A stretch of 64,000 bases of DNA from NCBI RefSeq assembly GCF_002910905.1, contig NZ_NEUE01000238.1, positions 1 through 64,000 on the forward strand. Direction: 5' to 3'. Under the pieces are notes generated by a model. It did not search any database. It had not been told where the DNA came from and saw only the letters and a program-made list of their open reading frames with translations. The stretch comes from Streptomyces sp. SM11 (GTDB lineage Bacteria; Actinomycetota; Actinomycetes; Streptomycetales; Streptomycetaceae). The position numbers and the translations under genes were made by a program. This document shows positions 1 through 64,000 of this stretch, in pieces. Positions within the stretch are counted from its first letter, which is position 1. Each line of letters opens with the position of its first letter.

Positions 1-1294
1 CGGCCCAGGTCTTCACCCAGTCCCCGGGCTCGGCGGCCAGCCGGGCGGCCAGGGCGTCCGCGGCGGGCGCGGCGAGGGAGAACAACTCCTCCAGCACATG
101 GGACGCGGCCTCGGCCAGCCGGGGCTCGGGGTCGGAGAGCTGATCGCCGACGAGCGCCACCAACTCCTCGTACGGGCCGCGCCAGGCCCGTATCAGCCCG
201 CCGCTCATCCGCACCGCGTCGATGCGCTGCCGGCGGTCGGGGCTGCGCAACTGGTCGGCGAGCAGCGCCGTGCGGTCACCCACCCGGTCGTCGAGGCCGA
301 CGTGCAGGGTGCGCAGCAGATCCGCGGCCCAGGGGGTGCCGCGCCCGGCGTTCTCCTGGGCGGACAGCGACCGCAGCTGCCCCACGAGCGTCGGCGTCGC
401 GACCTGCTCGCCCCGGGAGGTCTCCGCCGCGGCCACCGGCTCCGCGTCCATCTGCTCCGCGTCCATCTGCTCGGAGTCCGCCTGCTCGGAGTCCGCCTGT
501 TCGGATTCCACCGGCTCCGCGTCCGGGTCCGGCTCGTCCCCCTCCGGGGCGGCGTCCCCCTCCGGCGCCGAACGCATCTCGCGCAGCAGTCCCGAGACCA
601 CCGGCACCACATCGCCGGGCAGCCCGTCGGGCGCACAGCGCGCCAACTGGGCCAGGGCCGCGAGCCGCAGCCCCGGGGAGTGCGCCAGGGACGCCAGCCG
701 GCCCAGCCACTCCGCGACCCGCCCGGTCAGCGGCCGATGCCGCAGCGCGACCCGCCCGGCCGCCTCCACGAGCGCGAGCCGCACCTCCTCGTCGGGCTCC
801 ACCGGCAGCCGCTCCCGCAGCAGCGCGAGCACCCGCACGGGGTGCCGGTGCAGCGTGGCGAGCGCCAGCGGGGCCGCGAGCCGCACCCCGGGGTCCTCGT
901 CGGCGATCAGCTCGACGAACACCCCCGCGCCCGCGGTGACCGCCGCAGCCGCCATCGCGTAGTTCGCGGCGCCCTCGATCTCGTCCTCGTCGATCTCCGC
1001 CTCGTCGTCCTCGTCGAGGTCGAAGCCGCCGATGCTGGTGAGCAGTTCGACCACGCTGCCCCGGTCCTGCACCCCCGGATCCACGACCAGCTCGAACAGG
1101 AACGGGATGCACGCGAGCGTGCACGCGTACACATCGCCCTGGTGGTGCACCGCGCCGTACATGCCGTCGAGCGCCGTCTCCCGCTCCGCCGGATCGTCGG
1201 AGGCGAGCCCCCGCAGGAGCTCCGGCACATCGTCGGCAGGCCCATAGGCATGCTCCATCGAAGCCCAGTCGACCTCGTCGATCCCCGAGAACAC
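1..1294 (-). CDS. HEAT-repeat protein, 3' part outside window
   Basis: The frame runs open from a GTG at 1294 to the window edge, so the C-terminus is missing. I chose this GTG because GGGAGGGGA lies just upstream; the nearby ATG at 1299 is in another frame. The protein starts VFSGIDEVDWASMEHAYG and is made of Ala/Leu-rich helical pairs such as PGVRLAAPLALATLHRHP and ADEDPGVRLA-type turns, as in HEAT/PBS-lyase repeat proteins, which act as protein-binding scaffolds. Around residues 255-285 (positions 440-520) a Ser/Asp-Glu-Gln acidic stretch is encoded by 15-base tandem repeats (units like ADSEQ, MDAEQ) and may vary in length between strains. No signal peptide is seen. The partner is unknown. 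Family confidence is good; specific function is not recognised. Confidence 0.75.
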   Translation of the reverse strand, partial: MFSGIDEVDWASMEHAYGPADDVPELLRGLASDDPAERETALDGMYGAVHHQGDVYACTLACIPFLFELVVDPGVQDRGSVVELLTSIGGFDLDEDDEAEIDEDEIEGAANYAMAAAAVTAGAGVFVELIADEDPGVRLAAPLALATLHRHPVRVLALLRERLPVEPDEEVRLALVEAAGRVALRHRPLTGRVAEWLGRLASLAHSPGLRLAALAQLARCAPDGLPGDVVPVVSGLLREMRSAPEGDAAPEGDEPDPDAEPVESEQADSEQADSEQMDAEQMDAEPVAAAETSRGEQVATPTLVGQLRSLSAQENAGRGTPWAADLLRTLHVGLDDRVGDRTALLADQLRSPDRRQRIDAVRMSGGLIRAWRGPYEELVALVGDQLSDPEPRLAEAASHVLEELFSLAAPAADALAARLAAEPGDWVKTWA

Positions 1295-1601
1295 GCCATC
1301 CCCTCCCCACGACCACGACAGCGCCCGGACCGGCACGCCCGTGGCGCGCGCTGTCCGTCACACCCCTCCCGGCGCGCCCCGCAGAAAGCGCCTGCGCAGA
1401 GTGTGCACCACGGCTCCGTCAATCCACCCGCCACTTGTGGCCTTTCCTCGGGCCGTAACGAGGTCATGACCCGGTCAAGACGATTCGGCAGTGAGATACC
1501 TGTGAACGGCGGGCGCCCGCCCTCCGGCCGAAGCGTCGCGCCGGGCCGGCCGAGGCGTCGCACCGGCCGGCCCGGCGTGTCACACGGTCCGGCCCGGCGC
1601 G
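1295..1601. repeat. Intergenic region with a 17-bp direct repeat
   Basis: This 307-base stretch separates the start of the HEAT gene from the end of the ligD-like gene. I see no gene in it. It contains two near-identical copies of GGCCCGGCGYGTCACAC at 1569-1585 and 1591-1607, the second overlapping the ligD stop codon, and a perfect palindrome GGTCATGACC near 1464. On the minus strand TTGACC near 1473-1478 could be a -35 box for the HEAT gene, but I see no convincing -10. Confidence 0.35.
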
Positions 1602-2492
1602 TCACACCGGCAGCGGACGCGCCCGCTCCGGATCGTTCAGCGGGGCGAGCAGATCGCCGTGCAGGTCCAGCCGGGCGGCCATGTCCCCGGCGCGGAACAC
1701 CAGGTCCCCGGCCTCCTGGCACCCCGCGATCTCGTCCCAGGTGACCGGAGCCGACACGGTGGGCTCGGGCCTGGCGCGCAGGGTGTAGGGCGTGGCGGTC
1801 GTCTTCGCCGCGGCGTTCTGGCTGAAGTCGACGAAGACCTTGCCCGGCCGCAGGGCGCGCCTCATCCGGTGCAGCGCCAGCCCCGGCAGGGCCGCCTCCG
1901 CCTCCACCGCGAGCCGCTTCGCGTACGCGGACACCTCGCCGGAGGGAGCGGCCTCCAGCGGGACCAGCAGATGCAGCCCCTTGGACCCGGACGTCTTCCC
2001 GTACGCGAACAGCCCGTCGGCCGCCAGCCGCTCCCGCAGCCAGAGCGCCACCGCGCAGCACTCCACGACGGTCGCGGGGGAGCCGGGGTCCAGGTCGAAG
2101 ACCATCCGGTCGGCGACCTCCGGCGTGTCCGTGCGCCACTGCGGGGTGTGGAACTCCACCACCAGGTTGGCGGCCCACATCAGCGAGGCCAGATCCCGCA
2201 CGACCACCTGCCGGGCTGCCCGGTCCTCGCTCCGGGGGACGGCGGCGGTGGCCACCCAGGCGGGCGTACCGGGCGGCGGATTCTTGGTGAAGAAGAGCTG
2301 GCCGCCCGGCCCGTCCGGGTACCGCAGGAAGGACACGGGACGGTCGCGCAGATGGGGCAGGATCACGCCGCCCGCGGTGGCCGCGTAGTAGTGGAGCACC
2401 TCGCCCTTGGTCGTGCCGGTGGCCGGATACAGGACCTTGTCGAGATTGCTGAGCGAGACCCGTCGCCCCTCCACCTCGGTGATCGGCGTCAT
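1602..2492 (-). CDS. ligD: LigD-type polymerase/primase domain protein (NHEJ)
   Basis: A stand-alone polymerase domain of the bacterial non-homologous end-joining ligase LigD, which fills or extends broken DNA ends, preferring ribonucleotides, in partnership with Ku. Visible family features are the metal-binding pair in FDLDPG (D133, D135), the SGSKGLHL loop (168-175), HTPQW (115-119) and VFVDFSQN (about 221-228). At 296 residues it is the usual size for the polymerase domain alone, and no ligase or phosphoesterase domain is attached. The start MTPITEVE is preferred; the frame is open upstream to 2516 but that extension looks non-coding. There is no clear ribosome binding site, so the mRNA may be leaderless. 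It is divergent from ku, the classic NHEJ pairing. A separate ATP-dependent ligase is expected elsewhere in the genome. Confidence 0.9.
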   Translation of the reverse strand: MTPITEVEGRRVSLSNLDKVLYPATGTTKGEVLHYYAATAGGVILPHLRDRPVSFLRYPDGPGGQLFFTKNPPPGTPAWVATAAVPRSEDRAARQVVVRDLASLMWAANLVVEFHTPQWRTDTPEVADRMVFDLDPGSPATVVECCAVALWLRERLAADGLFAYGKTSGSKGLHLLVPLEAAPSGEVSAYAKRLAVEAEAALPGLALHRMRRALRPGKVFVDFSQNAAAKTTATPYTLRARPEPTVSAPVTWDEIAGCQEAGDLVFRAGDMAARLDLHGDLLAPLNDPERARPLPV

Positions 2493-2607
2493 ACGATAAG
2501 AATCACACGAAACCATGAGAAAGCTCCCCTAGCAGCCAAAGCGTCTTTAGCGGGCATGGGGTGCTTGGGAAGCCGAAGAGTGTTCGACGGTCGACAAGGG
2601 GTGAACG
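2493..2607. promoter_or_regulatory. Divergent ligD-ku promoter region
   Basis: A short, comparatively AT-rich segment between the two divergent NHEJ genes. Both promoters must lie here if each gene has its own. An AAGGGG ribosome binding site precedes the ku GTG. I could not assign -10/-35 boxes with confidence. Confidence 0.4.
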
Positions 2608-3774
2608 GTGAGGTCCATATGGAACGGCGCGATCTCCTTCGGGCTGGTCAGCATTCCGATCAAGCTGGTCAACGCCACCGAGAACCACTCGATCCACTTC
2701 CGGCAGATCCACCTCGCCGACGGCGGCCGGATCCGGTACCGCAAGGTCTGTGAACTGGACGAGGAGGAGATCGAGGCCGGCGAGATCGGCAAGGCCTACG
2801 AGGACGCCGACGGCACGATGATCCCGATCACCGACGAGGATCTCGCCCGGCTCCCGCTGCCCACGGCGAAGACGATCGAGATCGTCGCCTTCGTGCCCGC
2901 GGACCAGATCGACCCGCTCCAGATGGATGCGGCGTACTACCTCTCCGCCAACGGCGTCCCGGCCGCCAAGCCGTACACCCTGCTCCGCGAGGCCCTCAAG
3001 CGCAGCAACAAGGTCGCCGTCGCCAAGTACGCCCTGCGCGGCCGTGAACGGCTCGGCATGCTCCGCGTCGTCGACGACGTGATCGCCATGCACGGCCTTC
3101 TGTGGCCGGACGAGATCCGCGCCCCCGAGGGCGTGGCCCCGGACGCCGACGTCACGGTCCGCGACGCCGAACTCGACCTGGCGGACGCCCTGATGGACAC
3201 GCTCGGCGAGGTCGACATGGACAGCCTCCACGACGACTACCGGGAGGCGGTGGAGGAACTCATCGCGGCGAAGGCCTCCGGCGAGAGCGTGCTGCCCGCG
3301 CAGACCGAGGAGGCCGGCGGCGGCAAGGTCATCGACCTGATCGCGGCCCTGGAGAACAGCGTGCAGGCGGCCAGGAAGTCCCGGGGAGAGCAGGGGACCG
3401 GGACGGAGGACGAGGGCGAGGACGGCATGGCCGATGTCCGCCCCATCAAGAAGACGTCCGGAAGGGCCGCCGGGAAGAAGTCGGGGAAGTCGTCCGGGCA
3501 GACCACGAAGAAGGCCACGCGCCGCACGCCGACCGGCAAGACGGTCACCCGCTCCGGAAGCTCCACGACGAAGAAGTCCGCCCCCAAGTCCACCGGCGCG
3601 AAGAAGTCCTCGTCGACGGCGAAGAAGTCCACCGGAAGCGGCGGAAGCGGCGGAAGCCGGACGACCGCGACGAAGACCGAGGCGAGGAGGACCGCGGTGA
3701 AGAAGCAGACGTCGTCGAGCGGCGGCACCTCGGAGAAGAAGGCGGCATCCTCCCGCAAACGCGCCTCGGCCTGA
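2608..3774 (+). CDS. ku: DNA end-binding protein Ku
   Basis: Bacterial Ku forms a homodimeric ring on double-strand break ends and recruits LigD activities. The N-terminal part begins MRSIWNGAISFGLVSIPIKL, followed by the conserved FRQIHLADGGRIRYRKVC and the ring/bridge segment KVAVAKYALRGRERLGML with LLWPDEIR. The core ends near residue 260. A tail of about 120 residues follows, very rich in Lys, Ser and Thr (repeated KKS, TKK and TAKKS units), as in other Streptomyces Ku proteins; such basic tails are thought to add DNA contacts. The start is the GTG at 2608, followed directly by the conserved RSIWNG and preceded by AAGGGG. It is divergent from the ligD-like polymerase, so the pair is read as one repair module. 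Confidence 0.95.
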   Translation: MRSIWNGAISFGLVSIPIKLVNATENHSIHFRQIHLADGGRIRYRKVCELDEEEIEAGEIGKAYEDADGTMIPITDEDLARLPLPTAKTIEIVAFVPADQIDPLQMDAAYYLSANGVPAAKPYTLLREALKRSNKVAVAKYALRGRERLGMLRVVDDVIAMHGLLWPDEIRAPEGVAPDADVTVRDAELDLADALMDTLGEVDMDSLHDDYREAVEELIAAKASGESVLPAQTEEAGGGKVIDLIAALENSVQAARKSRGEQGTGTEDEGEDGMADVRPIKKTSGRAAGKKSGKSSGQTTKKATRRTPTGKTVTRSGSSTTKKSAPKSTGAKKSSSTAKKSTGSGGSGGSRTTATKTEARRTAVKKQTSSSGGTSEKKAASSRKRASA

Positions 3775-3904
3775 CAGCTACCCCGGCCCGGGCGGTCGGC
3801 CGGCGCCCGGCCCACGGCGTACGGCAGTCGGCCACCCGAGTCCGTCCTGCCGCTGGCGCGGCCCCCGCTCCCCGTTGTCCTACGCCCCCCGTACGCTACG
3901 GCCC

Positions 3905-5734
3905 ATGAGCGCAGAGGCCCCCTCGGGACGGGTGATCGACGGCCGCTTCACGCTGGTGGAGCGGCTCGGCAGCGGTGGCATGGGCATGGTCTGGCGGGCC
4001 CACGACGAGGCGCTCCACCGCGACGTCGCGCTCAAGGAAGTACGGCCCCCGGACCCGGCGCTCGCGGAGTACGACCCCGAAGGGGCCCGTACGTTGCGCG
4101 CCCGGGTGCTGCGCGAAGCCCGCGCCCTGGCCCGGGTCGACCACCCCAACGTGGTCACCGTCCACCACATCGTCGACCCCGGTGAGGAGGGCTACCCGTG
4201 GATCGTGATGGAGCTGGTGGCCGGCTCCTCCCTGCACGAACGGCTCGCCGCCGGGCCCATGGAGCCCGCCGAGGCCGCCGAACTGGGGCGCGGCGTCCTC
4301 TCCGCCCTCCGCGCCGCCCACGCCTCCGGCATCCAGCACCGCGACGTCAAGCCCGCCAACGTGCTCCTGCGCACCGACGGCCGCCCCGTCCTCACCGACT
4401 TCGGCATCGCCGCGATCCGGGAGTCGACGAGCCTCACCGCCACCGGCGCCCTCATCGGCTCGCCCGACTACATAGCCCCCGAGCGCATCCGGGGCACCGA
4501 GGGCGATCCGTCGTCCGACCTCTGGTCGCTCGGCATGATGCTGTACGTCGCCGTCGAGGGCCGCCATCCGCTGCGCCGGGCCACCACCCTGGCCACGCTG
4601 GCCGCCGTGCTCGACGAGGAGATCCCGCCGCCGGTGAGGGCCCGGGCCCTCACCCCGGTGCTGAACGCGCTCCTCACCCGGGACATCCCCGCCCGCCCGG
4701 ACGCCGAGACCCTCGACCGCCTGCTGGCCGAGGCCGCGCGCACCGGCGGGAGCACGGCCCCGACACCCACGGAGCCCGTACGGGAACGGCCGGCGTCCGC
4801 GCACCCCGGGTCCGTGCACGCCGCCCCCACGCAGGCGGCCGCCGTGTCTCCGCCCGGACCGGGGCCCACGCCGGAGCCCACGCCCGACCGGAGGCCACCG
4901 ACGTCCGCCGGTCCCGGCGCGCCGGAGGACCGGGTCCCGACGGGCTACGGCCACGGCTCCCCGCAGGCCGTCACCGGCGGCCCCGCCCCCGCCCCCGCGG
5001 AGCGCCAACAGCGCACGCTGCGCCGCGTCCGGATGATCGGCGCGGCCTCGTCCGTCGTCGCGGCCGTGGTGATCACGGGCGTCATCCTCTGGATGGTCGA
5101 CCCGTTCTCCTCCCAAGGCTCCGGGAGCGACGACCGCCCCCGGGACAGGGCGAGCGCGCCCCAGGCCCCCGCCCCGACGCGGAGCCCGGTCGCCGACGAG
5201 TCGGACGGGCCCGACGGGCCCGACGGGCCCGACGGGCCCGACGGGCCCGGCGCATCCGACGAGAAGGACGTACCGGAGGCCGAGAACCTGCTGACCCCGG
5301 ACGGGGCGCGGGCGGCGATCAAGGCGCTGGAGCCGCTCATGGGCGGGACGAAGGTCACCGACTTCAACCTCTTCGACGAGCACGCCTCGGCCGAGGCGCC
5401 GCTGAAGTCCAACGCCGCGCTGTACGACCGCTTCAGCTACCGCGACGGCCGGGCGGAGAACGACGAGATGGGCGGCACGCTGATGTCGACGGACACGACG
5501 GTCGACCTGGACTCCGTCGACTGGGACGCGCTGCCCGCCCTGCTGAGGACGGCGGAGAAGACGCTCAACATCCCCGACCCGGAGAGCCGTTATGTGATCG
5601 TGGACCCCTCGTCACCCTTCCACGACGACCGCCCGGTGCTGCGCGTCTACGTCTCCGACACGCACGGGGGCGCCCACCTCACCGCGTACCTGGACGGCCG
5701 GGTCATCGAGAAGCACCCGCGCCCCAAGGGCTGA
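3905..5734 (+). CDS. Membrane Ser/Thr protein kinase (PknB-like)
   Basis: An N-terminal eukaryotic-type kinase domain is followed by a Pro-rich linker, one membrane helix and an extracellular domain. Kinase landmarks are the glycine loop GSGGMGMVW (22-30), Lys44 in VALKEV, HRDVKPANVL (145-154), DFG (165-167) and APE (191-193), so it should be active. The helix (about 378-398) is followed by tandem Asp-Gly-Pro units encoded by 9-base repeats near 5211-5252. The roughly 170-residue outer domain has no PASTA repeats and I do not recognise its ligand. The start MSAEAPSGR is chosen over the upstream in-frame ATG at 3875, which lies in non-coding-like sequence. A TACGCT box about 8 bases before the ATG suggests a leaderless transcript. 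It overlaps the convergent gene at 5703 by about 30 bases. Confidence 0.88.
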   Translation: MSAEAPSGRVIDGRFTLVERLGSGGMGMVWRAHDEALHRDVALKEVRPPDPALAEYDPEGARTLRARVLREARALARVDHPNVVTVHHIVDPGEEGYPWIVMELVAGSSLHERLAAGPMEPAEAAELGRGVLSALRAAHASGIQHRDVKPANVLLRTDGRPVLTDFGIAAIRESTSLTATGALIGSPDYIAPERIRGTEGDPSSDLWSLGMMLYVAVEGRHPLRRATTLATLAAVLDEEIPPPVRARALTPVLNALLTRDIPARPDAETLDRLLAEAARTGGSTAPTPTEPVRERPASAHPGSVHAAPTQAAAVSPPGPGPTPEPTPDRRPPTSAGPGAPEDRVPTGYGHGSPQAVTGGPAPAPAERQQRTLRRVRMIGAASSVVAAVVITGVILWMVDPFSSQGSGSDDRPRDRASAPQAPAPTRSPVADESDGPDGPDGPDGPDGPGASDEKDVPEAENLLTPDGARAAIKALEPLMGGTKVTDFNLFDEHASAEAPLKSNAALYDRFSYRDGRAENDEMGGTLMSTDTTVDLDSVDWDALPALLRTAEKTLNIPDPESRYVIVDPSSPFHDDRPVLRVYVSDTHGGAHLTAYLDGRVIEKHPRPKG

Positions 5735-6540
5735 GCACCGGTTCGACCAGGTCCGGGAGCTGGGGCAGCTCCAGCCCCAGCGGATTCCGCTCGGTGACAT
5801 AGGTGCAGCTGGTGTACGTGTAGCCCGGCTCGACCCTCGACCCCGAGGAGTAGCTGTCCACCCCGGCGGCCGCGCCCGTGCCGTGCTTGTAGAGGAAGTG
5901 GTACTCGCCGGCGGGAAGCCGAAGCCGTGCCTTCGGGTAGCTCCGGCCGCTCGCCTTGCAGGCCTGCCGCGCTCCGGCGGAGGCGCTGTACCGTCCACAG
6001 CCGGCGCAGGCCTTCAGCGTGACGGTGCCGGCGACGGGACCGGTGTAGAGCACCTCGACCGCGTTCGGCGCGTCATTGCTGATGACCAGCTCCATCCGGG
6101 CACCGCCGGGCCGCTTCGACGCCGGCAGCCGCTTGCCCGCGGCCGGCCGGTCGTCGGCGATCTCCGCGGCTATGGCGATGTTCCGCGCCTGCCGCACCCG
6201 CCCGTCGCTCTTGTACGTCCGCGCGAAATCGGTCAGCGTCCTGCGCGCGTCGCCGAACTTCCTGTCCTTGAACTGGTCGACTCCGCAGGCGTACACCCCG
6301 TCCAGGACACCCTTGTCGGCATCGGCGCGCAGCGACTTCACGCTCTCGTCCGGGAGTTCGGACGCGGTGGTGCCGAGTCTGCGCAGCACCGCGGTGGCCG
6401 CGCACGGATCGGCCCCCTTCACCGCCGCGACCCGGTCCTTGATCTGCTCGCCGATCGCGGGCCCCACCTGCCGCGCGGGGCCGGAATCGGGGAACGTACG
6501 CAACAACTCGCCCAGTTCCGCGCCACCGCAGCCCGGTGAC
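5703..6540 (-). pseudogene. 5'-truncated repeat-type protein fragment
   Basis: Coding quality is good up to about 6540 and then collapses at the junction with the glyA fragment, so the N-terminus appears lost. What remains contains a tetratricopeptide-like region (GVDQFKDRKFGDARRTLTDF, then ARNIAIAAEIAD) and a Cys-rich beta-type domain (ACAGCGRY, YTSCTYVTERNP) that ends shortly before the stop. I do not recognise a specific family; similar helical-repeat plus Cys-rich proteins in Streptomyces are usually membrane-anchored at the N-terminus, which is the missing part. The 3' end overlaps the convergent kinase gene. An ATG exists upstream in frame (to 6923) but that extension is the antisense shadow of the glyA fragment. 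Confidence 0.6.
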
Positions 6541-7461
6541 GCCGTCCTCGGCATGTCCCTCCCGATGGGCGGCCATCTCACGCACGGCTGGTACGTCTCC
6601 GCCACCGGCCGCTGGTTCCGCGGCATCCGGTACGGGGTCCGCCGCGACACCGGCCGGATCGACCTGGACGAGGTCCGCGACCTGGCCCTCGCCGAACGGC
6701 CCAAGCTCATCTTCTGCGGCGGCACGGCCGTGCCGCGCACGATCGATTCCGCGGGCTTCGCCGAGATCGCCAGAGAGACGGGCGCCGTCCTGGTCGCCGA
6801 CATCGCGCACATCGCGGGCCTGATCGCGGGCGGCGCGCACCCCTCGCCCGCCGGCCACACGGACGTCGTTTCCACCACCCACAAGACCCTGCGCGGCCCG
6901 CGCGGCGCGATGCTGCTCAGCACCGCCGTTCACGCCCGCGCCATCGACCGCGCGGTCTTCCCCGGCCTCCAGGGCGGCCCGCACAACCAGACCACGGCCG
7001 CCATCGCGGTCGCCCTCGGCGAAGCCGCCACCGCCGGCTTCTGCTCGTACGCCCATCAGGTCGTGGCCAACGCCCGGACGCTGGGGGAGCAGTTGGCCGA
7101 CCGTGGCTTCGACCTGGTCTCCGGCGGCACCGACAACCATCTCCTGCTGATCGACCTCACGAACAAGGACGTCCCCGGCAAAACCGCGGCCGGAGCACTC
7201 GACCGCGCGGGAATCGTCGTCAACCACAACGCCGTCCCCTACGACCCCCGCAAGCCCTTCGACCCCTCCGGGATCCGCATCGGCACCCCCGCGCTCACTT
7301 CTCGGGTCATTCCCGCCTCCGCGATGGCCACCGTCGCCGGATGGATCGACACGGCCGTCGAAGGGGCTCGCATGGGCGACGAGACTGTGATCAAGAAGGT
7401 GCGGGAGGAGGTGAAGGACCTGATGGACGCGTACCCGGCACCGGGGCTGCCGGTGTTCTGA
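6541..7461 (+). pseudogene. glyA: Truncated serine hydroxymethyltransferase (glyA fragment)
   Basis: From LGMSLPMGGHLTHG to the stop the sequence matches the central and C-terminal parts of serine hydroxymethyltransferase, which converts serine and tetrahydrofolate to glycine and methylene-tetrahydrofolate. The pyridoxal-phosphate lysine motif STTHKTLRGPRGAM is present, as is the folate-side GGTDNHLLLIDL. Roughly the first 110 residues (substrate entry and dimer regions) are absent, and no start codon or ribosome binding site occurs in a suitable place. The upstream open frame to 6076 is antisense to the neighbouring fragment. An intact glyA occurs at 56076-57356 and is clearly a different, divergent copy. 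The abrupt head-to-head junction with another 5'-truncated gene suggests a deletion that removed both promoters. Confidence 0.8.
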
Positions 7462-7602
7462 CCCCGGGAAGCAGGAAGGGCCCGGGAAGCAGGCAGGGTC
7501 TGACGGCATTCCCATCGGCGCCCCTTCGTCTGGCAGGACCCGTCGGCCTACGATCGGAGCTCCCGGCCGGGTCTCTCCTCACGTCTCCCCGCACCCGAAG
7601 GT

Positions 7603-9783
7603 TCAGATGACCCGGTTCGTGAACCTTACGGGTTCGGCGAGAGCCGAGGCCGCCCCGTCCAGATCCGCCATCCGGGCCGAGAGTGTGGCCTCGGCCAGCC
7701 GAGGAGGGAGAGCCGCGTTGAACTTCAGCCCTTGGAGGGCCCGGGGGTCCACCACCGGGAGGCACAGGCGCTCCCCGGCGTCGGACTTCGCCCGATGCCA
7801 TTCCTGCGACGTGAGATCTTCGCGGAGCCGCACATACATGTCGGTGGGACGCTGAAGAGGGTCGGATACCGATGCGAGCGTGGCTGCCAGTGTCGCGTTC
7901 GCCTTGTATCCGGCCCAGGTCCACCAGCGAACATTCGTGTCGCGGCCGCCACGCAGCAGCACCGTGCCAACAGGGTCCACCAGTTCCTTCCCCTTGGCGC
8001 GCAGCTGATCGAGAGCGCCGTCCGCGCGGCGCGTGAACGCCACCCGTGGTGTCGCGCCGAGCATGACCTCTCGGGCAGCTCGGGTCAGCGCGTAGGACGA
8101 CGTACGGGAGAGACCCACGCCGCCCCAGCGTGCCTTTCCACCGCCGTCGACCGGTTCGACGAAACAGCGGCGGCGCGACCAGTCGATGTAGGTCACCTGC
8201 CAACTGCGCCCGGCGAGCAGGAGACGACGTGGGCCCGCGACCCGCTCCGTCAGCAGGACGGGGTCCGCCGTACCGATCTCCGTGCGTCCGGTCAGGACGG
8301 TGAACTCCGGGGCGGCGGTGAAGACAGCGGTCAGGTCCATGAAGTGCCGATACCCGAAGCGTTTTTCCGCTTCGGGTCCGATGAACATCAGACCGGTGTC
8401 ACGGTTCAGGAACCCGGCTTCCAGCAGATGCCGTACGAGGGGCTCGGACGCGGGGCCGAACGGGCCCAGCCCGCCCCACCACTCCTGCCACAGGCGGTCT
8501 CCCACCCGCTGTTCCTGAAGACAGAGCGCGAGGATCTGCTGGGCGACGATGTGCCGGGGTTCCGGCGGAGCGACAATGGGCTCGACCCAGTCGCGTGTCC
8601 ACAGCAGCAGAAGGGCGGCCGCAGACAACAGTGCCGCCTCGTCGAGGGTCAGGAAGAGGCAGTTGCGTTGGGATCCGGGCCTGCGGCCGGTACGGCCGAG
8701 GCGTTGCAGGAAGGACGCCACCGTGCTCGGTGAGTCGATCTGGACGACGCGGTCGAGGTCTCCGACGTCGATCCCGAGTTCGAGTGTGCTCGTGGAGACG
8801 ATCACGCAGTCGCGGGCGTCGCTGAAGGCCTCCTCCGCACGTCTGCGCTCGTCAGCGGAGAGCGAGGCGTGTGACAGGAAAGTGGTGACACCTTTGGCGC
8901 GCAGGCTCTGCCCGAGCTCTTCGACCTGTTTGCGCGACTCGCAGAACACCAGACGCTTCTCGCCCCGGTGCAACGCGGCGATCACCGTGGCCGCGTTGGC
9001 CAGGGAACCCACGTAGTCCAGTTGGACATCGCCGGCGGGGGCCGTCTCCGAGGGAGCCGATGAGGGGGTCACCGCAGAGGGCGCCCGGGGAGCGATCACC
9101 CGTGCGCCATGATCGTCCAGCTCGTCACGGCAGCGTGCTCCTCGCAGCCACGTCAGCAACTGCTCCGGGTTTCCCACCGTCGCCGAAAGCCCCACGCGCT
9201 GGACAGGACGGCCCGCTACGCGTTCCAGCCGTTCCAGCACGGCGAGCAGGTGCCAGCCCCTGTCGTCGCCGGCGAAGGCGTGCACCTCGTCCACCACGAT
9301 GCCGCGCAGACCGGAGAAGAACGCCGTGTGGTCGACGTTGACACTGACCAGCATCGCCTCAAGTGACTCCGGGGTGGTCAGCAGCACGTCAGGGCGTTCG
9401 CGAAGGATGCGCCTCCTGCGGGTCTGGGCCACGTCCCCGTGCCAGAGGGCCGCGGTGCGTCCCAGCCAAGAAGTGTAGGTCTCCAGCCGGGGCAGCAGGT
9501 TGTTCAAGAGGGCTTTGAGCGGACAGACGTAGAGAAGGGATGTGCCGGTCCACCTCTCCCGTTCCATACGGGACAGCAGGGGAAAGCACGCCGCTTCGGT
9601 CTTGCCTCCGGCGGTGGGTGCGAGCAGCAGGGCGTCCGCGCCGCCGGTCAGCGGCCCGATGGCCTCCTCCTGGAGGGGCCGCAGCCCGGCCCAGCCAAGG
9701 GTGTTCACGATGTGATGGACGAGCCCGGGGTGAAGCAGATCGAGTGGATCAGTGGACCCGGCAGGTCCGGACGGCTCGCTCAT
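7603..9783 (-). CDS. brxHI: BREX type 2 helicase BrxHI (Lhr-like)
   Basis: A superfamily 2 DExH helicase of 726 residues. Visible motifs are Walker A APTAGGKT (55-62), PLKALLN (motif Ia, about 88), TTPESLE (136-142), DEVH (165-168), SAT (200-202), the C-terminal-lobe STSTLELGID and the arginine-finger motif QRLGRTGRR. The remainder resembles the Lhr-type C-terminal domain. BrxHI is the helicase of type 2 BREX systems; its exact step in phage exclusion is not established. It is the last gene of the BREX block and overlaps brxD by four bases (ATGA, 9780-9783), so the two are translationally coupled. Its 3' end abuts the truncated glyA, leaving only 141 bases, which contain two copies of CCCGGGAAGCAGG. 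Confidence 0.88.
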   Translation of the reverse strand: MSEPSGPAGSTDPLDLLHPGLVHHIVNTLGWAGLRPLQEEAIGPLTGGADALLLAPTAGGKTEAACFPLLSRMERERWTGTSLLYVCPLKALLNNLLPRLETYTSWLGRTAALWHGDVAQTRRRRILRERPDVLLTTPESLEAMLVSVNVDHTAFFSGLRGIVVDEVHAFAGDDRGWHLLAVLERLERVAGRPVQRVGLSATVGNPEQLLTWLRGARCRDELDDHGARVIAPRAPSAVTPSSAPSETAPAGDVQLDYVGSLANAATVIAALHRGEKRLVFCESRKQVEELGQSLRAKGVTTFLSHASLSADERRRAEEAFSDARDCVIVSTSTLELGIDVGDLDRVVQIDSPSTVASFLQRLGRTGRRPGSQRNCLFLTLDEAALLSAAALLLLWTRDWVEPIVAPPEPRHIVAQQILALCLQEQRVGDRLWQEWWGGLGPFGPASEPLVRHLLEAGFLNRDTGLMFIGPEAEKRFGYRHFMDLTAVFTAAPEFTVLTGRTEIGTADPVLLTERVAGPRRLLLAGRSWQVTYIDWSRRRCFVEPVDGGGKARWGGVGLSRTSSYALTRAAREVMLGATPRVAFTRRADGALDQLRAKGKELVDPVGTVLLRGGRDTNVRWWTWAGYKANATLAATLASVSDPLQRPTDMYVRLREDLTSQEWHRAKSDAGERLCLPVVDPRALQGLKFNAALPPRLAEATLSARMADLDGAASALAEPVRFTNRVI

Positions 9784-11114
9784 GGAAGGTCCAGCTCGAT
9801 CTCGTCGGCGTCGGTCGCCGCCGCGTTGCGCTCGATGTCGCTCATCTCGTTGGAACTCATGGTCAGCGCGTAGTGCTGACGCGGATCGAAGTCGTCGAAC
9901 TGGTCGACCCGGTCCAGGACGTCACCGACGAGCTTCTTGAGGAACAGCCGGGGCGCGACGCCAACCCGGCCTCCGAGAGCCCCGCCCACCGCGGCGGCCA
10001 GCTCCGAGATGTATGCGTCGTCCACGACGGCTTTGACCCGTCCGGAATCGCCGGCACCGTCCGCGTACAGGTCACGGATCGTGGTGCCGAGGCCCACCAG
10101 GGACGCGTGGGTGAAGCCGGGAAGCCGCACCTGCACGGCACGCGGGTTGTCGAAGCGGGGGTCGGTGGTGAAATCGGTGGCGAGCCGTTGCGCCAGCGGC
10201 GCCAGACGCTGCACGCCCTGTTGGCCTTCGAAGAACGCGGGGGTCCCCGTGATCAGCAGATACAGGCCGGGAAAGCGCCCTGAGTGCACCTCGTCGATGA
10301 GCTGGCGCAGAGCGTTGAGCGCCTTGTCCCGTGCGTCCGAGCGGACCCGCTGGAGTGTCTCCACCTCGTCCAGCACGATGAAGAGGCCCTTGTGTCCCGA
10401 GTCGCGCAACACGGTGAGCAGGCCCTGGAGGAAGCCGAAGGCCCCGAAGTGGTCGAGGTCGCCGCGGACACCGACGGCCCTGCGGGCCGAGGCGGCCACA
10501 TGCGGCTGGCCTCCCAGCCAGGCCAGCACGGCGGCCGCGGTTCCTTCGTCACCGGAGGTCAGTGCGGTGCGGTAGCCGCGGAGCGCGGTGGCGAAGGAGG
10601 GGGCGTGCCGGGACACCTCGCTGAGCCGTGCCGCCAGCAGCCGTTCCACCTCCCCCGCGAGATCCTCCTCGGCGGCGCCCGCGGACAGCGCGTCCTCCTC
10701 CAGCGCGTAGAACCAGGCGTCCACGACGGGGCGCAGCGCGCTCGGGGGAAAGCCGGAGGTCGTCAGTCGCTCGGTGAGACGGCGGTAGACGGTCTCCAGT
10801 TTGTGCAGGGGCGTTTCGGTCTCCGAAACCTGGATCTCGGCCACGGCGAAGTTGCGGCGCTTGGCCCGCTCGCCGAGCCACCGGGTGAAGAAGGTCTTGC
10901 CGGACCCGTATTCACCCCGCACCGCCTTGAAGACCGAACCACCCGAGGCCGCTGTGTCCAGTTCGGCGTCGACTGCCTCCTCGAACCTGCCGAGCCCGGT
11001 GGCGAGCAGATCGAGCCCGTTTTCCGGGACGGCTCCCCGGCGGAGGGCATCGATCACCTCGCGGCGGCGGGCGGCACTGACGGAACCGGTGCGTTCGAGG
11101 CGGTCGTTACTCAC
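9780..11114 (-). CDS. brxD: BREX ATP-binding protein BrxD
   Basis: A 444-residue AAA-like ATPase. Walker A is GEYGSGKT (67-74), Walker B is LFIVLDE (244-250), and a sensor-like LLITGTP follows. The N-terminal EVIDALRRGAVPENGLDLLATG is typical of the BREX protein BrxD. BrxD is expected to work with PglY/PglZ and the helicase BrxHI, with which it overlaps by four bases. The start ATG at 11114 faces the divergent DUF262 gene, leaving a 153-base shared control region. This separates brxD from pglZ, to which it is normally adjacent, by the inserted plus-strand module at 11268-14107, so brxD-brxHI probably has its own promoter here. Confidence 0.87.
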   Translation of the reverse strand: MSNDRLERTGSVSAARRREVIDALRRGAVPENGLDLLATGLGRFEEAVDAELDTAASGGSVFKAVRGEYGSGKTFFTRWLGERAKRRNFAVAEIQVSETETPLHKLETVYRRLTERLTTSGFPPSALRPVVDAWFYALEEDALSAGAAEEDLAGEVERLLAARLSEVSRHAPSFATALRGYRTALTSGDEGTAAAVLAWLGGQPHVAASARRAVGVRGDLDHFGAFGFLQGLLTVLRDSGHKGLFIVLDEVETLQRVRSDARDKALNALRQLIDEVHSGRFPGLYLLITGTPAFFEGQQGVQRLAPLAQRLATDFTTDPRFDNPRAVQVRLPGFTHASLVGLGTTIRDLYADGAGDSGRVKAVVDDAYISELAAAVGGALGGRVGVAPRLFLKKLVGDVLDRVDQFDDFDPRQHYALTMSSNEMSDIERNAAATDADEIELDLP

Positions 11115-11195
11115 TCGGCCAGTCTCGCATCCGACCGACCTCGGCGAACATGCGGCTGAAAATCGCCTCAGCGGATCATCGTGAGGGCCGAATGA

Positions 11196-11228
11196 TTGAC
11201 ACCAACGCTATTCCCTTGCTCCTATTAT
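11196..11228 (+). promoter_or_regulatory. Candidate promoter for DUF262/CBS-HEPN module
   Basis: An exact TTGACA (11196-11201) and TATTAT (11223-11228) stand 21 bases apart in an AT-rich patch within the brxD-DUF262 divergent region. The hexamers are consensus-like for a housekeeping sigma factor, but the spacing is wider than the usual 16-19, so one box may be misassigned. The AT-rich patch itself contrasts with the surrounding high GC. Confidence 0.35.
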
Positions 11229-11267
11229 CAGTTGCATAGTTTCGGTCGAAGGTGGGGAATAGGCAAC

Positions 11268-13076
11268 GTGGCGCTCGACAATCCGGACCTCAAGGACGTA
11301 CTCAAGGACGTCACATCCGGCGCACTTCAGTTGCCGGACTTCCAGCGGGAGTGGAAGTGGGACGACGAGCGGATCAGGGCGCTCATCGCGACGGTGACCC
11401 TGAAGTACCCGCTCGGCGTGGTGATGGCGCTGCACACCGGAGGCACTCCCCAGTTCAAGGCGCGAGCACTCAAGGGCGCGGAGGACGGTGAGACACAGGT
11501 GCCGGACCTGCTGCTGCTGGACGGGCAACAGCGGCTCACCTCACTTTTCCAGGCGCTGCACCAGGACAAGCCGGTGGAAACCGTCGACGCTCGCGGCAAG
11601 GACCTCAAGCGGTGGTATTACGTCGACATCGAGAAAGCGGTAGGGCCCGCGGCGGACCGGGACGACGCGATCGTCTCGGTGCCCGAGGACCGCATTCTCA
11701 AAAGGGACTTCGCCCGCAGGCCGGGACGAGATCTCAGCTCCGTCGAGCTCGAGTGCGAAGCCGGCTTCTTTCCCCTCCACTACGTCTTCGACACGCAACG
11801 GGTAGGCGCCTGGCAGCAGGAGTTCGTCAAGAATCCGGCCAACTGGCCCGTCTGGATGAAGTTCCAGGAGCAGGTACTGCACAACATGCTGTCGTTCGAC
11901 GTACCGATGATCAAACTGTCCGCCACCACCACGATGGACGCCGTGTGCGCGGTCTTCGAGCGAGTCAACACGGGCGGCGTGCCGCTCAACGTCTTCGAAC
12001 TGCTCACCGCCACCTACGCGGGCAATCAGGCACATGCCGAGGAGCACGGCGACTACTACCGTCTCCCGGACGAGTGGCACGGGATCAAGAAGAAGCTCAC
12101 CTCCGCCTATCCGGTGTTCGGCCGACCCGAGGCGGGGCCCGACGACGGCCTGAGCAGCAGCGACTTCCTCCAGGCCGTCGCCCTGGTCCGGACCTGGGAG
12201 GCCAAACGGTCGGGCCGCAGCATCTCGGTGTCCTGCAAACGCCGGGACCTGCTCGAACTGCCGCTGGAGGACTTCCGCCGGCTCGCACCGAGGGTGGCGG
12301 AGGCATTCGCCTGGGTGGGGGGCTTTCTGCGGCGCCAGTGCATCGTCCGCACAGCCGACCTCCCCTACCGCACCCAGCTGGTGCCCCTCGCGGCCGTCCG
12401 GGCCCTCATCGGCAACGAGACGGACAGCCCGGGAGCGGACGACCGGATCACCCAGTGGTACTGGTGCGGCGTGATGGGGGAGATGTACGGCGGGTCGACC
12501 GAGAGCCGCTTCACCCGTGACGTCGAGCAGCTGGTCAGCTGTATCCGCGAGGACGGCAGCGTCCTGGTGCCCGACACCGTCGCCGAGGCCGCCTTCCTCT
12601 CCGACCGGCTGGACACGCTGACCACCCGCAACAGTGCCGCCTACAAGGGCATCTACGCCCTCCTCATCAAGCAGGGCGCGGTGGACTGGTACTTCACCGA
12701 CGGCCCGCTGGTCCCCGACCGGCTGGTGGAGCACGCAGTGGACGTCCGGCCGATCTTCCCCAAGGAGTGGATCACGAAGAACCACCGAGGCCGCGCCGCG
12801 CACGCCAACTCGATCGTCAACAAGACCCCCCTCTCCCTGCGCGCCAGCAAGAGCATGACGGGCCCACCGCACGCCTATCTCAAGACGCTCACGCTGGAGT
12901 CGGGCGTGCGGCCGGAGTGGTTCGGCGACGTCCTGGTCACGCATCTCGTCGATCTGACCGCGCTGGAGACCGACGACTTCGAGACGTTCTACGAGCACCG
13001 TGCCGAGCGGCTGCTCGCGCTGGTGGACTCGGCCATGGGCAAGCGGACCGTCTTCCGCGACGCACAGGACCGGTGA
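11268..13076 (+). CDS. DUF262 (GmrSD-like) protein with degenerate DUF1524-type tail
   Basis: The N-terminal part has the DUF262 signature: LPDFQREWKW (22-31), YPLGVVM (47-53) and DGQQRLTSL (85-93), the ParB-like nucleotide-using motif of GmrS and BrxU. FERVNTGGVPLN (about 228-239) is another conserved block. The C-terminal part looks like DUF1524, the His-Me finger nuclease half: VRPIFPKEW near 493-501 sits where family members have HHIFP, and SIVNKTPLSLRASKSMTG follows as expected. The two metal/catalytic histidines are replaced by Arg and Pro, so cleavage may be lost or altered. GmrSD/BrxU proteins cut modified phage DNA. The start is GTG 11268 with GGGGA upstream. Its stop overlaps the next gene (GTGA). 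It lies inside the BREX locus but on the opposite strand. Confidence 0.78.
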   Translation: MALDNPDLKDVLKDVTSGALQLPDFQREWKWDDERIRALIATVTLKYPLGVVMALHTGGTPQFKARALKGAEDGETQVPDLLLLDGQQRLTSLFQALHQDKPVETVDARGKDLKRWYYVDIEKAVGPAADRDDAIVSVPEDRILKRDFARRPGRDLSSVELECEAGFFPLHYVFDTQRVGAWQQEFVKNPANWPVWMKFQEQVLHNMLSFDVPMIKLSATTTMDAVCAVFERVNTGGVPLNVFELLTATYAGNQAHAEEHGDYYRLPDEWHGIKKKLTSAYPVFGRPEAGPDDGLSSSDFLQAVALVRTWEAKRSGRSISVSCKRRDLLELPLEDFRRLAPRVAEAFAWVGGFLRRQCIVRTADLPYRTQLVPLAAVRALIGNETDSPGADDRITQWYWCGVMGEMYGGSTESRFTRDVEQLVSCIREDGSVLVPDTVAEAAFLSDRLDTLTTRNSAAYKGIYALLIKQGAVDWYFTDGPLVPDRLVEHAVDVRPIFPKEWITKNHRGRAAHANSIVNKTPLSLRASKSMTGPPHAYLKTLTLESGVRPEWFGDVLVTHLVDLTALETDDFETFYEHRAERLLALVDSAMGKRTVFRDAQDR

Positions 13077-14107
13077 GCGCCGCCATGTCCCAGCACCCCA
13101 CCGAGGCGGAGCTCCGCGCTCTCAAGGGCAAGCAGATCCCCGTGCTGCGCCTCCTGGCGCTCTTCGGCGCCCGCCTGCGGAACGAGCTGACGGTCCCGCT
13201 CATCGAACAGGCACTCAAGGACGCCGGTCTGTCGACCCTCCCGGACTTCGCCACGTGCGGCAGCGGCGCCGACATCCAGATCGTGGCCCGCGCGGCGGTT
13301 CCGGATCCCCCCGAGCCGTCCGAGGAGGAGCCGGAGGAACTGCCCGGCGGCGGGCTGCCACAGAATCCCATCAGGATCGGCGACATCCCGGCCGCCGTGA
13401 GCGGTCTGTGCTCGGTGACGCCGGACAAGAAGCTCTCCGAGGTCACCTATCTCATGCGGAGCAGGAACTACTCGCAGATCCCCGTCATCGAGGCCGGCTC
13501 GATCCTGCACGGCGTCGTCACCTGGCGATCGGTGGTCAAGGCCTACGAGAAGGTGAACCACCCCAGCCTGCCGGAAGCGCTCATCGACCCTCCCGTCGTC
13601 GAGGCGCACCACGACTTCTTCTCGCTGCTCCCACGGGTGAGCGAGGAGGGATATCTGCTGGTCCGTGCCAACAACGGATCGTTCAGCGGCATCGTGACCG
13701 CGGCGGACATCACCGAGAGGTTCGGTGCGACCGCCTGGCCGTTCTTCGTCATCGGGGAGATCGAGTTCCGGCTGCGCAAGTGTCTCGGCGCGAAGATCGG
13801 CCCGGACGCGATCCGTGCCGTCCAGCCCAACCAGGCGCGGATGCAGACGGGCCTGATCACCGACCTGATGTTCAACGGTTACGTGAAGCTGCTGGACGGC
13901 GAGCAGCAGAATCCGGCGCTGCGCGCGAAGGCCGACGAGAACTGGAAAGCCCTCGACTGGCGCATGAACCGCATCCAGTTCGTGCGCCAGCTCGACCGCG
14001 TCCGGGTCATCCGCAACAGCATCGCGCACTTCGACGCCGAGCCCCTCACATCGCGGCTGAGTGACGAACTGCGCGGCTTTCTCCGTATCCTGCGCGAACT
14101 CACCTGA
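13073..14107 (+). CDS. CBS-pair protein with C-terminal HEPN-like domain
   Basis: Residues about 100-220 form two CBS domains (IGDIPAAVSGLCSVTPDKKL...SQIPVIEAGSILHGVVTWR, then a second repeat ending FSGIVTAADITERFG); CBS pairs bind adenine nucleotides. The C-terminal helical part begins IGEIEFRLRKCL and ends with VIRNSIAHF, giving Arg314-x4-His319, the Rx4H motif of HEPN ribonucleases. Between Pro78 and Pro97 is an acidic linker. The N-terminal 60 residues have a helical pattern I do not recognise. A GTG at 13073 overlaps the stop of the DUF262 gene (GTGA), implying translational coupling; an ATG at 13085 is the alternative start. I infer a nucleotide-sensing, possibly RNA-cleaving partner of the DUF262 protein. 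The function is not established. Confidence 0.7.
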   Translation: MSAAMSQHPTEAELRALKGKQIPVLRLLALFGARLRNELTVPLIEQALKDAGLSTLPDFATCGSGADIQIVARAAVPDPPEPSEEEPEELPGGGLPQNPIRIGDIPAAVSGLCSVTPDKKLSEVTYLMRSRNYSQIPVIEAGSILHGVVTWRSVVKAYEKVNHPSLPEALIDPPVVEAHHDFFSLLPRVSEEGYLLVRANNGSFSGIVTAADITERFGATAWPFFVIGEIEFRLRKCLGAKIGPDAIRAVQPNQARMQTGLITDLMFNGYVKLLDGEQQNPALRAKADENWKALDWRMNRIQFVRQLDRVRVIRNSIAHFDAEPLTSRLSDELRGFLRILRELT

Positions 14108-14152
14108 GGGACAGTGGGTGCCGGGCCGCCAGGGCCCGGCATCCGCGCCGGG

Positions 14153-17107
14153 CTACCGCAGCTCGAACTGTTCCCGCAGAAGCGCCTCGTCCAGTCGTAG
14201 CGTCCGTCCGTCCGGCAGCGCTTCCAGCACCTGCGCGCCGTCGAAGTTCAGCAATTGCCGCAGCACGGCTCCGAAACCGTCGGCCCCACTGGCGCGCACA
14301 CCCGCTCGCTGCGCCAGCGCGGTCACCGGCAACGTGCCACCGGCGTCCAGCAGCGCACGTATGGCCTTCTCCACCTGGAGCAGGTTGGGCTTGCGGGCCA
14401 GCACCGTGACCTGTGTAGCGAAGAGTTCGGACGCGAGCAGGTCGTCGACGAGCGCGTCCTGCGGCACCACCAGCCCGACCGAGAGCAGGGCGCCCCCTTC
14501 CGCAGGCGTACTCGGGGTGAGTGTGACGTCGAACAGCGCGTCCGGGCCCTTGTCGGCCTGCGGCCGCGTCTTCCTGCGCTGGACGGGCTTGAGAGGAGGC
14601 AGAGCCGCCGCTGACGTGCTCGCGGCCGGCCGCGGGTCGAGTGACCACCACGGCGGCTGCTGGCTGCCCAGCTCTCGCCAGCCGCCGGGCGGCTGGGCGC
14701 CGAACGGCAGGAACGCCAGCACCGGAATGGTGACCTCGGCCAGGGACGCCCCGCCGTGGTAGCCCGCCCGCCGGTCGGTGTAGCGGGAGTCGGCGTCCCA
14801 CAACGCCACGATCGCACCCCCCGGTTCCGGTGCGAGGACCCGTGGTCCGGCCAGCCGGATCTCCGCGTCGCCCACCGGCCCCCCGGCCACTCGGTGCCGG
14901 GCCGAGAGCGGACGGCCCGCGTCGGTCCGCACTCCGTGCCGGTCCACGACGTGGCCGTGATCACTGGTGAGGATCACCGCGCGACCCTGCTCGGCGGCCA
15001 GCCGCAGCAATTGCCGCAACTGCCCTATGTCGTTCAACCGCCAGCTGCCGTCCCCCAGCTTCTGGTCACCGGCCAGTCTGTCGTCCACGGTGTTCAGCAC
15101 CACCGCGACATGGGTACGGTCCCCGGCCAGCGCGTCACGCAGCCCTGCCCCGAGGGTGCTTCCGCTGCTCTCGCTCCGCAGATCGTCTTTGTGGAACACC
15201 GCGGCGTCCGCGCCGCCCCAGAAACGGTGGCCGGGGAACAGCCGCTTCTCGTCCGCCTGGGTGCCCGACATCAGCCGTGCGGCGAACAGGGAGGTCCGGG
15301 AGACCGACGTGACGGTCGGAAGCGCTGCGGCCATGCCCCGGCGCCGGGGTGTGCCCTTCGCCCTGGGCAGCGGGTCGTACTCGACCCAGTGTTCGCGCAG
15401 TTCCTCGCCCAGCTCGGAGGCGATCGCCGCGCTCATGCCGTCCAGGACGAGCAGCAGGACACGGCGCTCCCCGGCCTTCACCACTGGTGCGACTACCGTC
15501 GGCAGGAACGTCTCGACGGTCAGCATCATGCCGGGGTCGGTGCCGTTGGCAGTCCAGGTGGCGAGGAGGCCGGCGAAGCGACGGTCGATCTCGCGCCGCT
15601 GTTCGCGTACCGCGGCACAGAGGGTGTTGTAGGCGGAGGTGAGCGAGGGGGCGGGGTCACCTCCGGCCTCGATGTGGTCCAGGGCGAGGTCGACCCAGGC
15701 GGTCTCCGCCATGTGGCGGCCGATCCCGGCTTCGACGTGCGGACTTTCCGGTTCGGGCCCGGTGGCCAGCCAACGGGCCAGCCGCTGGGCCATCACGACC
15801 CGTCGGATACGGGTCCAGGCATCGGGGTCAGCTGCCTGCCGGTGCTCCTCCAGCGCGTCCACGGCACCGTTGATGCCCTCCGGTCCGCCGTCGGACAACG
15901 CGCGCCCCGCCGCGTCGAACAGGGCTTCCAGTCCCTCCGCGAGTACGGGACTTGTGCGGGCAGCCCGTTCCGCACCGAACTGGCGAACCAGTGAGGAGGC
16001 CCGGTCGAGCGTGGAACCGGCCAGGCGGCGTGCCTGTGCCGCCGGGTCCGGGGCACCGGTGCGCCCGGTCAGCAGGAGCCCGGAGACGAATTCCTCGCAG
16101 CACCGTCCGAATGCCGCCGCCATCGAGTCCAGTGCCTCGCCCCGTACGGGCGGCTCCTCGCCGAACCAGCGTTCGGCCCGCCCACGGGCCCGGTAGTCCT
16201 CGGCCTCGGCCCCGGGGCTCGCCCACAGGGCGGCGCAGACCAGCCCGAACGCCACGGCGTCCGGCCCGTGTCCGGCGTCGACCAGGGTGATCAGGGCCTG
16301 CCCGGCCGGCCCGGTCCGGTCATCCTTGCCCAGGAAGTCCGCCAGCCCGTCCCGCTCCGGCCTGCGCAGGGCCAGCAGCCGTTCGGGGCCGCCGGGCGTC
16401 AGCGACCACCGGAGCAAGGTGTGCACATCAAGGGTGTCGCCACTCGCGAGGGTTTCCGGCGGACCCTCCGCGGCCGGATCGCCGCTGGCTTCCGGCTCGG
16501 CCGACGCACCGGCGTCACCGTCGCCCGGGTCGCGGTCGGGGTCGTACCGACCGATGCCCAGCCTGCGCAGAGCGAGCGAGGTCAGGGCGGTGGAACGGGT
16601 GAGTATGCCGCCCCCGAGCTGCGGCCAGCCCCCCGGCGGGCTGGCATCCAGCAGAGCTTCGGCTGCCCAGTTGTCCTGTTCGAGACGCGGATCCCTCCCC
16701 CTGGCAGCGAAAGCCTCCCGCACGACGTCCCAGGTGTCGACCGCGTTCACCCGCTGCTTGTGCACCTTCGCCAGCAGGTCGGGCCCGAGGTCTGCCTCCT
16801 CCCGGTCGGTCAGGACCACCAGGACATCGGGCCCGGCGGCCGCCGGGCGCTGGTGGGCGAGGACCAGTTCGTACGCGGCCAGCGGCGAGGGGGCGCCCAC
16901 CACCACGGCCCGGCGTTGCTCGCCCCAGGTCAGCGGGGATGGGCCGTCCCACACGGGCTCCGCCCGCAGCAGCACCGCCCGGCGCTTGCCCTGGGTCAGG
17001 CCTGCGGACTGCGAGGCCAGGTACTGGGTCACGGTAGCCGTGTTGAGCCGCACCGCGCCGGCCGCGGTGTTCGTCGCACCGGCCGTGCCGGTCGTCGGCC
17101 GGTTCAT
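14153..17107 (-). CDS. pglZ: BREX/Pgl phosphatase-superfamily protein PglZ
   Basis: PglZ belongs to the alkaline-phosphatase superfamily and is the hallmark protein of all BREX systems. The core is recognisable by [17 protein letters not shown] (about 550-566), the nucleophile region, and by [16 protein letters not shown] (about 712-727), which supplies metal ligands. The first 500 residues are mainly helical and include an N-terminal segment with QRRAVVVG and a poorly conserved acidic insert (about 190-225). A C-terminal domain after a Pro-rich linker (about 835-875) ends in a winged-helix-like region. At 984 residues it has the usual length. Its ATG overlaps the pglY stop by four bases, so the YZ pair is coupled. 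In Streptomyces coelicolor PglZ is reported to be toxic without its partners. Confidence 0.92.
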
Positions 17108-20100
17108 TCCACCACCCGCCAGGTGATCTCGACGGTCGCGTCGGGCTCCGCCGCGGTCAGCCCCGCGAGCTCGGCCTGCAGTTCGGCGATGGCGCGGGCC
17201 GCCGTGGTCCGTCCTCCTCCTGACCGACGGGGAGCACGCCCCGGCAGCGGGTGGGTCGTCGGGACCGGAGGCCGGTTCGCTCCGGTGTTCAGGTCGATGT
17301 CGTTCGGTGTGGCGGGCCGGTCGGCCGCGGGGGCGGTGGCCGGAGGCGGAGCCACGGGTGTGGCCGGCTGGCTCCGGTCGATCACCGCCACGAGTGCGCT
17401 CCGCGCCTCGCCGAGCGCACCCTTCAGATCCGTGGTGCGCTGGTCGGCACGGGCTGCTCCACGCAGCGACTCCAGGACCGCCTCACCCGCCGCACCGTAG
17501 TTCGGGGCGAGCCTCAGCATGTCCCAGGCAGCTCCTGCCAGAGCCGAGGCCACCCCCTCGGCCTGCTTGACCGACGCCCCGTAGCGTCCTGCCGACACCT
17601 CACCGAGGTCGAAGCCGGCGAAGCCGGTGATGATCTGCTTGGCCCCCGCCGAGCCGCCGGCAGACTCCCGCTCCAGCGTTACCAGCGAGTCGAGCAGGTC
17701 CCGCGAACGGCGGGCCAGTGCGAGCCGGCCGCCTTCGTCCGCCTCGTCCAGGCCGAGCAGCACGGAGCGCTTCTCGAGCTCCCGTACGAGGTCGGCCGCG
17801 TGCGGCTGGTAGGTCCTGGCCTGGTGGCCGATCCGCCGGGCGAGCAGGCCGACCATCCGGCCGCGCCGCAGCTTCGGCGGCTGCTCCCCGAAGATCTCCC
17901 AGAACCGTTGTCCGGCCTCTTCCCAGACTGCTTCGTCCGGCAGCGGCTGGGAGCGGAGTGCGTAGACCGGCTTGACGGCGGACGGCTCGGGCGCCGGGTC
18001 GAGCAGGGAACCGCTCTGCACCCACACCCGGTCGTCCATCTCCGCGTAGGCGGCGATGACCAGGTGCGCCAGCAGCGGATCGAGCCCCATGGGAGCCGGC
18101 CGGTCGATCCACTCGGTGAGCTGGACGACGCTCAGATCGCCCGGGCCGCCCTCGGTACGGGCCTGGAGGCCGAAGTGGTCCACCCACCGGTTGGAGAGCC
18201 GGAAGTACGCCTCCTTCTGCTGCCCGAGGCCGAGTGGCGTGCCGATCCGCCGCATCGCGGACCGGTCCTTGGCCGGGATCTCCGCCTGCCGGTCGCCGGC
18301 CTCCGTCGCCGCCCGGATGTGCCCGAAGACCGTGCGGATGTCGGAGGACCGCACTGCCGTACCGGTGTTCTCCGGGTCCAGGTCGGGGTGGGCGGGGAAC
18401 TGGTGGGCCAGCAGCTTGTCCACGACATGGCGGATCCCGGCGTGCAGCGACATCCCGATGGACACCCGCAGCCCGGAGATGTCCGGCAGCGGCTCGAAGT
18501 GCTCGTTGAACGACACGTCGACGTCGCTCGGCTTCTTGTCCGCACATCCGTAGGCCTGTTTGAACGCGGCCTTCACCGCCTTGGTGAGTGAGTCCCGCTG
18601 TCCTTCGAGCAGACCCTTGGCGCGGGCCCGGTTGTCGGCGTTGAGGTGCCGCGCGTACACGGTGTCGAAGCGCCGCTGGTCCGCCAGCGCGTAGTCGATC
18701 ACGACCAGCCGCTGGAAGTCCTTGAACCGGGCGGCGGACAGGTGCGTCGGAATCCAGGCGACGGTACGGGGCCGGGCCCCGGGGAGGGTGCGCAGGGTGC
18801 CCATCCGGTTGGCGTCCTCGACGGGCCCCGACTCGCCCTCGTGGTAGGGCAGGTCCAGGACGATCCGCCACAGCCCGTCCTGACCGGGCGAGAAATCGTG
18901 GTCGGGGAAGTCGTCGGCGTCCGCGATGTTGCCGAAGACCACCTCCGCCGTGCGCTCCGATCCTCGCCAGACGAGGTGCAACTCGTCCGCGACCAGACGT
19001 TCCTGGAGCGATAGCCCCAGCTCCTCCGCGAGCAGCCGCTTGGCGAGGGCCCGCCGGTTGGACGAGCTGTTGTTCACGTCGGCGTTGGCGATGACGGAGT
19101 CGACGTCCACCCCGGCCAGCTCAAGCCGCACACCGGGATTGGCGTCCGTGCCGGTCGCCTTGATCTCGGCGAACCGCGAGGCCCACTCGTCGACCTTCGT
19201 CCTGATCACCCCGACCTCCGCACCGGGGATGGGGGAGAGGACCGAACCGTGGTTCAGGGCTCCGAGCCGCCGGATGGTCAGGTCCCGCAGGGCGGGCACG
19301 CTGGGCGCCAGCGCGGACAGCAGCAGCGTGCACATCAGCCGGTCGTCGCCGATGAAGCCCCGGCACCGGTTGGTCAGCTGCGGATCGGTGATGGTGTCAC
19401 GACGGTGCCGGTAGCGCTCGATGTCCTCCTCGGTGATCTCGTACGTGGCCAGCAGGTGCGGGCGGAGCTTGGCGCGGTACAGCTTGTCGGCCGCCTGGAA
19501 CTCCACCTTCAGACTGTCCACGAACGGCTTGTCCCCGCCGTCCGCGATCACGGGATACAGATCGCCGAGTGGGATCAGGTTGTCCAGGGTCGCGGAGTCG
19601 CGGTGCGCTGCCAGGAGCTGCCCCATCAGCTTCAGACCGGTACGGGACCGCTGAAGAGCCGAGGAGATGTGCACCAGCGTGTCCATGAACGCGGGCGTGA
19701 AGGGGTACGTCAGCCGGAACGACTCCTCGTCCGCGCCCGTCGTCCCCTCATCGGACCCCAGCAGCACGTCCCATACCTGGGGCCCGACCCGCTTGATCTT
19801 GGCGAATGCCGCGTCCAGCTTCGCGGCGGCCTCCGGGTTCTTCGGCGACAGCAGCCGGGCGTGGGCGACCTGGGGCAGGTTGCGGTCCTCCAGCGTGATC
19901 GTGTCGAAGCGCCCCGAGGCGAGTCGCAGACTGTCCTGGATCGCGGCCTCGGCCGCACCGGAGATCTCCTCGCCGACCAGTTCCCGCAGGTCACGCTGGC
20001 GGGCGATGAAAGACACGATCGGCACCGCCCGACGGGAGTCCGCGCCCTCGACGAAGTTCGTGATTTTGTCCGCCTCCCGGGAGACGAACTTCTGGTCGTG

Positions 20101-21027
20101 CACCCGGTTGGCGAGCCAGAGGATCAGCTCGTCCATGAAGAGGATCAGCCCGTGGTAGCCGAGCGACTTGGCGTGCTCGGCGATCACCGCGAGGCCGGCG
20201 TCCAGCGAGATGAAGCCGTGCTCGTCCTCGGCGGCGTTCCGGGTGAAACCGGGGAACCACGTGGCGCACGCGTCGTGCACGAGTTTGGCGCGCAGCTCGG
20301 CCGGGGTGCTCGGGTTGACCAGGTCGGGAGCGATCTCGTCCCCGCCCAGTTCCTCGGCCGCGAGCGCGGTGGACAGCAGCTCGGGAGTCCACGCGAACTC
20401 GTCGCCCCAGTCGTCCCCGTCGCCGTCGGATGCCTTGGCCCCGGCCTCCGAGTCCGCCCCGGCGAGACCCTGGATGAAGGCCGCGTCACCCATCCGCTCC
20501 CGGTGGGAGTGGATGTCCTGGAAGAGGGCGTCGGTCCGGTACACCTGCGGGGTCGGGGCCTGCGGATGGAGCGCCTTGACATGGCTGACGTATCCGCCGA
20601 GCACTCGCTGCTCCAGGGACTTGGCCCCGAGCATGTGGTAGGGCACGAGCAGGAACTTCTTGCGGTCGCCGCCCAGCCACTCGTGCTTGCCCAGGACCGG
20701 GTCGAAGTCCCTCCGCGCCCGTGCGGCCTCGTCCCCGCGCAGGAGCGCGTGCAGAACGGCCATGAAGTGTGACTTACCGGAACCGAACGAGCCGTGCAGA
20801 TACGCGGCCTTCGAGGTGTGCCCGTCCAGCGCGGCCTTGATCAGCCCGAGGGCCTCGTCGAAGTTCTCCAGCAGCCGTTCGGTGACGACGTAGTTCCGCA
20901 GCGCGTCCTCCGCACCGTCCTCGGTGACCGCCTCGGCGAGCTTGAGCACGTAGTCGGAGGTCGAGATGGATGTCTTGATGTGGAAGACATCCCGGAGGAG
21001 GGGGGCCGTGGCGGCTGTCGGGGCCAT
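17104..21027 (-). CDS. pglY: BREX/Pgl large ATPase PglY
   Basis: A 1307-residue P-loop ATPase, the type 2 counterpart of BrxC. Walker A is GSFGSGKSH (79-87) and Walker B is LILFMDE (294-300). KAAYLHG immediately precedes the P-loop, and further family blocks include [16 protein letters not shown] and [11 protein letters not shown]. The C-terminus has a low-complexity Pro/Ala linker followed by [13 protein letters not shown] and a terminal beta segment. I chose the ATG at 21027, which starts [20 protein letters not shown]; the open frame continues to 21867 but that part is the shadow of other sequence. AGGAG lies about 13 bases upstream. Unlike the canonical order, pglX is not next door: about 6.2 kb of cargo separates them, so pglYZ needs its own promoter in the 203 bases upstream, which carry a run of GGGA repeats. 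Confidence 0.92.
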
Positions 21028-21152
21028 CTCTGTCTCGCTTCTCCTGGATTTCCTGCGTGTGCGGCGATCGGGCGTCCCGCCGCGGGCGGCTGCGCGCACG
21101 CCTGCGGGCCCGGCTCCGATCGTATCCGGCTGGGAGGGCTGTGCGGCGGGGT

Positions 21153-21171
21153 GGGAGGGAGGGAGGGAGGG
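21153..21171 (+). repeat. (GGGA)4GGG tract upstream of pglY
   Basis: Five GGG runs separated by single A residues form a perfect G-quadruplex-type sequence and a tetranucleotide tandem repeat. It lies about 125-145 bases upstream of the pglY start, in the 203-base gap that should hold the pglYZ promoter. The G-rich strand is the plus strand, which is the template for pglY. Tandem tetranucleotides can change copy number by slippage. Confidence 0.7.
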
Positions 21172-21230
21172 CTGAGGAGACCGGGCCCCATGGCATTCCG
21201 CCGCCCTCTCCGCCATGCCCGCGCAGCGGG

Positions 21231-21860
21231 CTACGGAGCCTTGCTCGCGGGCGGAGGCGTGATGGACGGTTCGATGGTCGACCGGACGTAGATCCGCGTG
21301 GTGCCGGGTGTGAACTCGTGGGCGAAGAGGTCGACGCAGCGTTGGAGGTACTTGCCCTCCGGGGACGCGAGGCCGTCCGGGCACAGGCTGGTCATCCGCA
21401 GCCCTTGGACGAACGTCTCCGGTTCGGGAAGCCCGAGGTGATCGAAGGCGGCTGCCGGGCGGTAGCCCTTTCCCTTGGGGTGGGAGTTCGCGATCATCAC
21501 GGTGCCCTTCTCGATGAGCCGGCCCGTGTACGTCACCGCTTCCTCGCTCGGAAGGACGAAGGACAGCAGACCGGTGTCGTATCGCTGCCCGACCTTGTAG
21601 CTCGCGCGCCTGTCCGAAGCACCCTCCGGAATGCGGATACCGAGCTCGCCGCTCATCCAGGTGGGCGTGGCTCCGTCCTCCCAGCAGCAGGTCATCTCCT
21701 GGTCCGTCAGGTCCGACGACACGTCGTCGGCGACGCAGGAGACCACCCCGATCGTGGCGGCGACGCAGGCGAGGAGCACCAGGACGACGACGACTGCGAC
21801 CGGCGTACGACGGCGACTCACCGGCCGCTCGCCGACAGTGGGCCTGCTGGAGCTGCTCAT
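21231..21860 (-). CDS. Single-pass membrane or exported protein, unknown
   Basis: A 209-residue protein with a short basic N-terminus (SRRRTPVA) followed by a strong hydrophobic segment, residues about 20-42 (VAVVVVLVLLACVAATIG), acting as membrane anchor or uncleaved signal. The outer part has five Cys (CVADD, TCCWED, LCPDG, RCVDL) that could form disulfides. I do not recognise the family. The ATG at 21860 lies a few bases after the stop of the small gene at 21868-22098 and the three genes read in the same direction, so this is probably the last gene of a small operon with the ESX-like protein. Such trios with a predicted exported protein are common in Streptomyces. No functional claim is made. 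Confidence 0.65.
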   Translation of the reverse strand: MSSSSRPTVGERPVSRRRTPVAVVVVLVLLACVAATIGVVSCVADDVSSDLTDQEMTCCWEDGATPTWMSGELGIRIPEGASDRRASYKVGQRYDTGLLSFVLPSEEAVTYTGRLIEKGTVMIANSHPKGKGYRPAAAFDHLGLPEPETFVQGLRMTSLCPDGLASPEGKYLQRCVDLFAHEFTPGTTRIYVRSTIEPSITPPPASKAP

Positions 21861-21867
21861 CGGTCAT

Positions 21868-22098
21868 TCACCGTGCTTCCTGCTGTTCACGGCCCGGGTC
21901 AGTGCGGTCACCCTCGCGCCCTGGCTCATCCGGCGCGGGCAGCGGGCCATGGCTCGGGGCCGATCCGCCCAGATCGTGGTGTTTGACGGAGCTGCTGCCC
22001 GCCATGTCGAACTCCTGGGCGATGCCGGTGGTGTGGAGGCGGGCCATCCGACCGTTTGGAATACCGATGTCCCCGCCTCCAGGAAGATCGATGGTCAC
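21868..22098 (-). CDS. Small protein, second gene of ESX-like cluster
   Basis: A 76-residue product starting VTIDLPGGGDIGIPNG from GTG 22098, with AAGG a few bases upstream. Third codon positions are strongly G/C in this frame, whereas the overlapping frame of the upstream gene is not, so this frame is the better coding choice from about 22100 leftwards. No motif is recognised; the sequence has no membrane segment and ends in a charged, probably disordered tail. It lies between the ESX-like gene and the membrane protein gene and is likely co-expressed with both. It could instead be the frameshifted C-terminal continuation of the upstream gene. Confidence 0.45.
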   Translation of the reverse strand: MTIDLPGGGDIGIPNGRMARLHTTGIAQEFDMAGSSSVKHHDLGGSAPSHGPLPAPDEPGREGDRTDPGREQQEAR

Positions 22099-22510
22099 TG
22101 CCTTGCAGTTCCGACACGGGGACGGCGGAGCCGTCTCGCCGCTTGAAAGTGGCGGCGATCTCCGCCTCGTCGTTGGCGTGCGACTTCTTCGAGTAGTCCA
22201 GGTGGTTGGAGATGTGCGCGAACATCTGCAGGACCGTCTTCACCTGCGAAGTCCAGACTTCGAGCGTGGTGTACAACTCGCCACCCGCGCTGAAGTTCCG
22301 GCCCTGCAACTCCGCCGCGGCCCGGGCGGTGGTCCCCGCGCCGGCCTTGTCGGCACCGGCACCCGCCACGTCGGCACGCTTCCGCAGCTCCCCGTGGACC
22401 CGGAATGCCTCGTTGCCGACCGCGCCCAGTTCGTCCCGGTGCACCACGAGGTCGCGATCGGTGCCGGACGCCGGAACACCGGGCTGGGACCCAGCGGTGT
22501 TGAGGCTCAT
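21926..22510 (-). CDS. ESX/WXG-like small helical protein
   Basis: The start MSLNTAGSQPGVPASG (ATG 22510) overlaps the stop of a 21-codon upstream reading frame (ATGA). The protein has the layout of Streptomyces type VII-secretion-associated helical proteins: DLVVHRDELGAVGNEAF, then LYTTLEVWTSQVKTVLQM and ISNHLDYSKKSHANDEAEIA, two amphipathic helices with a W and a conserved ISNHLDYS block. Homologues typically end shortly after a VSEL motif, which occurs here near residue 133. Beyond that point this frame has poor codon use and overlaps the better-coding gene at 21868-22098, so the last 50 or so residues are suspect and a frameshift or lost stop is likely. Its location next to a polymorphic-toxin tail fits a secretion-related role. 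Confidence 0.55.
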   Translation of the reverse strand: MSLNTAGSQPGVPASGTDRDLVVHRDELGAVGNEAFRVHGELRKRADVAGAGADKAGAGTTARAAAELQGRNFSAGGELYTTLEVWTSQVKTVLQMFAHISNHLDYSKKSHANDEAEIAATFKRRDGSAVPVSELQGSDHRSSWRRGHRYSKRSDGPPPHHRHRPGVRHGGQQLRQTPRSGRIGPEPWPAARAG

Positions 22511-22572
22511 CTGCGCCGACTGCCTGTCTCGCGCGTCGGATTGAGTGCTGCCCACTCGTCGTCGAACGTCAT
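22507..22572 (-). CDS. 21-codon leader-like ORF (possible relic)
   Basis: A minimal frame MTFDDEWAALNPTRETGSRR begins at ATG 22572 with GGGGGA upstream and stops at 22507, overlapping the ATG of the ESX-like gene. MTFDDEWAAL closely resembles the N-terminus of longer Streptomyces type VII-associated proteins, so it is probably a truncated relic of a full gene that normally precedes the ESX-like one. It might still serve for translational coupling. Confidence 0.4.
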   Translation of the reverse strand: MTFDDEWAALNPTRETGSRRR

Positions 22573-22927
22573 GGGTCCCCCGCCCCTGATCGAAGTCAAC
22601 GGTTCACTCTAGCAACGGGGTTGTTGTTCGATCAAGGCCGGGTAGTTAACGTCTTCGCAGGTCACGCAAGCCAGTTGAAGGATTCGCGACGCAGAACAAC
22701 GGAGCTCGTTGGTACAGGCAGTCGTCCAAGACAGCTTGTATTTGAGGAGCTCCGCGGGCGTCTGACCCCAATGCCGCTGGGGTCACTGCGCGACGTCGCA
22801 GTGCCCGCCCGGGCAAGCGGGCGGGTCACTGCGAGTCGTCAGCGGTGCGGGTGGTGCGCTCCTGCGGGGCCCGCCGCCGGCTTGCTGCTGGTACAAGCCC
22901 GGCCGCTACGACGGCTGAGCGCCGGCG
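22573..22927. other. Non-coding gap with overlapping hairpins
   Basis: A 355-base gap with no gene on either strand that I can support. Positions 22763-22831 hold three inverted repeats: TGACCCCA/TGGGGTCA (22763-22785), CACTGCG/CGCAGTG (22784-22803) and CAGTG-CCCGCCC/GGGCGGG-CACTG (22799-22831). Neighbouring repeats share bases, so they cannot all form at once. They lie downstream of the SUKH immunity gene and upstream of the ESX-like cluster, both on the minus strand, and could terminate or attenuate transcription. There is no T-run, as is usual in Streptomyces. The part nearest the ESX cluster is less GC-rich and may hold its promoter. Confidence 0.5.
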
Positions 22928-23515
22928 CTACTCGTGCTCGAAGCGGCCATACGGCTGCAGACGCTCTCCGGCGCCACCGCGCCACTCGCCTGTCAGAGGT
23001 TCGAAGGCGATCGGCACTTCGCTATCCGTCTCGGCGATGAAAGGCATCTCCACCGTGTCCCACACGAAGGCGTGCAGGAAGTCCGTGAAGCCGCCGTCGA
23101 AGGGCGCGAAATTATCGCTGTCGCCGGGCCGCCCGATGATCGTCCAGTCGTCCGGGTCCTTCGCCGATGTCTTCCAGTACAGGACGTCACTGGCGGTGGT
23201 GTACCCCCAGGGCAGCCATCCGTCGGGCTCGGGGAACAAGGGGGACAGGGGGGCGGACCTGTCGATCTGTGCGCGCCGTCGTTCATGCGCCCGTTGCGTC
23301 GCTAGGTGGGCCGCCAGCTCCGTGTTGCTGTTCTCGACGCCCGGCACGCAGATGTAGAGGTAGTAATCGAAGCAGCCAGGGCCGAACCAGTAGACGTACT
23401 CCTTGTAGTCCGCGGGCAGGCGGGTTCCGATCTGCCTCTCCATGCGGTCCCAGTCCACGAGGTACCGGCGCGCGGCGGTCAGCCCCGCGGCGGAGGCGAG
23501 TTCTTCGATTGTCAC
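22928..23515 (-). CDS. SUKH (SMI1/KNR4) family immunity protein
   Basis: A protein of about 195 residues with the SUKH pattern: a helix VDWDRMERQIGTRLPADYKEY, then WFGPGCFDYYLYI, a DGWLPWGYTTASDVLYW strand pair (the family W-x-G-x-T-x-x-G-x-x-L-x-W block) and a late WDTVEMPFI region. SUKH proteins neutralise contact-dependent or type VII-delivered nuclease toxins. The start is GTG 23515 (VTIEELASAAG), overlapping the stop of the upstream nuclease fragment by four bases (GTGA), the typical toxin-immunity coupling; the open frame extends to 23566 but that overlaps the toxin. Since the toxin gene is 5'-truncated, this may be an orphaned immunity gene now protecting against relatives. Confidence 0.82.
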   Translation of the reverse strand: MTIEELASAAGLTAARRYLVDWDRMERQIGTRLPADYKEYVYWFGPGCFDYYLYICVPGVENSNTELAAHLATQRAHERRRAQIDRSAPLSPLFPEPDGWLPWGYTTASDVLYWKTSAKDPDDWTIIGRPGDSDNFAPFDGGFTDFLHAFVWDTVEMPFIAETDSEVPIAFEPLTGEWRGGAGERLQPYGRFEHE

Positions 23516-24177
23516 GGTGTCAGTCCGTTCGGCGGGAGTCCACTGGCTGTGTTGAATACCGTCCACTGCTGGAAATAGCCGCGGTTGCCCATGGCATAGA
23601 GATCGATGGTATCCGGCATTGTATTGCTTCCGGCGTAGCGGGGAACGGACATGTAGAAGATGGCTTCCCCGGCGTCCAGCCGACGGCGGACGGCGCTCTC
23701 GTAAAGCTGCATATCCACGGAATTCGCCATGTTGTGCATCTTCACCAGATTGCGGCGGTCGCGGCCGTTCCCGCCGAGCTGCCGCGCCAGAAGGTGCCCG
23801 CGAGCGAAGCCGATGTCACCGTCCAGATGCTGCCAGCCGGCGGGGTTGGTGTTCGCGGTGCCACGGCCACGGGCGGTGTCGCTGCCCATGATGTCCGTCT
23901 GCTTGTCCGGGTCCGCCTTTCTTCCGCGGCCACGGAAGTCGACGCCGTCGGCTCTCAGACAGGCCGTGACCCCGGTGGCACGCTGCTGCGTGTCCAGAGG
24001 GTGGTAGTACACCCAGGACTTGCCGCTCCCGCGCATGCAGTTGCCCGACTGGTCGTTCCATCCGGCGAGATGGTTCTTGAACTCCTCCTGGAACACCGCG
24101 TCGTCCTTCAAGCCGGGGAAGTGCTTGAAGCATTTCCGGAGCTGCTTCGTGGTGAACCGCCCCGGGTTCGGTAGAGA
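23512..24177 (-). pseudogene. Polymorphic toxin C-terminal nuclease, 5' truncated by IS
   Basis: The tail carries a DNA/RNA non-specific endonuclease domain of the His-Me finger type: GDIGFARGHLLARQLGGNG followed by the asparagine in RNLVKMHNMAN. The frame is open to the IS remnant boundary, beginning LRSLPNPGRFTTKQLRK, so the delivery part of the toxin (usually many hundred residues) has been removed. An internal ATG at 24111 exists but lies inside the domain and has no obvious ribosome binding site. The last codons overlap the SUKH immunity gene. Nuclease toxins of this design are released by type VII or Rhs/contact systems to kill rival strains. Here only a silent cassette or recombination donor seems left. 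Confidence 0.72.
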
Positions 24178-24179
24178 TC

Positions 24180-24618
24180 TCAGATTGTGGTTGTGGCCTG
24201 GGGTTTTGTGAGTTCCGTGTAGTAGTTGGTCTCGTACTCGACGGGTGGGACGTGGCCTGTCTCACCGTGCAGGCGCCGGTGGCAGTACCACTCGATCCAC
24301 TCGGCGGTGGCCAGCTCGATCTGGGAGAGGGTCTTCCAGGGCCGCTGCGGCTTGATCAGCTCGGTCTTGAACAGGCCGATCGTGCTCTCCATCAGGGCGT
24401 TGTCGTACGCGTCGCCGACCGAGCCGATCGATGCCGCGATGCCGGCCACGTCCAGGTGTTCGGCCAGCTTGAAGCTGGTGTATTGGCTGCCCGCATCGCT
24501 GTGGTGTATCAACTCGCCCCGAGTATGGGGGTGTTCATCGCGGTCGCGCTGCCACAGCGCCATTTCCAGAGCGTCCAGGACGAGCTGGGTCTCCTTCGAC
24601 GTCGCGGCGGTCGTTCGA
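24180..24618 (-). mobile_element. IS3-family transposase remnant (C-terminal part of OrfB)
   Basis: The translation from SKETQLVLDALEMALW through HHSDAGSQYTSF, GSVGDAYDNALMESTIG and ATAEWIEWYCHRRLHG to PVEYETNYY is the C-terminal half of an IS3-family OrfB integrase. The second catalytic Asp (HSDAG) and the Glu (ALMES) are present; the first Asp region and the OrfA helix-turn-helix are gone. The remnant starts abruptly near 24618, just downstream of the DUF397 gene, and ends next to the truncated toxin, so the insertion and later decay explain the loss of the toxin N-terminus. I could not identify terminal inverted repeats or target duplication. Confidence 0.85.
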
Positions 24619-24654
24619 TCGTGGGGCTTCCTCCCTCGCGGGGCGGCCTGGGGG

Positions 24655-24858
24655 TCAGAGAAGGTCACTGACGAAGGTGCGCCATGCGGCGTGGCCGAAG
24701 GCGAGGATGGGGCCGGTCGGGCGCTTGCTGTCTCGGACGGGGACTAGGTGGGGGAGGTCGGGGGCTACCTCGACGCACTCGTTGTTGCCACCGCTGTACG
24801 TGCTGGTGCGCCACCTCGCGCCTATCAGGTCCGGCGTTCCGGGGTGTGCGCTGTTCAT
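24655..24858 (-). CDS. DUF397 small regulatory protein
   Basis: A 67-residue protein with the DUF397 pattern: ARWRTSTYSGGNNECVEVA near the N-terminus, VPVRDSKRPTGPILAFGHAAW in the middle and a short C-terminal helix. These small proteins are found in very many copies in Streptomyces, paired with DUF5753 helix-turn-helix regulators and often with GHKL ATPases; WhiJ-type clusters controlling development and antibiotic production are the known examples. The start ATG 24858 has AAGGAG nine bases upstream and overlaps the regulator stop by four bases, confirming the pair. Confidence 0.88.
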   Translation of the reverse strand: MNSAHPGTPDLIGARWRTSTYSGGNNECVEVAPDLPHLVPVRDSKRPTGPILAFGHAAWRTFVSDLL

Positions 24859-25739
24859 GTTCGATGCTCCTTGGCCCGTCGATGGATTGCAGCGTGGGAC
24901 TCTGTCGGCGACAGCGCAGCTGTGCGTGCCGCAATGAACAGGTCTTGGTACCGGGACACATCCGCCTCCCTCTCCATCCACATGGAGCCGGACGGGTTGT
25001 CCACCAACACCACATCGAGCGCCCCATCTTCGGGAAAGCCCAACAGTACGTACGGGCCGAACATACTCGCATGGGCCCCACGAGAGAACGGCAGCACCTG
25101 GATGGTCACGTTGGGAAGCTCAGAACTGGCCAGCAGGTGCGTCAGCTGCGTATTCATGACGTTCGGGCCACCCACCTGCTGAAGCAGTACGGCCTCCGAG
25201 ACCACGGCCCACAGCTGCAATGGGTCGTCGGAGAGGAGGCGTTCCTGCCGAGCGAGGCGCACCTGCACGAACTTCTCGATCTCGTCCGCCGACTGCCACT
25301 GCCGCGAGGCCACGGTGACGGCACGGATGTACTCCGGAGTCTGGAGCAGCCCGGGCACCAGTTGGGCTTGGAATGTTCGGATCGATTCAGCCATGGCCTC
25401 CAACGCGATGTAGTCGCGATAGGTGTCAGCAAGTACATCGCCGTACTGGTTCCACCAGCCCTCCCGGCGTCTGCGGTTGGCCTTGCGAGCCAGTGAGGTG
25501 AGGCGCTCGCGCACCTCGTCGTCCGAGACCTCGTAGGCGAGGAGCATCGCGGTCAGGTCAGGGAGACGGACGGCGACGCGTCCGTTTTCGATGCGGCTGA
25601 TCTTCCCCTTGGTGCAGTCGAGGGCGTCGGCCGCCTGGGCGGTTGTGAGTGCTGCGGCCTCCCGCAACCGGCGCAGCTCATCCCCGAGTTGGCGTCCGAG
25701 AACGGTCGAGGGGCTTGTTGTGGTGCTCTTCGGTTGCAT
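24855..25739 (-). CDS. DUF5753 helix-turn-helix regulator (WhiJ-like)
   Basis: The N-terminal Xre-type DNA-binding domain (LGDELRRLREAAALTTAQAA, then KGKISRIENGRV, about 15-65) is followed by the DUF5753 domain, with EGWWNQYGDVLADTYRDYIALE, the block FQAQLVPGLLQTPEYIRAV and GPNVMNTQL. Length 294 is typical. These proteins are paired with DUF397 partners, here overlapping by four bases; in the studied cases the regulator represses a target that the small partner releases. The gene is divergent from the ATPase-antitoxin-toxin operon starting near 25936, so it probably controls the shared 196-base intergenic region. It could be a solitary regulator brought in with the cargo. Confidence 0.9.
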   Translation of the reverse strand: MQPKSTTTSPSTVLGRQLGDELRRLREAAALTTAQAADALDCTKGKISRIENGRVAVRLPDLTAMLLAYEVSDDEVRERLTSLARKANRRRREGWWNQYGDVLADTYRDYIALEAMAESIRTFQAQLVPGLLQTPEYIRAVTVASRQWQSADEIEKFVQVRLARQERLLSDDPLQLWAVVSEAVLLQQVGGPNVMNTQLTHLLASSELPNVTIQVLPFSRGAHASMFGPYVLLGFPEDGALDVVLVDNPSGSMWMEREADVSRYQDLFIAARTAALSPTESHAAIHRRAKEHRT

Positions 25740-25935
25740 GGAGCTACCTCTACCGCAGCGGACACCCGGGGTGGGCCCCTGTTACTCGAATGGGTGAAAA
25801 ATGACGCTACATCTATTGGCAACGTTGCAGTTTCGCGTGATGCGCGCCCATTCTGCCTGTGTTGGCAACGATCCCTGGGGCGGATGGTGGACGTTCGCAT
25901 GGGGCTCCGACCGGTACGAACCTCTGGGAGTGGCC

Positions 25936-26622
25936 GTGGGTGAAGCGTGTGAAGTGAAGTTCAGGCTGGTACGCAGCCGCAGCAGCGTTTCGAGGGCGCG
26001 GGCAGCCTTACGCGCCAAGCTCGGCGAGTGGCGTGCAGATCAAACGGTTACCGCAGATGCCGAGTTGGTTCTGTCCGAGCTGGTGACCAACGCGTTGAGG
26101 GTCAAGGTGCCCGGAGACCGGGTGATCGGCGTACGCATCGAGTGCAGGCAGCGCGGTGGGTTGTTGCGGCTGGAGGTGAGCGACGCGGGGGAGGGGCGGC
26201 CGGTGGTACGGCAGCCCAAGGGCCTGGACACGGCCGGGCGTGGGCTCCTGATCGTGGAGGCACTGGCTCATCGCTGGGGCGTGTGCGAGCGGCAGGCCGG
26301 CATCGGGAAGACGGTGTGGGCTGAGCTTCTGGCCCCGGGCATCGTTCCCGCGAAAGGGGAGGAGGAGGTCGCGGCGGTGACCGTACGGGTGGGCCAGAGC
26401 GTACGAGACGGAGAAGTCTGGCGAAGGGTCCGCAGCGTACGGAGCGAGCGGTACGCGTCCGGTGGGCTCTTCTTCGTCGTCGGCCTGGAGGACGGTCCGG
26501 CCTTGCGGCTGCAAGCCGGAGACGTGGTGACCGTGCGGGCGGCCGGAGCGCATGGAGTGGACGATCCCCGAACCTCCGAGGCCCGACCCCGGCTCACGGT
26601 GGGCCCGGTGAGCGCGCCGTGA
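25936..26622 (+). CDS. GHKL-type ATPase (anti-sigma-like) with extra C-terminal domain
   Basis: The ATP-binding fold of RsbW-like/GHKL proteins is clear: N-box ELVTNALRV, G1 box VSDAGEGRP and G2 box TAGRGLLIVEALAHRWGV. I chose GTG 25936 (VGEACEVKFRLVR) because GGGAG precedes it; the frame is open to 25801. Small ATPases of this type beside DUF397/DUF5753 genes are the third member of WhiJ/AbaA-type clusters. Unusually, about 90 residues follow the ATPase domain (GQSVRDGEVWRRVRSVR, then GLFFVVGLEDGPALRLQAGD), a small beta-rich part I do not recognise. The stop overlaps the next gene (GTGA), which in turn overlaps the PIN toxin gene, so the three are probably one operon. Confidence 0.78.
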   Translation: MGEACEVKFRLVRSRSSVSRARAALRAKLGEWRADQTVTADAELVLSELVTNALRVKVPGDRVIGVRIECRQRGGLLRLEVSDAGEGRPVVRQPKGLDTAGRGLLIVEALAHRWGVCERQAGIGKTVWAELLAPGIVPAKGEEEVAAVTVRVGQSVRDGEVWRRVRSVRSERYASGGLFFVVGLEDGPALRLQAGDVVTVRAAGAHGVDDPRTSEARPRLTVGPVSAP

Positions 26623-26879
26623 GGTGGCTGTGGGAGAGGTTCAGGCAGCGTCGGCGTTCCGTGGAGACTGCCGGACCCCGGTTCACCGGCACGCTGGTGC
26701 AGGTGATCGGAGGCCGCGCCGTCGTGGTCGGTGGGGCGGGTCAACGCGTGCCAACGTCGCCACCGGCACGGTTCCTGATGGTCCGGGACGGGCGAGGTTC
26801 GCTGCGGGGACGTGTCCGCATCTCGGCAACCTTTGACGACCCTCGTGTCAGCATCGCAGAAGCATTCGGGGTGCGTTGA
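26619..26879 (+). CDS. Probable antitoxin of the PIN toxin
   Basis: An 86-residue protein starting at GTG 26619, overlapping the ATPase stop, and sharing one base with the next start (TGATG). It is basic at the N-terminus (RWLWERFRQRRR) and ends with an acidic-turn segment FDDPRVSIAEAFGVR that resembles the toxin-binding tails of type II antitoxins. There is no recognised VapB, Phd or ribbon-helix-helix DNA-binding domain, so the antitoxin reading rests mainly on position directly upstream of a VapC-like gene. Confidence 0.5.
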   Translation: MRWLWERFRQRRRSVETAGPRFTGTLVQVIGGRAVVVGGAGQRVPTSPPARFLMVRDGRGSLRGRVRISATFDDPRVSIAEAFGVR

Positions 26880-27253
26880 TGAGGCTTCTGCTCGATACCC
26901 GTGTCGTGTTGTGGTGGATGGCGGACGCCCCGCACCTGCCTGCGCGCATCAAGGACCTGATCGACACCGAACCGGCAGTTCATGTCAGTGCGGTGTCGCC
27001 CTGGGAGGTCACCATCAAGCAGTTCCTCGGTGAGGTCGAAGGGCCGGGCGACCTCGCCGAACAGGTTCGGGACCTGCGTTTCCCGAGTATCCCCGTCACC
27101 GCTGCACACGGCGTGCGGGCGGGTCGGCTGCCGATACTGCACACAGACCCCTTCGACCGGATAGTGGTCGCACAGGCGCAGGCCGAGGGGCTGGCCGTGG
27201 TCACCCGGAACATCTATATCCCGCAGTACGACGTACAGACCGTGCAGGTCTGA
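26879..27253 (+). CDS. vapC: PIN-domain toxin, VapC family
   Basis: A 124-residue PIN ribonuclease. Conserved acids are Asp6 in LLLDTRVVLWW, Glu43 in SPWEVTIKQF and Asp93 in DPFDRIVVAQA, the order typical of PhdYeFM-linked VapC proteins. The usual fourth acid in VTRD is Asn111 here (VTRNIYIPQY), which may weaken metal binding. VapC toxins cut tRNA or rRNA and are held inactive by the antitoxin encoded just upstream. The start ATG 26879 overlaps the upstream stop by one base. It is convergent with pglX, whose stop lies only 34 bases downstream, so this cargo operon sits tightly against the BREX gene. Confidence 0.85.
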   Translation: MRLLLDTRVVLWWMADAPHLPARIKDLIDTEPAVHVSAVSPWEVTIKQFLGEVEGPGDLAEQVRDLRFPSIPVTAAHGVRAGRLPILHTDPFDRIVVAQAQAEGLAVVTRNIYIPQYDVQTVQV

Positions 27254-27287
27254 CCACTTGTACGTCGCACCTCGGGAATCGGCTACG

Positions 27288-30200
27288 TCAGCGGCTGGCC
27301 GCACGCCTCCCGCGCGTGGCCGGGGCGGGGCGCCAGGTGCGCAGATCCTCGTCGGTCAGGCCGCGATCGCCCTGCTGGGTAGCACGGTAACCGGCGAAGA
27401 AGGCGGCAGGGCTGCTGCCGTACAGCGGGTCGAACTCGTTGTGCCACTGGTCGAGCCAGGGCTGGAGTTCCAGCACACCCGCGAGGAGTGGCGTCATCTC
27501 TTCCGTGGACAACTCGTGCTCGTTGGTGAAGTACGTCGTCAGCGCCTGGGCCTGCTCGCGGTGGTCCCATCCCATCCAGCCAAACAGCTCTGGGGTGCCG
27601 GAGATCGGGCCGGTGGCGTACGAGATGAACCGCTCCTTCGGCACGTCCAGCTTGCCGCGCGCCCGCCAGTAGGACGGCTTGAGGAAGTCGGCCGAGGTGT
27701 ATTTGGACGGTACGGGGATCGAGTCCCGGATCTTCCGCTTGGCCGGCTCGTCCGGGGCGGCGTCCTCCAGCCGCTGGAGATCCCACACGTGCTCCCACTC
27801 GGCGCGCTTCTTCAGGCCGGAGGGCTTGTAGCGCATGGCGGCGAGGAAGGGCACGTGCTCCTCGGAGAGGAGGTCGGCGACGACGGTCGCCAGCTCCTTG
27901 CGGGGGGCGTACAACTCGGCTACGGACACGAAGTCCTCATCGAGGGAGAGCGCGGAGGTGAGCTGGGTGCGGGTGAGGACGGTCGGCTGGCCGTCCTGGA
28001 ACCACAGGTCACGGTTCTCGATCCTGTCGAGCAACCAGGACTTGAGGGCCCGTTCCTGAAGAACGTCCCAGCCTTCGGTCGCCCAGCGCCGTTTGTACTC
28101 GGGGCGCTCGATCATGCCGATGGCCCGGGAGGTCTCGATGACGTCGATGCGCTTCTGAACGACGGCCTTGTAGGCGTCGGACCAGTGGTCGGGCATCTCG
28201 GTGATGGGGGTGGAATCGTGCCGCTTAAACCACTCGCCGGACGCCTCGCCCTTTGCGACCCGCCGCGCGAGGACGATCTCGAAGGCGCGCTCACCGAGGG
28301 CAAGTTCGGGGACCTCGGGTTCTGGGGCGCGCAGGTCTTCGGAGTGCAGCTTGTAGAGGGAGTAGACCTGCCAGTCCAGCTCCTCTTGCAGGGCGATCAT
28401 CTGAGTTTGCAGAGAGTGCCAATTAGCTCGAGCTGCGCCCATATCATCGAAAGATGTGGATCGAATTAGTACATCGGGGCTAGCGGATGCGGAATCCCTA
28501 GCAAGCGCGTCGAGGTTAACTCCAACAGTCGGATACGAGTCGGGGATTGGGAATTCTTCGAGCTTGTTTCCTGTGAACTCGAACCGATGCTCCCACAACT
28601 CGTCCGAGATCCCTCCGCCAACTCCCCCGTTCCCCTTCGATTGGCTTACTTGTTTCATCCAGAAGCAGGCGGTTGAGCTATTCAGTAGGCCGATTAGCTT
28701 CAGATGCTCCTCCTCGCTCGCCTCTTCTTTTAGTTTTATCACTGGCGCGTGACGGTTGAAAATTTTACCGCCCCGATCGAGCGCAAAATGATTATGTGTT
28801 GTCACGAACGCGAAGGTGATGGACAGCGGAGTGCTGTAGGCGGAGGGAGTGTATTGCATGTAGTCCCACCAGTTTAGGCCTGCAGCAGCCATGTCGCCTT
28901 GAAAGGTTCTGCGTGTTTCGAGAACGCGACGGGTCGGCCACAGCTCCTTGAGCAGCGCTTCTTTGTTGGCATGCTCGGTGTACGGGGAAATGATCGATTC
29001 TTGGGGTTTGGTTTGCCAGTTCCTCACCGCCTCGCCTGTCATGAAGGGAACGGGGCCACCGAGACTAGTTGAGATGCGATTCGCTAGGTGGGCGGGGCGC
29101 AGGTAGGCGCCATCGGCACCGACTCTGACTGCTCGGCCAATTGGAGGAACGATTGCCGTTCGGAGGCGCTGGGACCTGGCGGCGTCCATCTTCTCTACCA
29201 TCTCAAGTCCTCCGTTGGTGAGGATCCATGGATGCCGAGAGAAGTACCTTTCGCGTTCGAGGTCGTCTACAGAGACCCACTGGCTGGTTGTTCCAGGGTT
29301 ATCGATCTGGTCGACAATTGCCGTCCATACGAGACCATCCTCGCCGTGATCTGGTGCTTTCGGTTCGCCCTGGATGCTGCGTACCGCGCGGACTCTGACT
29401 TGACGTTCGGTTCCTGCTCTACGTCGACCGACGAGAATGACGGTAGGTGTTCCGTGCTCTGGAATGTAGGCGCCGGAAGTGTCGATAACCTCTGTGAGTT
29501 CAACCTTGTGGGCAAAATAATCAGTGATTAGCGAGGTGCCGAAGTCGCGTTTCATGAACGAATTTGAGGTGATCTGTCCCACCATTCCGTACCCGCGAGT
29601 GTCCCTGCCCGGCGCTTTCGCGAGCTGAAAAAATCTTTCGGCGAATGGGACAGAGAGTGCATATGTCCCCTCGCATGATGCGTACAAGCTCCGATACAAA
29701 ACATTCAGCTTCTTATCCTTCACCGTGATATAGGGGGGATTCCCCACCACCACGTCATACCTCCCCCGCTCCAAAATCCCCGGATAGTCATCCAGGTCCT
29801 CCGTCGCATAGGAGAAGTCCACCAGCCGCTTACCGGTGTCCGGATTAAAGAGATCGATCTCCTGCTGTCGGTCCTCGATCAACGAGTCGCCCACCGCCAA
29901 GTGCACCGGCCAGTCGTACCGCCCCGCCTCCGCCAGCGTCCGCACATTCGCCGCCGCCATCGCCGCCAGCAGCAGCCGGAACCGGGCGATGGCCACCGCG
30001 AACGGGTTGATGTCCACCCCGTGCACGGAGTTCAGCGCGTCCCGCACCCGCTCGTGCACATCCCGGCCCGGCTGCCGTTCCGCCCACAGCTTCACCATCC
30101 GCCGGAACGCGCCCAGCACGAAGTGACCCGACCCGCACGTCGGGTCGATCATCTTCAGCTCGCCGAACCGGCCGCCCAGCTCCCGCACCACCGGGCTCAT

Positions 30201-31079
30201 CGTCCGGTCGAGGATGAACTCCTCCACGAACTCCGGCGTCTGGAGCAGCGCGTACGTCTTCCGCGCCGCCTCCGACAGGTCCTGGTACAGGTCCCCCAGG
30301 AAGCGGGTGTCCCAGCCCTCCGTGCCGTCCTCGTTCAGCGGGTCCGTGAAGTCGTGGACCAGTGGCGGAAGAGCGCCCTCCGTACCGGTGGAGTCGGCCG
30401 CACCGGCCGCCCCCGCGTCACCGGCCGCGCGCTCCCGCCAGAACTCCACGAGCGCACGGGCCCCGTCGTGCGAGATCGGGATCTGGTAGAGCGGGTTGCG
30501 CTCCCGGTCGAACAGGAGCCTGCCGGCCTGGCCCTCGCCCAGTTCCGCGAACGCCCTCTCCAGCCAGCCCCGGTACGTGGGGTTCTCGATCGCCTCGTCC
30601 TCCACGTACTGGGCGAACCGGGCCTCCGCCAGGTCGCGGCGCTCCGCGTCCGGACCCGTGATGTACGGCTCCGGGACGAGCCGGTTGTCCTCGCAGAACC
30701 GGACGAAGACCGTGCCCAGCACCCACGCCACCGCCACCTGCGTGACCCGCTCGCCCAGCCACGCGCTCCAGGTCGCAGCCGTGCGCCCCAACTTCCGGGC
30801 CTCCTCGTGCTCCGCCCGCAGCCGGCCCGCGACAGCCTCCGCGTTCCGTACGGCCTCCGCGCGCTCGGGGGGAAGCTCCGCGACGCGCTCCTCCAGCCAG
30901 GTGTCCCACCTCGGGGCCTGGGAGGGAACGGCGAAGGTCGCGCACGCCTTCCCGTGCTCCGTACGCAGCGGCTTGAGGACCTTGTCGCCCTCCGCCACCT
31001 GCTGGTCGAGATCGTTCTCGACCGCCTTCACCTGCTTGATCAGGTCGGTCAGCAGTGCCTTGCCCTCGCGGTCGATCAC
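27288..31079 (-). CDS. pglX: BREX/Pgl adenine methyltransferase PglX
   Basis: A 1263-residue N6-adenine DNA methyltransferase. Motif I is DPTCGSGHF (312-320) and motif IV is NPPY (447-450), with GVDINPFAVAIARFRLL between. The N-terminal 130 residues are helical (VIDREGKALLTDLIKQ, LGTVFVRFCEDNRL). The C-terminal half should recognise DNA. The start is GTG 31079, overlapping the pglW stop (GTGA); the open frame upstream to 32996 is antisense-type shadow of pglW. In BREX the methyltransferase marks host DNA; in the S. coelicolor Pgl model it is thought to modify phage DNA made in the first burst. Codon use changes abruptly from about 29720 to 28400 (residues about 454-893), which is much less GC-rich than the rest. 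Confidence 0.93.
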   Translation of the reverse strand: MIDREGKALLTDLIKQVKAVENDLDQQVAEGDKVLKPLRTEHGKACATFAVPSQAPRWDTWLEERVAELPPERAEAVRNAEAVAGRLRAEHEEARKLGRTAATWSAWLGERVTQVAVAWVLGTVFVRFCEDNRLVPEPYITGPDAERRDLAEARFAQYVEDEAIENPTYRGWLERAFAELGEGQAGRLLFDRERNPLYQIPISHDGARALVEFWRERAAGDAGAAGAADSTGTEGALPPLVHDFTDPLNEDGTEGWDTRFLGDLYQDLSEAARKTYALLQTPEFVEEFILDRTMSPVVRELGGRFGELKMIDPTCGSGHFVLGAFRRMVKLWAERQPGRDVHERVRDALNSVHGVDINPFAVAIARFRLLLAAMAAANVRTLAEAGRYDWPVHLAVGDSLIEDRQQEIDLFNPDTGKRLVDFSYATEDLDDYPGILERGRYDVVVGNPPYITVKDKKLNVLYRSLYASCEGTYALSVPFAERFFQLAKAPGRDTRGYGMVGQITSNSFMKRDFGTSLITDYFAHKVELTEVIDTSGAYIPEHGTPTVILVGRRRAGTERQVRVRAVRSIQGEPKAPDHGEDGLVWTAIVDQIDNPGTTSQWVSVDDLERERYFSRHPWILTNGGLEMVEKMDAARSQRLRTAIVPPIGRAVRVGADGAYLRPAHLANRISTSLGGPVPFMTGEAVRNWQTKPQESIISPYTEHANKEALLKELWPTRRVLETRRTFQGDMAAAGLNWWDYMQYTPSAYSTPLSITFAFVTTHNHFALDRGGKIFNRHAPVIKLKEEASEEEHLKLIGLLNSSTACFWMKQVSQSKGNGGVGGGISDELWEHRFEFTGNKLEEFPIPDSYPTVGVNLDALARDSASASPDVLIRSTSFDDMGAARANWHSLQTQMIALQEELDWQVYSLYKLHSEDLRAPEPEVPELALGERAFEIVLARRVAKGEASGEWFKRHDSTPITEMPDHWSDAYKAVVQKRIDVIETSRAIGMIERPEYKRRWATEGWDVLQERALKSWLLDRIENRDLWFQDGQPTVLTRTQLTSALSLDEDFVSVAELYAPRKELATVVADLLSEEHVPFLAAMRYKPSGLKKRAEWEHVWDLQRLEDAAPDEPAKRKIRDSIPVPSKYTSADFLKPSYWRARGKLDVPKERFISYATGPISGTPELFGWMGWDHREQAQALTTYFTNEHELSTEEMTPLLAGVLELQPWLDQWHNEFDPLYGSSPAAFFAGYRATQQGDRGLTDEDLRTWRPAPATRGRRAASR
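28400..29720. other. Low-GC mosaic segment inside pglX
   Basis: Within the pglX reading frame this segment departs from the surrounding composition: one sample line (28681-28740) is 28 of 60 G+C by my count, against roughly 70 percent or more in the flanks. Rare A/T-ending codons (CTA, ATA, TTT, AAT, GTT) are frequent here and rare outside. The right edge falls just after the NPPY catalytic motif and the left edge near residue 893. The frame remains intact, as expected for a homologous exchange of the recognition region rather than decay. Confidence 0.8.
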
Positions 31080-34000
31080 TTCTGCACGTCTCCCGTTGTC
31101 GCGTTCGCGTTCACTGCCGACGTACTCCGTACGCCGCCGCCCTCTTGTTCGTCGCCGCGGTGGACGTTCAGCGCCCAGCCGTCCGGCAGCGGGATCCACT
31201 CGCCCAGCCCCGCCTGGTGCGGGACCGCCGTCCGTCCCAGCCGGGGTGGCCGCGCCGGATCGCTCTGCGGGCACAGCAGCCACAGTCCGGCCCGGCCGTC
31301 CCGCGCCTGCTCCGCCAGCCGGTCGAGCACGCCCATCGCGTCGTAGCGCGCGAGCACCCCTGCATCCGTGAGGAGGACGGGGGACTGGAAGCCCGCCACG
31401 GACAGCAGCTCGCCCACGCGCGGCTCGACCGCCGCCCACGCGGTGCGTGCGTACTCCGCGAACTTCATCGCGCCCTTCGAACCCGGCGGAGCCACGTCCG
31501 CGCGCAGGATCGTCTCCCAGGTCGGTTTGGGGCGGGCGTCGACCAGGTCGTGCAGGGCATCCAGGAACAGTTCGGTCACCGAAACGGGCCGGGCACCGAA
31601 GCGGTCGCTCGTCAACTCCCGTACGGCATCCCGTGTGAGTGCCGTACGTACGGTCAACACGCGGAAGCCGTCCCGCCTCGCCGATGCCAGCAGACGTTCC
31701 TCGGCCGCCCAGGCACCTGCGTTCTCCGCGTCGTCTGAGTAGCGCCGCGCGGAGATGGTGGCGGTCGCCTGGCGGCGGCCCTCCGAGGAGAGGAAGCTGG
31801 AGGCGATATCGGACCGACGAGGCAGGTAGCGCAGGGTGCCGGTGCTCTGGCGGGTGGACAGCACCAGCTCGAAGCCGGCGTCGCGCAGCGCCTTGGTCAG
31901 CCGACCGCCGCTCAGCAGCGTCCGTTCCCCCCGCTCGTTGAGCAGCTCCGGGAAACGAGCCCGGACCCGCTCCTGGACCTCGGAGGGAGGCAGGCCCGGC
32001 TGGTCGGCGTCCGGCACACCCGGAATCCAGCGGACCAGCCCCGCCTGGGTCAGACGCAGCGCCCGCACCAGGGGCAGATCGCGCGGGTAGACCTCCAGCC
32101 GGGGCGTCGCTCCCGCGTTCCGGGACGCGGCCGCCGCGACGACGACCAGCCGGCGTTCGTCCCACTCGACCGTCTCGCTCGGCGGGGGGACCGCCGTCAG
32201 CTCCGTGAGGACGGTCGTCGCGGTCGGCAGGGTGTCCAGCTTCGCCAGCCGGTCCGCGACCCGCCCCAGCTGCTGCGCGTAGTAGAGGAGTCCGGGTGCG
32301 GACGGTGTCCGGGGCGCGTCGTTCTCGCCGACCTCCAGAGCCAGCAGGCCCGCGCCCATCGCCTCGTCGGCCGCGTCCCGGTTCGGGGCGTGCCGGAACT
32401 CGCTCTCCTGCGGCAGGAGTTGCTCGGCCTCCACCACCGCGCGGACCGCCGCCAGGGCCAGCGCGCGGCGCTGCTCGCGTTCCAGCAGCGTGGTGCCCCG
32501 GCGGACCGCCAGGGCGTCCGCGACCTCCGCCGCCGATGCCAGCCGGCCCGAGGTGTGCAGAAGCTCCAGGATCTCCGCGCGCAGCGCCCGTACCGTGGGA
32601 TGCCTCTTCCACCGGGTGCGCTGCGTCTTCAGCATCTGCGGGATGCGGCCCGCCGACAGGCCCAGCGCCTCCGCGACGTCCTTCTGCTTCGGCCAGACGC
32701 CGACCTCGGACGGCAGCTCGCCACGCTCGTTCGGCAGCCGCAGCAGCAGCCGGACCATCTCGCACTCGTTGCGGTTCGAGCCGTCCTTCTTCAGCTCCGG
32801 TACGAAGATCGTGGCCAGGGCGTCCAGGCTGACTCCGCGCAGCGCGCGCTGCGGCAGTGAATCGGAGTCCGTCGCCCCGGCGTTGGCCAGCTCGCCCGCC
32901 ACGGCCTCCTCGGCCGCCGAAAGCTCGGCCCTCGCCTCCTTGCGGCCCTGCGGGGTGAGCGGGGCAGCCGGTAGTTCGGCAAGACGCCGACGCCACTCCT
33001 TGATCCGGCCCAGCACCTCCCGGCGGGTCTTGGCTCCGAGCCCCGGTGCGTTCACCAACTGCCGCTGGCTGTAGTCCAGCAGCTCACCGACCGTGTTCAC
33101 CTTCAGCCCGTACACGAAGGACACCGCCGCCGGGCCGAGGCCCGACGCCGAGACGGCCGTGGTGCGGTCCGCCTGCGCGGCCTGCCGGTCACGCAGCCGC
33201 TCCGCACTGTCCTCCTCGGCGTCCGCGATCCCCGCCTCGGGCGTACGGGGACGGGCCGACACCTGTTCATCGGCGTCCGGGACGGTCCGGGAGCGGCGGG
33301 TGGAGGGCTTGGCCTCGTCCATCGCCAGGAAGGTCTTCTTCCAGGCGTCCCGCATCGGCTTGAGATCGCGGAAGCGCTGCGAGGCGTCGCGGTGGAGTGC
33401 CGTACGGAAGAAGGCGACCAGTCCGTCCTTGACCGCCGGGTCGAACGCGTCTCCCGCGATGGTCGGGTACGGCTCCCGCTTCGGGTCGGTCTGCCGGGCG
33501 GACACCTTGCCGTCGCCCCACAGCGGCAGCTCGCGCGATGCCATCTCGTGGAGCGTCACCGCCAGGGCGTACCGCTCGGCGTGCGCGTCGTACACCGAGC
33601 GATCGGTGAGCGTACCGATGAACGGGTCGAGATAGCCGTCCGTGCCCGCACCTGTCTCGTGCACCGGATAGCCGGCGAGCGAGAAGTCGATCAGCACCAG
33701 CTCGCGGGTACGGTTCGGGCGGATCCGGATCGCGATGTTGTCCGGCTTGATGTCCCGGTGCCAGACTCCCTCGCCCTCCAGGAAGTCCACCGCCCCGAAG
33801 AGATAGTCCCCGTACGCCTCCAGCTGGTCCACCGACAGACGGCCGGAGTCGCGCAGCTGACGGGCCACGGTCTCCTCGCGGCGCCTGGCCCGGGTCGAGC
33901 CCGGCGCGGCGGCGGTGTCCGGGTCGGCGGCCCGCTCGTCGCCCACGTACTCCATGACCAGCACCGTGCGGTGGGCGATGCGCTGAGGCTCCGGCTCGAC

Positions 34001-35800
34001 GAGACGGATGATCCGTGAGTCGGCGCGCAGCCGCCCCATGACCTCGGCCTCGCGCACCAGCACCTCGGCGCGGCTGTCGGACAGCGCCACCTTCAGGACG
34101 GCCAGCGATTTGGAGAACCGCACCTCCGGCCCGGCAAGCAGGTCCCGCACCAGGAAGGCGCGGCTCGTCGACCCCGTACCCAGCCGGCGCCGGACCTCCC
34201 AGCGCCCCGCCAGCACGTCGCCCGCCACCGCGTCCAGCGGGTCCTTCTCCGGTACGGGGGCCAGCGGCGCGGCGGCCGGGGGGGCTGGTACAACCGGATC
34301 GGCGGATACGGGCTCGGTGAGGTCCTCCTCGACGACCTCCAGCATCTCCAGAAACTCGTCCACCGACGACAGCCGGGTATCCACCTCGTACGCGGTGGCA
34401 GCCTGCACCAGCTCGTCGATGTACCCCGACAGGCCGTCCACGACCGCGCTGGGACGCAGTCCCTCGCCCGCCTCGAACCGGGCCAGCAGCTCGGCCTGGC
34501 TGGCGGCCGGGGCCCTGAGCGTGGCCAGCAGGTAGGTCAGCACGCCCAGCCCGTACACGTCCAGGCCGACAGGATCGGGCTTCAGCGCGGTCAGCTCAGG
34601 CGCCAGATAGGGGTCCGCGCCCTCGGCGAGGTGCGCGCCCGCACGGGAGAGTGTCGTGGGCGCAAGACGGTCACCGCCGCCGGGGCCACCCTGCTCGGAG
34701 CCGCGCTGGACGGCGATCTGCCAGTCGGAGATCTGCAGGAACGGGCTGAGCCACCCCGCGTCCTCGCCGTCCGAGCCGTTCGCGCCCCGGGGGCGCGGCA
34801 TCAGATGAATCGCGCGTGCCGCGAGACTGCGGTGGTAGATCCGTCGGCCGTGCGCCGAACGCACCGTCTCGGCGAGCTGGCGTACCAGTGCCATGCGGCT
34901 CAGGATGTCCAGCTTGGCTCCGTGCTGGAGCAGATACTCGTCCAGCCGCAGAGTTCGCGGGTCGTAGTCGAAGATCAGCGCGGGGCCCGCGGAGTGCCCG
35001 GACGGGTCGTACTGCTTCAGCTGCACGACTCCCGGGTGCCGGAAACGCCGCAGCACCGCGGCCTCCCGCCGTGCCGCGTTCTCCACCGAGGCACGCAGGC
35101 CGGCGTCCGAGCCGCGTTCCCGCAGATACACCCGCACCCGCGCTGCCTCTGGCAGATCGGTGTGCTTGGCCAGGTAGTCGGCCCAGGTGGGACCGGAATC
35201 GAAGGACTTGCGGTTCAGGAGGTAGGGGCCGACCTTGTACTCGGCGTCGCTGGGGGCGATGCCGATCTTCTTCAGCGCCCCGGCCACGGCACGCGAACGC
35301 ACCGCGTCGATCCGGCGCTGGTCGTAGGCCGGAGGCTCCTTCAGCATCACGACGAGCTGCGGGACGGTGTGGACGCCGTGCCGGTCATGGGCCGGGAGAC
35401 GGTTCCTCAGCGCGGAGTCGGTGAAGCACACCGCCTCCGAGACCCAGACCCGTACGCCCTGGCTCTCCAGCAGTCCCGCCAGCTCCTTGGCCTTCCGGTT
35501 CGCCAGGTGCAGGGGGTTGCCGTGCGAGACCGCCCGGCCGCCGGGCCGGGTCTGCAACCACGAGCCGTTGCGGGACTCGACCGAGCCGTGCCAGTCCTTC
35601 AGCTCGATGAGGTGCACACCACCCGGAGCGATGACCAGGAGGTCCACCTCGCGGACGTGACCGGTGTTGGCGGTGAAGGTGAAGTTCGACCAGGCCCGCC
35701 AGGGATCGTTGTCCGGCAACTCGGCGCGGATGGCCTCCAGGCCCCGCCGCTCGTGCGGGAACTCGGATTCCGTGACCGTTTCCCAGCGGCCTTCCCGCAT
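31076..35800 (-). CDS. pglW: BREX/Pgl NERD-kinase protein PglW
   Basis: A 1574-residue protein with an N-terminal NERD nuclease-related domain (REVDLLVIAPGGVHLIELKD, about 50-70), then a degenerate kinase-like region (IYHRSLAARAIHL and ISDWQIA in place of HRD and DFG), then an intact Ser/Thr kinase domain: glycine loop RRLGTGSTSRAF near 540, HRDIKPDNIAIR near 682 and DFSLAG near 705. A helix-hairpin-helix-like segment (LVNAPGLGAKTRREVLGRI) and long helical C-terminal part follow. The start ATG 35800 has GGGGA upstream; the frame is open to 36118 but that is weakly coding. PglW is the kinase of type 2 BREX and is needed for Pgl phage resistance in S. coelicolor. It overlaps pglX by four bases. 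Confidence 0.92.
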   Translation of the reverse strand: MREGRWETVTESEFPHERRGLEAIRAELPDNDPWRAWSNFTFTANTGHVREVDLLVIAPGGVHLIELKDWHGSVESRNGSWLQTRPGGRAVSHGNPLHLANRKAKELAGLLESQGVRVWVSEAVCFTDSALRNRLPAHDRHGVHTVPQLVVMLKEPPAYDQRRIDAVRSRAVAGALKKIGIAPSDAEYKVGPYLLNRKSFDSGPTWADYLAKHTDLPEAARVRVYLRERGSDAGLRASVENAARREAAVLRRFRHPGVVQLKQYDPSGHSAGPALIFDYDPRTLRLDEYLLQHGAKLDILSRMALVRQLAETVRSAHGRRIYHRSLAARAIHLMPRPRGANGSDGEDAGWLSPFLQISDWQIAVQRGSEQGGPGGGDRLAPTTLSRAGAHLAEGADPYLAPELTALKPDPVGLDVYGLGVLTYLLATLRAPAASQAELLARFEAGEGLRPSAVVDGLSGYIDELVQAATAYEVDTRLSSVDEFLEMLEVVEEDLTEPVSADPVVPAPPAAAPLAPVPEKDPLDAVAGDVLAGRWEVRRRLGTGSTSRAFLVRDLLAGPEVRFSKSLAVLKVALSDSRAEVLVREAEVMGRLRADSRIIRLVEPEPQRIAHRTVLVMEYVGDERAADPDTAAAPGSTRARRREETVARQLRDSGRLSVDQLEAYGDYLFGAVDFLEGEGVWHRDIKPDNIAIRIRPNRTRELVLIDFSLAGYPVHETGAGTDGYLDPFIGTLTDRSVYDAHAERYALAVTLHEMASRELPLWGDGKVSARQTDPKREPYPTIAGDAFDPAVKDGLVAFFRTALHRDASQRFRDLKPMRDAWKKTFLAMDEAKPSTRRSRTVPDADEQVSARPRTPEAGIADAEEDSAERLRDRQAAQADRTTAVSASGLGPAAVSFVYGLKVNTVGELLDYSQRQLVNAPGLGAKTRREVLGRIKEWRRRLAELPAAPLTPQGRKEARAELSAAEEAVAGELANAGATDSDSLPQRALRGVSLDALATIFVPELKKDGSNRNECEMVRLLLRLPNERGELPSEVGVWPKQKDVAEALGLSAGRIPQMLKTQRTRWKRHPTVRALRAEILELLHTSGRLASAAEVADALAVRRGTTLLEREQRRALALAAVRAVVEAEQLLPQESEFRHAPNRDAADEAMGAGLLALEVGENDAPRTPSAPGLLYYAQQLGRVADRLAKLDTLPTATTVLTELTAVPPPSETVEWDERRLVVVAAAASRNAGATPRLEVYPRDLPLVRALRLTQAGLVRWIPGVPDADQPGLPPSEVQERVRARFPELLNERGERTLLSGGRLTKALRDAGFELVLSTRQSTGTLRYLPRRSDIASSFLSSEGRRQATATISARRYSDDAENAGAWAAEERLLASARRDGFRVLTVRTALTRDAVRELTSDRFGARPVSVTELFLDALHDLVDARPKPTWETILRADVAPPGSKGAMKFAEYARTAWAAVEPRVGELLSVAGFQSPVLLTDAGVLARYDAMGVLDRLAEQARDGRAGLWLLCPQSDPARPPRLGRTAVPHQAGLGEWIPLPDGWALNVHRGDEQEGGGVRSTSAVNANATTGDVQK

Positions 35801-36020
35801 ACGCCGTCCCCGCTCCGCTTCCGTGGTGTCCGGGGATTCGCGGCGTCCTGTTCGCTTCAGCCACGGAGAAATCCCCCGACCGATCGTATCGGCTGGGCGC
35901 GATTGCCTGCGCCTGTCGCGGGGGCTTCGGAATCTCGTGGGCGGTGCTTCGCCGGACACCGGGGAACGTCGAGTGGCGGTATCGCGGTGATGCTTCGTGA
36001 CGGGCGTGGAGCCTGAGGCA

Positions 36021-36080
36021 GAATCATGACCCATGATTCGTTCCCCAACGGACTGCTGTGTCTCTCCGAACGGACTGCTG
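36021..36080. promoter_or_regulatory. Palindrome and direct repeat in pglW/methyltransferase divergent region
   Basis: The 373-base gap between pglW and the divergent small membrane gene holds two ordered elements. One is a perfect inverted repeat GAATCATG-acc-CATGATTC (36021-36039). The other is a 12-base direct repeat AACGGACTGCTG at 36047-36058 and 36069-36080, 22 bases apart, or two helical turns, so a regulator could bind both copies on one face of the DNA. A further CCGAT-CGT-ATCGG palindrome lies near 35881. No other gene is seen in the gap. Confidence 0.5.
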
Positions 36081-36173
36081 CATGCGGTACGGTGGTGAGG
36101 TAGCTGGCTGAGGGGCACGCCTTCACGTCTGCTTTGTGGTCATTCAGTGATGTCTGGATCAACGGGAGGGCAG

Positions 36174-36359
36174 ATGGAGGAGCGGAAGGCCCGGGCGAAG
36201 TCCGCCGTGGCGCTGGGGATGATCTGTGCGCTGACGGCCGCGTTCTGGCAGTTGGCCCGTACCGGCAGCGTGGACCAGGGGCTGGAGGCCGGTGGGATGG
36301 TGTTCGTCGCCGTGGTCAGCCTGGCCTTCATCGTCCTGACCTACGTGGGGTCCGACTGA
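36174..36359 (+). CDS. Small two-helix membrane protein
   Basis: A 61-residue protein with a charged start (MEERKARAKS) and two hydrophobic helices, about residues 11-27 (AVALGMICALTAAFW) and 40-57 (GMVFVAVVSLAFIVLTYVG). I chose ATG 36174 because GGGAGGG lies five to six bases upstream; longer frames from 36147 lack this. It is the first plus-strand gene across from pglW and precedes the methyltransferase by 70 bases. The family is not recognised. Small membrane proteins near defence loci are sometimes effectors, but nothing in the sequence shows that here. Confidence 0.65.
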   Translation: MEERKARAKSAVALGMICALTAAFWQLARTGSVDQGLEAGGMVFVAVVSLAFIVLTYVGSD

Positions 36360-36428
36360 GCACCGACAGGCATGATGGGGCGGACCCGGCACACGTACGT
36401 GGGTGGCACGAGAGGACAGGAGCCGAAG

Positions 36429-37847
36429 GTGGAGAAAGCGTCGAATGTGCCGCTGTCGCGTGCGCTGGACGCTGTGCGCGGCGCGTTGACCCAACCGGAT
36501 GCCGTTCACTTCGTCATGCTGCTGGCCCTCCTGCGCCACGAGGCGCAGCGCGACGACTTGATGGAGACGTCGCAGGCGGAGCACGCCTGGAGCGGAGTTC
36601 TGGGCCGGGGCCTGTGGATGCGGGACGGACGCGATGTCGTGTCGGAGGTCATGCGCGGCCTGGGGGAGTGGCAGGCGCACCACAGGGAACTGCGGGACCT
36701 GCCGCCTGACCTCACGGACGTTCGGGGGGCCGATCTGGAGCCGCTCGTCCACTGCGTGTCCACGGCTCAGGACCTGGCGACGTTGTTCGAGGACTGCCTG
36801 GAACACGTCCAGAGGTCGGCCAAGGGAGGGGACTACTACACCCCCATGGACCTGGCCGGACTGGTGTCCGGCCTGATGGAACCTCGTCCGGGCGAGAGCG
36901 TCTACGACCCGGCATGCGGCTCCGGCGGCTTCTTGCTCAAGGCCGATGAGTACGCGCGTACGCGGGGCGGGCAGCCCGGCGATACGGCTCTGTACGGACA
37001 GGACTCCAACCGGGCAGCGCTGGAAACGGCTGCGATCAACCTCACGGTGCACGGCGTTCCGAGCTCTCTGCACGGCCCGGCGTCCAGCCTGACCGAGGGC
37101 GGGTTCCAGGACCTGACCTTCGACGTGGTCCTCGCCAACCCGCCCTTCAACCAGACCGCGTGGTCCCAGCAGGGCCGGGAGATCCATCCCGACTGGCGTT
37201 ACGGGGTCCCGCCGGCAGGAAACGGGAACTTCGCCTGGGCGCAGCACGTGGTGAGCAGGATGTCGCCCAAGGGGCCCGGCCGCGGAGCCTTGCTTCTGCC
37301 CACCGCCGCTGCCTCCACCACACGGTCCGCGGAACTCCAGATCCGTGCAAACCTCATCGAGAACGATGCCCTCAGCTGCGTGATCGAGCTTCCTGCGGGT
37401 CTACTCCCGCACGTACGTAACCCGGTGACGCTGTGGCTCTTCAACAGCAGCAAGAAAGGCGGCATGCCCTGGGGAGCGAGCGACCGGTCCGGGCACACCC
37501 TGCTGATCGACGCCAGCGATACCGCGGTCAAGGTCGCGCGCGGACGCCGGATTCTGCCGGACGACGCCAGAAGCCGCATCACGGCCACCTTCGCATCCTG
37601 GCGCGGTGCGCAGGACGAGGAGCCCTACGAGGACGTGCCCAGCTGGTGCAGATCGCTGTCGATCGAGGAGATCGCCGCTCAGGACTACGACGTTCTGCCT
37701 TCCCGCCGTGTCGGCGCGCCCGTAGTGGAGGCTGGCCACGGCGATGACAAGGAGCGGGTGGGCGACTTGACCCAGGAGCTGTACGGCCTCTTCGACATGT
37801 CCCACCGGCTGGAGGCCGAGCTGCGCGATCTTCTGGAGCAGTGGTGA
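36429..37847 (+). CDS. hsdM: Type I-like N6-adenine methyltransferase (HsdM family)
   Basis: A 472-residue methyltransferase with motif I DPACGSGGFLLKAD near residue 160 and motif IV LANPPFNQTAW near 237, the HsdM hallmarks, preceded by GGDYYTPMDLAGLV, the typical N-terminal approach to motif I. The start GTG 36429 has AGGAG six bases upstream. Its stop overlaps the next start (GTGA), coupling it to a specificity subunit. In type I restriction-modification two M and one S subunits form the methylase and HsdR adds cleavage; no HsdR-like gene occurs in this window. The gene is divergent from pglW, so it may act with the BREX locus or be an orphan methylase. The C-terminal helical segment (LTQELYGLFDMSHRLEAEL) is a probable S-contact region. 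Confidence 0.88.
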   Translation: MEKASNVPLSRALDAVRGALTQPDAVHFVMLLALLRHEAQRDDLMETSQAEHAWSGVLGRGLWMRDGRDVVSEVMRGLGEWQAHHRELRDLPPDLTDVRGADLEPLVHCVSTAQDLATLFEDCLEHVQRSAKGGDYYTPMDLAGLVSGLMEPRPGESVYDPACGSGGFLLKADEYARTRGGQPGDTALYGQDSNRAALETAAINLTVHGVPSSLHGPASSLTEGGFQDLTFDVVLANPPFNQTAWSQQGREIHPDWRYGVPPAGNGNFAWAQHVVSRMSPKGPGRGALLLPTAAASTTRSAELQIRANLIENDALSCVIELPAGLLPHVRNPVTLWLFNSSKKGGMPWGASDRSGHTLLIDASDTAVKVARGRRILPDDARSRITATFASWRGAQDEEPYEDVPSWCRSLSIEEIAAQDYDVLPSRRVGAPVVEAGHGDDKERVGDLTQELYGLFDMSHRLEAELRDLLEQW

Positions 37848-39145
37848 GCCCGGACCCCCTGGAGGAGCGCCTGAGCCGACTGCCCCGAGGCTGGCGAGCA
37901 GCCCCCCTGGAGCGGCTGCCATGGGTTCAGGACATCCGCTACGGCATCACCCGGCCCGGTGCGCACGAGGACGACGGCGTAGGGATGGTCCGAGCCTCCG
38001 ACATCCAGGAGGGCCGACTCCTCAGCGAGGAACCGAGGAGGATCAGTCCCCTCACCCACAAGGCGAATGCCCGCAGCGAGGTGAGGGTGGGGGATGTACT
38101 CATCGTGCTCGTGGGGAGAGTTGGTGAGACAGCTCTGGTGACCGAGGCGCACGAAGGATGGAACGTGGCCCGTACGGTCGCACTGGTGCGCACGACGGGT
38201 CCGGACCAGGCAGCCTGGCTCAGACTGTGGCTGAGGTCGTCGTACGTCCGGGCCTGGTGCGACAGGCACGTCAGAGGCTCTACGCTGCAACGCACTCTCA
38301 ACCTGAAGGACCTGCGCGGGCTCCCCGTGCCGCTGCCGCCCGCAGGAGCCGAGGCGGCACTTCTCCGGACGGTGAAGGCAGCAGAGGGAAAGATGTCGGT
38401 GAACAGGCGTATCGCGGAATGCGCCATGTCGCTGAGCGACGCGCTGTTCGCCGTCGAGGCGCGGAACAGGGGAGCCTGGCCCGAACGATCCTTTGGCGCG
38501 GTGACGCACTTGCGCATGGGGCAAGTGGCGCGCCCCCGTGAGGGTGCCTCTTCCCCAACAGGGGTGCTCCCGAAAGACGGTGTGCCTTTCCTCGCGCCTG
38601 CGGACGTGCTGCGCAAGGGCCTTCCGTACGTCTCGCGGACAGAGGCCTGGCTGGTATCCCCTGACGGGGACTCCGTGTGCGCTCCCCAGTCCCTTCTCCT
38701 CGCGACCAGGGAGGACGGCGTGCATGCTGTCCTGAACGAGGTGCCGGTAGTGCCCGGGCGAGGCGTGCTGGCCCTGCATACCGAGACGTTGGCCGACACG
38801 TACTGGCTCCTGCACGAAGTCCGATCCCGAAGCAGGGAGCTCACCGCTGCGGCCCAAGGGCCGGGGGGGCGCGAACTGAGCCGCAACGCGTTGGCTTCCT
38901 CTGTACTCCATTGGCCCCCGTCTTCCATGCGTGAGCGGTTCGCACAGGTCGTCGGCAGGCTCCACATGCGCGCGAGAGAGGCTCACGCGGAGAACGCGGT
39001 TCTCAGTAGGTTGCCGGACGGCCTCTTGGACAATTTCCTCGACGGAGCGGCTGTTGACGAGGGCGGGGGGAGTGCCCGGCGCCACTCCCCATGGCCCACG
39101 CCGGGGCCGCCCGGCGCCTGCGTGCCCAGATCGGCGTACACCTGA
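37844..39145 (+). CDS. hsdS: Type I-like DNA specificity subunit (HsdS family)
   Basis: A 433-residue protein with two target-recognition halves. Each has the HsdS layout: a start such as WVQDIRYGITRPGAHED with VRASDIQEGRL, a block VGDVLIVLVGRVGETALV, and a coiled-coil spacer after LKDLRGLPVPLPPAGAEAALLRTV; the second half repeats this (FLAPADVLRKGL, SLLLATREDGVH, HWPPSSMRERFAQVV). The start GTG 37844 overlaps the hsdM stop. It should direct the methyltransferase to a two-part sequence, one half per domain. The C-terminal 40 residues (GGGSARRHSPWPTP onward) are low-complexity and may be an extension into decayed downstream sequence, which contains an NB-ARC fragment. Confidence 0.85.
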   Translation: MSPDPLEERLSRLPRGWRAAPLERLPWVQDIRYGITRPGAHEDDGVGMVRASDIQEGRLLSEEPRRISPLTHKANARSEVRVGDVLIVLVGRVGETALVTEAHEGWNVARTVALVRTTGPDQAAWLRLWLRSSYVRAWCDRHVRGSTLQRTLNLKDLRGLPVPLPPAGAEAALLRTVKAAEGKMSVNRRIAECAMSLSDALFAVEARNRGAWPERSFGAVTHLRMGQVARPREGASSPTGVLPKDGVPFLAPADVLRKGLPYVSRTEAWLVSPDGDSVCAPQSLLLATREDGVHAVLNEVPVVPGRGVLALHTETLADTYWLLHEVRSRSRELTAAAQGPGGRELSRNALASSVLHWPPSSMRERFAQVVGRLHMRAREAHAENAVLSRLPDGLLDNFLDGAAVDEGGGSARRHSPWPTPGPPGACVPRSAYT

Positions 39146-39260
39146 CCCTGGGGAAGTGTGGGCGCAGCGTGTGAAGCCAGGCCAGTGTGACCACGGTCTT
39201 CTCCACCCCGCCCAGCCCGCTCACCGCCGCCAGTGTGGGATGCCCGTCCTCCGTCGCCGG
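39100..39260 (-). pseudogene. NB-ARC ATPase fragment (AfsR/STAND-like), decayed
   Basis: On the minus strand AAVSGLGGVEKTVVTLAWLH (about 39186-39245) is the P-loop of an AfsR-type or other NB-ARC regulator, where family members read GLGGVGKT; the Gly before Lys is Glu here. The next block, GQVYADLGTQAPGGP, is present but in a different frame, so at least one frameshift lies near 39165. Nothing else of the gene can be recognised. It marks the decayed right edge of the accessory region and leaves 363 bases (39146-39508) without an intact gene. Confidence 0.6.
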
Positions 39261-39508
39261 CACCGGTGCACTTCCAGGTCGGCGGCACCTCCTCCCGCGC
39301 ACGGCTCCGGACACACGGATGCGCAGACACTCTCGGACTGGACGACCTGGGGCATGCCGTCGGTATGGGCAATTCGTACGGGTGGCTGTACGAGTCACGC
39401 ACACCACCCCGCGTCTTTCACAGGTTCTCCGCCCTCCGAACCGCCCCCTGTGACACCGTGGATCAACTGATGACCCGGGTGTCCGGGCATCCGCGAAGGG
39501 GGACCTTG

Positions 39509-39832
39509 ATGCGACTTCGTACCGCCGCGGCCTCGGCCGTGCTCGTCCTGTGCGCCACGGCGGGCGCGGCGGCCTGTTCGTCCTCGCCGGACGCCGCGGA
39601 CGCCACCCGGCCCGCCGCCCCCACCGCGCCGGCTCCCGTGGAAGGCCTGGCGGGGAACATCGAGACGGGCGAGCGCCAGGCGGGCCCGCCCGAGTTGAAC
39701 GGGCAGAGCGTGGCCGGTCCCGCGAAGTGCGCGACCTCCGCCTCCGAGATCCCGGCGGCCTGCGCCCTCGACCTCACGTTCGCCGACGTCACGGAGGGGG
39801 AGCGGGCCGCGGAGCCGCCCACTCTGCCGTAG
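39509..39832 (+). CDS. Small secreted lipoprotein
   Basis: A 107-residue protein with a twin-Arg-free signal (MRLRTAAASAVLVLCATAGAAAC) ending in a lipobox-like GAAAC, followed by a disordered Ser/Ala/Pro linker. Two further Cys (AKCATSA and PAACALD) may form a disulfide. AAGGGGG precedes the ATG by a few bases. No family is recognised. A strong palindromic terminator lies about 30 bases downstream, so it is probably monocistronic. Confidence 0.7.
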   Translation: MRLRTAAASAVLVLCATAGAAACSSSPDAADATRPAAPTAPAPVEGLAGNIETGERQAGPPELNGQSVAGPAKCATSASEIPAACALDLTFADVTEGERAAEPPTLP

Positions 39833-39863
39833 CGCCCGGCCCGCGAACGAGTGGGAGCGACGC

Positions 39864-39904
39864 AACTGGAGGGCGGCACGCCATCGGCGTGCCGCCCTCC
39901 AGTT
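39864..39904. terminator. Perfect 19-bp stem-loop terminator
   Basis: Two perfectly complementary 19-base arms (39864-39882 and 39886-39904) enclose a 3-base ATC loop. It lies about 30 bases after the lipoprotein stop. Without a T-run it is of the stem-only type common in Streptomyces, and it may work in both directions. Confidence 0.85.
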
Positions 39905-40043
39905 CTGTGTCCCGCCCCGGCTTCGGCGTTCCTGCCCGCTCTCCGGCGCACGGGCGACGCAGGTCACCAGGGGCACCACGGGGCCCATGCGTCACAGGAG
40001 CCCCTTCCGTCCGTCACAGCGATCTCTTAGTCTCACATCCTGT

Positions 40044-40053
40044 TCACATGTGA
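40044..40053. promoter_or_regulatory. Palindrome TCACATGTGA upstream of secreted protein gene
   Basis: A perfect 10-base palindrome flanked by TGT and CA, 46 bases before the ATG at 40100, in a locally AT-richer stretch. It could be an operator or part of the promoter. The protein binding it cannot be told from sequence. Confidence 0.3.
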
Positions 40054-40099
40054 CAACTGATGACCTCGCTACAGAGGTCAGGCGCGGGGGTAAGGAAGC

Positions 40100-40663
40100 A
40101 TGCGTGGAAACTGGCGCTCGAAGTTGAGCGTTCTCGTCGGTGCGTCGGCACTTGCGTTCTCGGCCGTCACCGCGACGCCGGCGCTGGCCGACGACGCACC
40201 GGAGGCCCCCCTCGAAGTGCAGGTGCCCGCGGACGTGGAGATCGTCGAGGGCATCGCCCCGGAACCCGGGACCGAGGTCCCCTTCCCGGTGGGCGGGACG
40301 GAGACGACGGGAACGGCGGACGCGGTGGCATCCGCGATGGCCGCTCCGCCCTCGAACACGTGCCTGGGCGCGACCGCCGCCTACGGCTCCAGCGGGTGCT
40401 TCCAGCACAACGGCGACATCGTCTGGGCGGGCGACACGAAGAAGGACGGCATGTCGGCGGCCATCGGTGTCTATACCGACTACGGCCGAGCCGAGGCGGT
40501 CTGCATCAACAAGCTCGGCGTGAACACCTGGGCGACCTGCAACAAGGACTACCGCGAGACCGGCAACGTACGCCTGCGGGTTCTGCGGTACGACGGCGAC
40601 ACCGGCAAGTTCTACCAGCCCGAGGCCTGGTCCGGCTGGATCCCGGTCGACGGCGAGTACTGA
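40100..40663 (+). CDS. Secreted protein, unknown
   Basis: A 187-residue protein with a clear Sec signal: basic start MRGNWRSK, hydrophobic core LSVLVGASALAFSAVTA and a likely cleavage after TPALA. The mature part has an acidic linker and then a domain of about 90 residues with four Cys (NTCLGA, SGCFQH, AVCINK, ATCNKD), probably two disulfides, and many aromatic residues. AAGGA sits upstream of the ATG. I do not recognise the fold. It is monocistronic, followed by a gap to the convergent tRNA gene. Confidence 0.72.
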   Translation: MRGNWRSKLSVLVGASALAFSAVTATPALADDAPEAPLEVQVPADVEIVEGIAPEPGTEVPFPVGGTETTGTADAVASAMAAPPSNTCLGATAAYGSSGCFQHNGDIVWAGDTKKDGMSAAIGVYTDYGRAEAVCINKLGVNTWATCNKDYRETGNVRLRVLRYDGDTGKFYQPEAWSGWIPVDGEY

Positions 40664-40752
40664 CCCGACCTCCTCGGAGGGCGAGCCGGACCACACTCCG
40701 ACTCCGCTCGCCCTCACGAGGGTGCGGAACGCACGAGGGCGTGGCGCACACG

Positions 40753-40784
40753 AAAAAACCGGACCAGCCTCTGCTGGTCCGGTT
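40753..40784 (-). terminator. Rho-independent terminator of tRNA-Arg
   Basis: On the minus strand, a 12-base stem (AACCGGACCAGC and its complement, 4-base loop) is followed by a run of six T residues. It begins 15 bases after the tRNA 3' end. It probably also stops transcription of the secreted protein gene from the other side. Confidence 0.88.
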
Positions 40785-40798
40785 CTTCAATCCGGAAG

Positions 40799-40870
40799 TG
40801 CCCCCGGCAGGATTCGAACCTGCGCACCCGGCTCCGGAGGCCGATGCTCTATCCCCTGAGCTACGGGGGC
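40799..40870 (-). tRNA. tRNA-Arg (anticodon CCG)
   Basis: A complete 72-nt cloverleaf: acceptor GCCCCCG/CGGGGGC, D arm GCTC...GAGC, anticodon stem TCGGC/GCCGG with loop CTCCGGA giving anticodon CCG, a 4-nt variable loop, and T arm GCAGG-TTCGAAT-CCTGC, with discriminator A. The CCA end is not encoded. It reads CGG codons, which are frequent in this genome. The 3' end faces the accessory region, as expected for an integration target. Confidence 0.95.
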
Positions 40871-41060
40871 GTATCGCGGTGCTGCTCTGCGACGGGTGAA
40901 ACACTACCAGCTCCCACGGGGTGTCCGTGAACAGGTATTCCGCCGTGGCTCCGCGCCCCTTCCTCCCGGCCGGGAGGCCCGTGCGACCGGTGTCCACCCG
41001 TCCGGGGCGGAAGTGGACAAAACTCGGACGCCGCCCCTCCCGCCGACCTACTCTCGAAGG

Positions 41061-41495
41061 GTGTCAGGGGCGTACGGCCGCGTGCTTGTTGTCGACGACA
41101 ACAAGGTCATCCGGCAGCTGATCAGGGTCAATCTCGAGCTGGAGGGCTTCGAGGTCGTGACCGCGGCCGATGGCGTCGAGTGCCTGGACCTGGTCGAGCG
41201 GGTCCGCCCCGACGCCATCACCCTCGATGTCGTGATGCCCCGGCTGGACGGTCTGGAGACCGCCACCCGCCTGCGCGCCGATCCCCGCACCCGCGGCCTT
41301 CCCATCGCCGTCATCAGCGCCTGTACGCCCTACGAGGTCGACGCGGGCGTGGCGGCCGGGGTCGACGCGTTTCTGGCGAAGCCGTTCGAGCCGAGCGAGC
41401 TGGTGCGGATCATGCGCCGACTGGTGACGGGGGAGGAAGAGCCCTCGGTGGACGGGCGGCACGGCGCCGGGCGGGCGGGGAGCACCGCCGGCTGA
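41061..41495 (+). CDS. Single-domain CheY-like response regulator
   Basis: A 144-residue receiver domain with no output domain. Acidic pocket VVDDNK near residue 12, phospho-acceptor Asp in ITLDVVMPRLDG near residue 56, the switch Ser in AVISACTP and the conserved Lys in LAKPFEPSE are all present. The start is GTG 41061 (VSGAYGRVLVVDDN). TACTCT lies about 8 bases before it, suggesting a leaderless transcript. No histidine kinase is adjacent. The C-terminal 20 residues are a disordered tail. It stands just upstream of the DALR protein and lysA. Confidence 0.88.
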   Translation: MSGAYGRVLVVDDNKVIRQLIRVNLELEGFEVVTAADGVECLDLVERVRPDAITLDVVMPRLDGLETATRLRADPRTRGLPIAVISACTPYEVDAGVAAGVDAFLAKPFEPSELVRIMRRLVTGEEEPSVDGRHGAGRAGSTAG

Positions 41496-41532
41496 CCGGG
41501 GCGTCGAAGCCGGGGCCCTGGCGGCCACGGCG

Positions 41533-41630
41533 GGCCCCGGCCGGTCAGGGCGGTGGAACGTGGCCCCGGCCGGTCAGGGCGGTGGAACGTGGCCCCGGCC
41601 GGTCAGGGCGGTGGAACGTGGGCCCCGGCC
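41533..41630. repeat. 29-bp tandem repeat, three copies plus part of a fourth
   Basis: The unit starts GGCCCCGGCCGGTCAGGGCG and runs for 29 bases at 41533-41561, 41562-41590 and 41591-41619; the copies are identical. A diverged partial copy follows. It fills the 192-base gap between the response regulator and the DALR protein gene. The unit contains the palindrome GGCCCCGGCC-like core. Copy number is likely to differ between strains. Confidence 0.9.
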
Positions 41631-41687
41631 GACCGGATGGCGAAACCGGGTCGCGAAGTGCCCCCCTCTCTCGCCTACGCTTGACCC

Positions 41688-42812
41688 GTGACCCCCGCCG
41701 ACCTCTCCCGGACCGTGCTGCACGCCGTGCGCCGCGCGGTCGACGAGGATGCGTTGCGCGCACCCGTGCCCGCGCGCGTGCGAGTGGAGAGGACACGGCC
41801 CGGCGGTAGCGGGGACTACGCCTGTGCCGTCGCGCTCCAGCTCGCCGGGCCCGCCGCGCTGCCCGCCCTGGAGGTCGCCCGCATCCTGCGGGAACGCGTC
41901 GCCGCCGAGCCCGGCGTCGGGCGGGTCGAGATCACCGGGCCGGGGTTCCTGAGCTTCACGCTCGACGCCCCGGCCGAGGGCGACCGGGCCGTGCTCGACG
42001 CCGTACGGGAACAGGGCCTCGCGTACGGGCACGGGGACGCGCTCCGGGACGAGGTCCTCCAGCTCCACCACGCGCGGGAGGTGCGCGCCGCCGTCACCGC
42101 CCATGCCGTGCGCCGGCTCGTCATCTCCCAGGGCGCCCGGGCCCGGATCAGCTGCGAGGAGGCGCCCGACCCGGACTGGGCCCGCCTCGGCGTCACCGTC
42201 GACACGCACGGGACGCCCCCCGTGCCGCACACCGGCATCCGGCCCGTCCCCGCCGCGGCCACCGCGGGGGAGCTGCTGGAGCGGCTCGGGCCCGACGCGG
42301 CCCTCTGGGGGCTCCTGCGGCCCGCCGGGCACGACCGCGCCGCCCTCGGACCCGAACTGCTCGTCCAGGGTGAGACCAACCCGCTCTTCCGGGTGCGCTA
42401 CGCCCACGCCAGGACCCGTGCCCTCACCCGCGGGGCCGCCCTCCTCGGCTTCACCGCCGAGCCCGCCCCGTACGGCGGAAGCCACGCCGAGCCCGCCCCG
42501 CACGCCGAAGACCACGCCGAGGGCCAAGCCCCGTACGACCGCGCCGCCCGCCCCCTCCTCGACCTCATCGCCGACCACCCCGGCGTCCTGCTCGCCGGAG
42601 CTCGTCACCGCGCGCCCGACCGGGTCGCCCGGCAGCTGGAAGCCGTCGCGCACGCGTTCTTCGACTTCCACGACTCCTGCCCGTCCCTGCCCGCCGGTGA
42701 CGAGAAACCCTCGGCCGCCCACCGCTCCCGGCTGGCTCTCGCCGAAGCCGCCGGGACGGTGCTGGCAGGCGGCCTGTCCCTCCTCGGCATCCGTGCGCCC
42801 GAACACCTCTGA
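41688..42812 (+). CDS. Arginyl-tRNA-synthetase-like protein (N-domain plus DALR anticodon-binding domain)
   Basis: A 374-residue protein combining two end domains of arginyl-tRNA synthetase while lacking the catalytic core: there is no HIGH or KMSKS motif. The N-terminal part (ALQLAGPAALPALEVARILRE, then VEITGPGFLSFTLD) matches the additional N-terminal domain; the C-terminal part (NPLFRVRYAHARTRALTRGA, then LLDLIADHPGVL and AVAHAFFDFHDSCP) is the DALR anticodon-binding domain. The middle is Ala/His/Glu-rich and repetitive (GGSHAEPAPHAEDHAEG). It is conserved upstream of lysA in Streptomyces, 33 bases away here. It may be a tRNA-Arg-related regulator, but the role is unknown. The GTG start has TACGCT 7 bases upstream, suggesting a leaderless message. 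Confidence 0.82.
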   Translation: MTPADLSRTVLHAVRRAVDEDALRAPVPARVRVERTRPGGSGDYACAVALQLAGPAALPALEVARILRERVAAEPGVGRVEITGPGFLSFTLDAPAEGDRAVLDAVREQGLAYGHGDALRDEVLQLHHAREVRAAVTAHAVRRLVISQGARARISCEEAPDPDWARLGVTVDTHGTPPVPHTGIRPVPAAATAGELLERLGPDAALWGLLRPAGHDRAALGPELLVQGETNPLFRVRYAHARTRALTRGAALLGFTAEPAPYGGSHAEPAPHAEDHAEGQAPYDRAARPLLDLIADHPGVLLAGARHRAPDRVARQLEAVAHAFFDFHDSCPSLPAGDEKPSAAHRSRLALAEAAGTVLAGGLSLLGIRAPEHL

Positions 42813-42845
42813 CGCGATCAGAAGAGACCCGAGAGAACCATCACG

Positions 42846-44237
42846 ATGAGCCGCTCCGCACACCCCGCAGGACCCCGCCACGCCGACGTCTTCACCGAGG
42901 GCCATTACTCCGCGCCCGCCGCCGACCTCAACGTCCTCGACGAGAAGGTCTGGTCGCGTACCGTCACCCGCGACGCGGACGGCGCCCTCACCGTCGGCGG
43001 GATCGCCGTCGCCCGGCTCGCGGAGGAGTTCGGCACGCCTGCCTACTTCCTCGACGAGAGCGACTTCCGGGCCCGCTGCCGCGCCTGGGCGGATGCCTTC
43101 GGGCCGGACGCCGACGTCTTCTACGCCGGGAAGGCCTTCCTCTCCCGTGCCGTGGTGCGCTGGCTCAAGGAGGAGGGGCTGAATCTCGACGTCTGTTCCG
43201 GTGGTGAGCTGACCACCGCACTGGACGCCGGGATGCCCGCCGAGCGCATCGCCTTCCACGGCAACAACAAGACCGTCGCCGAGATCGAGCGGGCCGTCGA
43301 GGCCGGCGTCGGGCGGATCGTGCTCGACTCCTTCCAGGAGATCGTCCGCGTCGCCCACATCGCCCAGCGGCACGGCGTCCGCCAGCGCGTGCAGATCCGC
43401 GTCACCGTCGGCGTCGAGGCCCACACCCACGAGTTCATCGCCACCGCGCACGAGGACCAGAAGTTCGGGATCGCGCTCGCCGACGGGCAGGCCGCCGAGG
43501 CCGTGCGCCGCGCGCTCGCCCTCGACGGGCTCGAACTCATCGGCGTCCACTCGCACATCGGCTCGCAGATCTTCGACATGGCCGGCTTCGAGGTCTCCGC
43601 CCGGCGCGTGGTGCAGCTGCTCGCCGAGATCCGCGACGAGCACGGCGTCGAGCTGCCCGAGATCGACCTCGGCGGCGGTCTCGGTATCGCGTACACCTCC
43701 GAGGACGACCCCCGCGAACCGCACGAGATCGCCAAGGCGCTCAGCGACATCGTCACCCGCGAATGCGAGTCGGCGAAGCTGCGCACCCCCCGTATCTCCG
43801 TCGAGCCGGGGCGGGCCATCGTCGGACCCACCGCGTTCACGCTGTACGAGGTCGGCACGATCAAGCCCCTGGAGGGGCTGCGGACGTACGTCAGCGTCGA
43901 CGGCGGCATGTCGGACAACATCCGCACCGCGCTGTACGACGCCGAGTACAGCGTCGCGCTCGTCTCCCGCACCTCGGACGCCGAACCCATGCTCGTCCGG
44001 GTCGTCGGCAAGCACTGCGAGAGCGGCGACATCGTGGTCAAGGACGCGTTCCTGCCCGCCGACCTGGCCCCCGGCGATCTGATCGCCGTCCCCGCCACCG
44101 GCGCGTACTGCCGTTCCATGGCGAGCAACTACAACCACGCACTGCGCCCGCCGGTCGTCGCGGTCCGCGACGGAGAGGCGCGCGTCATCGTCCGGCGCGA
44201 GACGGAGGAAGATCTCCTGCGCCTCGATGTCGGCTGA
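42846..44237 (+). CDS. lysA: Diaminopimelate decarboxylase
   Basis: Catalyses the last step of lysine synthesis, meso-diaminopimelate to L-lysine and CO2, using pyridoxal phosphate. The PLP lysine is in FYAGKAFLS (about residue 99), phosphate binding is in DLGGGLG and EPGRAIVGP, and GKHCESGD supplies the other subunit's catalytic Cys. Length 463 is standard. The ATG at 42846 has GAGAGAACC upstream. It starts the lysA-hom-thrC-thrB aspartate-family cluster. Downstream, an inverted-repeat element separates it from hom, so the two may not be co-transcribed. Confidence 0.96.
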   Translation: MSRSAHPAGPRHADVFTEGHYSAPAADLNVLDEKVWSRTVTRDADGALTVGGIAVARLAEEFGTPAYFLDESDFRARCRAWADAFGPDADVFYAGKAFLSRAVVRWLKEEGLNLDVCSGGELTTALDAGMPAERIAFHGNNKTVAEIERAVEAGVGRIVLDSFQEIVRVAHIAQRHGVRQRVQIRVTVGVEAHTHEFIATAHEDQKFGIALADGQAAEAVRRALALDGLELIGVHSHIGSQIFDMAGFEVSARRVVQLLAEIRDEHGVELPEIDLGGGLGIAYTSEDDPREPHEIAKALSDIVTRECESAKLRTPRISVEPGRAIVGPTAFTLYEVGTIKPLEGLRTYVSVDGGMSDNIRTALYDAEYSVALVSRTSDAEPMLVRVVGKHCESGDIVVKDAFLPADLAPGDLIAVPATGAYCRSMASNYNHALRPPVVAVRDGEARVIVRRETEEDLLRLDVG

Positions 44238-44316
44238 TGAAATAGTCATCTCAGGATCCGGACGGGGGTCAGGAACTCCCGTCCGGTGAGTGAGACTGGT
44301 CCACACATGAGCATGA

Positions 44317-44509
44317 CCCTCCGGCGATTGGGGGGTGGGAGAAGAAGCGGGGCTGGGTGCGTGCAGCTGCAAGGCGGAGGATTGAGGCATGGCAGAGCCA
44401 TGGTGATTGACGACAACGCCGGAGGGGGCCCCTCCCTGCTCGAGCGAAGCCGAGAGCTTGGGGGAGTGCGTGCCCAGCCCCGTGACGCCGCCCCCCAATC
44501 GCCGGAGGG
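44317..44509. repeat. 193-bp element with perfect 19-bp terminal inverted repeats (MITE-like)
   Basis: CCCTCCGGCGATTGGGGGG at 44317-44335 is matched by its exact reverse complement at 44491-44509. Inner arms also pair with little mismatch (GGGGCTGGG... near 44346 with ...CCCAGCCCC near 44480), and a third hairpin CTCGAGCGAAGCCGAGAG-type sequence lies inside near 44440-44460. It fills nearly all of the lysA-hom gap and encodes no protein. Elements of this kind recur between genes in Streptomyces genomes. It could be a non-autonomous mobile element or a processing/termination structure. Confidence 0.75.
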
Positions 44510-44533
44510 TCTAGGTATGAGAAACGAGGTCGG

Positions 44534-45826
44534 ATGATGCGTACGCGTCCGCTGAAGGTGGCGCTGCTGGGCTGTGGAGTGGTCGGCTCAGAGGTGGCGC
44601 GCATCATGACGACGCACGCCGACGACCTCGCGGCGCGCATCGGCGCGCCCGTCGAGCTCGCCGGTGTGGCCGTCCGCCGGCCCTCGAAGGTGCGTGAGGG
44701 CATCGACCCCGCACTGGTCACCACCGACGCGACCGCGCTCGTGCGGCGCGGCGACATCGACATCGTCATCGAGGTCATCGGGGGCATCGAGCCGGCCCGT
44801 GCGCTCATCACCACCGCCTTCGAGAACGGTGCGAGCGTCGTCTCCGCGAACAAGGCGCTGCTCGCCGAGGACGGCGCCTCCCTGCACGCCGCCGCCGAGA
44901 AGTACGGCCGCGATCTGTATTACGAGGCCGCCGTCGCCGGGGCGATCCCGCTGGTGCGGCCGCTGCGCGAGTCGCTCGCCGGGGACAAGGTCAACCGGGT
45001 GCTCGGCATCGTCAACGGCACGACCAACTTCATCCTCGACAAGATGGACACCAGCGGCGCCGGCTACTCCGAGGCGCTCGACGAGGCCACCGCCCTCGGG
45101 TACGCCGAGGCCGACCCGACCGCCGACGTCGAGGGCTTCGACGCCGCCGCGAAGGCCGCGATCCTCGCCGGGATCGCCTTCCACACCCGCGTCAAGATCG
45201 GCGACGTGCACCGCGAGGGCATCACCGAGGTCACCGCCGCCGACATCGCCTCCGCCCGCCGGATGGGCTGCACGGTCAAACTGCTGGCCATCTGCGAGCG
45301 CGCCGCCGACGGCGCCTCCGTCACCGCCCGCGTGCACCCCGCGATGATCCCGCTCAGCCACCCGCTGGCCTCGGTCCGCGAGGCGTACAACGCGGTCTTC
45401 ATCGAGGCCGACGCCGCGGGCCAGCTCATGTTCTACGGTCCCGGCGCCGGCGGTTCGCCGACCGCCTCGGCGGTCCTCGGCGACCTCGTCGCGGTCTGCC
45501 GCAACAAACTGGGCGAGGCCACCGGTCCCGGTGAGTCCGCCTACACCCGCCTGCCGGTCAGCCCCATGGGCGAGGTCGTCACGCGGTACCACATCAGCCT
45601 CGACGTGGCCGACAAGCCGGGCGTCCTCGCCCAGGTCGCGACGGTCTTCGCCGAGCAGGGCGTATCCATCGATACGGTCCGCCAGCAGGGAAAGGACGGC
45701 GAGGCCTCCCTCGTCGTCGTCACCCACCGCGCGCCCGACGCCGCCCTCTCCGGGACCGTCGAAGCGCTGCGCAAGCTCGACACCGTGCGCGGTGTCGCCA
45801 GCATCATGCGTGTTGAAGGGGAGTAA
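44534..45826 (+). CDS. hom: Homoserine dehydrogenase
   Basis: Reduces aspartate semialdehyde to homoserine with NAD(P)H, the branch step toward threonine and methionine. The N-terminal nucleotide-binding loop is [10 protein letters not shown] (about 14-23), with NKALLAEDG, and the catalytic region is [11 protein letters not shown] plus [17 protein letters not shown] (substrate and Lys/Asp residues). A C-terminal ACT domain ([20 protein letters not shown], then [17 protein letters not shown]) binds threonine for feedback control. Two ATGs at 44534 and 44537 are possible starts; GAGGTCGG precedes them. thrC follows after 7 bases, so the two are co-transcribed. Confidence 0.96.
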
Positions 45827-45833
45827 AGGACCC

Positions 45834-46904
45834 ATGACCAGCAAGGGCACCCACCAGTGGCGCGGCATCATCGAGGAGTACCGGGACCGGCTTCCGGTCA
45901 CAGCTACGACGCCCGTCGTCACGCTTCGTGAGGGCGGTACGCCGCTCGTTCCGGCGCAGGTCCTCTCCGAGCGCACGGGCTGCGAGGTGCACCTCAAGGT
46001 CGAGGGCGCCAATCCCACCGGTTCGTTCAAGGACCGCGGTATGACCATGGCCATCACCCGGGCCAAGGAGGAGGGGGCGAAGGCCGTCATCTGCGCCTCC
46101 ACCGGCAACACCTCGGCCTCCGCCGCGGCGTACGCGGTGCGCGCGGGCATGGTCTGCGCCGTCCTCGTACCGCAGGGCAAGATCGCGCTCGGCAAGATGG
46201 GCCAGGCGCTCGTGCACGGCGCCACGATCCTCCAGGTCGACGGCAACTTCGACGACTGCCTGACCCTGGCCCGCTCGCTCTCGGACAACTACCCGGTGGC
46301 GCTGGTCAATTCGGTCAATCCGGTCCGTATCGAGGGTCAGAAGACCGCCGCGTTCGAGATCGTCGACGCGCTCGGCGACGCCCCCGACATCCACGTCCTG
46401 CCGGTCGGCAACGCGGGCAACATCACCGCGTACTGGAAGGGGTACACCGAGTACGCCGGTGACGGCGTCTCGACCCGCTCCCCGCGCATGTGGGGCTTCC
46501 AGGCCTCCGGCTCGGCGCCCATCGTGCGCGGCGAGGTCGTCAAGGACCCGTCCACCATCGCCACCGCGATCCGCATCGGCAACCCGGCCTCCTGGGACTA
46601 CGCGCTCGCCGCGCGCGACGAGTCGGGCGGCTTCATCGACGAGGTGACGGACCGGCAGATCCTGTCCGCGTACCGGCTGCTGGCCTCCCAGGAGGGCGTC
46701 TTCGTGGAGCCCGCGTCGGCCGCGTCCGTCGCCGGCCTGCTCAAGGCCGCCGAGGAGGGCAGGGTCGACCCCGGCCAGCGCATCGTCTGCACGGTCACCG
46801 GCAACGGCCTCAAGGACCCCGACTGGGCCGTCGCGGGCGCCCCGCAGCCGGTCACGGTCCCGGTCGACGCGGCCACCGCCGCCGAGAAGCTCGGACTCGT
46901 CTGA
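45834..46904 (+). CDS. thrC: Threonine synthase
   Basis: Converts O-phosphohomoserine to threonine. The PLP lysine motif is [11 protein letters not shown] (about 60-70), with phosphate-binding [15 protein letters not shown] and the [15 protein letters not shown] loop. Length 356 matches the short bacterial class. The ATG 45834 is chosen because the longer open frame to 45531 lies in the hom coding region. It has AAAGGA upstream and lies seven bases after hom. A 388-base gap then separates it from thrB. Confidence 0.96.
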
Positions 46905-47292
46905 TCCGGCCCCGGGCCGGCCGCGGCCGACCCGGGGCAACCGCGACAACCCGGCCCAACCAGCCCTTTTCCGGGGCGGAGAGCGCATGCGAGGCGGGCG
47001 ACACGCATCGTGCGCCTCCTGTGCGCCCTATGTCGCCACAGAACCTTCCTTCGATAAGCTGTACCCCATCCGCCCGGCATCCGCCCGCCGGACCGCCAGG
47101 CCTGCGGTCCCCGTCGTGGCCGTCGGGCAGGCCGCCGGATTCCCGCACCGTTTCGGAGCCCTCCGCACAGCCGCGACCCCCACTGCCATGACCCCCGCCG
47201 TTCGCACCCGCCCATAGCCCCGCCCTCACGCCCCGCCGCCGCAGAGCCACCCGCACTGCATCCCCGCCGCCTTACAAGGAGTGGTCCGACCG
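46905..47292. promoter_or_regulatory. thrC-thrB intergenic region, probable thrB promoter
   Basis: A 388-base gap with no gene I can support. TTCGATAAGCTGTA near 47050 is the only notably AT-rich patch and could be a -10 region. AAGGAG at 47276-47281 is the thrB ribosome binding site. Pyrimidine-rich sequence lies between. Confidence 0.35.
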
Positions 47293-48210
47293 ATGGCCGG
47301 TCCCGCGTTCCGAGCCGCCGCCGTCAGGGTGCGCGTCCCCGCAACCAGCGCCAACCTGGGCCCGGGTTTCGACGCCCTGGGCCTCTCGCTGGGGCTGTAC
47401 GACGACGTCGTCGTCCGGGTCGCCGACTCCGGGCTGCACATCGACATCGCAGGTGAGGGCAGCCAGACGCTGCCCCGCGACGAGAGCCACCTGCTCGTGC
47501 GCTCCCTGCGCACCGCGTTCGACCTGCTCGGCGGCCAGCCCCGCGGGCTGGAGATCGTCTGCGCCAACCGCATCCCGCACGGCCGCGGCCTCGGCTCCTC
47601 CTCCGCCGCCATCTGCGCCGGAATCGTCGCCGCCCGCGCCGTGACGACCGGCGGCGACGCCCGCCTCGACGACGCGGCCCTGCTGGAGCTGGCGACCGAG
47701 ATCGAGGGGCACCCCGACAATGTCGCGGCCTGTCTGCTCGGCGGCTTCACGCTCGCCTGGATGGACGGCGGCGCGGCCCGGGCGATCAGGATGGATCCCG
47801 CCGACTCCGTCGTCCCGGTGGTCTTCGTCCCCGGACGCCCGGTGCTCACCGAGACGGCGCGCGGCCTGCTCCCGCGCACCGTCCCGCACGTCGACGCGGC
47901 CCTCAACGCCGGCCGGGCGGCCCTGCTCGTCGAGGCCCTGACCCGTCGGCCCGAGCTGCTGCTCGCCGCCACCGAGGACCGGATCCACCAGGAATACCGG
48001 GGTCCCGCCATGCCGGAGAGCGTGGAACTGGTCAACCGTCTGCGCGCCGACGGTGTGCCCGCGGTCATCTCCGGCGCGGGGCCCACGGTCCTCGCGCTGA
48101 CGGAGGAAGGCTCGGCCGACAAGGTCGCCCGACTGGCGGGGGAGGGCTGGGCGGCGAACCGGCTGGCCCTCGACGCGACGGGCGCCAGTGTGCTGCCGCT
48201 GGCCGCGTAA
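47293..48210 (+). CDS. thrB: Homoserine kinase
   Basis: A GHMP kinase phosphorylating homoserine for threonine synthase. The family motif 1 is VPATSANLGPGFDALGLSL near the N-terminus, the phosphate loop is PHGRGLGSSSAA (about 96-107) and motif 3 is AVISGAGPTVLAL near residue 257. Length 305 is normal. The ATG 47293 is preferred over the GTG at 47281 because AAGGAG directly overlaps the latter and is correctly spaced for the former. It is the last gene of the threonine group and is followed by the long rho leader. Confidence 0.96.
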   Translation: MAGPAFRAAAVRVRVPATSANLGPGFDALGLSLGLYDDVVVRVADSGLHIDIAGEGSQTLPRDESHLLVRSLRTAFDLLGGQPRGLEIVCANRIPHGRGLGSSSAAICAGIVAARAVTTGGDARLDDAALLELATEIEGHPDNVAACLLGGFTLAWMDGGAARAIRMDPADSVVPVVFVPGRPVLTETARGLLPRTVPHVDAALNAGRAALLVEALTRRPELLLAATEDRIHQEYRGPAMPESVELVNRLRADGVPAVISGAGPTVLALTEEGSADKVARLAGEGWAANRLALDATGASVLPLAA

Positions 48211-48599
48211 CCGCATGTGATTACCGGTGAGCGAGAGGGGGAATGTTTGTTGGAGCCGGTAGTGTTAACCTCAAGTCTGCAACCGACGTCTTTGAGGCGC
48301 GTTGCTTCGTGTCCCCCTCCGGGACCACCATTCTTCCGGGAGCCTCCCCAACTGCCTGAGCAGCCTGCCTGAGCAGTTTCGAGCACGCTCCGGAACCGGC
48401 ACGACACCCCTCGCTGGTCCAGGAGTGGGCCGAGCAGGGGGATCTCGCGCCGGACCCCGTACGTTCATCTCTCCGCCGTACCCGGCGGACCACCGCCCCG
48501 GCAAGGTCCGCGATCCAGCAAGATCAACAGACCGCAGTCGGACAGCACAACCGGTCGCCGAGCCAGAAGGCCGACGTCCGCTCCAGGGAAGGACCCTTC
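48211..48599 (+). promoter_or_regulatory. rho promoter and 5' leader region
   Basis: A 389-base gap before rho with no supported gene. The AT-rich stretch TTTGTTGGAGCCGGTAGTGT at 48247-48266 and the following TAACCT could hold the promoter, leaving a leader of about 330 bases. A repeat of CTGCCTGAGCAG-type sequence lies near 48352-48376. Long leaders on rho genes often mediate autoregulation by Rho in other bacteria. That is only an analogy here. Confidence 0.4.
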
Positions 48600-50630
48600 G
48601 TGAGCGACACCACCGATCTGATGGGCGTCACTGCCGACAAGAACGTCGACAGCGCCGCGCCCGCCGAAGGTGCTGCCACTGGCACCACCGCACGGCGCCG
48701 CCGCTCCGGCACCGGCCTCGAGGGCATGGTCCTGGCCGAGCTGCAGCAGGTCGCGTCCGGCCTCGGCATCAGGGGCACCGCGCGGATGCGCAAGAGCCAG
48801 CTGATCGAGGTCATCAAGGAGGCGCAGGCGGGCGGCGGATCCGCCGCCCCCAAGACCTCCTCCAAGGCCGCCGAGGCCCCCGCCGAGGCGGAGAGCAAGC
48901 CGAAGCGCCGCGCGACCTCCAAGGCGCGCACCGGGGACGAGGGCGCCGCTGCCGCCGCCGAGAAGGACACGGCCGCCCAGCAGCAGATCGACATCCCCGG
49001 ACAGCCGGCCAGCGACGACCAGCCCGCGGGCGAGCGTCGTCGCCGCCGTGCGACCGCGCAGGCGGGCAGCCCGGACACCAAGACCGAGGTCAAGGCCAAG
49101 GCGGAGCCCCAGGCCGAGCAGAAGACCGAGGAGCGGGGCGAGCCGAAGGGCGACGCCAAGGCCGAGGCCGCCGCCGACACGGCCGAGGGCCGTCGCGGCG
49201 ACCGTCAGGGCCGGGGTGAGCGTGGCGACCGCGGTGAGCGTGGCGACCGCCGCGAGCGTCAGCGCGACCGCCGGGGCAAGGGCGACGACCAGGGCCAGCA
49301 GGGCGGCGGCGGGCAGCGCCCGCAGCGCCAGGGCCAGGGTCAGGGCCAGCAGAACCGTGACAACGGTCCGCAGGACGACTTCGACGACGAGGCGGGCGGC
49401 CGTCGCGGCCGTCGCGGCCGCTACCGGGACCGCCGGGGCCGTCGCGGGCGCGACGACTTCGCGAGCGACGTGCAGGTGGCCGACGACGACGTCCTGATCC
49501 CCGTCGCGGGCATCCTGGACATCCTCGACAACTACGCGTTCATCCGGACCTCCGGCTACCTGCCGGGCCCGAACGACGTGTACGTCTCGCTCGCCCAGGT
49601 CCGCAAGAACGGCCTGCGCAAGGGTGACCACGTCACCGGTGCGGTGCGTCAGCCCAAGGACGGCGAGCGGCGCGAGAAGTTCAACGCGCTGGTCCGCCTC
49701 GACTCGGTCAACGGCATGGCCCCCGAGTCCGGCCGCGGCCGGCCCGAGTTCCAGAAGCTGACCCCGCTCTACCCGCAGGACCGGCTCCGTCTGGAGACCG
49801 ACTCCAACATCCTGACGACGCGGATCATCGACCTGGTGGCCCCGATCGGCAAGGGGCAGCGCGGGCTCATCGTGGCCCCGCCGAAGACCGGCAAGACCAT
49901 GATCCTGCAGGCCATCGCCAACGCGATCACGGTCAACAGCCCCGAGTGCCACCTGATGGTCGTCCTCGTCGACGAGCGTCCGGAAGAGGTCACCGACATG
50001 CAGCGGTCGGTGAAGGGCGAGGTCATCTCCTCGACCTTCGACCGCCCCGCCGAGGACCACACCACCGTCGCCGAGCTGGCCATCGAGCGCGCCAAGCGCC
50101 TCGTCGAGCTGGGTCACGACGTGGTCGTCCTGCTCGACTCGATCACCCGCCTGGGCCGCGCGTACAACCTCGCGGCGCCGGCCTCCGGCCGCATCCTCTC
50201 CGGTGGTGTCGACTCGACCGCGCTGTACCCCCCGAAGCGCTTCTTCGGCGCCGCGCGCAACATCGAGGACGGCGGCTCGCTGACCATCCTGGCCACCGCG
50301 CTCGTCGAGACCGGCTCGCGCATGGACGAGGTGATCTTCGAGGAGTTCAAGGGCACCGGCAACATGGAGCTCAAGCTCGACCGGAAGCTCTCGGACAAGC
50401 GCATCTTCCCGGCGGTGGACGTCGACGCGTCCTCCACCCGTAAGGAGGAGATCCTGCTCGGCACCGACGAGCTGGCGGTCGTCTGGAAGCTGCGCCGGGT
50501 GCTGCACGCGCTCGACCAGCAGCAGGCGATCGAGCTCCTCCTGGACCGGATGAAGAAGACCCAGTCCAACGCGGAGTTCCTGCTCCAGATCCAGAAGACG
50601 ACGCCGGGCAGCGGAAACGGCAACGACTGA
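48600..50630 (+). CDS. rho: Transcription termination factor Rho
   Basis: The hexameric RNA-dependent ATPase that terminates transcription. It has an N-terminal Rho-N domain (LEGMVLAELQQVASGLGIRG, about 40-60), then an insertion of about 220 residues rich in Ala/Lys/Glu and later Arg/Gly/Asp/Gln repeats (RGERGDRGERGD, QRQGQGQGQQ), then the RNA-binding cold-shock-like domain (GILDILDNYAFIRTSGYLPG) and ATPase core: Walker A PPKTGKTM, Walker B VVVLLDSITR, Q-loop and R-loop regions. Such large basic insertions are typical of actinomycete Rho and add RNA contacts. The GTG start has GGAAGGA upstream. A perfect terminator follows. Confidence 0.97.
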   Translation: MSDTTDLMGVTADKNVDSAAPAEGAATGTTARRRRSGTGLEGMVLAELQQVASGLGIRGTARMRKSQLIEVIKEAQAGGGSAAPKTSSKAAEAPAEAESKPKRRATSKARTGDEGAAAAAEKDTAAQQQIDIPGQPASDDQPAGERRRRRATAQAGSPDTKTEVKAKAEPQAEQKTEERGEPKGDAKAEAAADTAEGRRGDRQGRGERGDRGERGDRRERQRDRRGKGDDQGQQGGGGQRPQRQGQGQGQQNRDNGPQDDFDDEAGGRRGRRGRYRDRRGRRGRDDFASDVQVADDDVLIPVAGILDILDNYAFIRTSGYLPGPNDVYVSLAQVRKNGLRKGDHVTGAVRQPKDGERREKFNALVRLDSVNGMAPESGRGRPEFQKLTPLYPQDRLRLETDSNILTTRIIDLVAPIGKGQRGLIVAPPKTGKTMILQAIANAITVNSPECHLMVVLVDERPEEVTDMQRSVKGEVISSTFDRPAEDHTTVAELAIERAKRLVELGHDVVVLLDSITRLGRAYNLAAPASGRILSGGVDSTALYPPKRFFGAARNIEDGGSLTILATALVETGSRMDEVIFEEFKGTGNMELKLDRKLSDKRIFPAVDVDASSTRKEEILLGTDELAVVWKLRRVLHALDQQQAIELLLDRMKKTQSNAEFLLQIQKTTPGSGNGND

Positions 50631-50648
50631 CGTTCGTCCGGCAGTTGA

Positions 50649-50690
50649 GCGCGAAGGCCTCCGTCACTCCGGTGACGGAGGCCTTCGCGC
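50649..50690 (+). terminator. Perfect 19-bp stem-loop after rho
   Basis: Complementary 19-base arms at 50649-50667 and 50672-50690 enclose a TCCG loop, beginning 18 bases after the rho stop. There is no T-run. The rest of the 324-base gap up to 50954 has no gene and should carry the LCP gene promoter. Confidence 0.85.
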
Positions 50691-50954
50691 GTCCGCCGGC
50701 CCGGCCCGAGACCTTTGCCACACGGTGGACCGCCCGACGGCGCTCCGGCCGGGGCCGGCGGTGGCCGGGAAACCGCAGGTGGACGCCGGATCACCGGCCT
50801 GCCGCCGGCCCGTGCACCGCGCCTGCCGTCCGAGCCGGGCACACAGGCCCCTGTGCAACCCTTCTTGCTGCTCCGTCGTCTGATCAAGAGATGACAAACC
50901 CTCCCGGAACCATGGCTCCGGGGGCGCGGAGCAACAGGAGCGACGAGGAGACGC

Positions 50955-52058
50955 GTGAGCGAGCAGAGCAGGAGCACGGGCCGCATACGTGGCACCGGCA
51001 GCCGACGGCGGAAGCCCTCGGGCCGGCACCGTGCCAAGGTCGTCGCGGCCTGGACGGTGGCGGGCGTCGTGGTCGTCGGCGGGGCCGGACTCGGATACGC
51101 GTACATGGCGCTCGACGGCAACCTCTCCAGCATCGACATCGACGCCAAGCTCGGCGCCGACCGTCCCGACGACGTGGACGACGGCTCGCAGGACATCCTG
51201 GTGCTGGGTTCCGACTCGCGCTCCGGTGACAACGGGAAGTACGGCGTCGACGAGGGCGCGGCCCGCTCCGACACCGCGATGGTCGTGCACGTCGACAAGG
51301 GTCACAAGTCCGCGAGTGTCGTCTCGATACCGCGCGACACCCTGATAGACCGCCCCGCCTGCGAGAGCGACACGACGGGCGATCCCGTCGGCGCCGCGCA
51401 CCGGGCGATGTTCAACACCGCCTACGAGGTCGGCGGGCCCGCCTGCGCGGTGAAGACCGTCGAGTCGATGTCCGGCATCCGCATGGACCACTACCTGGAA
51501 GTCGACTTCACCGGCTTCAAGGAGCTCATCGACGAACTCGGCGGTGTCGAGATCACCACGAAGGCCGCGATCGACGACTCCAAGAGCCACCTGGACCTGG
51601 AGCCGGGCACCCACACCCTGAACGGCGAGCAGTCCCTCGGCCTCGTCCGTACCCGCAAGAGCGTCGGCGACGGCAGCGACCTGGGACGCATCCAGCTCCA
51701 GCAGGCGTTCATCAAGGCGCTGATGGAGCAGGCGAAGAGCGTCGGGGTGTTCTCCAGCCCCAAGAGGCTGTTCGGCCTCGCGGACGCCGCCACCAAGGCC
51801 GTCACCACCGATTCCGGGCTCGGCTCGGTCAAGAAGCTCACCGGGTTCGCGGGCGGCCTCAAGGGGCTGAACGCGAAGAACATCCACATGGTGACCCTGC
51901 CCGTGGAGTACGATCCGGCCGACCCGAACCGGGTCCTGCCCCAGGAGAAGGCCGGCCGCCAGGTCTGGGCCGCCCTCCAGAACGACCGGCCGATCCCCGC
52001 CTCCGCCACCGAGGAGTCGGCCGGCGACAAGGGCGACGCCGCGAAGGTCGTCGAGTAG
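50955..52058 (+). CDS. LytR-CpsA-Psr (LCP) family cell-wall polymer ligase
   Basis: A 367-residue type II membrane protein: basic N-terminus, one helix at about 29-50 ([20 protein letters not shown]), then the extracellular LCP domain. Conserved pieces are [20 protein letters not shown] (Asp ligands), [12 protein letters not shown] with the phosphate-binding Arg, [18 protein letters not shown] and [29 protein letters not shown] proteins attach teichoic-acid-like or capsular polymers to peptidoglycan from polyprenyl carriers, consistent with the wecA-like gene nearby. The GTG start follows GACGAGGAG. It stands between rho and rpmE in its own transcription unit. Confidence 0.93.
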
Positions 52059-52239
52059 CCCCGACGGCGCACGGAACCGGGCGGTCACGCCGTGTGCGCG
52101 GAGCGTTCGGGGAATACCTGTGCTCCGCCCCCGGTTTTGGGAGATACGGCCGGTCCTGGCAGACTGGTACGTCGGCCCCGGTTCACGGCCGCGCAATCCG
52201 CGCGGACGACCCGGCGCCCTCCCGAAACTAGGAGACACC

Positions 52240-52464
52240 TTGAAGCGCGACATCCACCCCGAGTACGTCGAGACGCAGGTCAGCTGCACCTGCGGTGCGT
52301 CGTTCACCACCCGGAGCACCATCGACAGCGGCAACATCCGCGCCGACGTCTGCTCCGAGTGCCACCCGTTCTACACGGGCAAGCAGAAGATCCTCGACAC
52401 CGGCGGCCGCGTGGCCCGCTTCGAGGCCCGCTTCGGCAAGGCTGCCGGCTCCGCCAGCAAGTAG
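52240..52464 (+). CDS. rpmE: 50S ribosomal protein L31 (zinc form)
   Basis: A 74-residue L31 with the zinc ligands CTC (16,18) and CSEC (37,40), so it is the Cys-containing RpmE1 type. The start is TTG 52240 ([16 protein letters not shown]) with AGGAG eight bases before; no ATG fits. It is a single-gene unit closed by a T-tailed terminator, upstream of prfA. Confidence 0.96.
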
Positions 52465-52474
52465 CGAGCCACAG

Positions 52475-52524
52475 CGCCGGTTCTCGGCGCCCTCTTCCCG
52501 GGGGCGTCGGAACCGGCGTTTTTT
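52475..52524 (+). terminator. Rho-independent terminator after rpmE
   Basis: Outer arms CGCCGGTTC (52475-52483) and GAACCGGCG (52510-52518), with a further inner GC-rich stem, are followed directly by six T residues. It begins 10 bases after the rpmE stop. Confidence 0.92.
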
Positions 52525-52617
52525 CCGGTCGGGTGTCCGGGGGAGCCCTCCGGACACCCCACCCGGCAATACGCCCTCCAGCAGGCCCGCAGACGCAGAG
52601 CAACCAGGAGCCCCCGA

Positions 52618-53694
52618 ATGTTCGAGGCGGTCGAGGAACTGATCGGTGAACACGCCGGTCTCGAAGAGCAGCTCGCCGACCCGTCGGTCCACGCCGACCA
52701 GGCCAACGCGCGCAAGCTGAACAAGCGCTACGCGGAGCTGACCCCGATCGTCTCCACGTACCGGGCCTGGAAGCAGACCGGCGAGGACATCGGGACCGCG
52801 CGCGAGTTCGCCGCGGACGACCCCGACTTCGCCGCCGAGGTCAAGGACCTGGAGAAGCAGCGCGAAGAGCTCACCGAGAAGCTCCGCCTCCTCCTCGTCC
52901 CGCGCGACCCCAGCGACGACAAGGACGTGCTCCTGGAGATCAAGGCGGGCGCCGGCGGCGACGAGTCCGCCCTGTTCGCGGGCGACCTGCTGCGCATGTA
53001 CCTGCGCTACGCCGAGCGCATCGGCTGGAAGACCGAGATCATCGACTCCACCGAGTCCGAGCTCGGCGGCTACAAGGACGTCCAGGTCGCCGTGAAGACC
53101 AAGGGCGGCAACGGCGCCACCGAGCCCGGCCAGGGTGTCTGGGCCCGGATGAAGTACGAGGGCGGCGTGCACCGCGTGCAGCGGGTGCCCTCCACCGAGT
53201 CCCAGGGCCGTATCCACACCTCCGCCGCGGGCGTGCTCGTCACTCCCGAGGCCGAGGAGGTCGACGTCGAGATCCACGCCAACGATCTCCGTATCGACGT
53301 CTACCGCTCCTCGGGCCCCGGCGGGCAGTCCGTCAACACGACCGACTCGGCCGTCCGCATCACGCACCTGCCGACCGGCGTCGTCGCCTCCTGCCAGAAT
53401 GAGAAGAGCCAGCTCCAGAACAAGGAGCAGGCCATGCGCATCCTGCGCTCCCGGCTGCTGGCCGCCGCCCAGGAGGCCGCCGAGCAGGAAGCCTCCGACG
53501 TACGCCGCAGCCAGGTCCGTACCGTCGACCGCTCCGAGAAGATCCGGACGTACAACTTCCCGGAAAACCGCATCTCCGACCACCGCGTCGGCTTCAAGGC
53601 GTACAACTTGGACCAGGTGCTCGACGGAGAGCTCGACTCCGTCATCCAGGCATGCGTCGACGCCGACTCCGCCGCCAAGCTCGCCAACGCGTAA
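52618..53694 (+). CDS. prfA: Peptide chain release factor 1
   Basis: Recognises UAA and UAG stop codons and triggers peptide release. The catalytic GGQ is in [20 protein letters not shown] and the stop-reading PxT is in [16 protein letters not shown] region, the RF1 version. Length 358 is standard. The ATG has CAGGAG 11 bases upstream. prmC, which methylates the GGQ glutamine, follows 46 bases later, a conserved pairing. Confidence 0.96.
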
Positions 53695-53740
53695 GCGACC
53701 TGCCCGCCCCGCACGCCCGTAACCCGTACGGAGAACCGCG

Positions 53741-54586
53741 ATGAACCTGCTGCTCGCCGAGGTGGCCCAGGCCACCCAGCGGCTGGCCGACGCCGGTGTC
53801 CCCTCACCGCGATTCGACGCCGAGGAACTCGCGGCCTTCGTCCACGGAGTGAAGCGGGGCGCGCTGCACACGGTGCCCGACACGGACTTCGACGCCCGGT
53901 ACTGGGAGACGATCGCCCGCCGCGAGGCCCGCGAACCCCTCCAGCACATCACCGGCCGCGCCTTCTTCCGCTACCTGGAGCTCCAGGTCGGACCCGGTGT
54001 CTTCGTGCCCCGCCCGGAGACCGAGTCCGTCGTCGGCTGGGCCATAGACGCCGTGCGCGCGATGGACGTCGTCGAGCCCGTCGTCGTCGACCTGTGCACC
54101 GGATCGGGCGCCATCGCGCTCGCCATCGCGCAGGAGGTCCCCCGCTCCAAGGTGCACGCCGTGGAGCTGTCCGAGGACGCCCTCAGGTGGACCCGGAAGA
54201 ACGCCGAGGGTTCCAGGGTCACCGTGCACAGGGGAGACGCCCTGAGCGCCCTTCCCGAGCTCGACGGCCAGGTCGACCTGGTGATCTCCAACCCGCCGTA
54301 CATCCCGCTCACCGAGTGGGAGTACGTCGCCCCCGAGGCCCGTGACCACGACCCGGAGATGGCCCTGTTCTCCGGCGAGGACGGCCTCGACCTCATCCGC
54401 GGCATCGAACGCACCGCCCACCGCCTGCTGCGCCCCGGCGGCCTCGTCGTCATCGAGCACGCCGACACCCAGGGCGGCCAGGTGCCGTGGATCTTCACCG
54501 AGGAGCGGGGCTGGGCGGACGCCGCCGACCACCCCGACCTGAACAAGCGGCCCCGGTTCGCCACCGCCCGCAGGGCCATGCCGTGA
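53741..54586 (+). CDS. prmC: Release factor glutamine methyltransferase
   Basis: An N5-glutamine methyltransferase that modifies the GGQ glutamine of release factors with S-adenosylmethionine. Motifs are VVVDLCTGSGAIALAIA (SAM binding, about 108-124) and SNPPYIPLTEW (substrate, about 183). The N-terminal helical domain binds release factors. Length 281 is normal. It follows prfA and precedes the YrdC gene, the usual actinomycete order. Confidence 0.95.
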   Translation: MNLLLAEVAQATQRLADAGVPSPRFDAEELAAFVHGVKRGALHTVPDTDFDARYWETIARREAREPLQHITGRAFFRYLELQVGPGVFVPRPETESVVGWAIDAVRAMDVVEPVVVDLCTGSGAIALAIAQEVPRSKVHAVELSEDALRWTRKNAEGSRVTVHRGDALSALPELDGQVDLVISNPPYIPLTEWEYVAPEARDHDPEMALFSGEDGLDLIRGIERTAHRLLRPGGLVVIEHADTQGGQVPWIFTEERGWADAADHPDLNKRPRFATARRAMP

Positions 54587-54638
54587 CCGGCCCCCGGCAC
54601 CACCACCCGTACCCGTACCCGCTCCAGGAGGCCGGCTG

Positions 54639-55286
54639 ATGGCTCGGCGATACGACTGCAACGACGCCACCGACCGGACCACGGGCCTGCGCGAGGCCGC
54701 ATCGGCCGTCCGCCGGGGCGAACTGGTCGTGCTGCCCACCGACACCGTGTACGGGATCGGTGCGGACGCCTTCACCTCGGAGGCCGTCGCGGACCTGCTG
54801 GACGCCAAGGGCCGGGGCCGCAACATGCCCACCCCCGTCCTCATCGGCTCGCCGAACACCCTGCACGGCCTGGTCACCGACTTCTCGGAGGAGGCCTGGG
54901 AGCTCGTCGACGCCTTCTGGCCCGGCGCCCTCACCCTCGTCGCCCGGCACCAGCCCTCCCTCCAGTGGGACCTCGGCGACACCCGGGGCACCGTCGCCAT
55001 CCGGATGCCGCTGCACCCGGTCGCCATCGAGCTGCTGACCGAGGTCGGCCCGATGGCCGTCTCCAGCGCCAACCTCACCGGACACCCCGCACCGGAGGAC
55101 TGCGACGCCGCCCAGGGCATGCTCGGCGACTCCGTCTCCGTCTACCTCGACGGCGGCCCGACGCCCGGCATCGTGCCGTCCTCGATCGTCGACGTCACCG
55201 GCGCCACCCCGGTCCTGCTGCGCGCCGGCGCCCTCTCCGCGGAGGAGCTGCGCAAGGTGGTCCCCGACCTCGAGGTGGCCAATTGA
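54639..55286 (+). CDS. L-threonylcarbamoyladenylate synthase (YrdC/TsaC family)
   Basis: A 215-residue YrdC-domain protein making threonylcarbamoyl-AMP from threonine, bicarbonate and ATP for the t6A37 modification of tRNAs reading ANN codons. Conserved pieces are GELVVLPTDTVYGIGADAF, KGRGRNMPTPVLIG, WPGALTLVARHQ and SSANLTGHPAP, then SSIVDVTG. The C-terminal Sua5 extension is absent, as in TsaC-type enzymes. The ATG at 54639 has CAGGAG upstream. Its stop overlaps the next gene by four bases (TTGA). Confidence 0.93.
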   Translation: MARRYDCNDATDRTTGLREAASAVRRGELVVLPTDTVYGIGADAFTSEAVADLLDAKGRGRNMPTPVLIGSPNTLHGLVTDFSEEAWELVDAFWPGALTLVARHQPSLQWDLGDTRGTVAIRMPLHPVAIELLTEVGPMAVSSANLTGHPAPEDCDAAQGMLGDSVSVYLDGGPTPGIVPSSIVDVTGATPVLLRAGALSAEELRKVVPDLEVAN

Positions 55287-55924
55287 CCGCCCCCGAGGGG
55301 CGTGGCATAGCGGGGCGGACCGACACCTTCCGCATCCTCCACGTCAGCACCGGCAACGTCTGCCGCTCACCGATCACCGAGCGGCTGACCCGCCATGCCC
55401 TGGTGGACCGCCTCGGCGACCCGCTCAGCGGCGGCCTGATCGTGGAGAGCGCGGGCACCTGGGGCCATGAAGGCGCGCCCATGGAGGCCAACGCCGAGGT
55501 CGTCCTCGCCGACTTCGGCGCGGACGCCACCGGCTTCGTCGGCCGGGAGCTCCTCGACGAGCACGTGATCCGCGCCGACCTGGTCCTCACCGCCACCCGC
55601 GACCACCGCGCCCAGGTCATCTCCATGGGTCACTCCGCGGGCCTGCGCACGTTCACGCTCAAGGAGTTCACCCGACTGGTGCGGGCCATAGACCCGGCCA
55701 CCCTGCCCGACCCGCGCGACGAGGGCGTCGTCGAGCGCGCCCGTGCCCTGGTGCGCGCCGCCGCCGCGCTGCGCGGCTGGCTGCTGGCCCCGACCGCCGA
55801 GGCGGACGAGGTCTACGACCCCTACGGCGCTCCCGTCACCTTCTTCCGCTCCATCGGCGACGAGATCAACCAGGCCCTCGACCCGGTCGTCACCGCGCTC
55901 ACCGGCGTACGCGCTCCGAGCTGA
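55283..55924 (+). CDS. Low-molecular-weight phosphatase-like protein lacking catalytic Cys
   Basis: A 213-residue protein of the low-molecular-weight tyrosine phosphatase/arsenate reductase fold. The P-loop reads HVSTGNVCRSPITE: where active enzymes have C-x5-R-S, position 22 is Ser and Cys27-Arg28-Ser29 follow. The general-acid Asp region LPDPRDEGVVERA is present. Without the nucleophilic Cys, normal phosphatase chemistry is unlikely, so it may be a substrate-binding or regulatory protein. It starts at TTG 55283 inside the upstream stop, so it is coupled to the YrdC gene. The position between the YrdC gene and glyA is conserved in Streptomyces, as far as I recall, which argues for a kept function. 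Confidence 0.85.
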   Translation: MTAPEGRGIAGRTDTFRILHVSTGNVCRSPITERLTRHALVDRLGDPLSGGLIVESAGTWGHEGAPMEANAEVVLADFGADATGFVGRELLDEHVIRADLVLTATRDHRAQVISMGHSAGLRTFTLKEFTRLVRAIDPATLPDPRDEGVVERARALVRAAAALRGWLLAPTAEADEVYDPYGAPVTFFRSIGDEINQALDPVVTALTGVRAPS

Positions 55925-56075
55925 GCGGCCTGCCCGCGCCGTGGTCGAAGGGCTGGTGCGCCGACCGGCGTACGGCATCCCGCGACAGCGGGCACGGCGC
56001 CCGGCCCCGGCCTACATTGGAGCTGGCACCGGCACCTCTCGCCGGCGCACCCACCTCCTGGCCCGGAGCCGTCCC

Positions 56076-57356
56076 ATGCCGGTCACCTCGCCCGCCGCAC
56101 CCGCAGCCGTGTCACCCCCGCCCGACGCCCTGCCCCAGGACTTCGGCGCCCTGCTCCGCCAGGACCCGGAGATCGCCGGTGTCCTGCTCGCCGAGAGCGG
56201 CCGGCAGGCCACCACCCTCCAGCTGATCGCCGCCGAGAACTTCCAGTCGCCCGCGGTCCTCGCGGCCCTCGGCTCCCCGCTCGGCAACAAGTACGCCGAG
56301 GGGTACCCGGGCGCCCGCCACCACGGCGGCTGCGAGCACGCGGACGCCGCCGAACGCATCGCGGTCCGCCGGGCCACCGCCCTCTTCGGCGCCGAGCACG
56401 CCAACGTCCAGCCGCACTCCGGCTCCTCGGCCGTCCTCGCCGCGTACGCCGCGCTGCTGCGCCCCGGCGACACCGTGCTCGCGATGGGACTGCCGTACGG
56501 GGGACACCTCACCCACGGGGCGCCGGGCAACTTCTCCGGCCGCTGGTTCGACTTCGCCGGCTACGAGGTGGACCCGGACACCGGGCTCATCGACTACACC
56601 CGGCTCCGCGCCCTGGCCCGCGCCCGCCGCCCCAAGGCCATCGTCTGCGGCTCGATCTCCTACCCCCGCCACCCCGACTACGAGCTGTTCCGGGAGATCG
56701 CCGACGAGGTCGGGGCGTATCTGATCGCGGACGCCGCCCACCCGATGGGGCTGATCGCCGGGGGAGCGGCGCCGAGCCCGGTCCCGTACGCCGACGTGGT
56801 CTGCGCCACCACGCACAAGGTGCTGCGCGGCCCGCGCGGCGGCATGATCCTGTGCGGCGCGGAGCTGGCCGAGCGGATCGACCGGGCGGTGTTCCCGTTC
56901 ACCCAGGGCGGGGCGCAGATGCACACGGTGGCGGCGAAGGCGGTCGCGTTCGGGGAGGCGGAGACACCGGCGTACACGCTCTACGCCCACCAGGTCGTCG
57001 CCCACGCCCGGGTGCTCGCCGCCGGTCTGGAGGCCGAGGGGTTCGAGGTGACCACGGGCGGCACGGACACCCACATCATCGTCGCGGACCCGGCCCCGCT
57101 CGGCGTCGACGGCCGCACCGCCCGGATGCGGCTGTCGGCCGCCGGCATGGTCCTGGACACCTGCGCACTGCCGTACGGGGACGCCCGGGGCATCCGCCTG
57201 GGCACCGCCGCCGTCACCACGCAGGGGATGGACGACGGGGACATGGCCCGGATCGCGGCCCTGTTCGGAGCGGCCGTACGGGAGCCGGGCGATGTGAGCC
57301 CGATCGCGGCGGAGGTCCGTGAACTGGCCGCGCGCAATCCGCCCTATCCGGGGTAG
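56076..57356 (+). CDS. glyA: Serine hydroxymethyltransferase (divergent copy)
   Basis: Full-length, 426 residues, converting serine and tetrahydrofolate to glycine and methylene-tetrahydrofolate. N-terminal LIAAENFQSPAVLAALGSPL and NKYAEGYPGARHHGGCEHAD, the Lys motif ATTHKVLRGPRGGM and GGTDTHIIVAD are all present. It differs in many places from the truncated copy at 6541-7461 (for example THGAPGNFSGRWF versus THGWYVSATGRWF), so neither is a recent duplicate of the other. The ATG follows GGAGCC. It lies 152 bases after the phosphatase-like gene and just upstream of the wecA-like gene. Confidence 0.93.
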   Translation: MPVTSPAAPAAVSPPPDALPQDFGALLRQDPEIAGVLLAESGRQATTLQLIAAENFQSPAVLAALGSPLGNKYAEGYPGARHHGGCEHADAAERIAVRRATALFGAEHANVQPHSGSSAVLAAYAALLRPGDTVLAMGLPYGGHLTHGAPGNFSGRWFDFAGYEVDPDTGLIDYTRLRALARARRPKAIVCGSISYPRHPDYELFREIADEVGAYLIADAAHPMGLIAGGAAPSPVPYADVVCATTHKVLRGPRGGMILCGAELAERIDRAVFPFTQGGAQMHTVAAKAVAFGEAETPAYTLYAHQVVAHARVLAAGLEAEGFEVTTGGTDTHIIVADPAPLGVDGRTARMRLSAAGMVLDTCALPYGDARGIRLGTAAVTTQGMDDGDMARIAALFGAAVREPGDVSPIAAEVRELAARNPPYPG

Positions 57357-57476
57357 CGGACTCCGCCGTATCCGGGGCAGACGAACCCTGTGCAACCATC
57401 ACCCGTACCGTGGAGTCCTTGTTCAAGAGACTAGGGTGTGGTTTTTGGATGGCCGGCGAGTTCTCTGGGGCAGCCC

Positions 57477-58853
57477 GTGCGTGATTACCTGCTGACGCTC
57501 TGTGTCACGGCAGCGGTGACCTATCTGCTGACCGGACCGGTGCGTAAGTTCGCCATCGCGGTCGGGGCGATGCCCGCGATCCGCGCGCGCGACGTCCACC
57601 GGGAGCCGACTCCTCGGCTCGGTGGGATCGCCATGTTCGGCGGACTGTGTGCGGGACTGATCGTCGCCGACCACCTGTACAACCTGAAGAGCGTCTTCGA
57701 ACTCTCCAACGAGCCGAGGGCGTTGCTCTCCGGCGCCGCCCTGATCTGGCTGATCGGCGTGCTCGACGACAAGTTCGAGATCGACGCCCTGATCAAGCTC
57801 GGCGGCCAGATGATCGCCGCCGCCGTCATGGTCATCCAGGGGCTCACGATCCTGTGGCTGCCGATCCCCGGCGTCGGCACGGTCGCCCTCACCCAGTGGC
57901 AGGGCACGCTGCTCACGGTGGCGCTGGTCGTCATCACGATCAACGCGGTCAACTTCGTCGACGGCCTGGACGGGCTCGCGGCGGGCATGGTGTGCATCGC
58001 GTCGGCGGCGTTCTTCCTGTACGCCTACCGCCTCTGGATGGGGTACGGGATCGAGGCTGCGGCCCCCGCGACGCTGTTCGCGGCGATCCTGATGGGCATG
58101 TGCCTCGGTTTCCTGCCGCACAACATGCACCCGGCGCGGATCTTCATGGGCGACTCGGGCTCGATGCTGATCGGCCTGGTGCTGGCGGCGGGCGCGATCT
58201 CGATCACCGGCCAGGTCGACCCGGACCTGATGAAGCTCTTCGAGGGCAGCGAGCGCGAGGCCACCCACGCGCTGCTCCCGGTCTTCATCCCGTTGGTGCT
58301 GCCGCTGACGATCATCGCGATCCCGGCCGCCGACCTGGTCCTCGCCATCGTCCGTCGCACCTGGAACGGCCAGTCGCCGTTCGCCGCCGACCGGGGCCAC
58401 CTGCACCACCGGCTGCTGGAGATCGGCCACTCGCACAGCCGGGCCGTGCTGATCATGTACTTCTGGTCGGCCCTCATCGCCTTCGGCGCCGTCGGCTACT
58501 CGGTGCACTCGGCGTCCTCGTGGATCGTGTTCGTCATCATCGCGGCGAGCGCGGTGGGCCTCATCCTGCTGCTGATGCCGCGCTTCACCCCGCGGGCCCC
58601 GCACTGGGCCAACCGCTTCGTGCCGCCGCGCTACCGCCGGCACGCGGCGGAGCAGGCGTCCTCCCCTTCGTACGAGGAGAAGCCGGCGCTCGTGGCCTCC
58701 GGGGCCCAACAGGGCTCGGCAGACGCTCAGATGGGCGAGGAGGCCGCCGAACGGGCTCCCGTGGCGGTCGGAGTGTCCGGTGTCAACGGCGCTACCGCGA
58801 TCGGTGCTCGTTCGCGGTTCCCGGATCGCCGTTCCGTCGACTCCTCGCGCTGA
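57477..58853 (+). CDS. Undecaprenyl-phosphate N-acetylglucosamine-1-phosphate transferase-like protein
   Basis: A polytopic membrane enzyme of the WecA/TagO/MraY superfamily with about 10-11 helices, transferring a sugar-1-phosphate to a polyprenyl phosphate at the membrane. Motifs are IRARDVHREPTPRLGG, the metal-binding GVLDDKFEID, NFVDGLDGLAAG, IFMGDSGSMLIG and the His-rich RGHLHHRLLEIGHSH. The start GTG 57477 (VRDYLLTLCV) is chosen with GGGG upstream; the ATG in front of it at 57438 region would add a non-conserved stretch. The C-terminal 60 residues are a disordered tail. It likely starts a wall polymer that LCP proteins attach. It precedes the ATP synthase operon. Confidence 0.9.
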   Translation: MRDYLLTLCVTAAVTYLLTGPVRKFAIAVGAMPAIRARDVHREPTPRLGGIAMFGGLCAGLIVADHLYNLKSVFELSNEPRALLSGAALIWLIGVLDDKFEIDALIKLGGQMIAAAVMVIQGLTILWLPIPGVGTVALTQWQGTLLTVALVVITINAVNFVDGLDGLAAGMVCIASAAFFLYAYRLWMGYGIEAAAPATLFAAILMGMCLGFLPHNMHPARIFMGDSGSMLIGLVLAAGAISITGQVDPDLMKLFEGSEREATHALLPVFIPLVLPLTIIAIPAADLVLAIVRRTWNGQSPFAADRGHLHHRLLEIGHSHSRAVLIMYFWSALIAFGAVGYSVHSASSWIVFVIIAASAVGLILLLMPRFTPRAPHWANRFVPPRYRRHAAEQASSPSYEEKPALVASGAQQGSADAQMGEEAAERAPVAVGVSGVNGATAIGARSRFPDRRSVDSSR

Positions 58854-59120
58854 CGATTCGGAACCCGCGGTGCATTACCAGACATTGCGCCGCCTTGTCG
58901 TGCACACACGCGCGGAGTAACTCTCATGTGTGACAGGTGGCACACTTTCCAGGTAAAGACCTCATCAAATAGTTTGTGATACCGTTCACGAGACCCGGTG
59001 ACGGAGCCGAAGGACCCTAGTGAGACGGTCCATTGGCCCGAAAATCCGCCTCGCGGACCGGGCCTACGCTCGTCCATGACGACGCCCCATTCCTCCTCTC
59101 AGACCAGTGGAGCTGCCGCC
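58854..59120 (+). promoter_or_regulatory. Upstream region of the ATP synthase operon
   Basis: A 267-base gap, AT-richer than its surroundings, with no supported gene. TGTGACAGGTGGCACA near 58931 is a TGTG/CACA inverted arrangement that could be an operator. GTTTGTGATACCGTTCACG near 58972 may hold the -10 region. In-frame codons extend from 58998 into atpI, but the sequence there is not clearly coding. Confidence 0.35.
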
Positions 59121-59561
59121 ATGCAGTCCGACATGCGCGAACTACTGCGCATCGCCACCCCCACCGCCGCAGTGGGAGCCATCGCCACGCTCGTGGGCGG
59201 GCTCGTCGTCGGCGGCGAGGGGGCGATCGGGGCCGTGGTCGGCTGCGTGGTGGTCATCCTCTTCATGGCCCTCGGACAGCTGGCGTTGCAGTGGGTCGCC
59301 AAGTCGATGCCTCACCTCTTCCAGGGCATGGGACTGCTGGTCTACTCGGTCCAGCTCGTGCTCCTGCTCGGCCTCATCATGGGCATCAGGAACACCTCCC
59401 TCTTCGACCTACAGGTCTTCGCCCTCACGCTGGTCGCCTCGGTGATCACATGGATCATCACGCAGACCGTGCTGCACGCCAGGAGCAAGACCCTGTACGT
59501 CGATCCGGAGGCGGAGAGCCGGAACACCCCGGGTGGAACTGAGGGAAAGCATGACCAGTAG
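59121..59561 (+). CDS. atpI: ATP synthase protein I
   Basis: A 146-residue membrane protein with four hydrophobic helices (PTAAVGAIATLVGGLVVGG, GAVVGCVVVILFMALGQL, GLLVYSVQLVLLLGLIMG and FALTLVASVITWIIT). AtpI helps assemble the c-ring and is the first gene of many atp operons. I chose ATG 59121 (MQSDMRELLRIATP) with GGAG upstream; earlier in-frame starts exist at 58998 and 59076. It is followed by a 218-base gap before atpB. Confidence 0.85.
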   Translation: MQSDMRELLRIATPTAAVGAIATLVGGLVVGGEGAIGAVVGCVVVILFMALGQLALQWVAKSMPHLFQGMGLLVYSVQLVLLLGLIMGIRNTSLFDLQVFALTLVASVITWIITQTVLHARSKTLYVDPEAESRNTPGGTEGKHDQ

Positions 59562-59779
59562 GGCCGGGATAAAGCCCTGTTCGACATGCTGCTATCGTCC
59601 GGTCTCGGTTGCGGTACTGCGGGCGCGGACAACACGGCTGTCGCCTGATACATCGCGAGGCTTCGGGCCCGGCCGCCGCCTCCCCACCGTAAGAACCAGT
59701 CCGGTGCCGACCTGCGGCTGCCAGCCGCTCCGATACAACGAGGTAGCCGTATCCATGCGCCATGCAGAAGGAGCTCCTG

Positions 59780-60595
59780 GTGACTGCTGACGCCCAGACG
59801 CTCGCCTTCGAGGTTGACTGCCACCTGTTCCAGGGCTCGTGCGGATTCCCAGCCCCGAGCGCGTGGTCGTTCATCTTCGACCCGATCTTCACCATCGGTC
59901 CGGTCGAGTTCAACAAGCCGATGCTGCTGGCGATCATCGGAACGATCGCGATCCTGACCCTGTTCTGGATGGGCTTCTCCAAGCCCAAGGTCGTTCCGGG
60001 CAAGCTGCAGATGGTCGCCGAAGTTCTTTACGACTTCGTGCACCGGGGCATCGCCAAGGAGATCATCGGTAAGAAGGGCGAGCCGTTCGTCCCGCTGCTG
60101 GTGTCGCTGTTCTTCTTCGTCTGGATGATGAACCTCTGGGCGATCATCCCGCTGGCACAGTTCCCGGTGTCCTCGCTCATCGCCTACCCGGTCGGACTGG
60201 CGCTGCTGGTCTGGGTCGTCTACATGTCGGTGACGTTCCGGAACAACGGCTTCGTGGGCGGTATCCGCAACCTGTGCGTACCGAGCGGCCTGCCCAAGCC
60301 GATCTACGTGATCCTGACGCCGATCGAGTTCGTCTCGAACATCTTCGTGCGACCCTTCACGCTGGCGGTCCGGCTCTTCGCGAACATGTTCGCGGGTCAC
60401 ATCCTCATCCTGGTCTTCACGATCGCGACCTGGTACATGCTGGGCACTGTGCTCGGCACCGTGTACGCCACCGCGTCGTTCGCTGTGACGCTCGCCCTGA
60501 CCGTCTTCGAGATGTTCATCCAGGCGCTCCAGGCGTACGTGTTCACCGTGCTGACCGCCACGTACTTGTCCCAGGCGCTCGAAGAAGCGCACTGA
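59780..60595 (+). CDS. atpB: ATP synthase subunit a
   Basis: The Fo subunit a, forming the proton half-channels against the c-ring. The essential Arg lies in FVRPFTLAVRLFANMFAGHI, and the C-terminal helices include FEMFIQALQAYVFTVL. Six or so helices are visible in about 271 residues. The GTG at 59780 (VTADAQTLAFEVDCHLF) is preferred because AAGGAG stands seven bases before it; an ATG at 59762 lies before that ribosome binding site. It continues the atp operon. Confidence 0.93.
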   Translation: MTADAQTLAFEVDCHLFQGSCGFPAPSAWSFIFDPIFTIGPVEFNKPMLLAIIGTIAILTLFWMGFSKPKVVPGKLQMVAEVLYDFVHRGIAKEIIGKKGEPFVPLLVSLFFFVWMMNLWAIIPLAQFPVSSLIAYPVGLALLVWVVYMSVTFRNNGFVGGIRNLCVPSGLPKPIYVILTPIEFVSNIFVRPFTLAVRLFANMFAGHILILVFTIATWYMLGTVLGTVYATASFAVTLALTVFEMFIQALQAYVFTVLTATYLSQALEEAH

Positions 60596-60628
60596 GGACA
60601 TCCGGGCCACCACCCGGACACCCCCTAG

Positions 60629-60913
<285 letters not shown>

Positions 60914-60954
60914 TCCAGGCGACCTGACGATACGTTTTCGACGAAAGGTCCACC

Positions 60955-61491
60955 ATGTTGCATCTGGCAGCTGAGGAGCCGCAGTCACCGCTGTTTCCGG
61001 TCTGGCCCGAGATTGTCATCGGCCTGATCTGCTTCAGCATTGTCTTCTTCGTCTTCTACAAGAAGCTCCTCCCGGCCATCAACAAGGCCCTGGACGAGCG
61101 TCGCGAGGCGATCGAAGGTGGCATCGAGAAGGCCGAAGCGGCTCAGACCGAGGCCCAGAGCGTTCTTGAGCAGTACAAGGCTCAGCTCGCCGAGGCCCGT
61201 CACGAAGCCGCCCGTCTGCGCCAGGAGGCGCAGGAGCAGGGTGCCGTCATCATCCAGGAGATGAAGGCGGAAGGTCAGCGGCAGCGCGAAGAGATCATCG
61301 CCGCCGGCCACACCCAGATCGAGGCAGACCGCAAGGCCGCTGCCTCGGCGCTGCGTCAGGACGTGGGCAAGCTCGCCACCGACCTGGCCGGCAAGCTCGT
61401 CGGCGAGTCCCTCCAGGACCACGCCCGGCAGAGCGGCACCGTCGACCGTTTCCTCGACGAGCTCGAGGCGAAGGCCGAGGCCGCACGATGA
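60955..61491 (+). CDS. atpF: ATP synthase subunit b
   Basis: A 178-residue stator protein with one N-terminal membrane helix (IVIGLICFSIVFFVFYKKLL, about 20-40) and a long charged coiled coil (REAIEGGIEKAEAAQTEAQ onward) linking Fo to F1. Its stop overlaps the atpH start by four bases (ATGA). GAAAGG lies upstream of the ATG. Confidence 0.95.
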   Translation: MLHLAAEEPQSPLFPVWPEIVIGLICFSIVFFVFYKKLLPAINKALDERREAIEGGIEKAEAAQTEAQSVLEQYKAQLAEARHEAARLRQEAQEQGAVIIQEMKAEGQRQREEIIAAGHTQIEADRKAAASALRQDVGKLATDLAGKLVGESLQDHARQSGTVDRFLDELEAKAEAAR

Positions 61492-62303
61492 ACGGCGCGA
61501 GCCGCGAAGCACTGGCTGCCGCACGCGAGCGTCTCGACGCGCTGACCGACAACACGTCGGTCGACGCGGCGAAGCTCGCCGAGGAGCTGGCATCGGTCAC
61601 CGCGCTGCTCCACCGCGAAGTATCCCTGCGCCGGGTCCTCACCGACCCGGCCCAGAGCGGCGAGAGCAAGGCCGAGCTGGCCGCGCGTCTGCTCGGCGGG
61701 CAGGTGGGCGGCGAGACCGTCGACCTGGTCTCCGGACTGGTCCGGTCCCGCTGGTCGCAGTCCCGCGACCTGGTGGACTCGGTCGAGGAGCTGGCGAACA
61801 CCGCAGACCTCACCGCGGCCCAGCGCGGCGGAGGCCTCGACGACGTCGAGGACGAGCTGTTCCGGTTCGGCCGGATCGTCGGCTCCGACAAGGAGCTGCG
61901 CTCCGCGCTCACCAGCCGTACGGCCACGGCGTCCGCCAAGGGCGAGCTGCTCCGCAGCCTGCTCGGCGGAAAGGCGCAGCCGGTAACCGAGCGGATCATC
62001 GTCCGCCTGGTCACCCAGCCCCGTGGACGTAGCCTGGAAGCAGGGCTGGACTCGCTGTCCAAGCTCGCCGCGGAGCGCCGGGACCGCATGGTCGCCGTCG
62101 TCACCTCGGCGGTGCCGCTCAGCGACCGGCAGAAGCAGCGCCTCGGCGACGCCCTGGCGAAGCTCTACGGCCGGCAGATGCACCTGAACCTGGACGTGGA
62201 CCCCGCGGTCCTCGGCGGGATCTCGGTGCGGGTCGGTGACGAGATCATCAACGGCACCGTCGCGGAGCGCCTCGAAGAGGCGACCCGGCGCATGGCCGGC
62301 TGA
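61488..62303 (+). CDS. atpH: ATP synthase subunit delta
   Basis: The F1 delta subunit (271 residues), joining the stator to the top of the alpha3beta3 ring. The N-terminal helical part is extended compared with E. coli delta (about 177 residues), as is usual in actinomycetes. The conserved C-terminal region is DVDPAVLGGISVRVGDEIINGT. It overlaps atpF by four bases. The 131-base gap to atpA contains a palindrome. Confidence 0.94.
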   Translation: MNGASREALAAARERLDALTDNTSVDAAKLAEELASVTALLHREVSLRRVLTDPAQSGESKAELAARLLGGQVGGETVDLVSGLVRSRWSQSRDLVDSVEELANTADLTAAQRGGGLDDVEDELFRFGRIVGSDKELRSALTSRTATASAKGELLRSLLGGKAQPVTERIIVRLVTQPRGRSLEAGLDSLSKLAAERRDRMVAVVTSAVPLSDRQKQRLGDALAKLYGRQMHLNLDVDPAVLGGISVRVGDEIINGTVAERLEEATRRMAG

Positions 62304-62369
62304 CCTAGCGCAGAAGAAGCAAGCAAGACCAGCGGCCCGGTTGGGCCGTGCAGAAATTGCAGAAGATTC

Positions 62370-62387
62370 CTGGGGGTCGGCCCCCAG
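62370..62387. repeat. Small palindrome between atpH and atpA
   Basis: CTGGGGG-TCGG-CCCCCAG, a perfect 7-base stem, followed by AGACCCCC that could extend alternative pairing with GGGGGTC. Similar G/C palindromes are scattered between genes in Streptomyces. Inside an operon it may act as an mRNA stability or processing element. Confidence 0.5.
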
Positions 62388-62434
62388 ACCCCCTTAAGAA
62401 ACTTCGGGCCCAACAAGGAGAGCAGGGAACCCAG

Positions 62435-64000
62435 ATGGCGGAGCTCACGATCCGGCCGGAGGAGATCCGGGACGCACTGGATAACTTTGTCCAGTCGTAC
62501 CAGCCGGACGCGGCCTCGCGCGAGGAGGTCGGTACGGTCAGCGTTGCCGGCGACGGCATCGCGAAGGTGGAGGGTCTGCCCTCCGCCATGGCGAACGAGC
62601 TGCTGAAGTTCGAGGACGGCACCCTCGGTCTCGCCCTCAACCTCGAGGAGCGCGAGATCGGTGCGATCGTCCTCGGCGAGTTCAGCGGCATCGAGGAGGG
62701 CCAGCCGGTGCAGCGCACCGGTGAGGTGCTCTCCGTCGGCGTAGGCGAGGGTTACCTCGGCCGCGTCGTCGACCCGCTCGGCACCCCGATCGACGGCCTC
62801 GGCGAGATCGAGACCGACAGTCGCCGCGCCCTCGAGCTGCAAGCGCCTGGCGTCATGGTCCGCAAGTCGGTGCACGAGCCGATGCAGACCGGCTACAAGG
62901 CCGTCGACGCCATGGTGCCGATCGGCCGCGGCCAGCGTCAGCTGATCATCGGCGACCGTCAGACGGGTAAGACCGCGCTGGCCGTCGACACGATCATCAA
63001 CCAGCGCGACAACTGGCGCTCGGGCGACGTGAACAAGCAGGTGCGCTGCATCTACGTCGCCATCGGTCAGAAGGGTTCCACCATCGCCTCCGTGCGTGGT
63101 GCGCTCGAAGAGGCCGGTGCGCTGGAGTACACGACCATCGTCGCCGCCCCGGCGTCCGACCCGGCCGGCTTCAAGTACCTGGCGCCGTACACCGGTTCGG
63201 CCATCGGCCAGCACTGGATGTACCAGGGCAAGCACGTCCTGATCATCTTCGACGACCTTTCGAAGCAGGCCGACGCCTACCGCGCCGTGTCCCTGCTGCT
63301 GCGCCGCCCGCCGGGCCGCGAGGCCTACCCGGGTGACGTCTTCTACCTGCACTCGCGTCTGCTGGAGCGCTGCGCCAAGCTCTCCGACGAGATGGGCGCC
63401 GGTTCGATGACGGGCCTCCCGATCGTCGAGACCAAGGCGAACGACGTGTCGGCGTTCATTCCGACCAACGTCATCTCCATCACCGACGGCCAGTGCTTCC
63501 TGGAGTCCGACCTGTTCAACGCGGGTCAGCGTCCGGCGCTCAACGTCGGTATCTCGGTCTCCCGAGTCGGTGGCTCCGCCCAGCACAAGGCCATGAAGCA
63601 GGTCTCCGGCCGGCTTCGCGTGGACCTCGCCCAGTACCGCGAGCTGGAGGCGTTCGCCGCCTTCGGTTCCGACCTGGACGCGGCCTCGAAGGCCTCGCTG
63701 GAGCGCGGTAAGCGCATGGTCGAGCTGCTGAAGCAGCCGCAGTACGCCCCGTTCCCGATGGAGGAGCAGGTCGTCTCGGTCTGGGCCGGCACCACGGGCA
63801 AGATGGACGACGTCCCGGTCGAGGACATCCGTCGCTTCGAGAGCGAGCTGCTGGAGTTCCTGCGCCGTGAGCGCAAGGACCTCCTGACCAGCATCGCCGA
63901 GGGCGGCAAGATGTCCGGCGACACGCTGCAGTCGATCGCCGACGCGATCGCCGCCTTCAAGCAGCAGTTCGAGACCTCGGACGGCAAGCTCCTGGGCGAG
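62435..64000 (+). CDS. atpA: ATP synthase subunit alpha, 3' end outside window
   Basis: The F1 alpha subunit; 522 codons are present and the frame is still open at the window end. The P-loop is [11 protein letters not shown] (about 170-180), with [16 protein letters not shown] (Walker B) and the catalytic Arg region in [11 protein letters not shown]-terminal [15 protein letters not shown] contacts delta. AAGGAG precedes the ATG. The gamma, beta and epsilon genes are expected downstream. Confidence 0.97.

Follow-up and report, generated by a model that had tools for sequence, protein, structure and literature searches.

BREX is an anti-virus system of bacteria, and the soil actinobacterium Streptomyces sp. 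SM11 carries a type 2 BREX locus in which two further genes run antisense to the core genes. What does this pair do, and is it a part of BREX or a lodger? We analysed a stretch of 64,000 nt (the window; assembly GCF_002910905.1, contig NZ_NEUE01000238.1, positions 1–64,000 of the forward strand). The reading that we put forward, at roughly even odds when taken as a whole, is that a nuclease-dead, NTP-dependent sensor gates a HEPN RNase resembling the anti-phage protein DS-11, and that the two form an accessory abortive defence often found in a cargo slot of BREX type 2.

An earlier note on this DNA, made from the sequence alone, had described a plus-strand DUF262 gene followed by a CBS-HEPN gene, joined by a GTGA overlap between brxD and pglZ, and reading frames occur at precisely these positions (Table 1). 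The BREX type 2 setting that it named was confirmed by calls on the flanking proteins (BrxHI, BrxD, PglZ and PglY by PADLOC, PglX and PglW by NCBIfam), and the gene set of the locus is complete, comprising pglW, pglX, pglY, pglZ, brxD and brxHI. Its statement that brxD and pglZ are normally neighbours holds for many relatives, in which the two are adjacent, but not for some others, in which the slot between them contains different cargo.

Table 1 Features of the two-gene insertion and of the surrounding BREX type 2 locus, in window coordinates
Feature	Position	Strand	Basis or remark
brxHI (BREX type 2 helicase)	7603..9783	-	PADLOC
brxD (BREX type 2 ATPase)	9780..11114	-	Pfam/PADLOC
Gap of 153 bases separating the divergent starts of brxD and DUF262	11115..11267	.	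Expected site of the pair's predicted promoter
Gene 1: DUF262 protein, BrxU/GmrSD-like, about 601-602 aa, GTG start, HNH decayed	11268..13076	+	
GmrSD_N (DUF262, ParB/Srx-like NTPase) domain, residues 8-250	11289..12017	+	Pfam
DGQQR nucleotide-binding motif, residues 85-89, intact	11520..11534	+	Invariant in 32/32
HNH relic, residues 492-499, DVRPIFPK	12741..12764	+	Unpaired relatives: D-I-H-H-[IVL]-F-P
GTGA overlap joining genes 1 and 2	13073..13076	+	4-base overlap likewise in 45/67 pairs
Gene 2: CBS-HEPN protein, 344 aa, GTG start, DS-11 relative by sequence	13073..14107	+	
CBS pair, residues ~96-221	13358..13735	+	Structure model
Y133, aligned with Y157 of E. coli DS-11, a reported adenine contact	13469..13471	+	Tyr in 26/37
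HEPN domain, residues ~222-344	13736..14104	+	Model and relatives
HEPN Rx4H motif, R314-H319 (RNSIAH)	14012..14029	+	
pglZ	14153..17107	-	Pfam/PADLOC
pglY (BrxC family)	17104..21867	-	PADLOC; true start uncertain, match from residue ~288
pglX (BREX-2 methyltransferase)	27288..30875	-	NCBIfam over cut-off; start approximate
pglW (BREX Ser/Thr kinase)	31076..35815	-	NCBIfam over cut-off; start approximate

The protein encoded by gene 1 matches the GmrSD_N family (PF03235) at E 5.5e-27, with 95.6 bits against a cut-off of 33.2, and was assigned no family by NCBIfam. Across the DUF262 proteins of the pairs the mean column identity is 67%, and the DGQQR motif is retained by every sequence compared. 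Foldseek placed BrxU first among the structural matches of the gene 1 model (E 3.3e-13); the two align over 479 residues (Z 20.4), with an rmsd of 19.6 that indicates either a different arrangement of the domains or an uncertain model. A match of the HNH region to Cas9 is weak (Z 5.8). The catalytic HNH motif of GmrSD and BrxU is reported to read E/D-H-N-N (PMC4619093), and the window protein departs from it, having RP in place of HH and a replacement of the later Asn as well. This loss is clade-wide: both histidines are kept in none of 66 pair DUF262 proteins (a single H stands at the catalytic column in one of the 66) versus 12 of 12 readable unpaired relatives. Gene 1 as an ordinary BrxU is thereby ruled out, and the protein, judged from these residues, is unlikely to cut DNA as BrxU does. 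The earlier view of a GmrSD/BrxU-like BREX companion therefore stands for the domain, the nucleotide-binding motif and the fold, but it had overlooked the missing histidines.

In the DUF262 tree, the pair proteins all fall on one side of a single branch (SH-aLRT 97; two loci were left out, L187, which is cut by a contig end, and L189, and the L183 protein was trimmed to 640 residues). The tree implies about six changes in BREX association, an approximate count because L119 and L123 are labelled BREX-free although pglW adjoins their pair. Around the unpaired DUF262 relatives, the flanks searched reached about 7 kb in most of the plasmid and phage records (3 kb or less where one short record ends) and no more than about 1.5 kb in the remaining ones; they yielded two short, weak CBS-like matches.

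For the second gene, a CBS pair ending in a HEPN Rx4H motif had been proposed, and both parts were recovered. Pfam matched a single CBS domain (PF00571, E 1.7e-9), and the model shows a pair, which superposes on the SAM/MTA-binding pair of MJ0100 (Z 15.5, 121 residues, rmsd 2.4). Pfam made no HEPN call on the window protein itself; its assignment comes from profile matches of its relatives (HEPN_Swt1 in 10 of 29, best E 6.4e-5, with six other HEPN-type models matching fewer) together with the R, N, H and F residues that are invariant in all 29 family members. The hallmark described for HEPN domains is an Rx4-6H motif at the end of the helix before the last one, plus an Ex3[KR] motif (PMC3710099). 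In the model, R314–H319 lie at the end of helix 300–317, ahead of helix 327–343, and among 37 members E231x3R235 is present in 37, the motif arginine in 37 and the histidine in 36, with one gap. The arrangement of the domains is uncertain at a model pTM of 0.58. PDB comparisons of the whole model drew CBS domains and so say little about the fold of the HEPN part, and a profile restricted to that part gave no relative in the PDB (one match, E 1). Fold matches confined to one domain were dismissed as evidence. No gene 2 relative was confirmed in viral_contigs, searched with a single protein, or found in the phage collection.

The CBS-HEPN protein, a partner that the earlier note did not recognise, does have an NCBIfam model, NF053863 (DS-11), although the window protein lies below its cut-off (E 5.1e-68, 229.4 bits, against a curated 260 bits; 404.9 bits for the E. 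coli protein of L032). By its sequence it is related to DS-11: the match spans residues 27–340, the N-terminal domain, CBS pair and HEPN domain follow in the same order, and the CBS tyrosine (Y133) and the Rx4H residues (R314, H319) are kept. The two differ in that the window protein is 27% identical to the E. coli protein and has an overlapping DUF262 partner gene, which E. coli DS-11 does not. DS-11 is reported as a single-gene anti-phage protein that works without a partner and requires its own CBS tyrosine and HEPN residues, the adenine derivative, in the words of that report, remaining to be discovered (PMC13092281); the earlier proposal of a defence role thus gains a working anti-phage relative. 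The tyrosine column is variable among the 37 members (26 Y, 6 F, 2 L, 2 V and 1 I), and one large BREX-embedded Streptomyces clade is without the adenine-contact tyrosine.

How firmly are the two genes coupled? Both are present in 67 of 73 named loci, a fraction that overstates the general partnering of CBS-HEPN proteins with DUF262, since these loci come from one seed pattern made from pair-type proteins. In 392 genomes of the same genus, a less biased sample, DUF262 adjoins 40 of the 66 CBS-HEPN places compared. It lies directly upstream on the same strand at 40 of 42 places with at least 36% identity, a threshold picked after the list was seen, and directly beside none of the 24 below it. 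These counts omit the window and six rows of one search that were fragments, as well as nine such rows of another, and the DUF262 search covered 80 chosen genomes. The locus L129, without DUF262, is uninformative because only about 100 bases lie upstream there, and L064, L068 and L111 have a broken CBS-HEPN frame. The count across genomes that the earlier note had asked for thus favours a unit, at least among close relatives.

Such coupling would also be expected of a toxin–antitoxin-like guard, in which CBS-HEPN cuts RNA constitutively and the DUF262 protein silences it until phage attack or BREX damage sets it free. We consider this improbable, though it is the strongest of the alternatives. 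In its favour, the genes overlap within one operon, the effector evolves more quickly than the DUF262 protein (mean distances of 0.52 and 0.29, respectively, across 41 loci) and backup effectors of the PARIS type have been described in BREX (PMC12839542); yet in E. coli the DS-11 gene stands alone, so that the CBS-HEPN family needs no antitoxin, and the 24 lower-identity places do without an adjoining DUF262 gene. Somewhat less probable still is that the parts are independent, CBS-HEPN defending alone as the one-protein DS-11 does and the DUF262 protein, its nuclease apparently dead, being a regulator or a relic carried along. A relic would hardly be so strongly conserved, with its nucleotide-binding motif invariant, or accompany nearly every close CBS-HEPN gene.

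The surroundings of the pair bear on whether it belongs to BREX. BREX core genes are present at 47 of 67 pair loci, and the pair sits repeatedly inside BREX type 2, consistent with the defence setting proposed before; with 42 of the 73 named loci having it antisense to the core genes and two co-directional in the same slot, the placement is more than chance. The pair is nevertheless not a core component: among the 60 close BrxD loci of the 392 genomes, 30 have it no more than 30 kb away and 30 do not, and none of the 29 more distant ones has it within that range. Moreover, of 27 genomes selected for a search by having the pair outside BREX (or next to pglW), 19 gave no BrxD match, which indicates that the module can exist without BREX and argues against a strict form of the earlier suggestion of a backup to BREX. 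Together, these pairless BrxD loci and BrxD-free genomes rule out a BREX-only part. They likewise make it very unlikely that the pair is not an effector but a BREX type 2 regulator that tunes how the core genes are expressed or how active they are, for although it is antisense to them in 42 of the 73 named loci, it is co-directional in the same slot in two, both Nocardia, and adjoins pglW in two others.

At BREX loci the divergence of the pair largely follows that of the core genes (distance correlations of 0.94 to 0.98), so that much of the association reflects inheritance. Gain or loss also occurs: a comparison of 16 close and 2 distant pairless loci with 43 pair loci requires 10 changes, of which at least 4 are forced. 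In Streptomyces sp. I6 (L098) and genome G733 (L142), BREX loci that are 98% identical on both flanks differ by a 3.0-kb segment that contains just the pair in one and is replaced by 0.2 kb in the other. The pglZ–brxD slot of two scanned pairless relatives (L143 and L146) contains AIPR (abortive infection) genes.

From these observations we infer a defence in which the two proteins would be in direct contact and would have a trigger and an RNA target. Gene 1 probably derives from a type IV restriction enzyme of the GmrSD/BrxU kind that kept its DUF262 NTPase and fold and lost its catalytic histidines. Most likely the protein still recognises, in dependence on NTP, a signal linked to phage or DNA, and would hand that signal on to gene 2 instead of cutting DNA. 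The CBS pair of gene 2 may bind an adenine nucleotide and so hold or release a HEPN RNase dimer, which, once freed, would cut RNA and stop the infection, probably through growth arrest or death. The pair would move and be lost as one cassette, often kept in the pglZ–brxD slot. A more specific version, which we offer tentatively, is that the nuclease-dead DUF262 protein turns over NTP as it detects phage DNA, either modified DNA or DNA released from BREX control, and switches on the RNase, whether by touching it or by making or depleting an adenine nucleotide, as an abortive layer repeatedly housed by BREX type 2 in one slot.

If the sensor–RNase reading is true, it describes a new wiring in which a type IV restriction sensor has an RNase output. 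The nuclease site has been lost across a whole clade, together with the gain of an RNase partner. For CBS-HEPN defence proteins, a family with a dedicated, nuclease-dead partner offers a direct way to probe the ligand and the activation route behind the CBS input. The family also marks the pglZ–brxD gap of BREX type 2 as a slot in which accessory defence genes are carried, and the near-identical presence and absence loci described above make the question testable.

Several known systems come close to the pair. Pgl/BREX operons are described as carrying HEPN genes as backup effectors (PMC3710099, PMC12839542); the terms 'CBS' and 'DUF262' are absent from the main text of the latter. A literature search on the MADS system found nothing relevant among the papers it listed. 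PD-T4-2 is listed under both DUF262 and HEPN, in an entry that mentions no CBS domain (PMC10952713), and so offers a precedent for combining the two; the window DUF262 protein matches the PADLOC PD-T4-2_A model weakly (E 0.011), and none of the 37 CBS-HEPN proteins compared gave a match to a PD-T4-2 model up to E 10, with HMMER filters on. The type IV restriction enzymes BrxU and GmrSD share with gene 1 the DUF262 domain, the DGQQR motif and the overall fold; gene 1 differs from them in the loss of the HNH histidines, seen in 66 of 66 pair proteins, and in its RNase-type partner gene. BrxU is likewise a BREX companion (PMC8565348), of BREX type 1 (PMC12839542) rather than type 2. The phosphorothioate-sensing DUF262 nucleases SspE and DndI also share the fold of gene 1 (Z 11.7 and 10.4), and SspE is reported to link NTP use with the detection of modified DNA (PMC10952713); whereas their effector is their own HNH domain, that of the window pair has apparently been outsourced to a second protein.

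The window carries a BREX type 2 locus in which a DUF262 gene (gene 1) and a CBS-HEPN gene (gene 2), joined by a GTGA overlap, are inserted between brxD and pglZ. The earlier note had described this plus-strand pair from the sequence, and its coordinates and BREX type 2 flanks agree with ours. PADLOC also places brxHI and pglY in the locus, and pglX and pglW lie farther along it (NCBIfam, 1628 and 1685 bits, both above cut-off). The pair has a single copy, since GmrSD_N is matched once in the whole genome and only one CBS-HEPN match is real. A segment of roughly 5.4 kb (21900–27290) separates pglX from pglY, splitting pglW–pglX from the remaining BREX genes; it encodes a SUKH protein, a DNA/RNA non-specific endonuclease domain, an integrase-core fragment and an HTH/DUF5753 regulator. 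Positions 1602–5734, which flank the BREX locus at its opposite end, encode a LigD-type primase-polymerase, a Ku protein and a PD-T4-6-like Ser/Thr kinase.

Features of the pair and its immediate flanks
Feature	Position	Strand	Remark
brxD	9780–11114	−	flanks the pair on one side
gene 1 (DUF262)	11268–13076	+	
GmrSD_N domain of gene 1	residues 8–250		
gene 2 (CBS-HEPN)	13073–14107	+	
N-terminal domain of gene 2	residues ~10–72		predicted model
CBS pair of gene 2	residues ~96–221		predicted model
pglZ	14153–17107	−	flanks the pair on the other side

For gene 1, a model from 32 pair sequences (mean pLDDT 89.8) has BrxU as its top solved-structure match (Foldseek E 3.3e-13; Z 20.4 and rmsd 19.6 across 479 residues), followed by SspE (Z 11.7) and DndI (Z 10.4). 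Residues ~455–573 match the Cas9 HNH domain at Z ≤5.8, a level that may reflect a mere common arrangement. All 32 pair sequences share an unchanged DGQQR, the NTP motif. DUF262 relatives lacking a CBS-HEPN neighbour are 37–41% identical to gene 1 over its full length in plasmid and phage records, and 31–45% identical in other actinobacteria. The two catalytic histidines of the HNH motif are present in 12 of 12 readable unpaired relatives (a contig end cuts the thirteenth), as opposed to 0 of 66 pair proteins, where this column reads RQ in 52, RL in 6, RM in 3 and RP, RH, RY, HL or VR in one each. The window protein has DVRPIFPK at this position, and the later asparagine of the motif, replaced here, is retained in a few deep branches. 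In a 77-sequence tree (quick method, midpoint root, unpaired rows on long branches), one branch (SH-aLRT 97) parts the histidine-bearing relatives from the pair proteins. This split, together with the histidine counts, indicates that the nuclease site was lost in the pair clade, most simply in a single event, and the altered motif suggests that the pair proteins no longer cut DNA. On a Nostoc plasmid, a histidine-intact relative (L177:6971–8812) directly follows the DISARM genes drmA, a DUF1998 gene and drmC.

In the gene 2 model (mean pLDDT 90.2, pTM 0.58), the CBS pair resembles the SAM/MTA-binding pair of MJ0100 (Z 15.5, 121 residues, rmsd 2.4), and the C-terminal domain is helical, with R314-N-S-I-A-H319 closing a helix. 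R, N, H and F are unchanged in all 29 relatives compared, and E231x3R235 is present in 37 of 37. Pfam makes no HEPN call in the window protein itself; HEPN_Swt1 is matched by 10 of the 29 relatives (best E 6.4e-5), a few of which also match the HEPN-type models pEK499_p136, RiboL-PSP, Apea, DUF4145, MAE_28990 and Cthe_2314. Most of the family's weak PADLOC matches are to CARF-HEPN proteins, which 9 of 37 members hit (best E 0.01). Two haloarchaeal plasmids (L034 and L036, both 8938–9705) encode a 255-aa CBS-HEPN-like protein that lacks the N-terminal domain and ends in RNALLHF. At 3 of 73 named loci (L064, L068 and L111), the CBS-HEPN frame is broken or altered, by decay or sequencing error.

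The two genes keep close company, as the co-occurrence count proposed in the earlier note bears out. Among 392 same-genus genomes, 67 contain a CBS-HEPN match (E ≤1e-5), and 42 of 66 compared places are at least 36% identical to gene 2; 40 of these 42 are preceded on their own strand by a DUF262 gene at most 1.4 kb away. None of the 24 places below 36% identity has one directly adjacent, and two have one about 3.2 kb off. Where BrxD shares 77% identity or more with that of the window, 30 of 60 places have a CBS-HEPN gene within 30 kb (28 within 6 kb), against 0 of 29 places with a more distant BrxD at the same 30-kb range. A search pattern built from pair-type proteins recovered the 73 named loci, 67 with DUF262, and 47 of these 67 have BREX core genes. 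The pair is antisense in the pglZ–brxD gap at 42 of the 47 and co-directional there at two Nocardia loci; the others are L094, L119 (Frankia) and L123 (Nonomuraea), and in the last two the pair adjoins pglW and the contig also carries BrxD. The remaining loci, L119 and L123 included, come from 27 genomes; whole-genome searches gave no BrxD match in 19 of them, so standalone pairs are real.

The gap acts as a cargo slot, in which the pair comes and goes as a unit. L098, with the pair, and L142, without it, are 98% identical on both flanks, and 3.0 kb holding exactly the two genes in the former corresponds to 0.2 kb in the latter; L132 and L135 repeat the pattern at ~90% identity. In one genome (G470) the gap retains a short piece of CBS-HEPN, and presence or absence on a BrxD tree takes 10 changes, at least 4 of them forced. 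Some other pairless gaps hold a PASTA-domain protein (L138), a protein without assignment (L137) or, in two scanned loci, an AIPR gene (L143, 1487–3235; L146, 5684–7426); an AIPR-type gene at L145:5223–6968 appears similar by eye. Across 41 BREX loci the pair mostly tracks the BREX core (correlations 0.94–0.98), and gene 2 diverges faster than gene 1 (mean distance 0.52 versus 0.29).

Away from BREX, raw neighbour counts over 40 compared loci give 13 with a Ser/Thr kinase family (including PglW) and 8 with an SNF2 helicase family. At L157 and L116 PADLOC matches these to PD-T4-6-like kinases and DrmD-like helicases. L101 has a type IV restriction enzyme in its vicinity, and L162 a DpdE/ZorD-like helicase. 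Kinase and DrmD-like helicase genes adjoin CBS-HEPN with the pair present (L116, L157, L158, L159) and without DUF262 (L056, L168, L169, L170), and L157 and L158 have the single-strand order DUF262, CBS-HEPN, kinase, helicase. This may be an undescribed kinase-helicase defence operon.

On the sparsest reading, a type IV restriction enzyme would have retained its NTP-dependent sensing part and had its DNA-cutting output swapped for an RNase partner controlled by a nucleotide. A DNA signal would reach DUF262 and pass on to CBS and HEPN, with contact or a nucleotide as the link. Alternatively, gene 1 may be a guard or antitoxin, gene 2 may act independently, or the pair may regulate BREX.

No account of the pair came up in literature searches of open-licence PMC papers. 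HEPN and ParB-HNH companions of BREX are listed in general in a 2026 survey (PMC12839542), and neither 'CBS' nor 'DUF262' occurs in its main text. What is new is thus the wiring of DUF262 to CBS-HEPN and its place; the effector and sensor families are already known. A known relative of gene 2 is the defence protein DS-11, reported to be a single protein that combines CBS and HEPN domains and whose defence requires the CBS tyrosine Y157, a predicted adenine contact, and HEPN catalytic residues (PMC13092281). NCBIfam NF053863 (DS11_antiphage) matches gene 2 residues 27–340 at E 5.1e-68 and 229.4 bits, below its cut-off of 260, and scores 404.9 bits against an E. coli relative. Residue 157 of that E. 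coli protein is a tyrosine aligned with Y133 of gene 2, and the equivalent tyrosine is found in 26 of 37 aligned relatives; its absence from one large BREX-embedded Streptomyces clade counts against a universal ligand contact. At L032:14632–15729 and L058:19933–21030 an E. coli DS-11 gene stands alone, adjoining an integrase gene and lying downstream of ypjA. Unlike the pair, DS-11 is a single gene, with near-identical copies in 128 of 5426 complete E. coli genomes.
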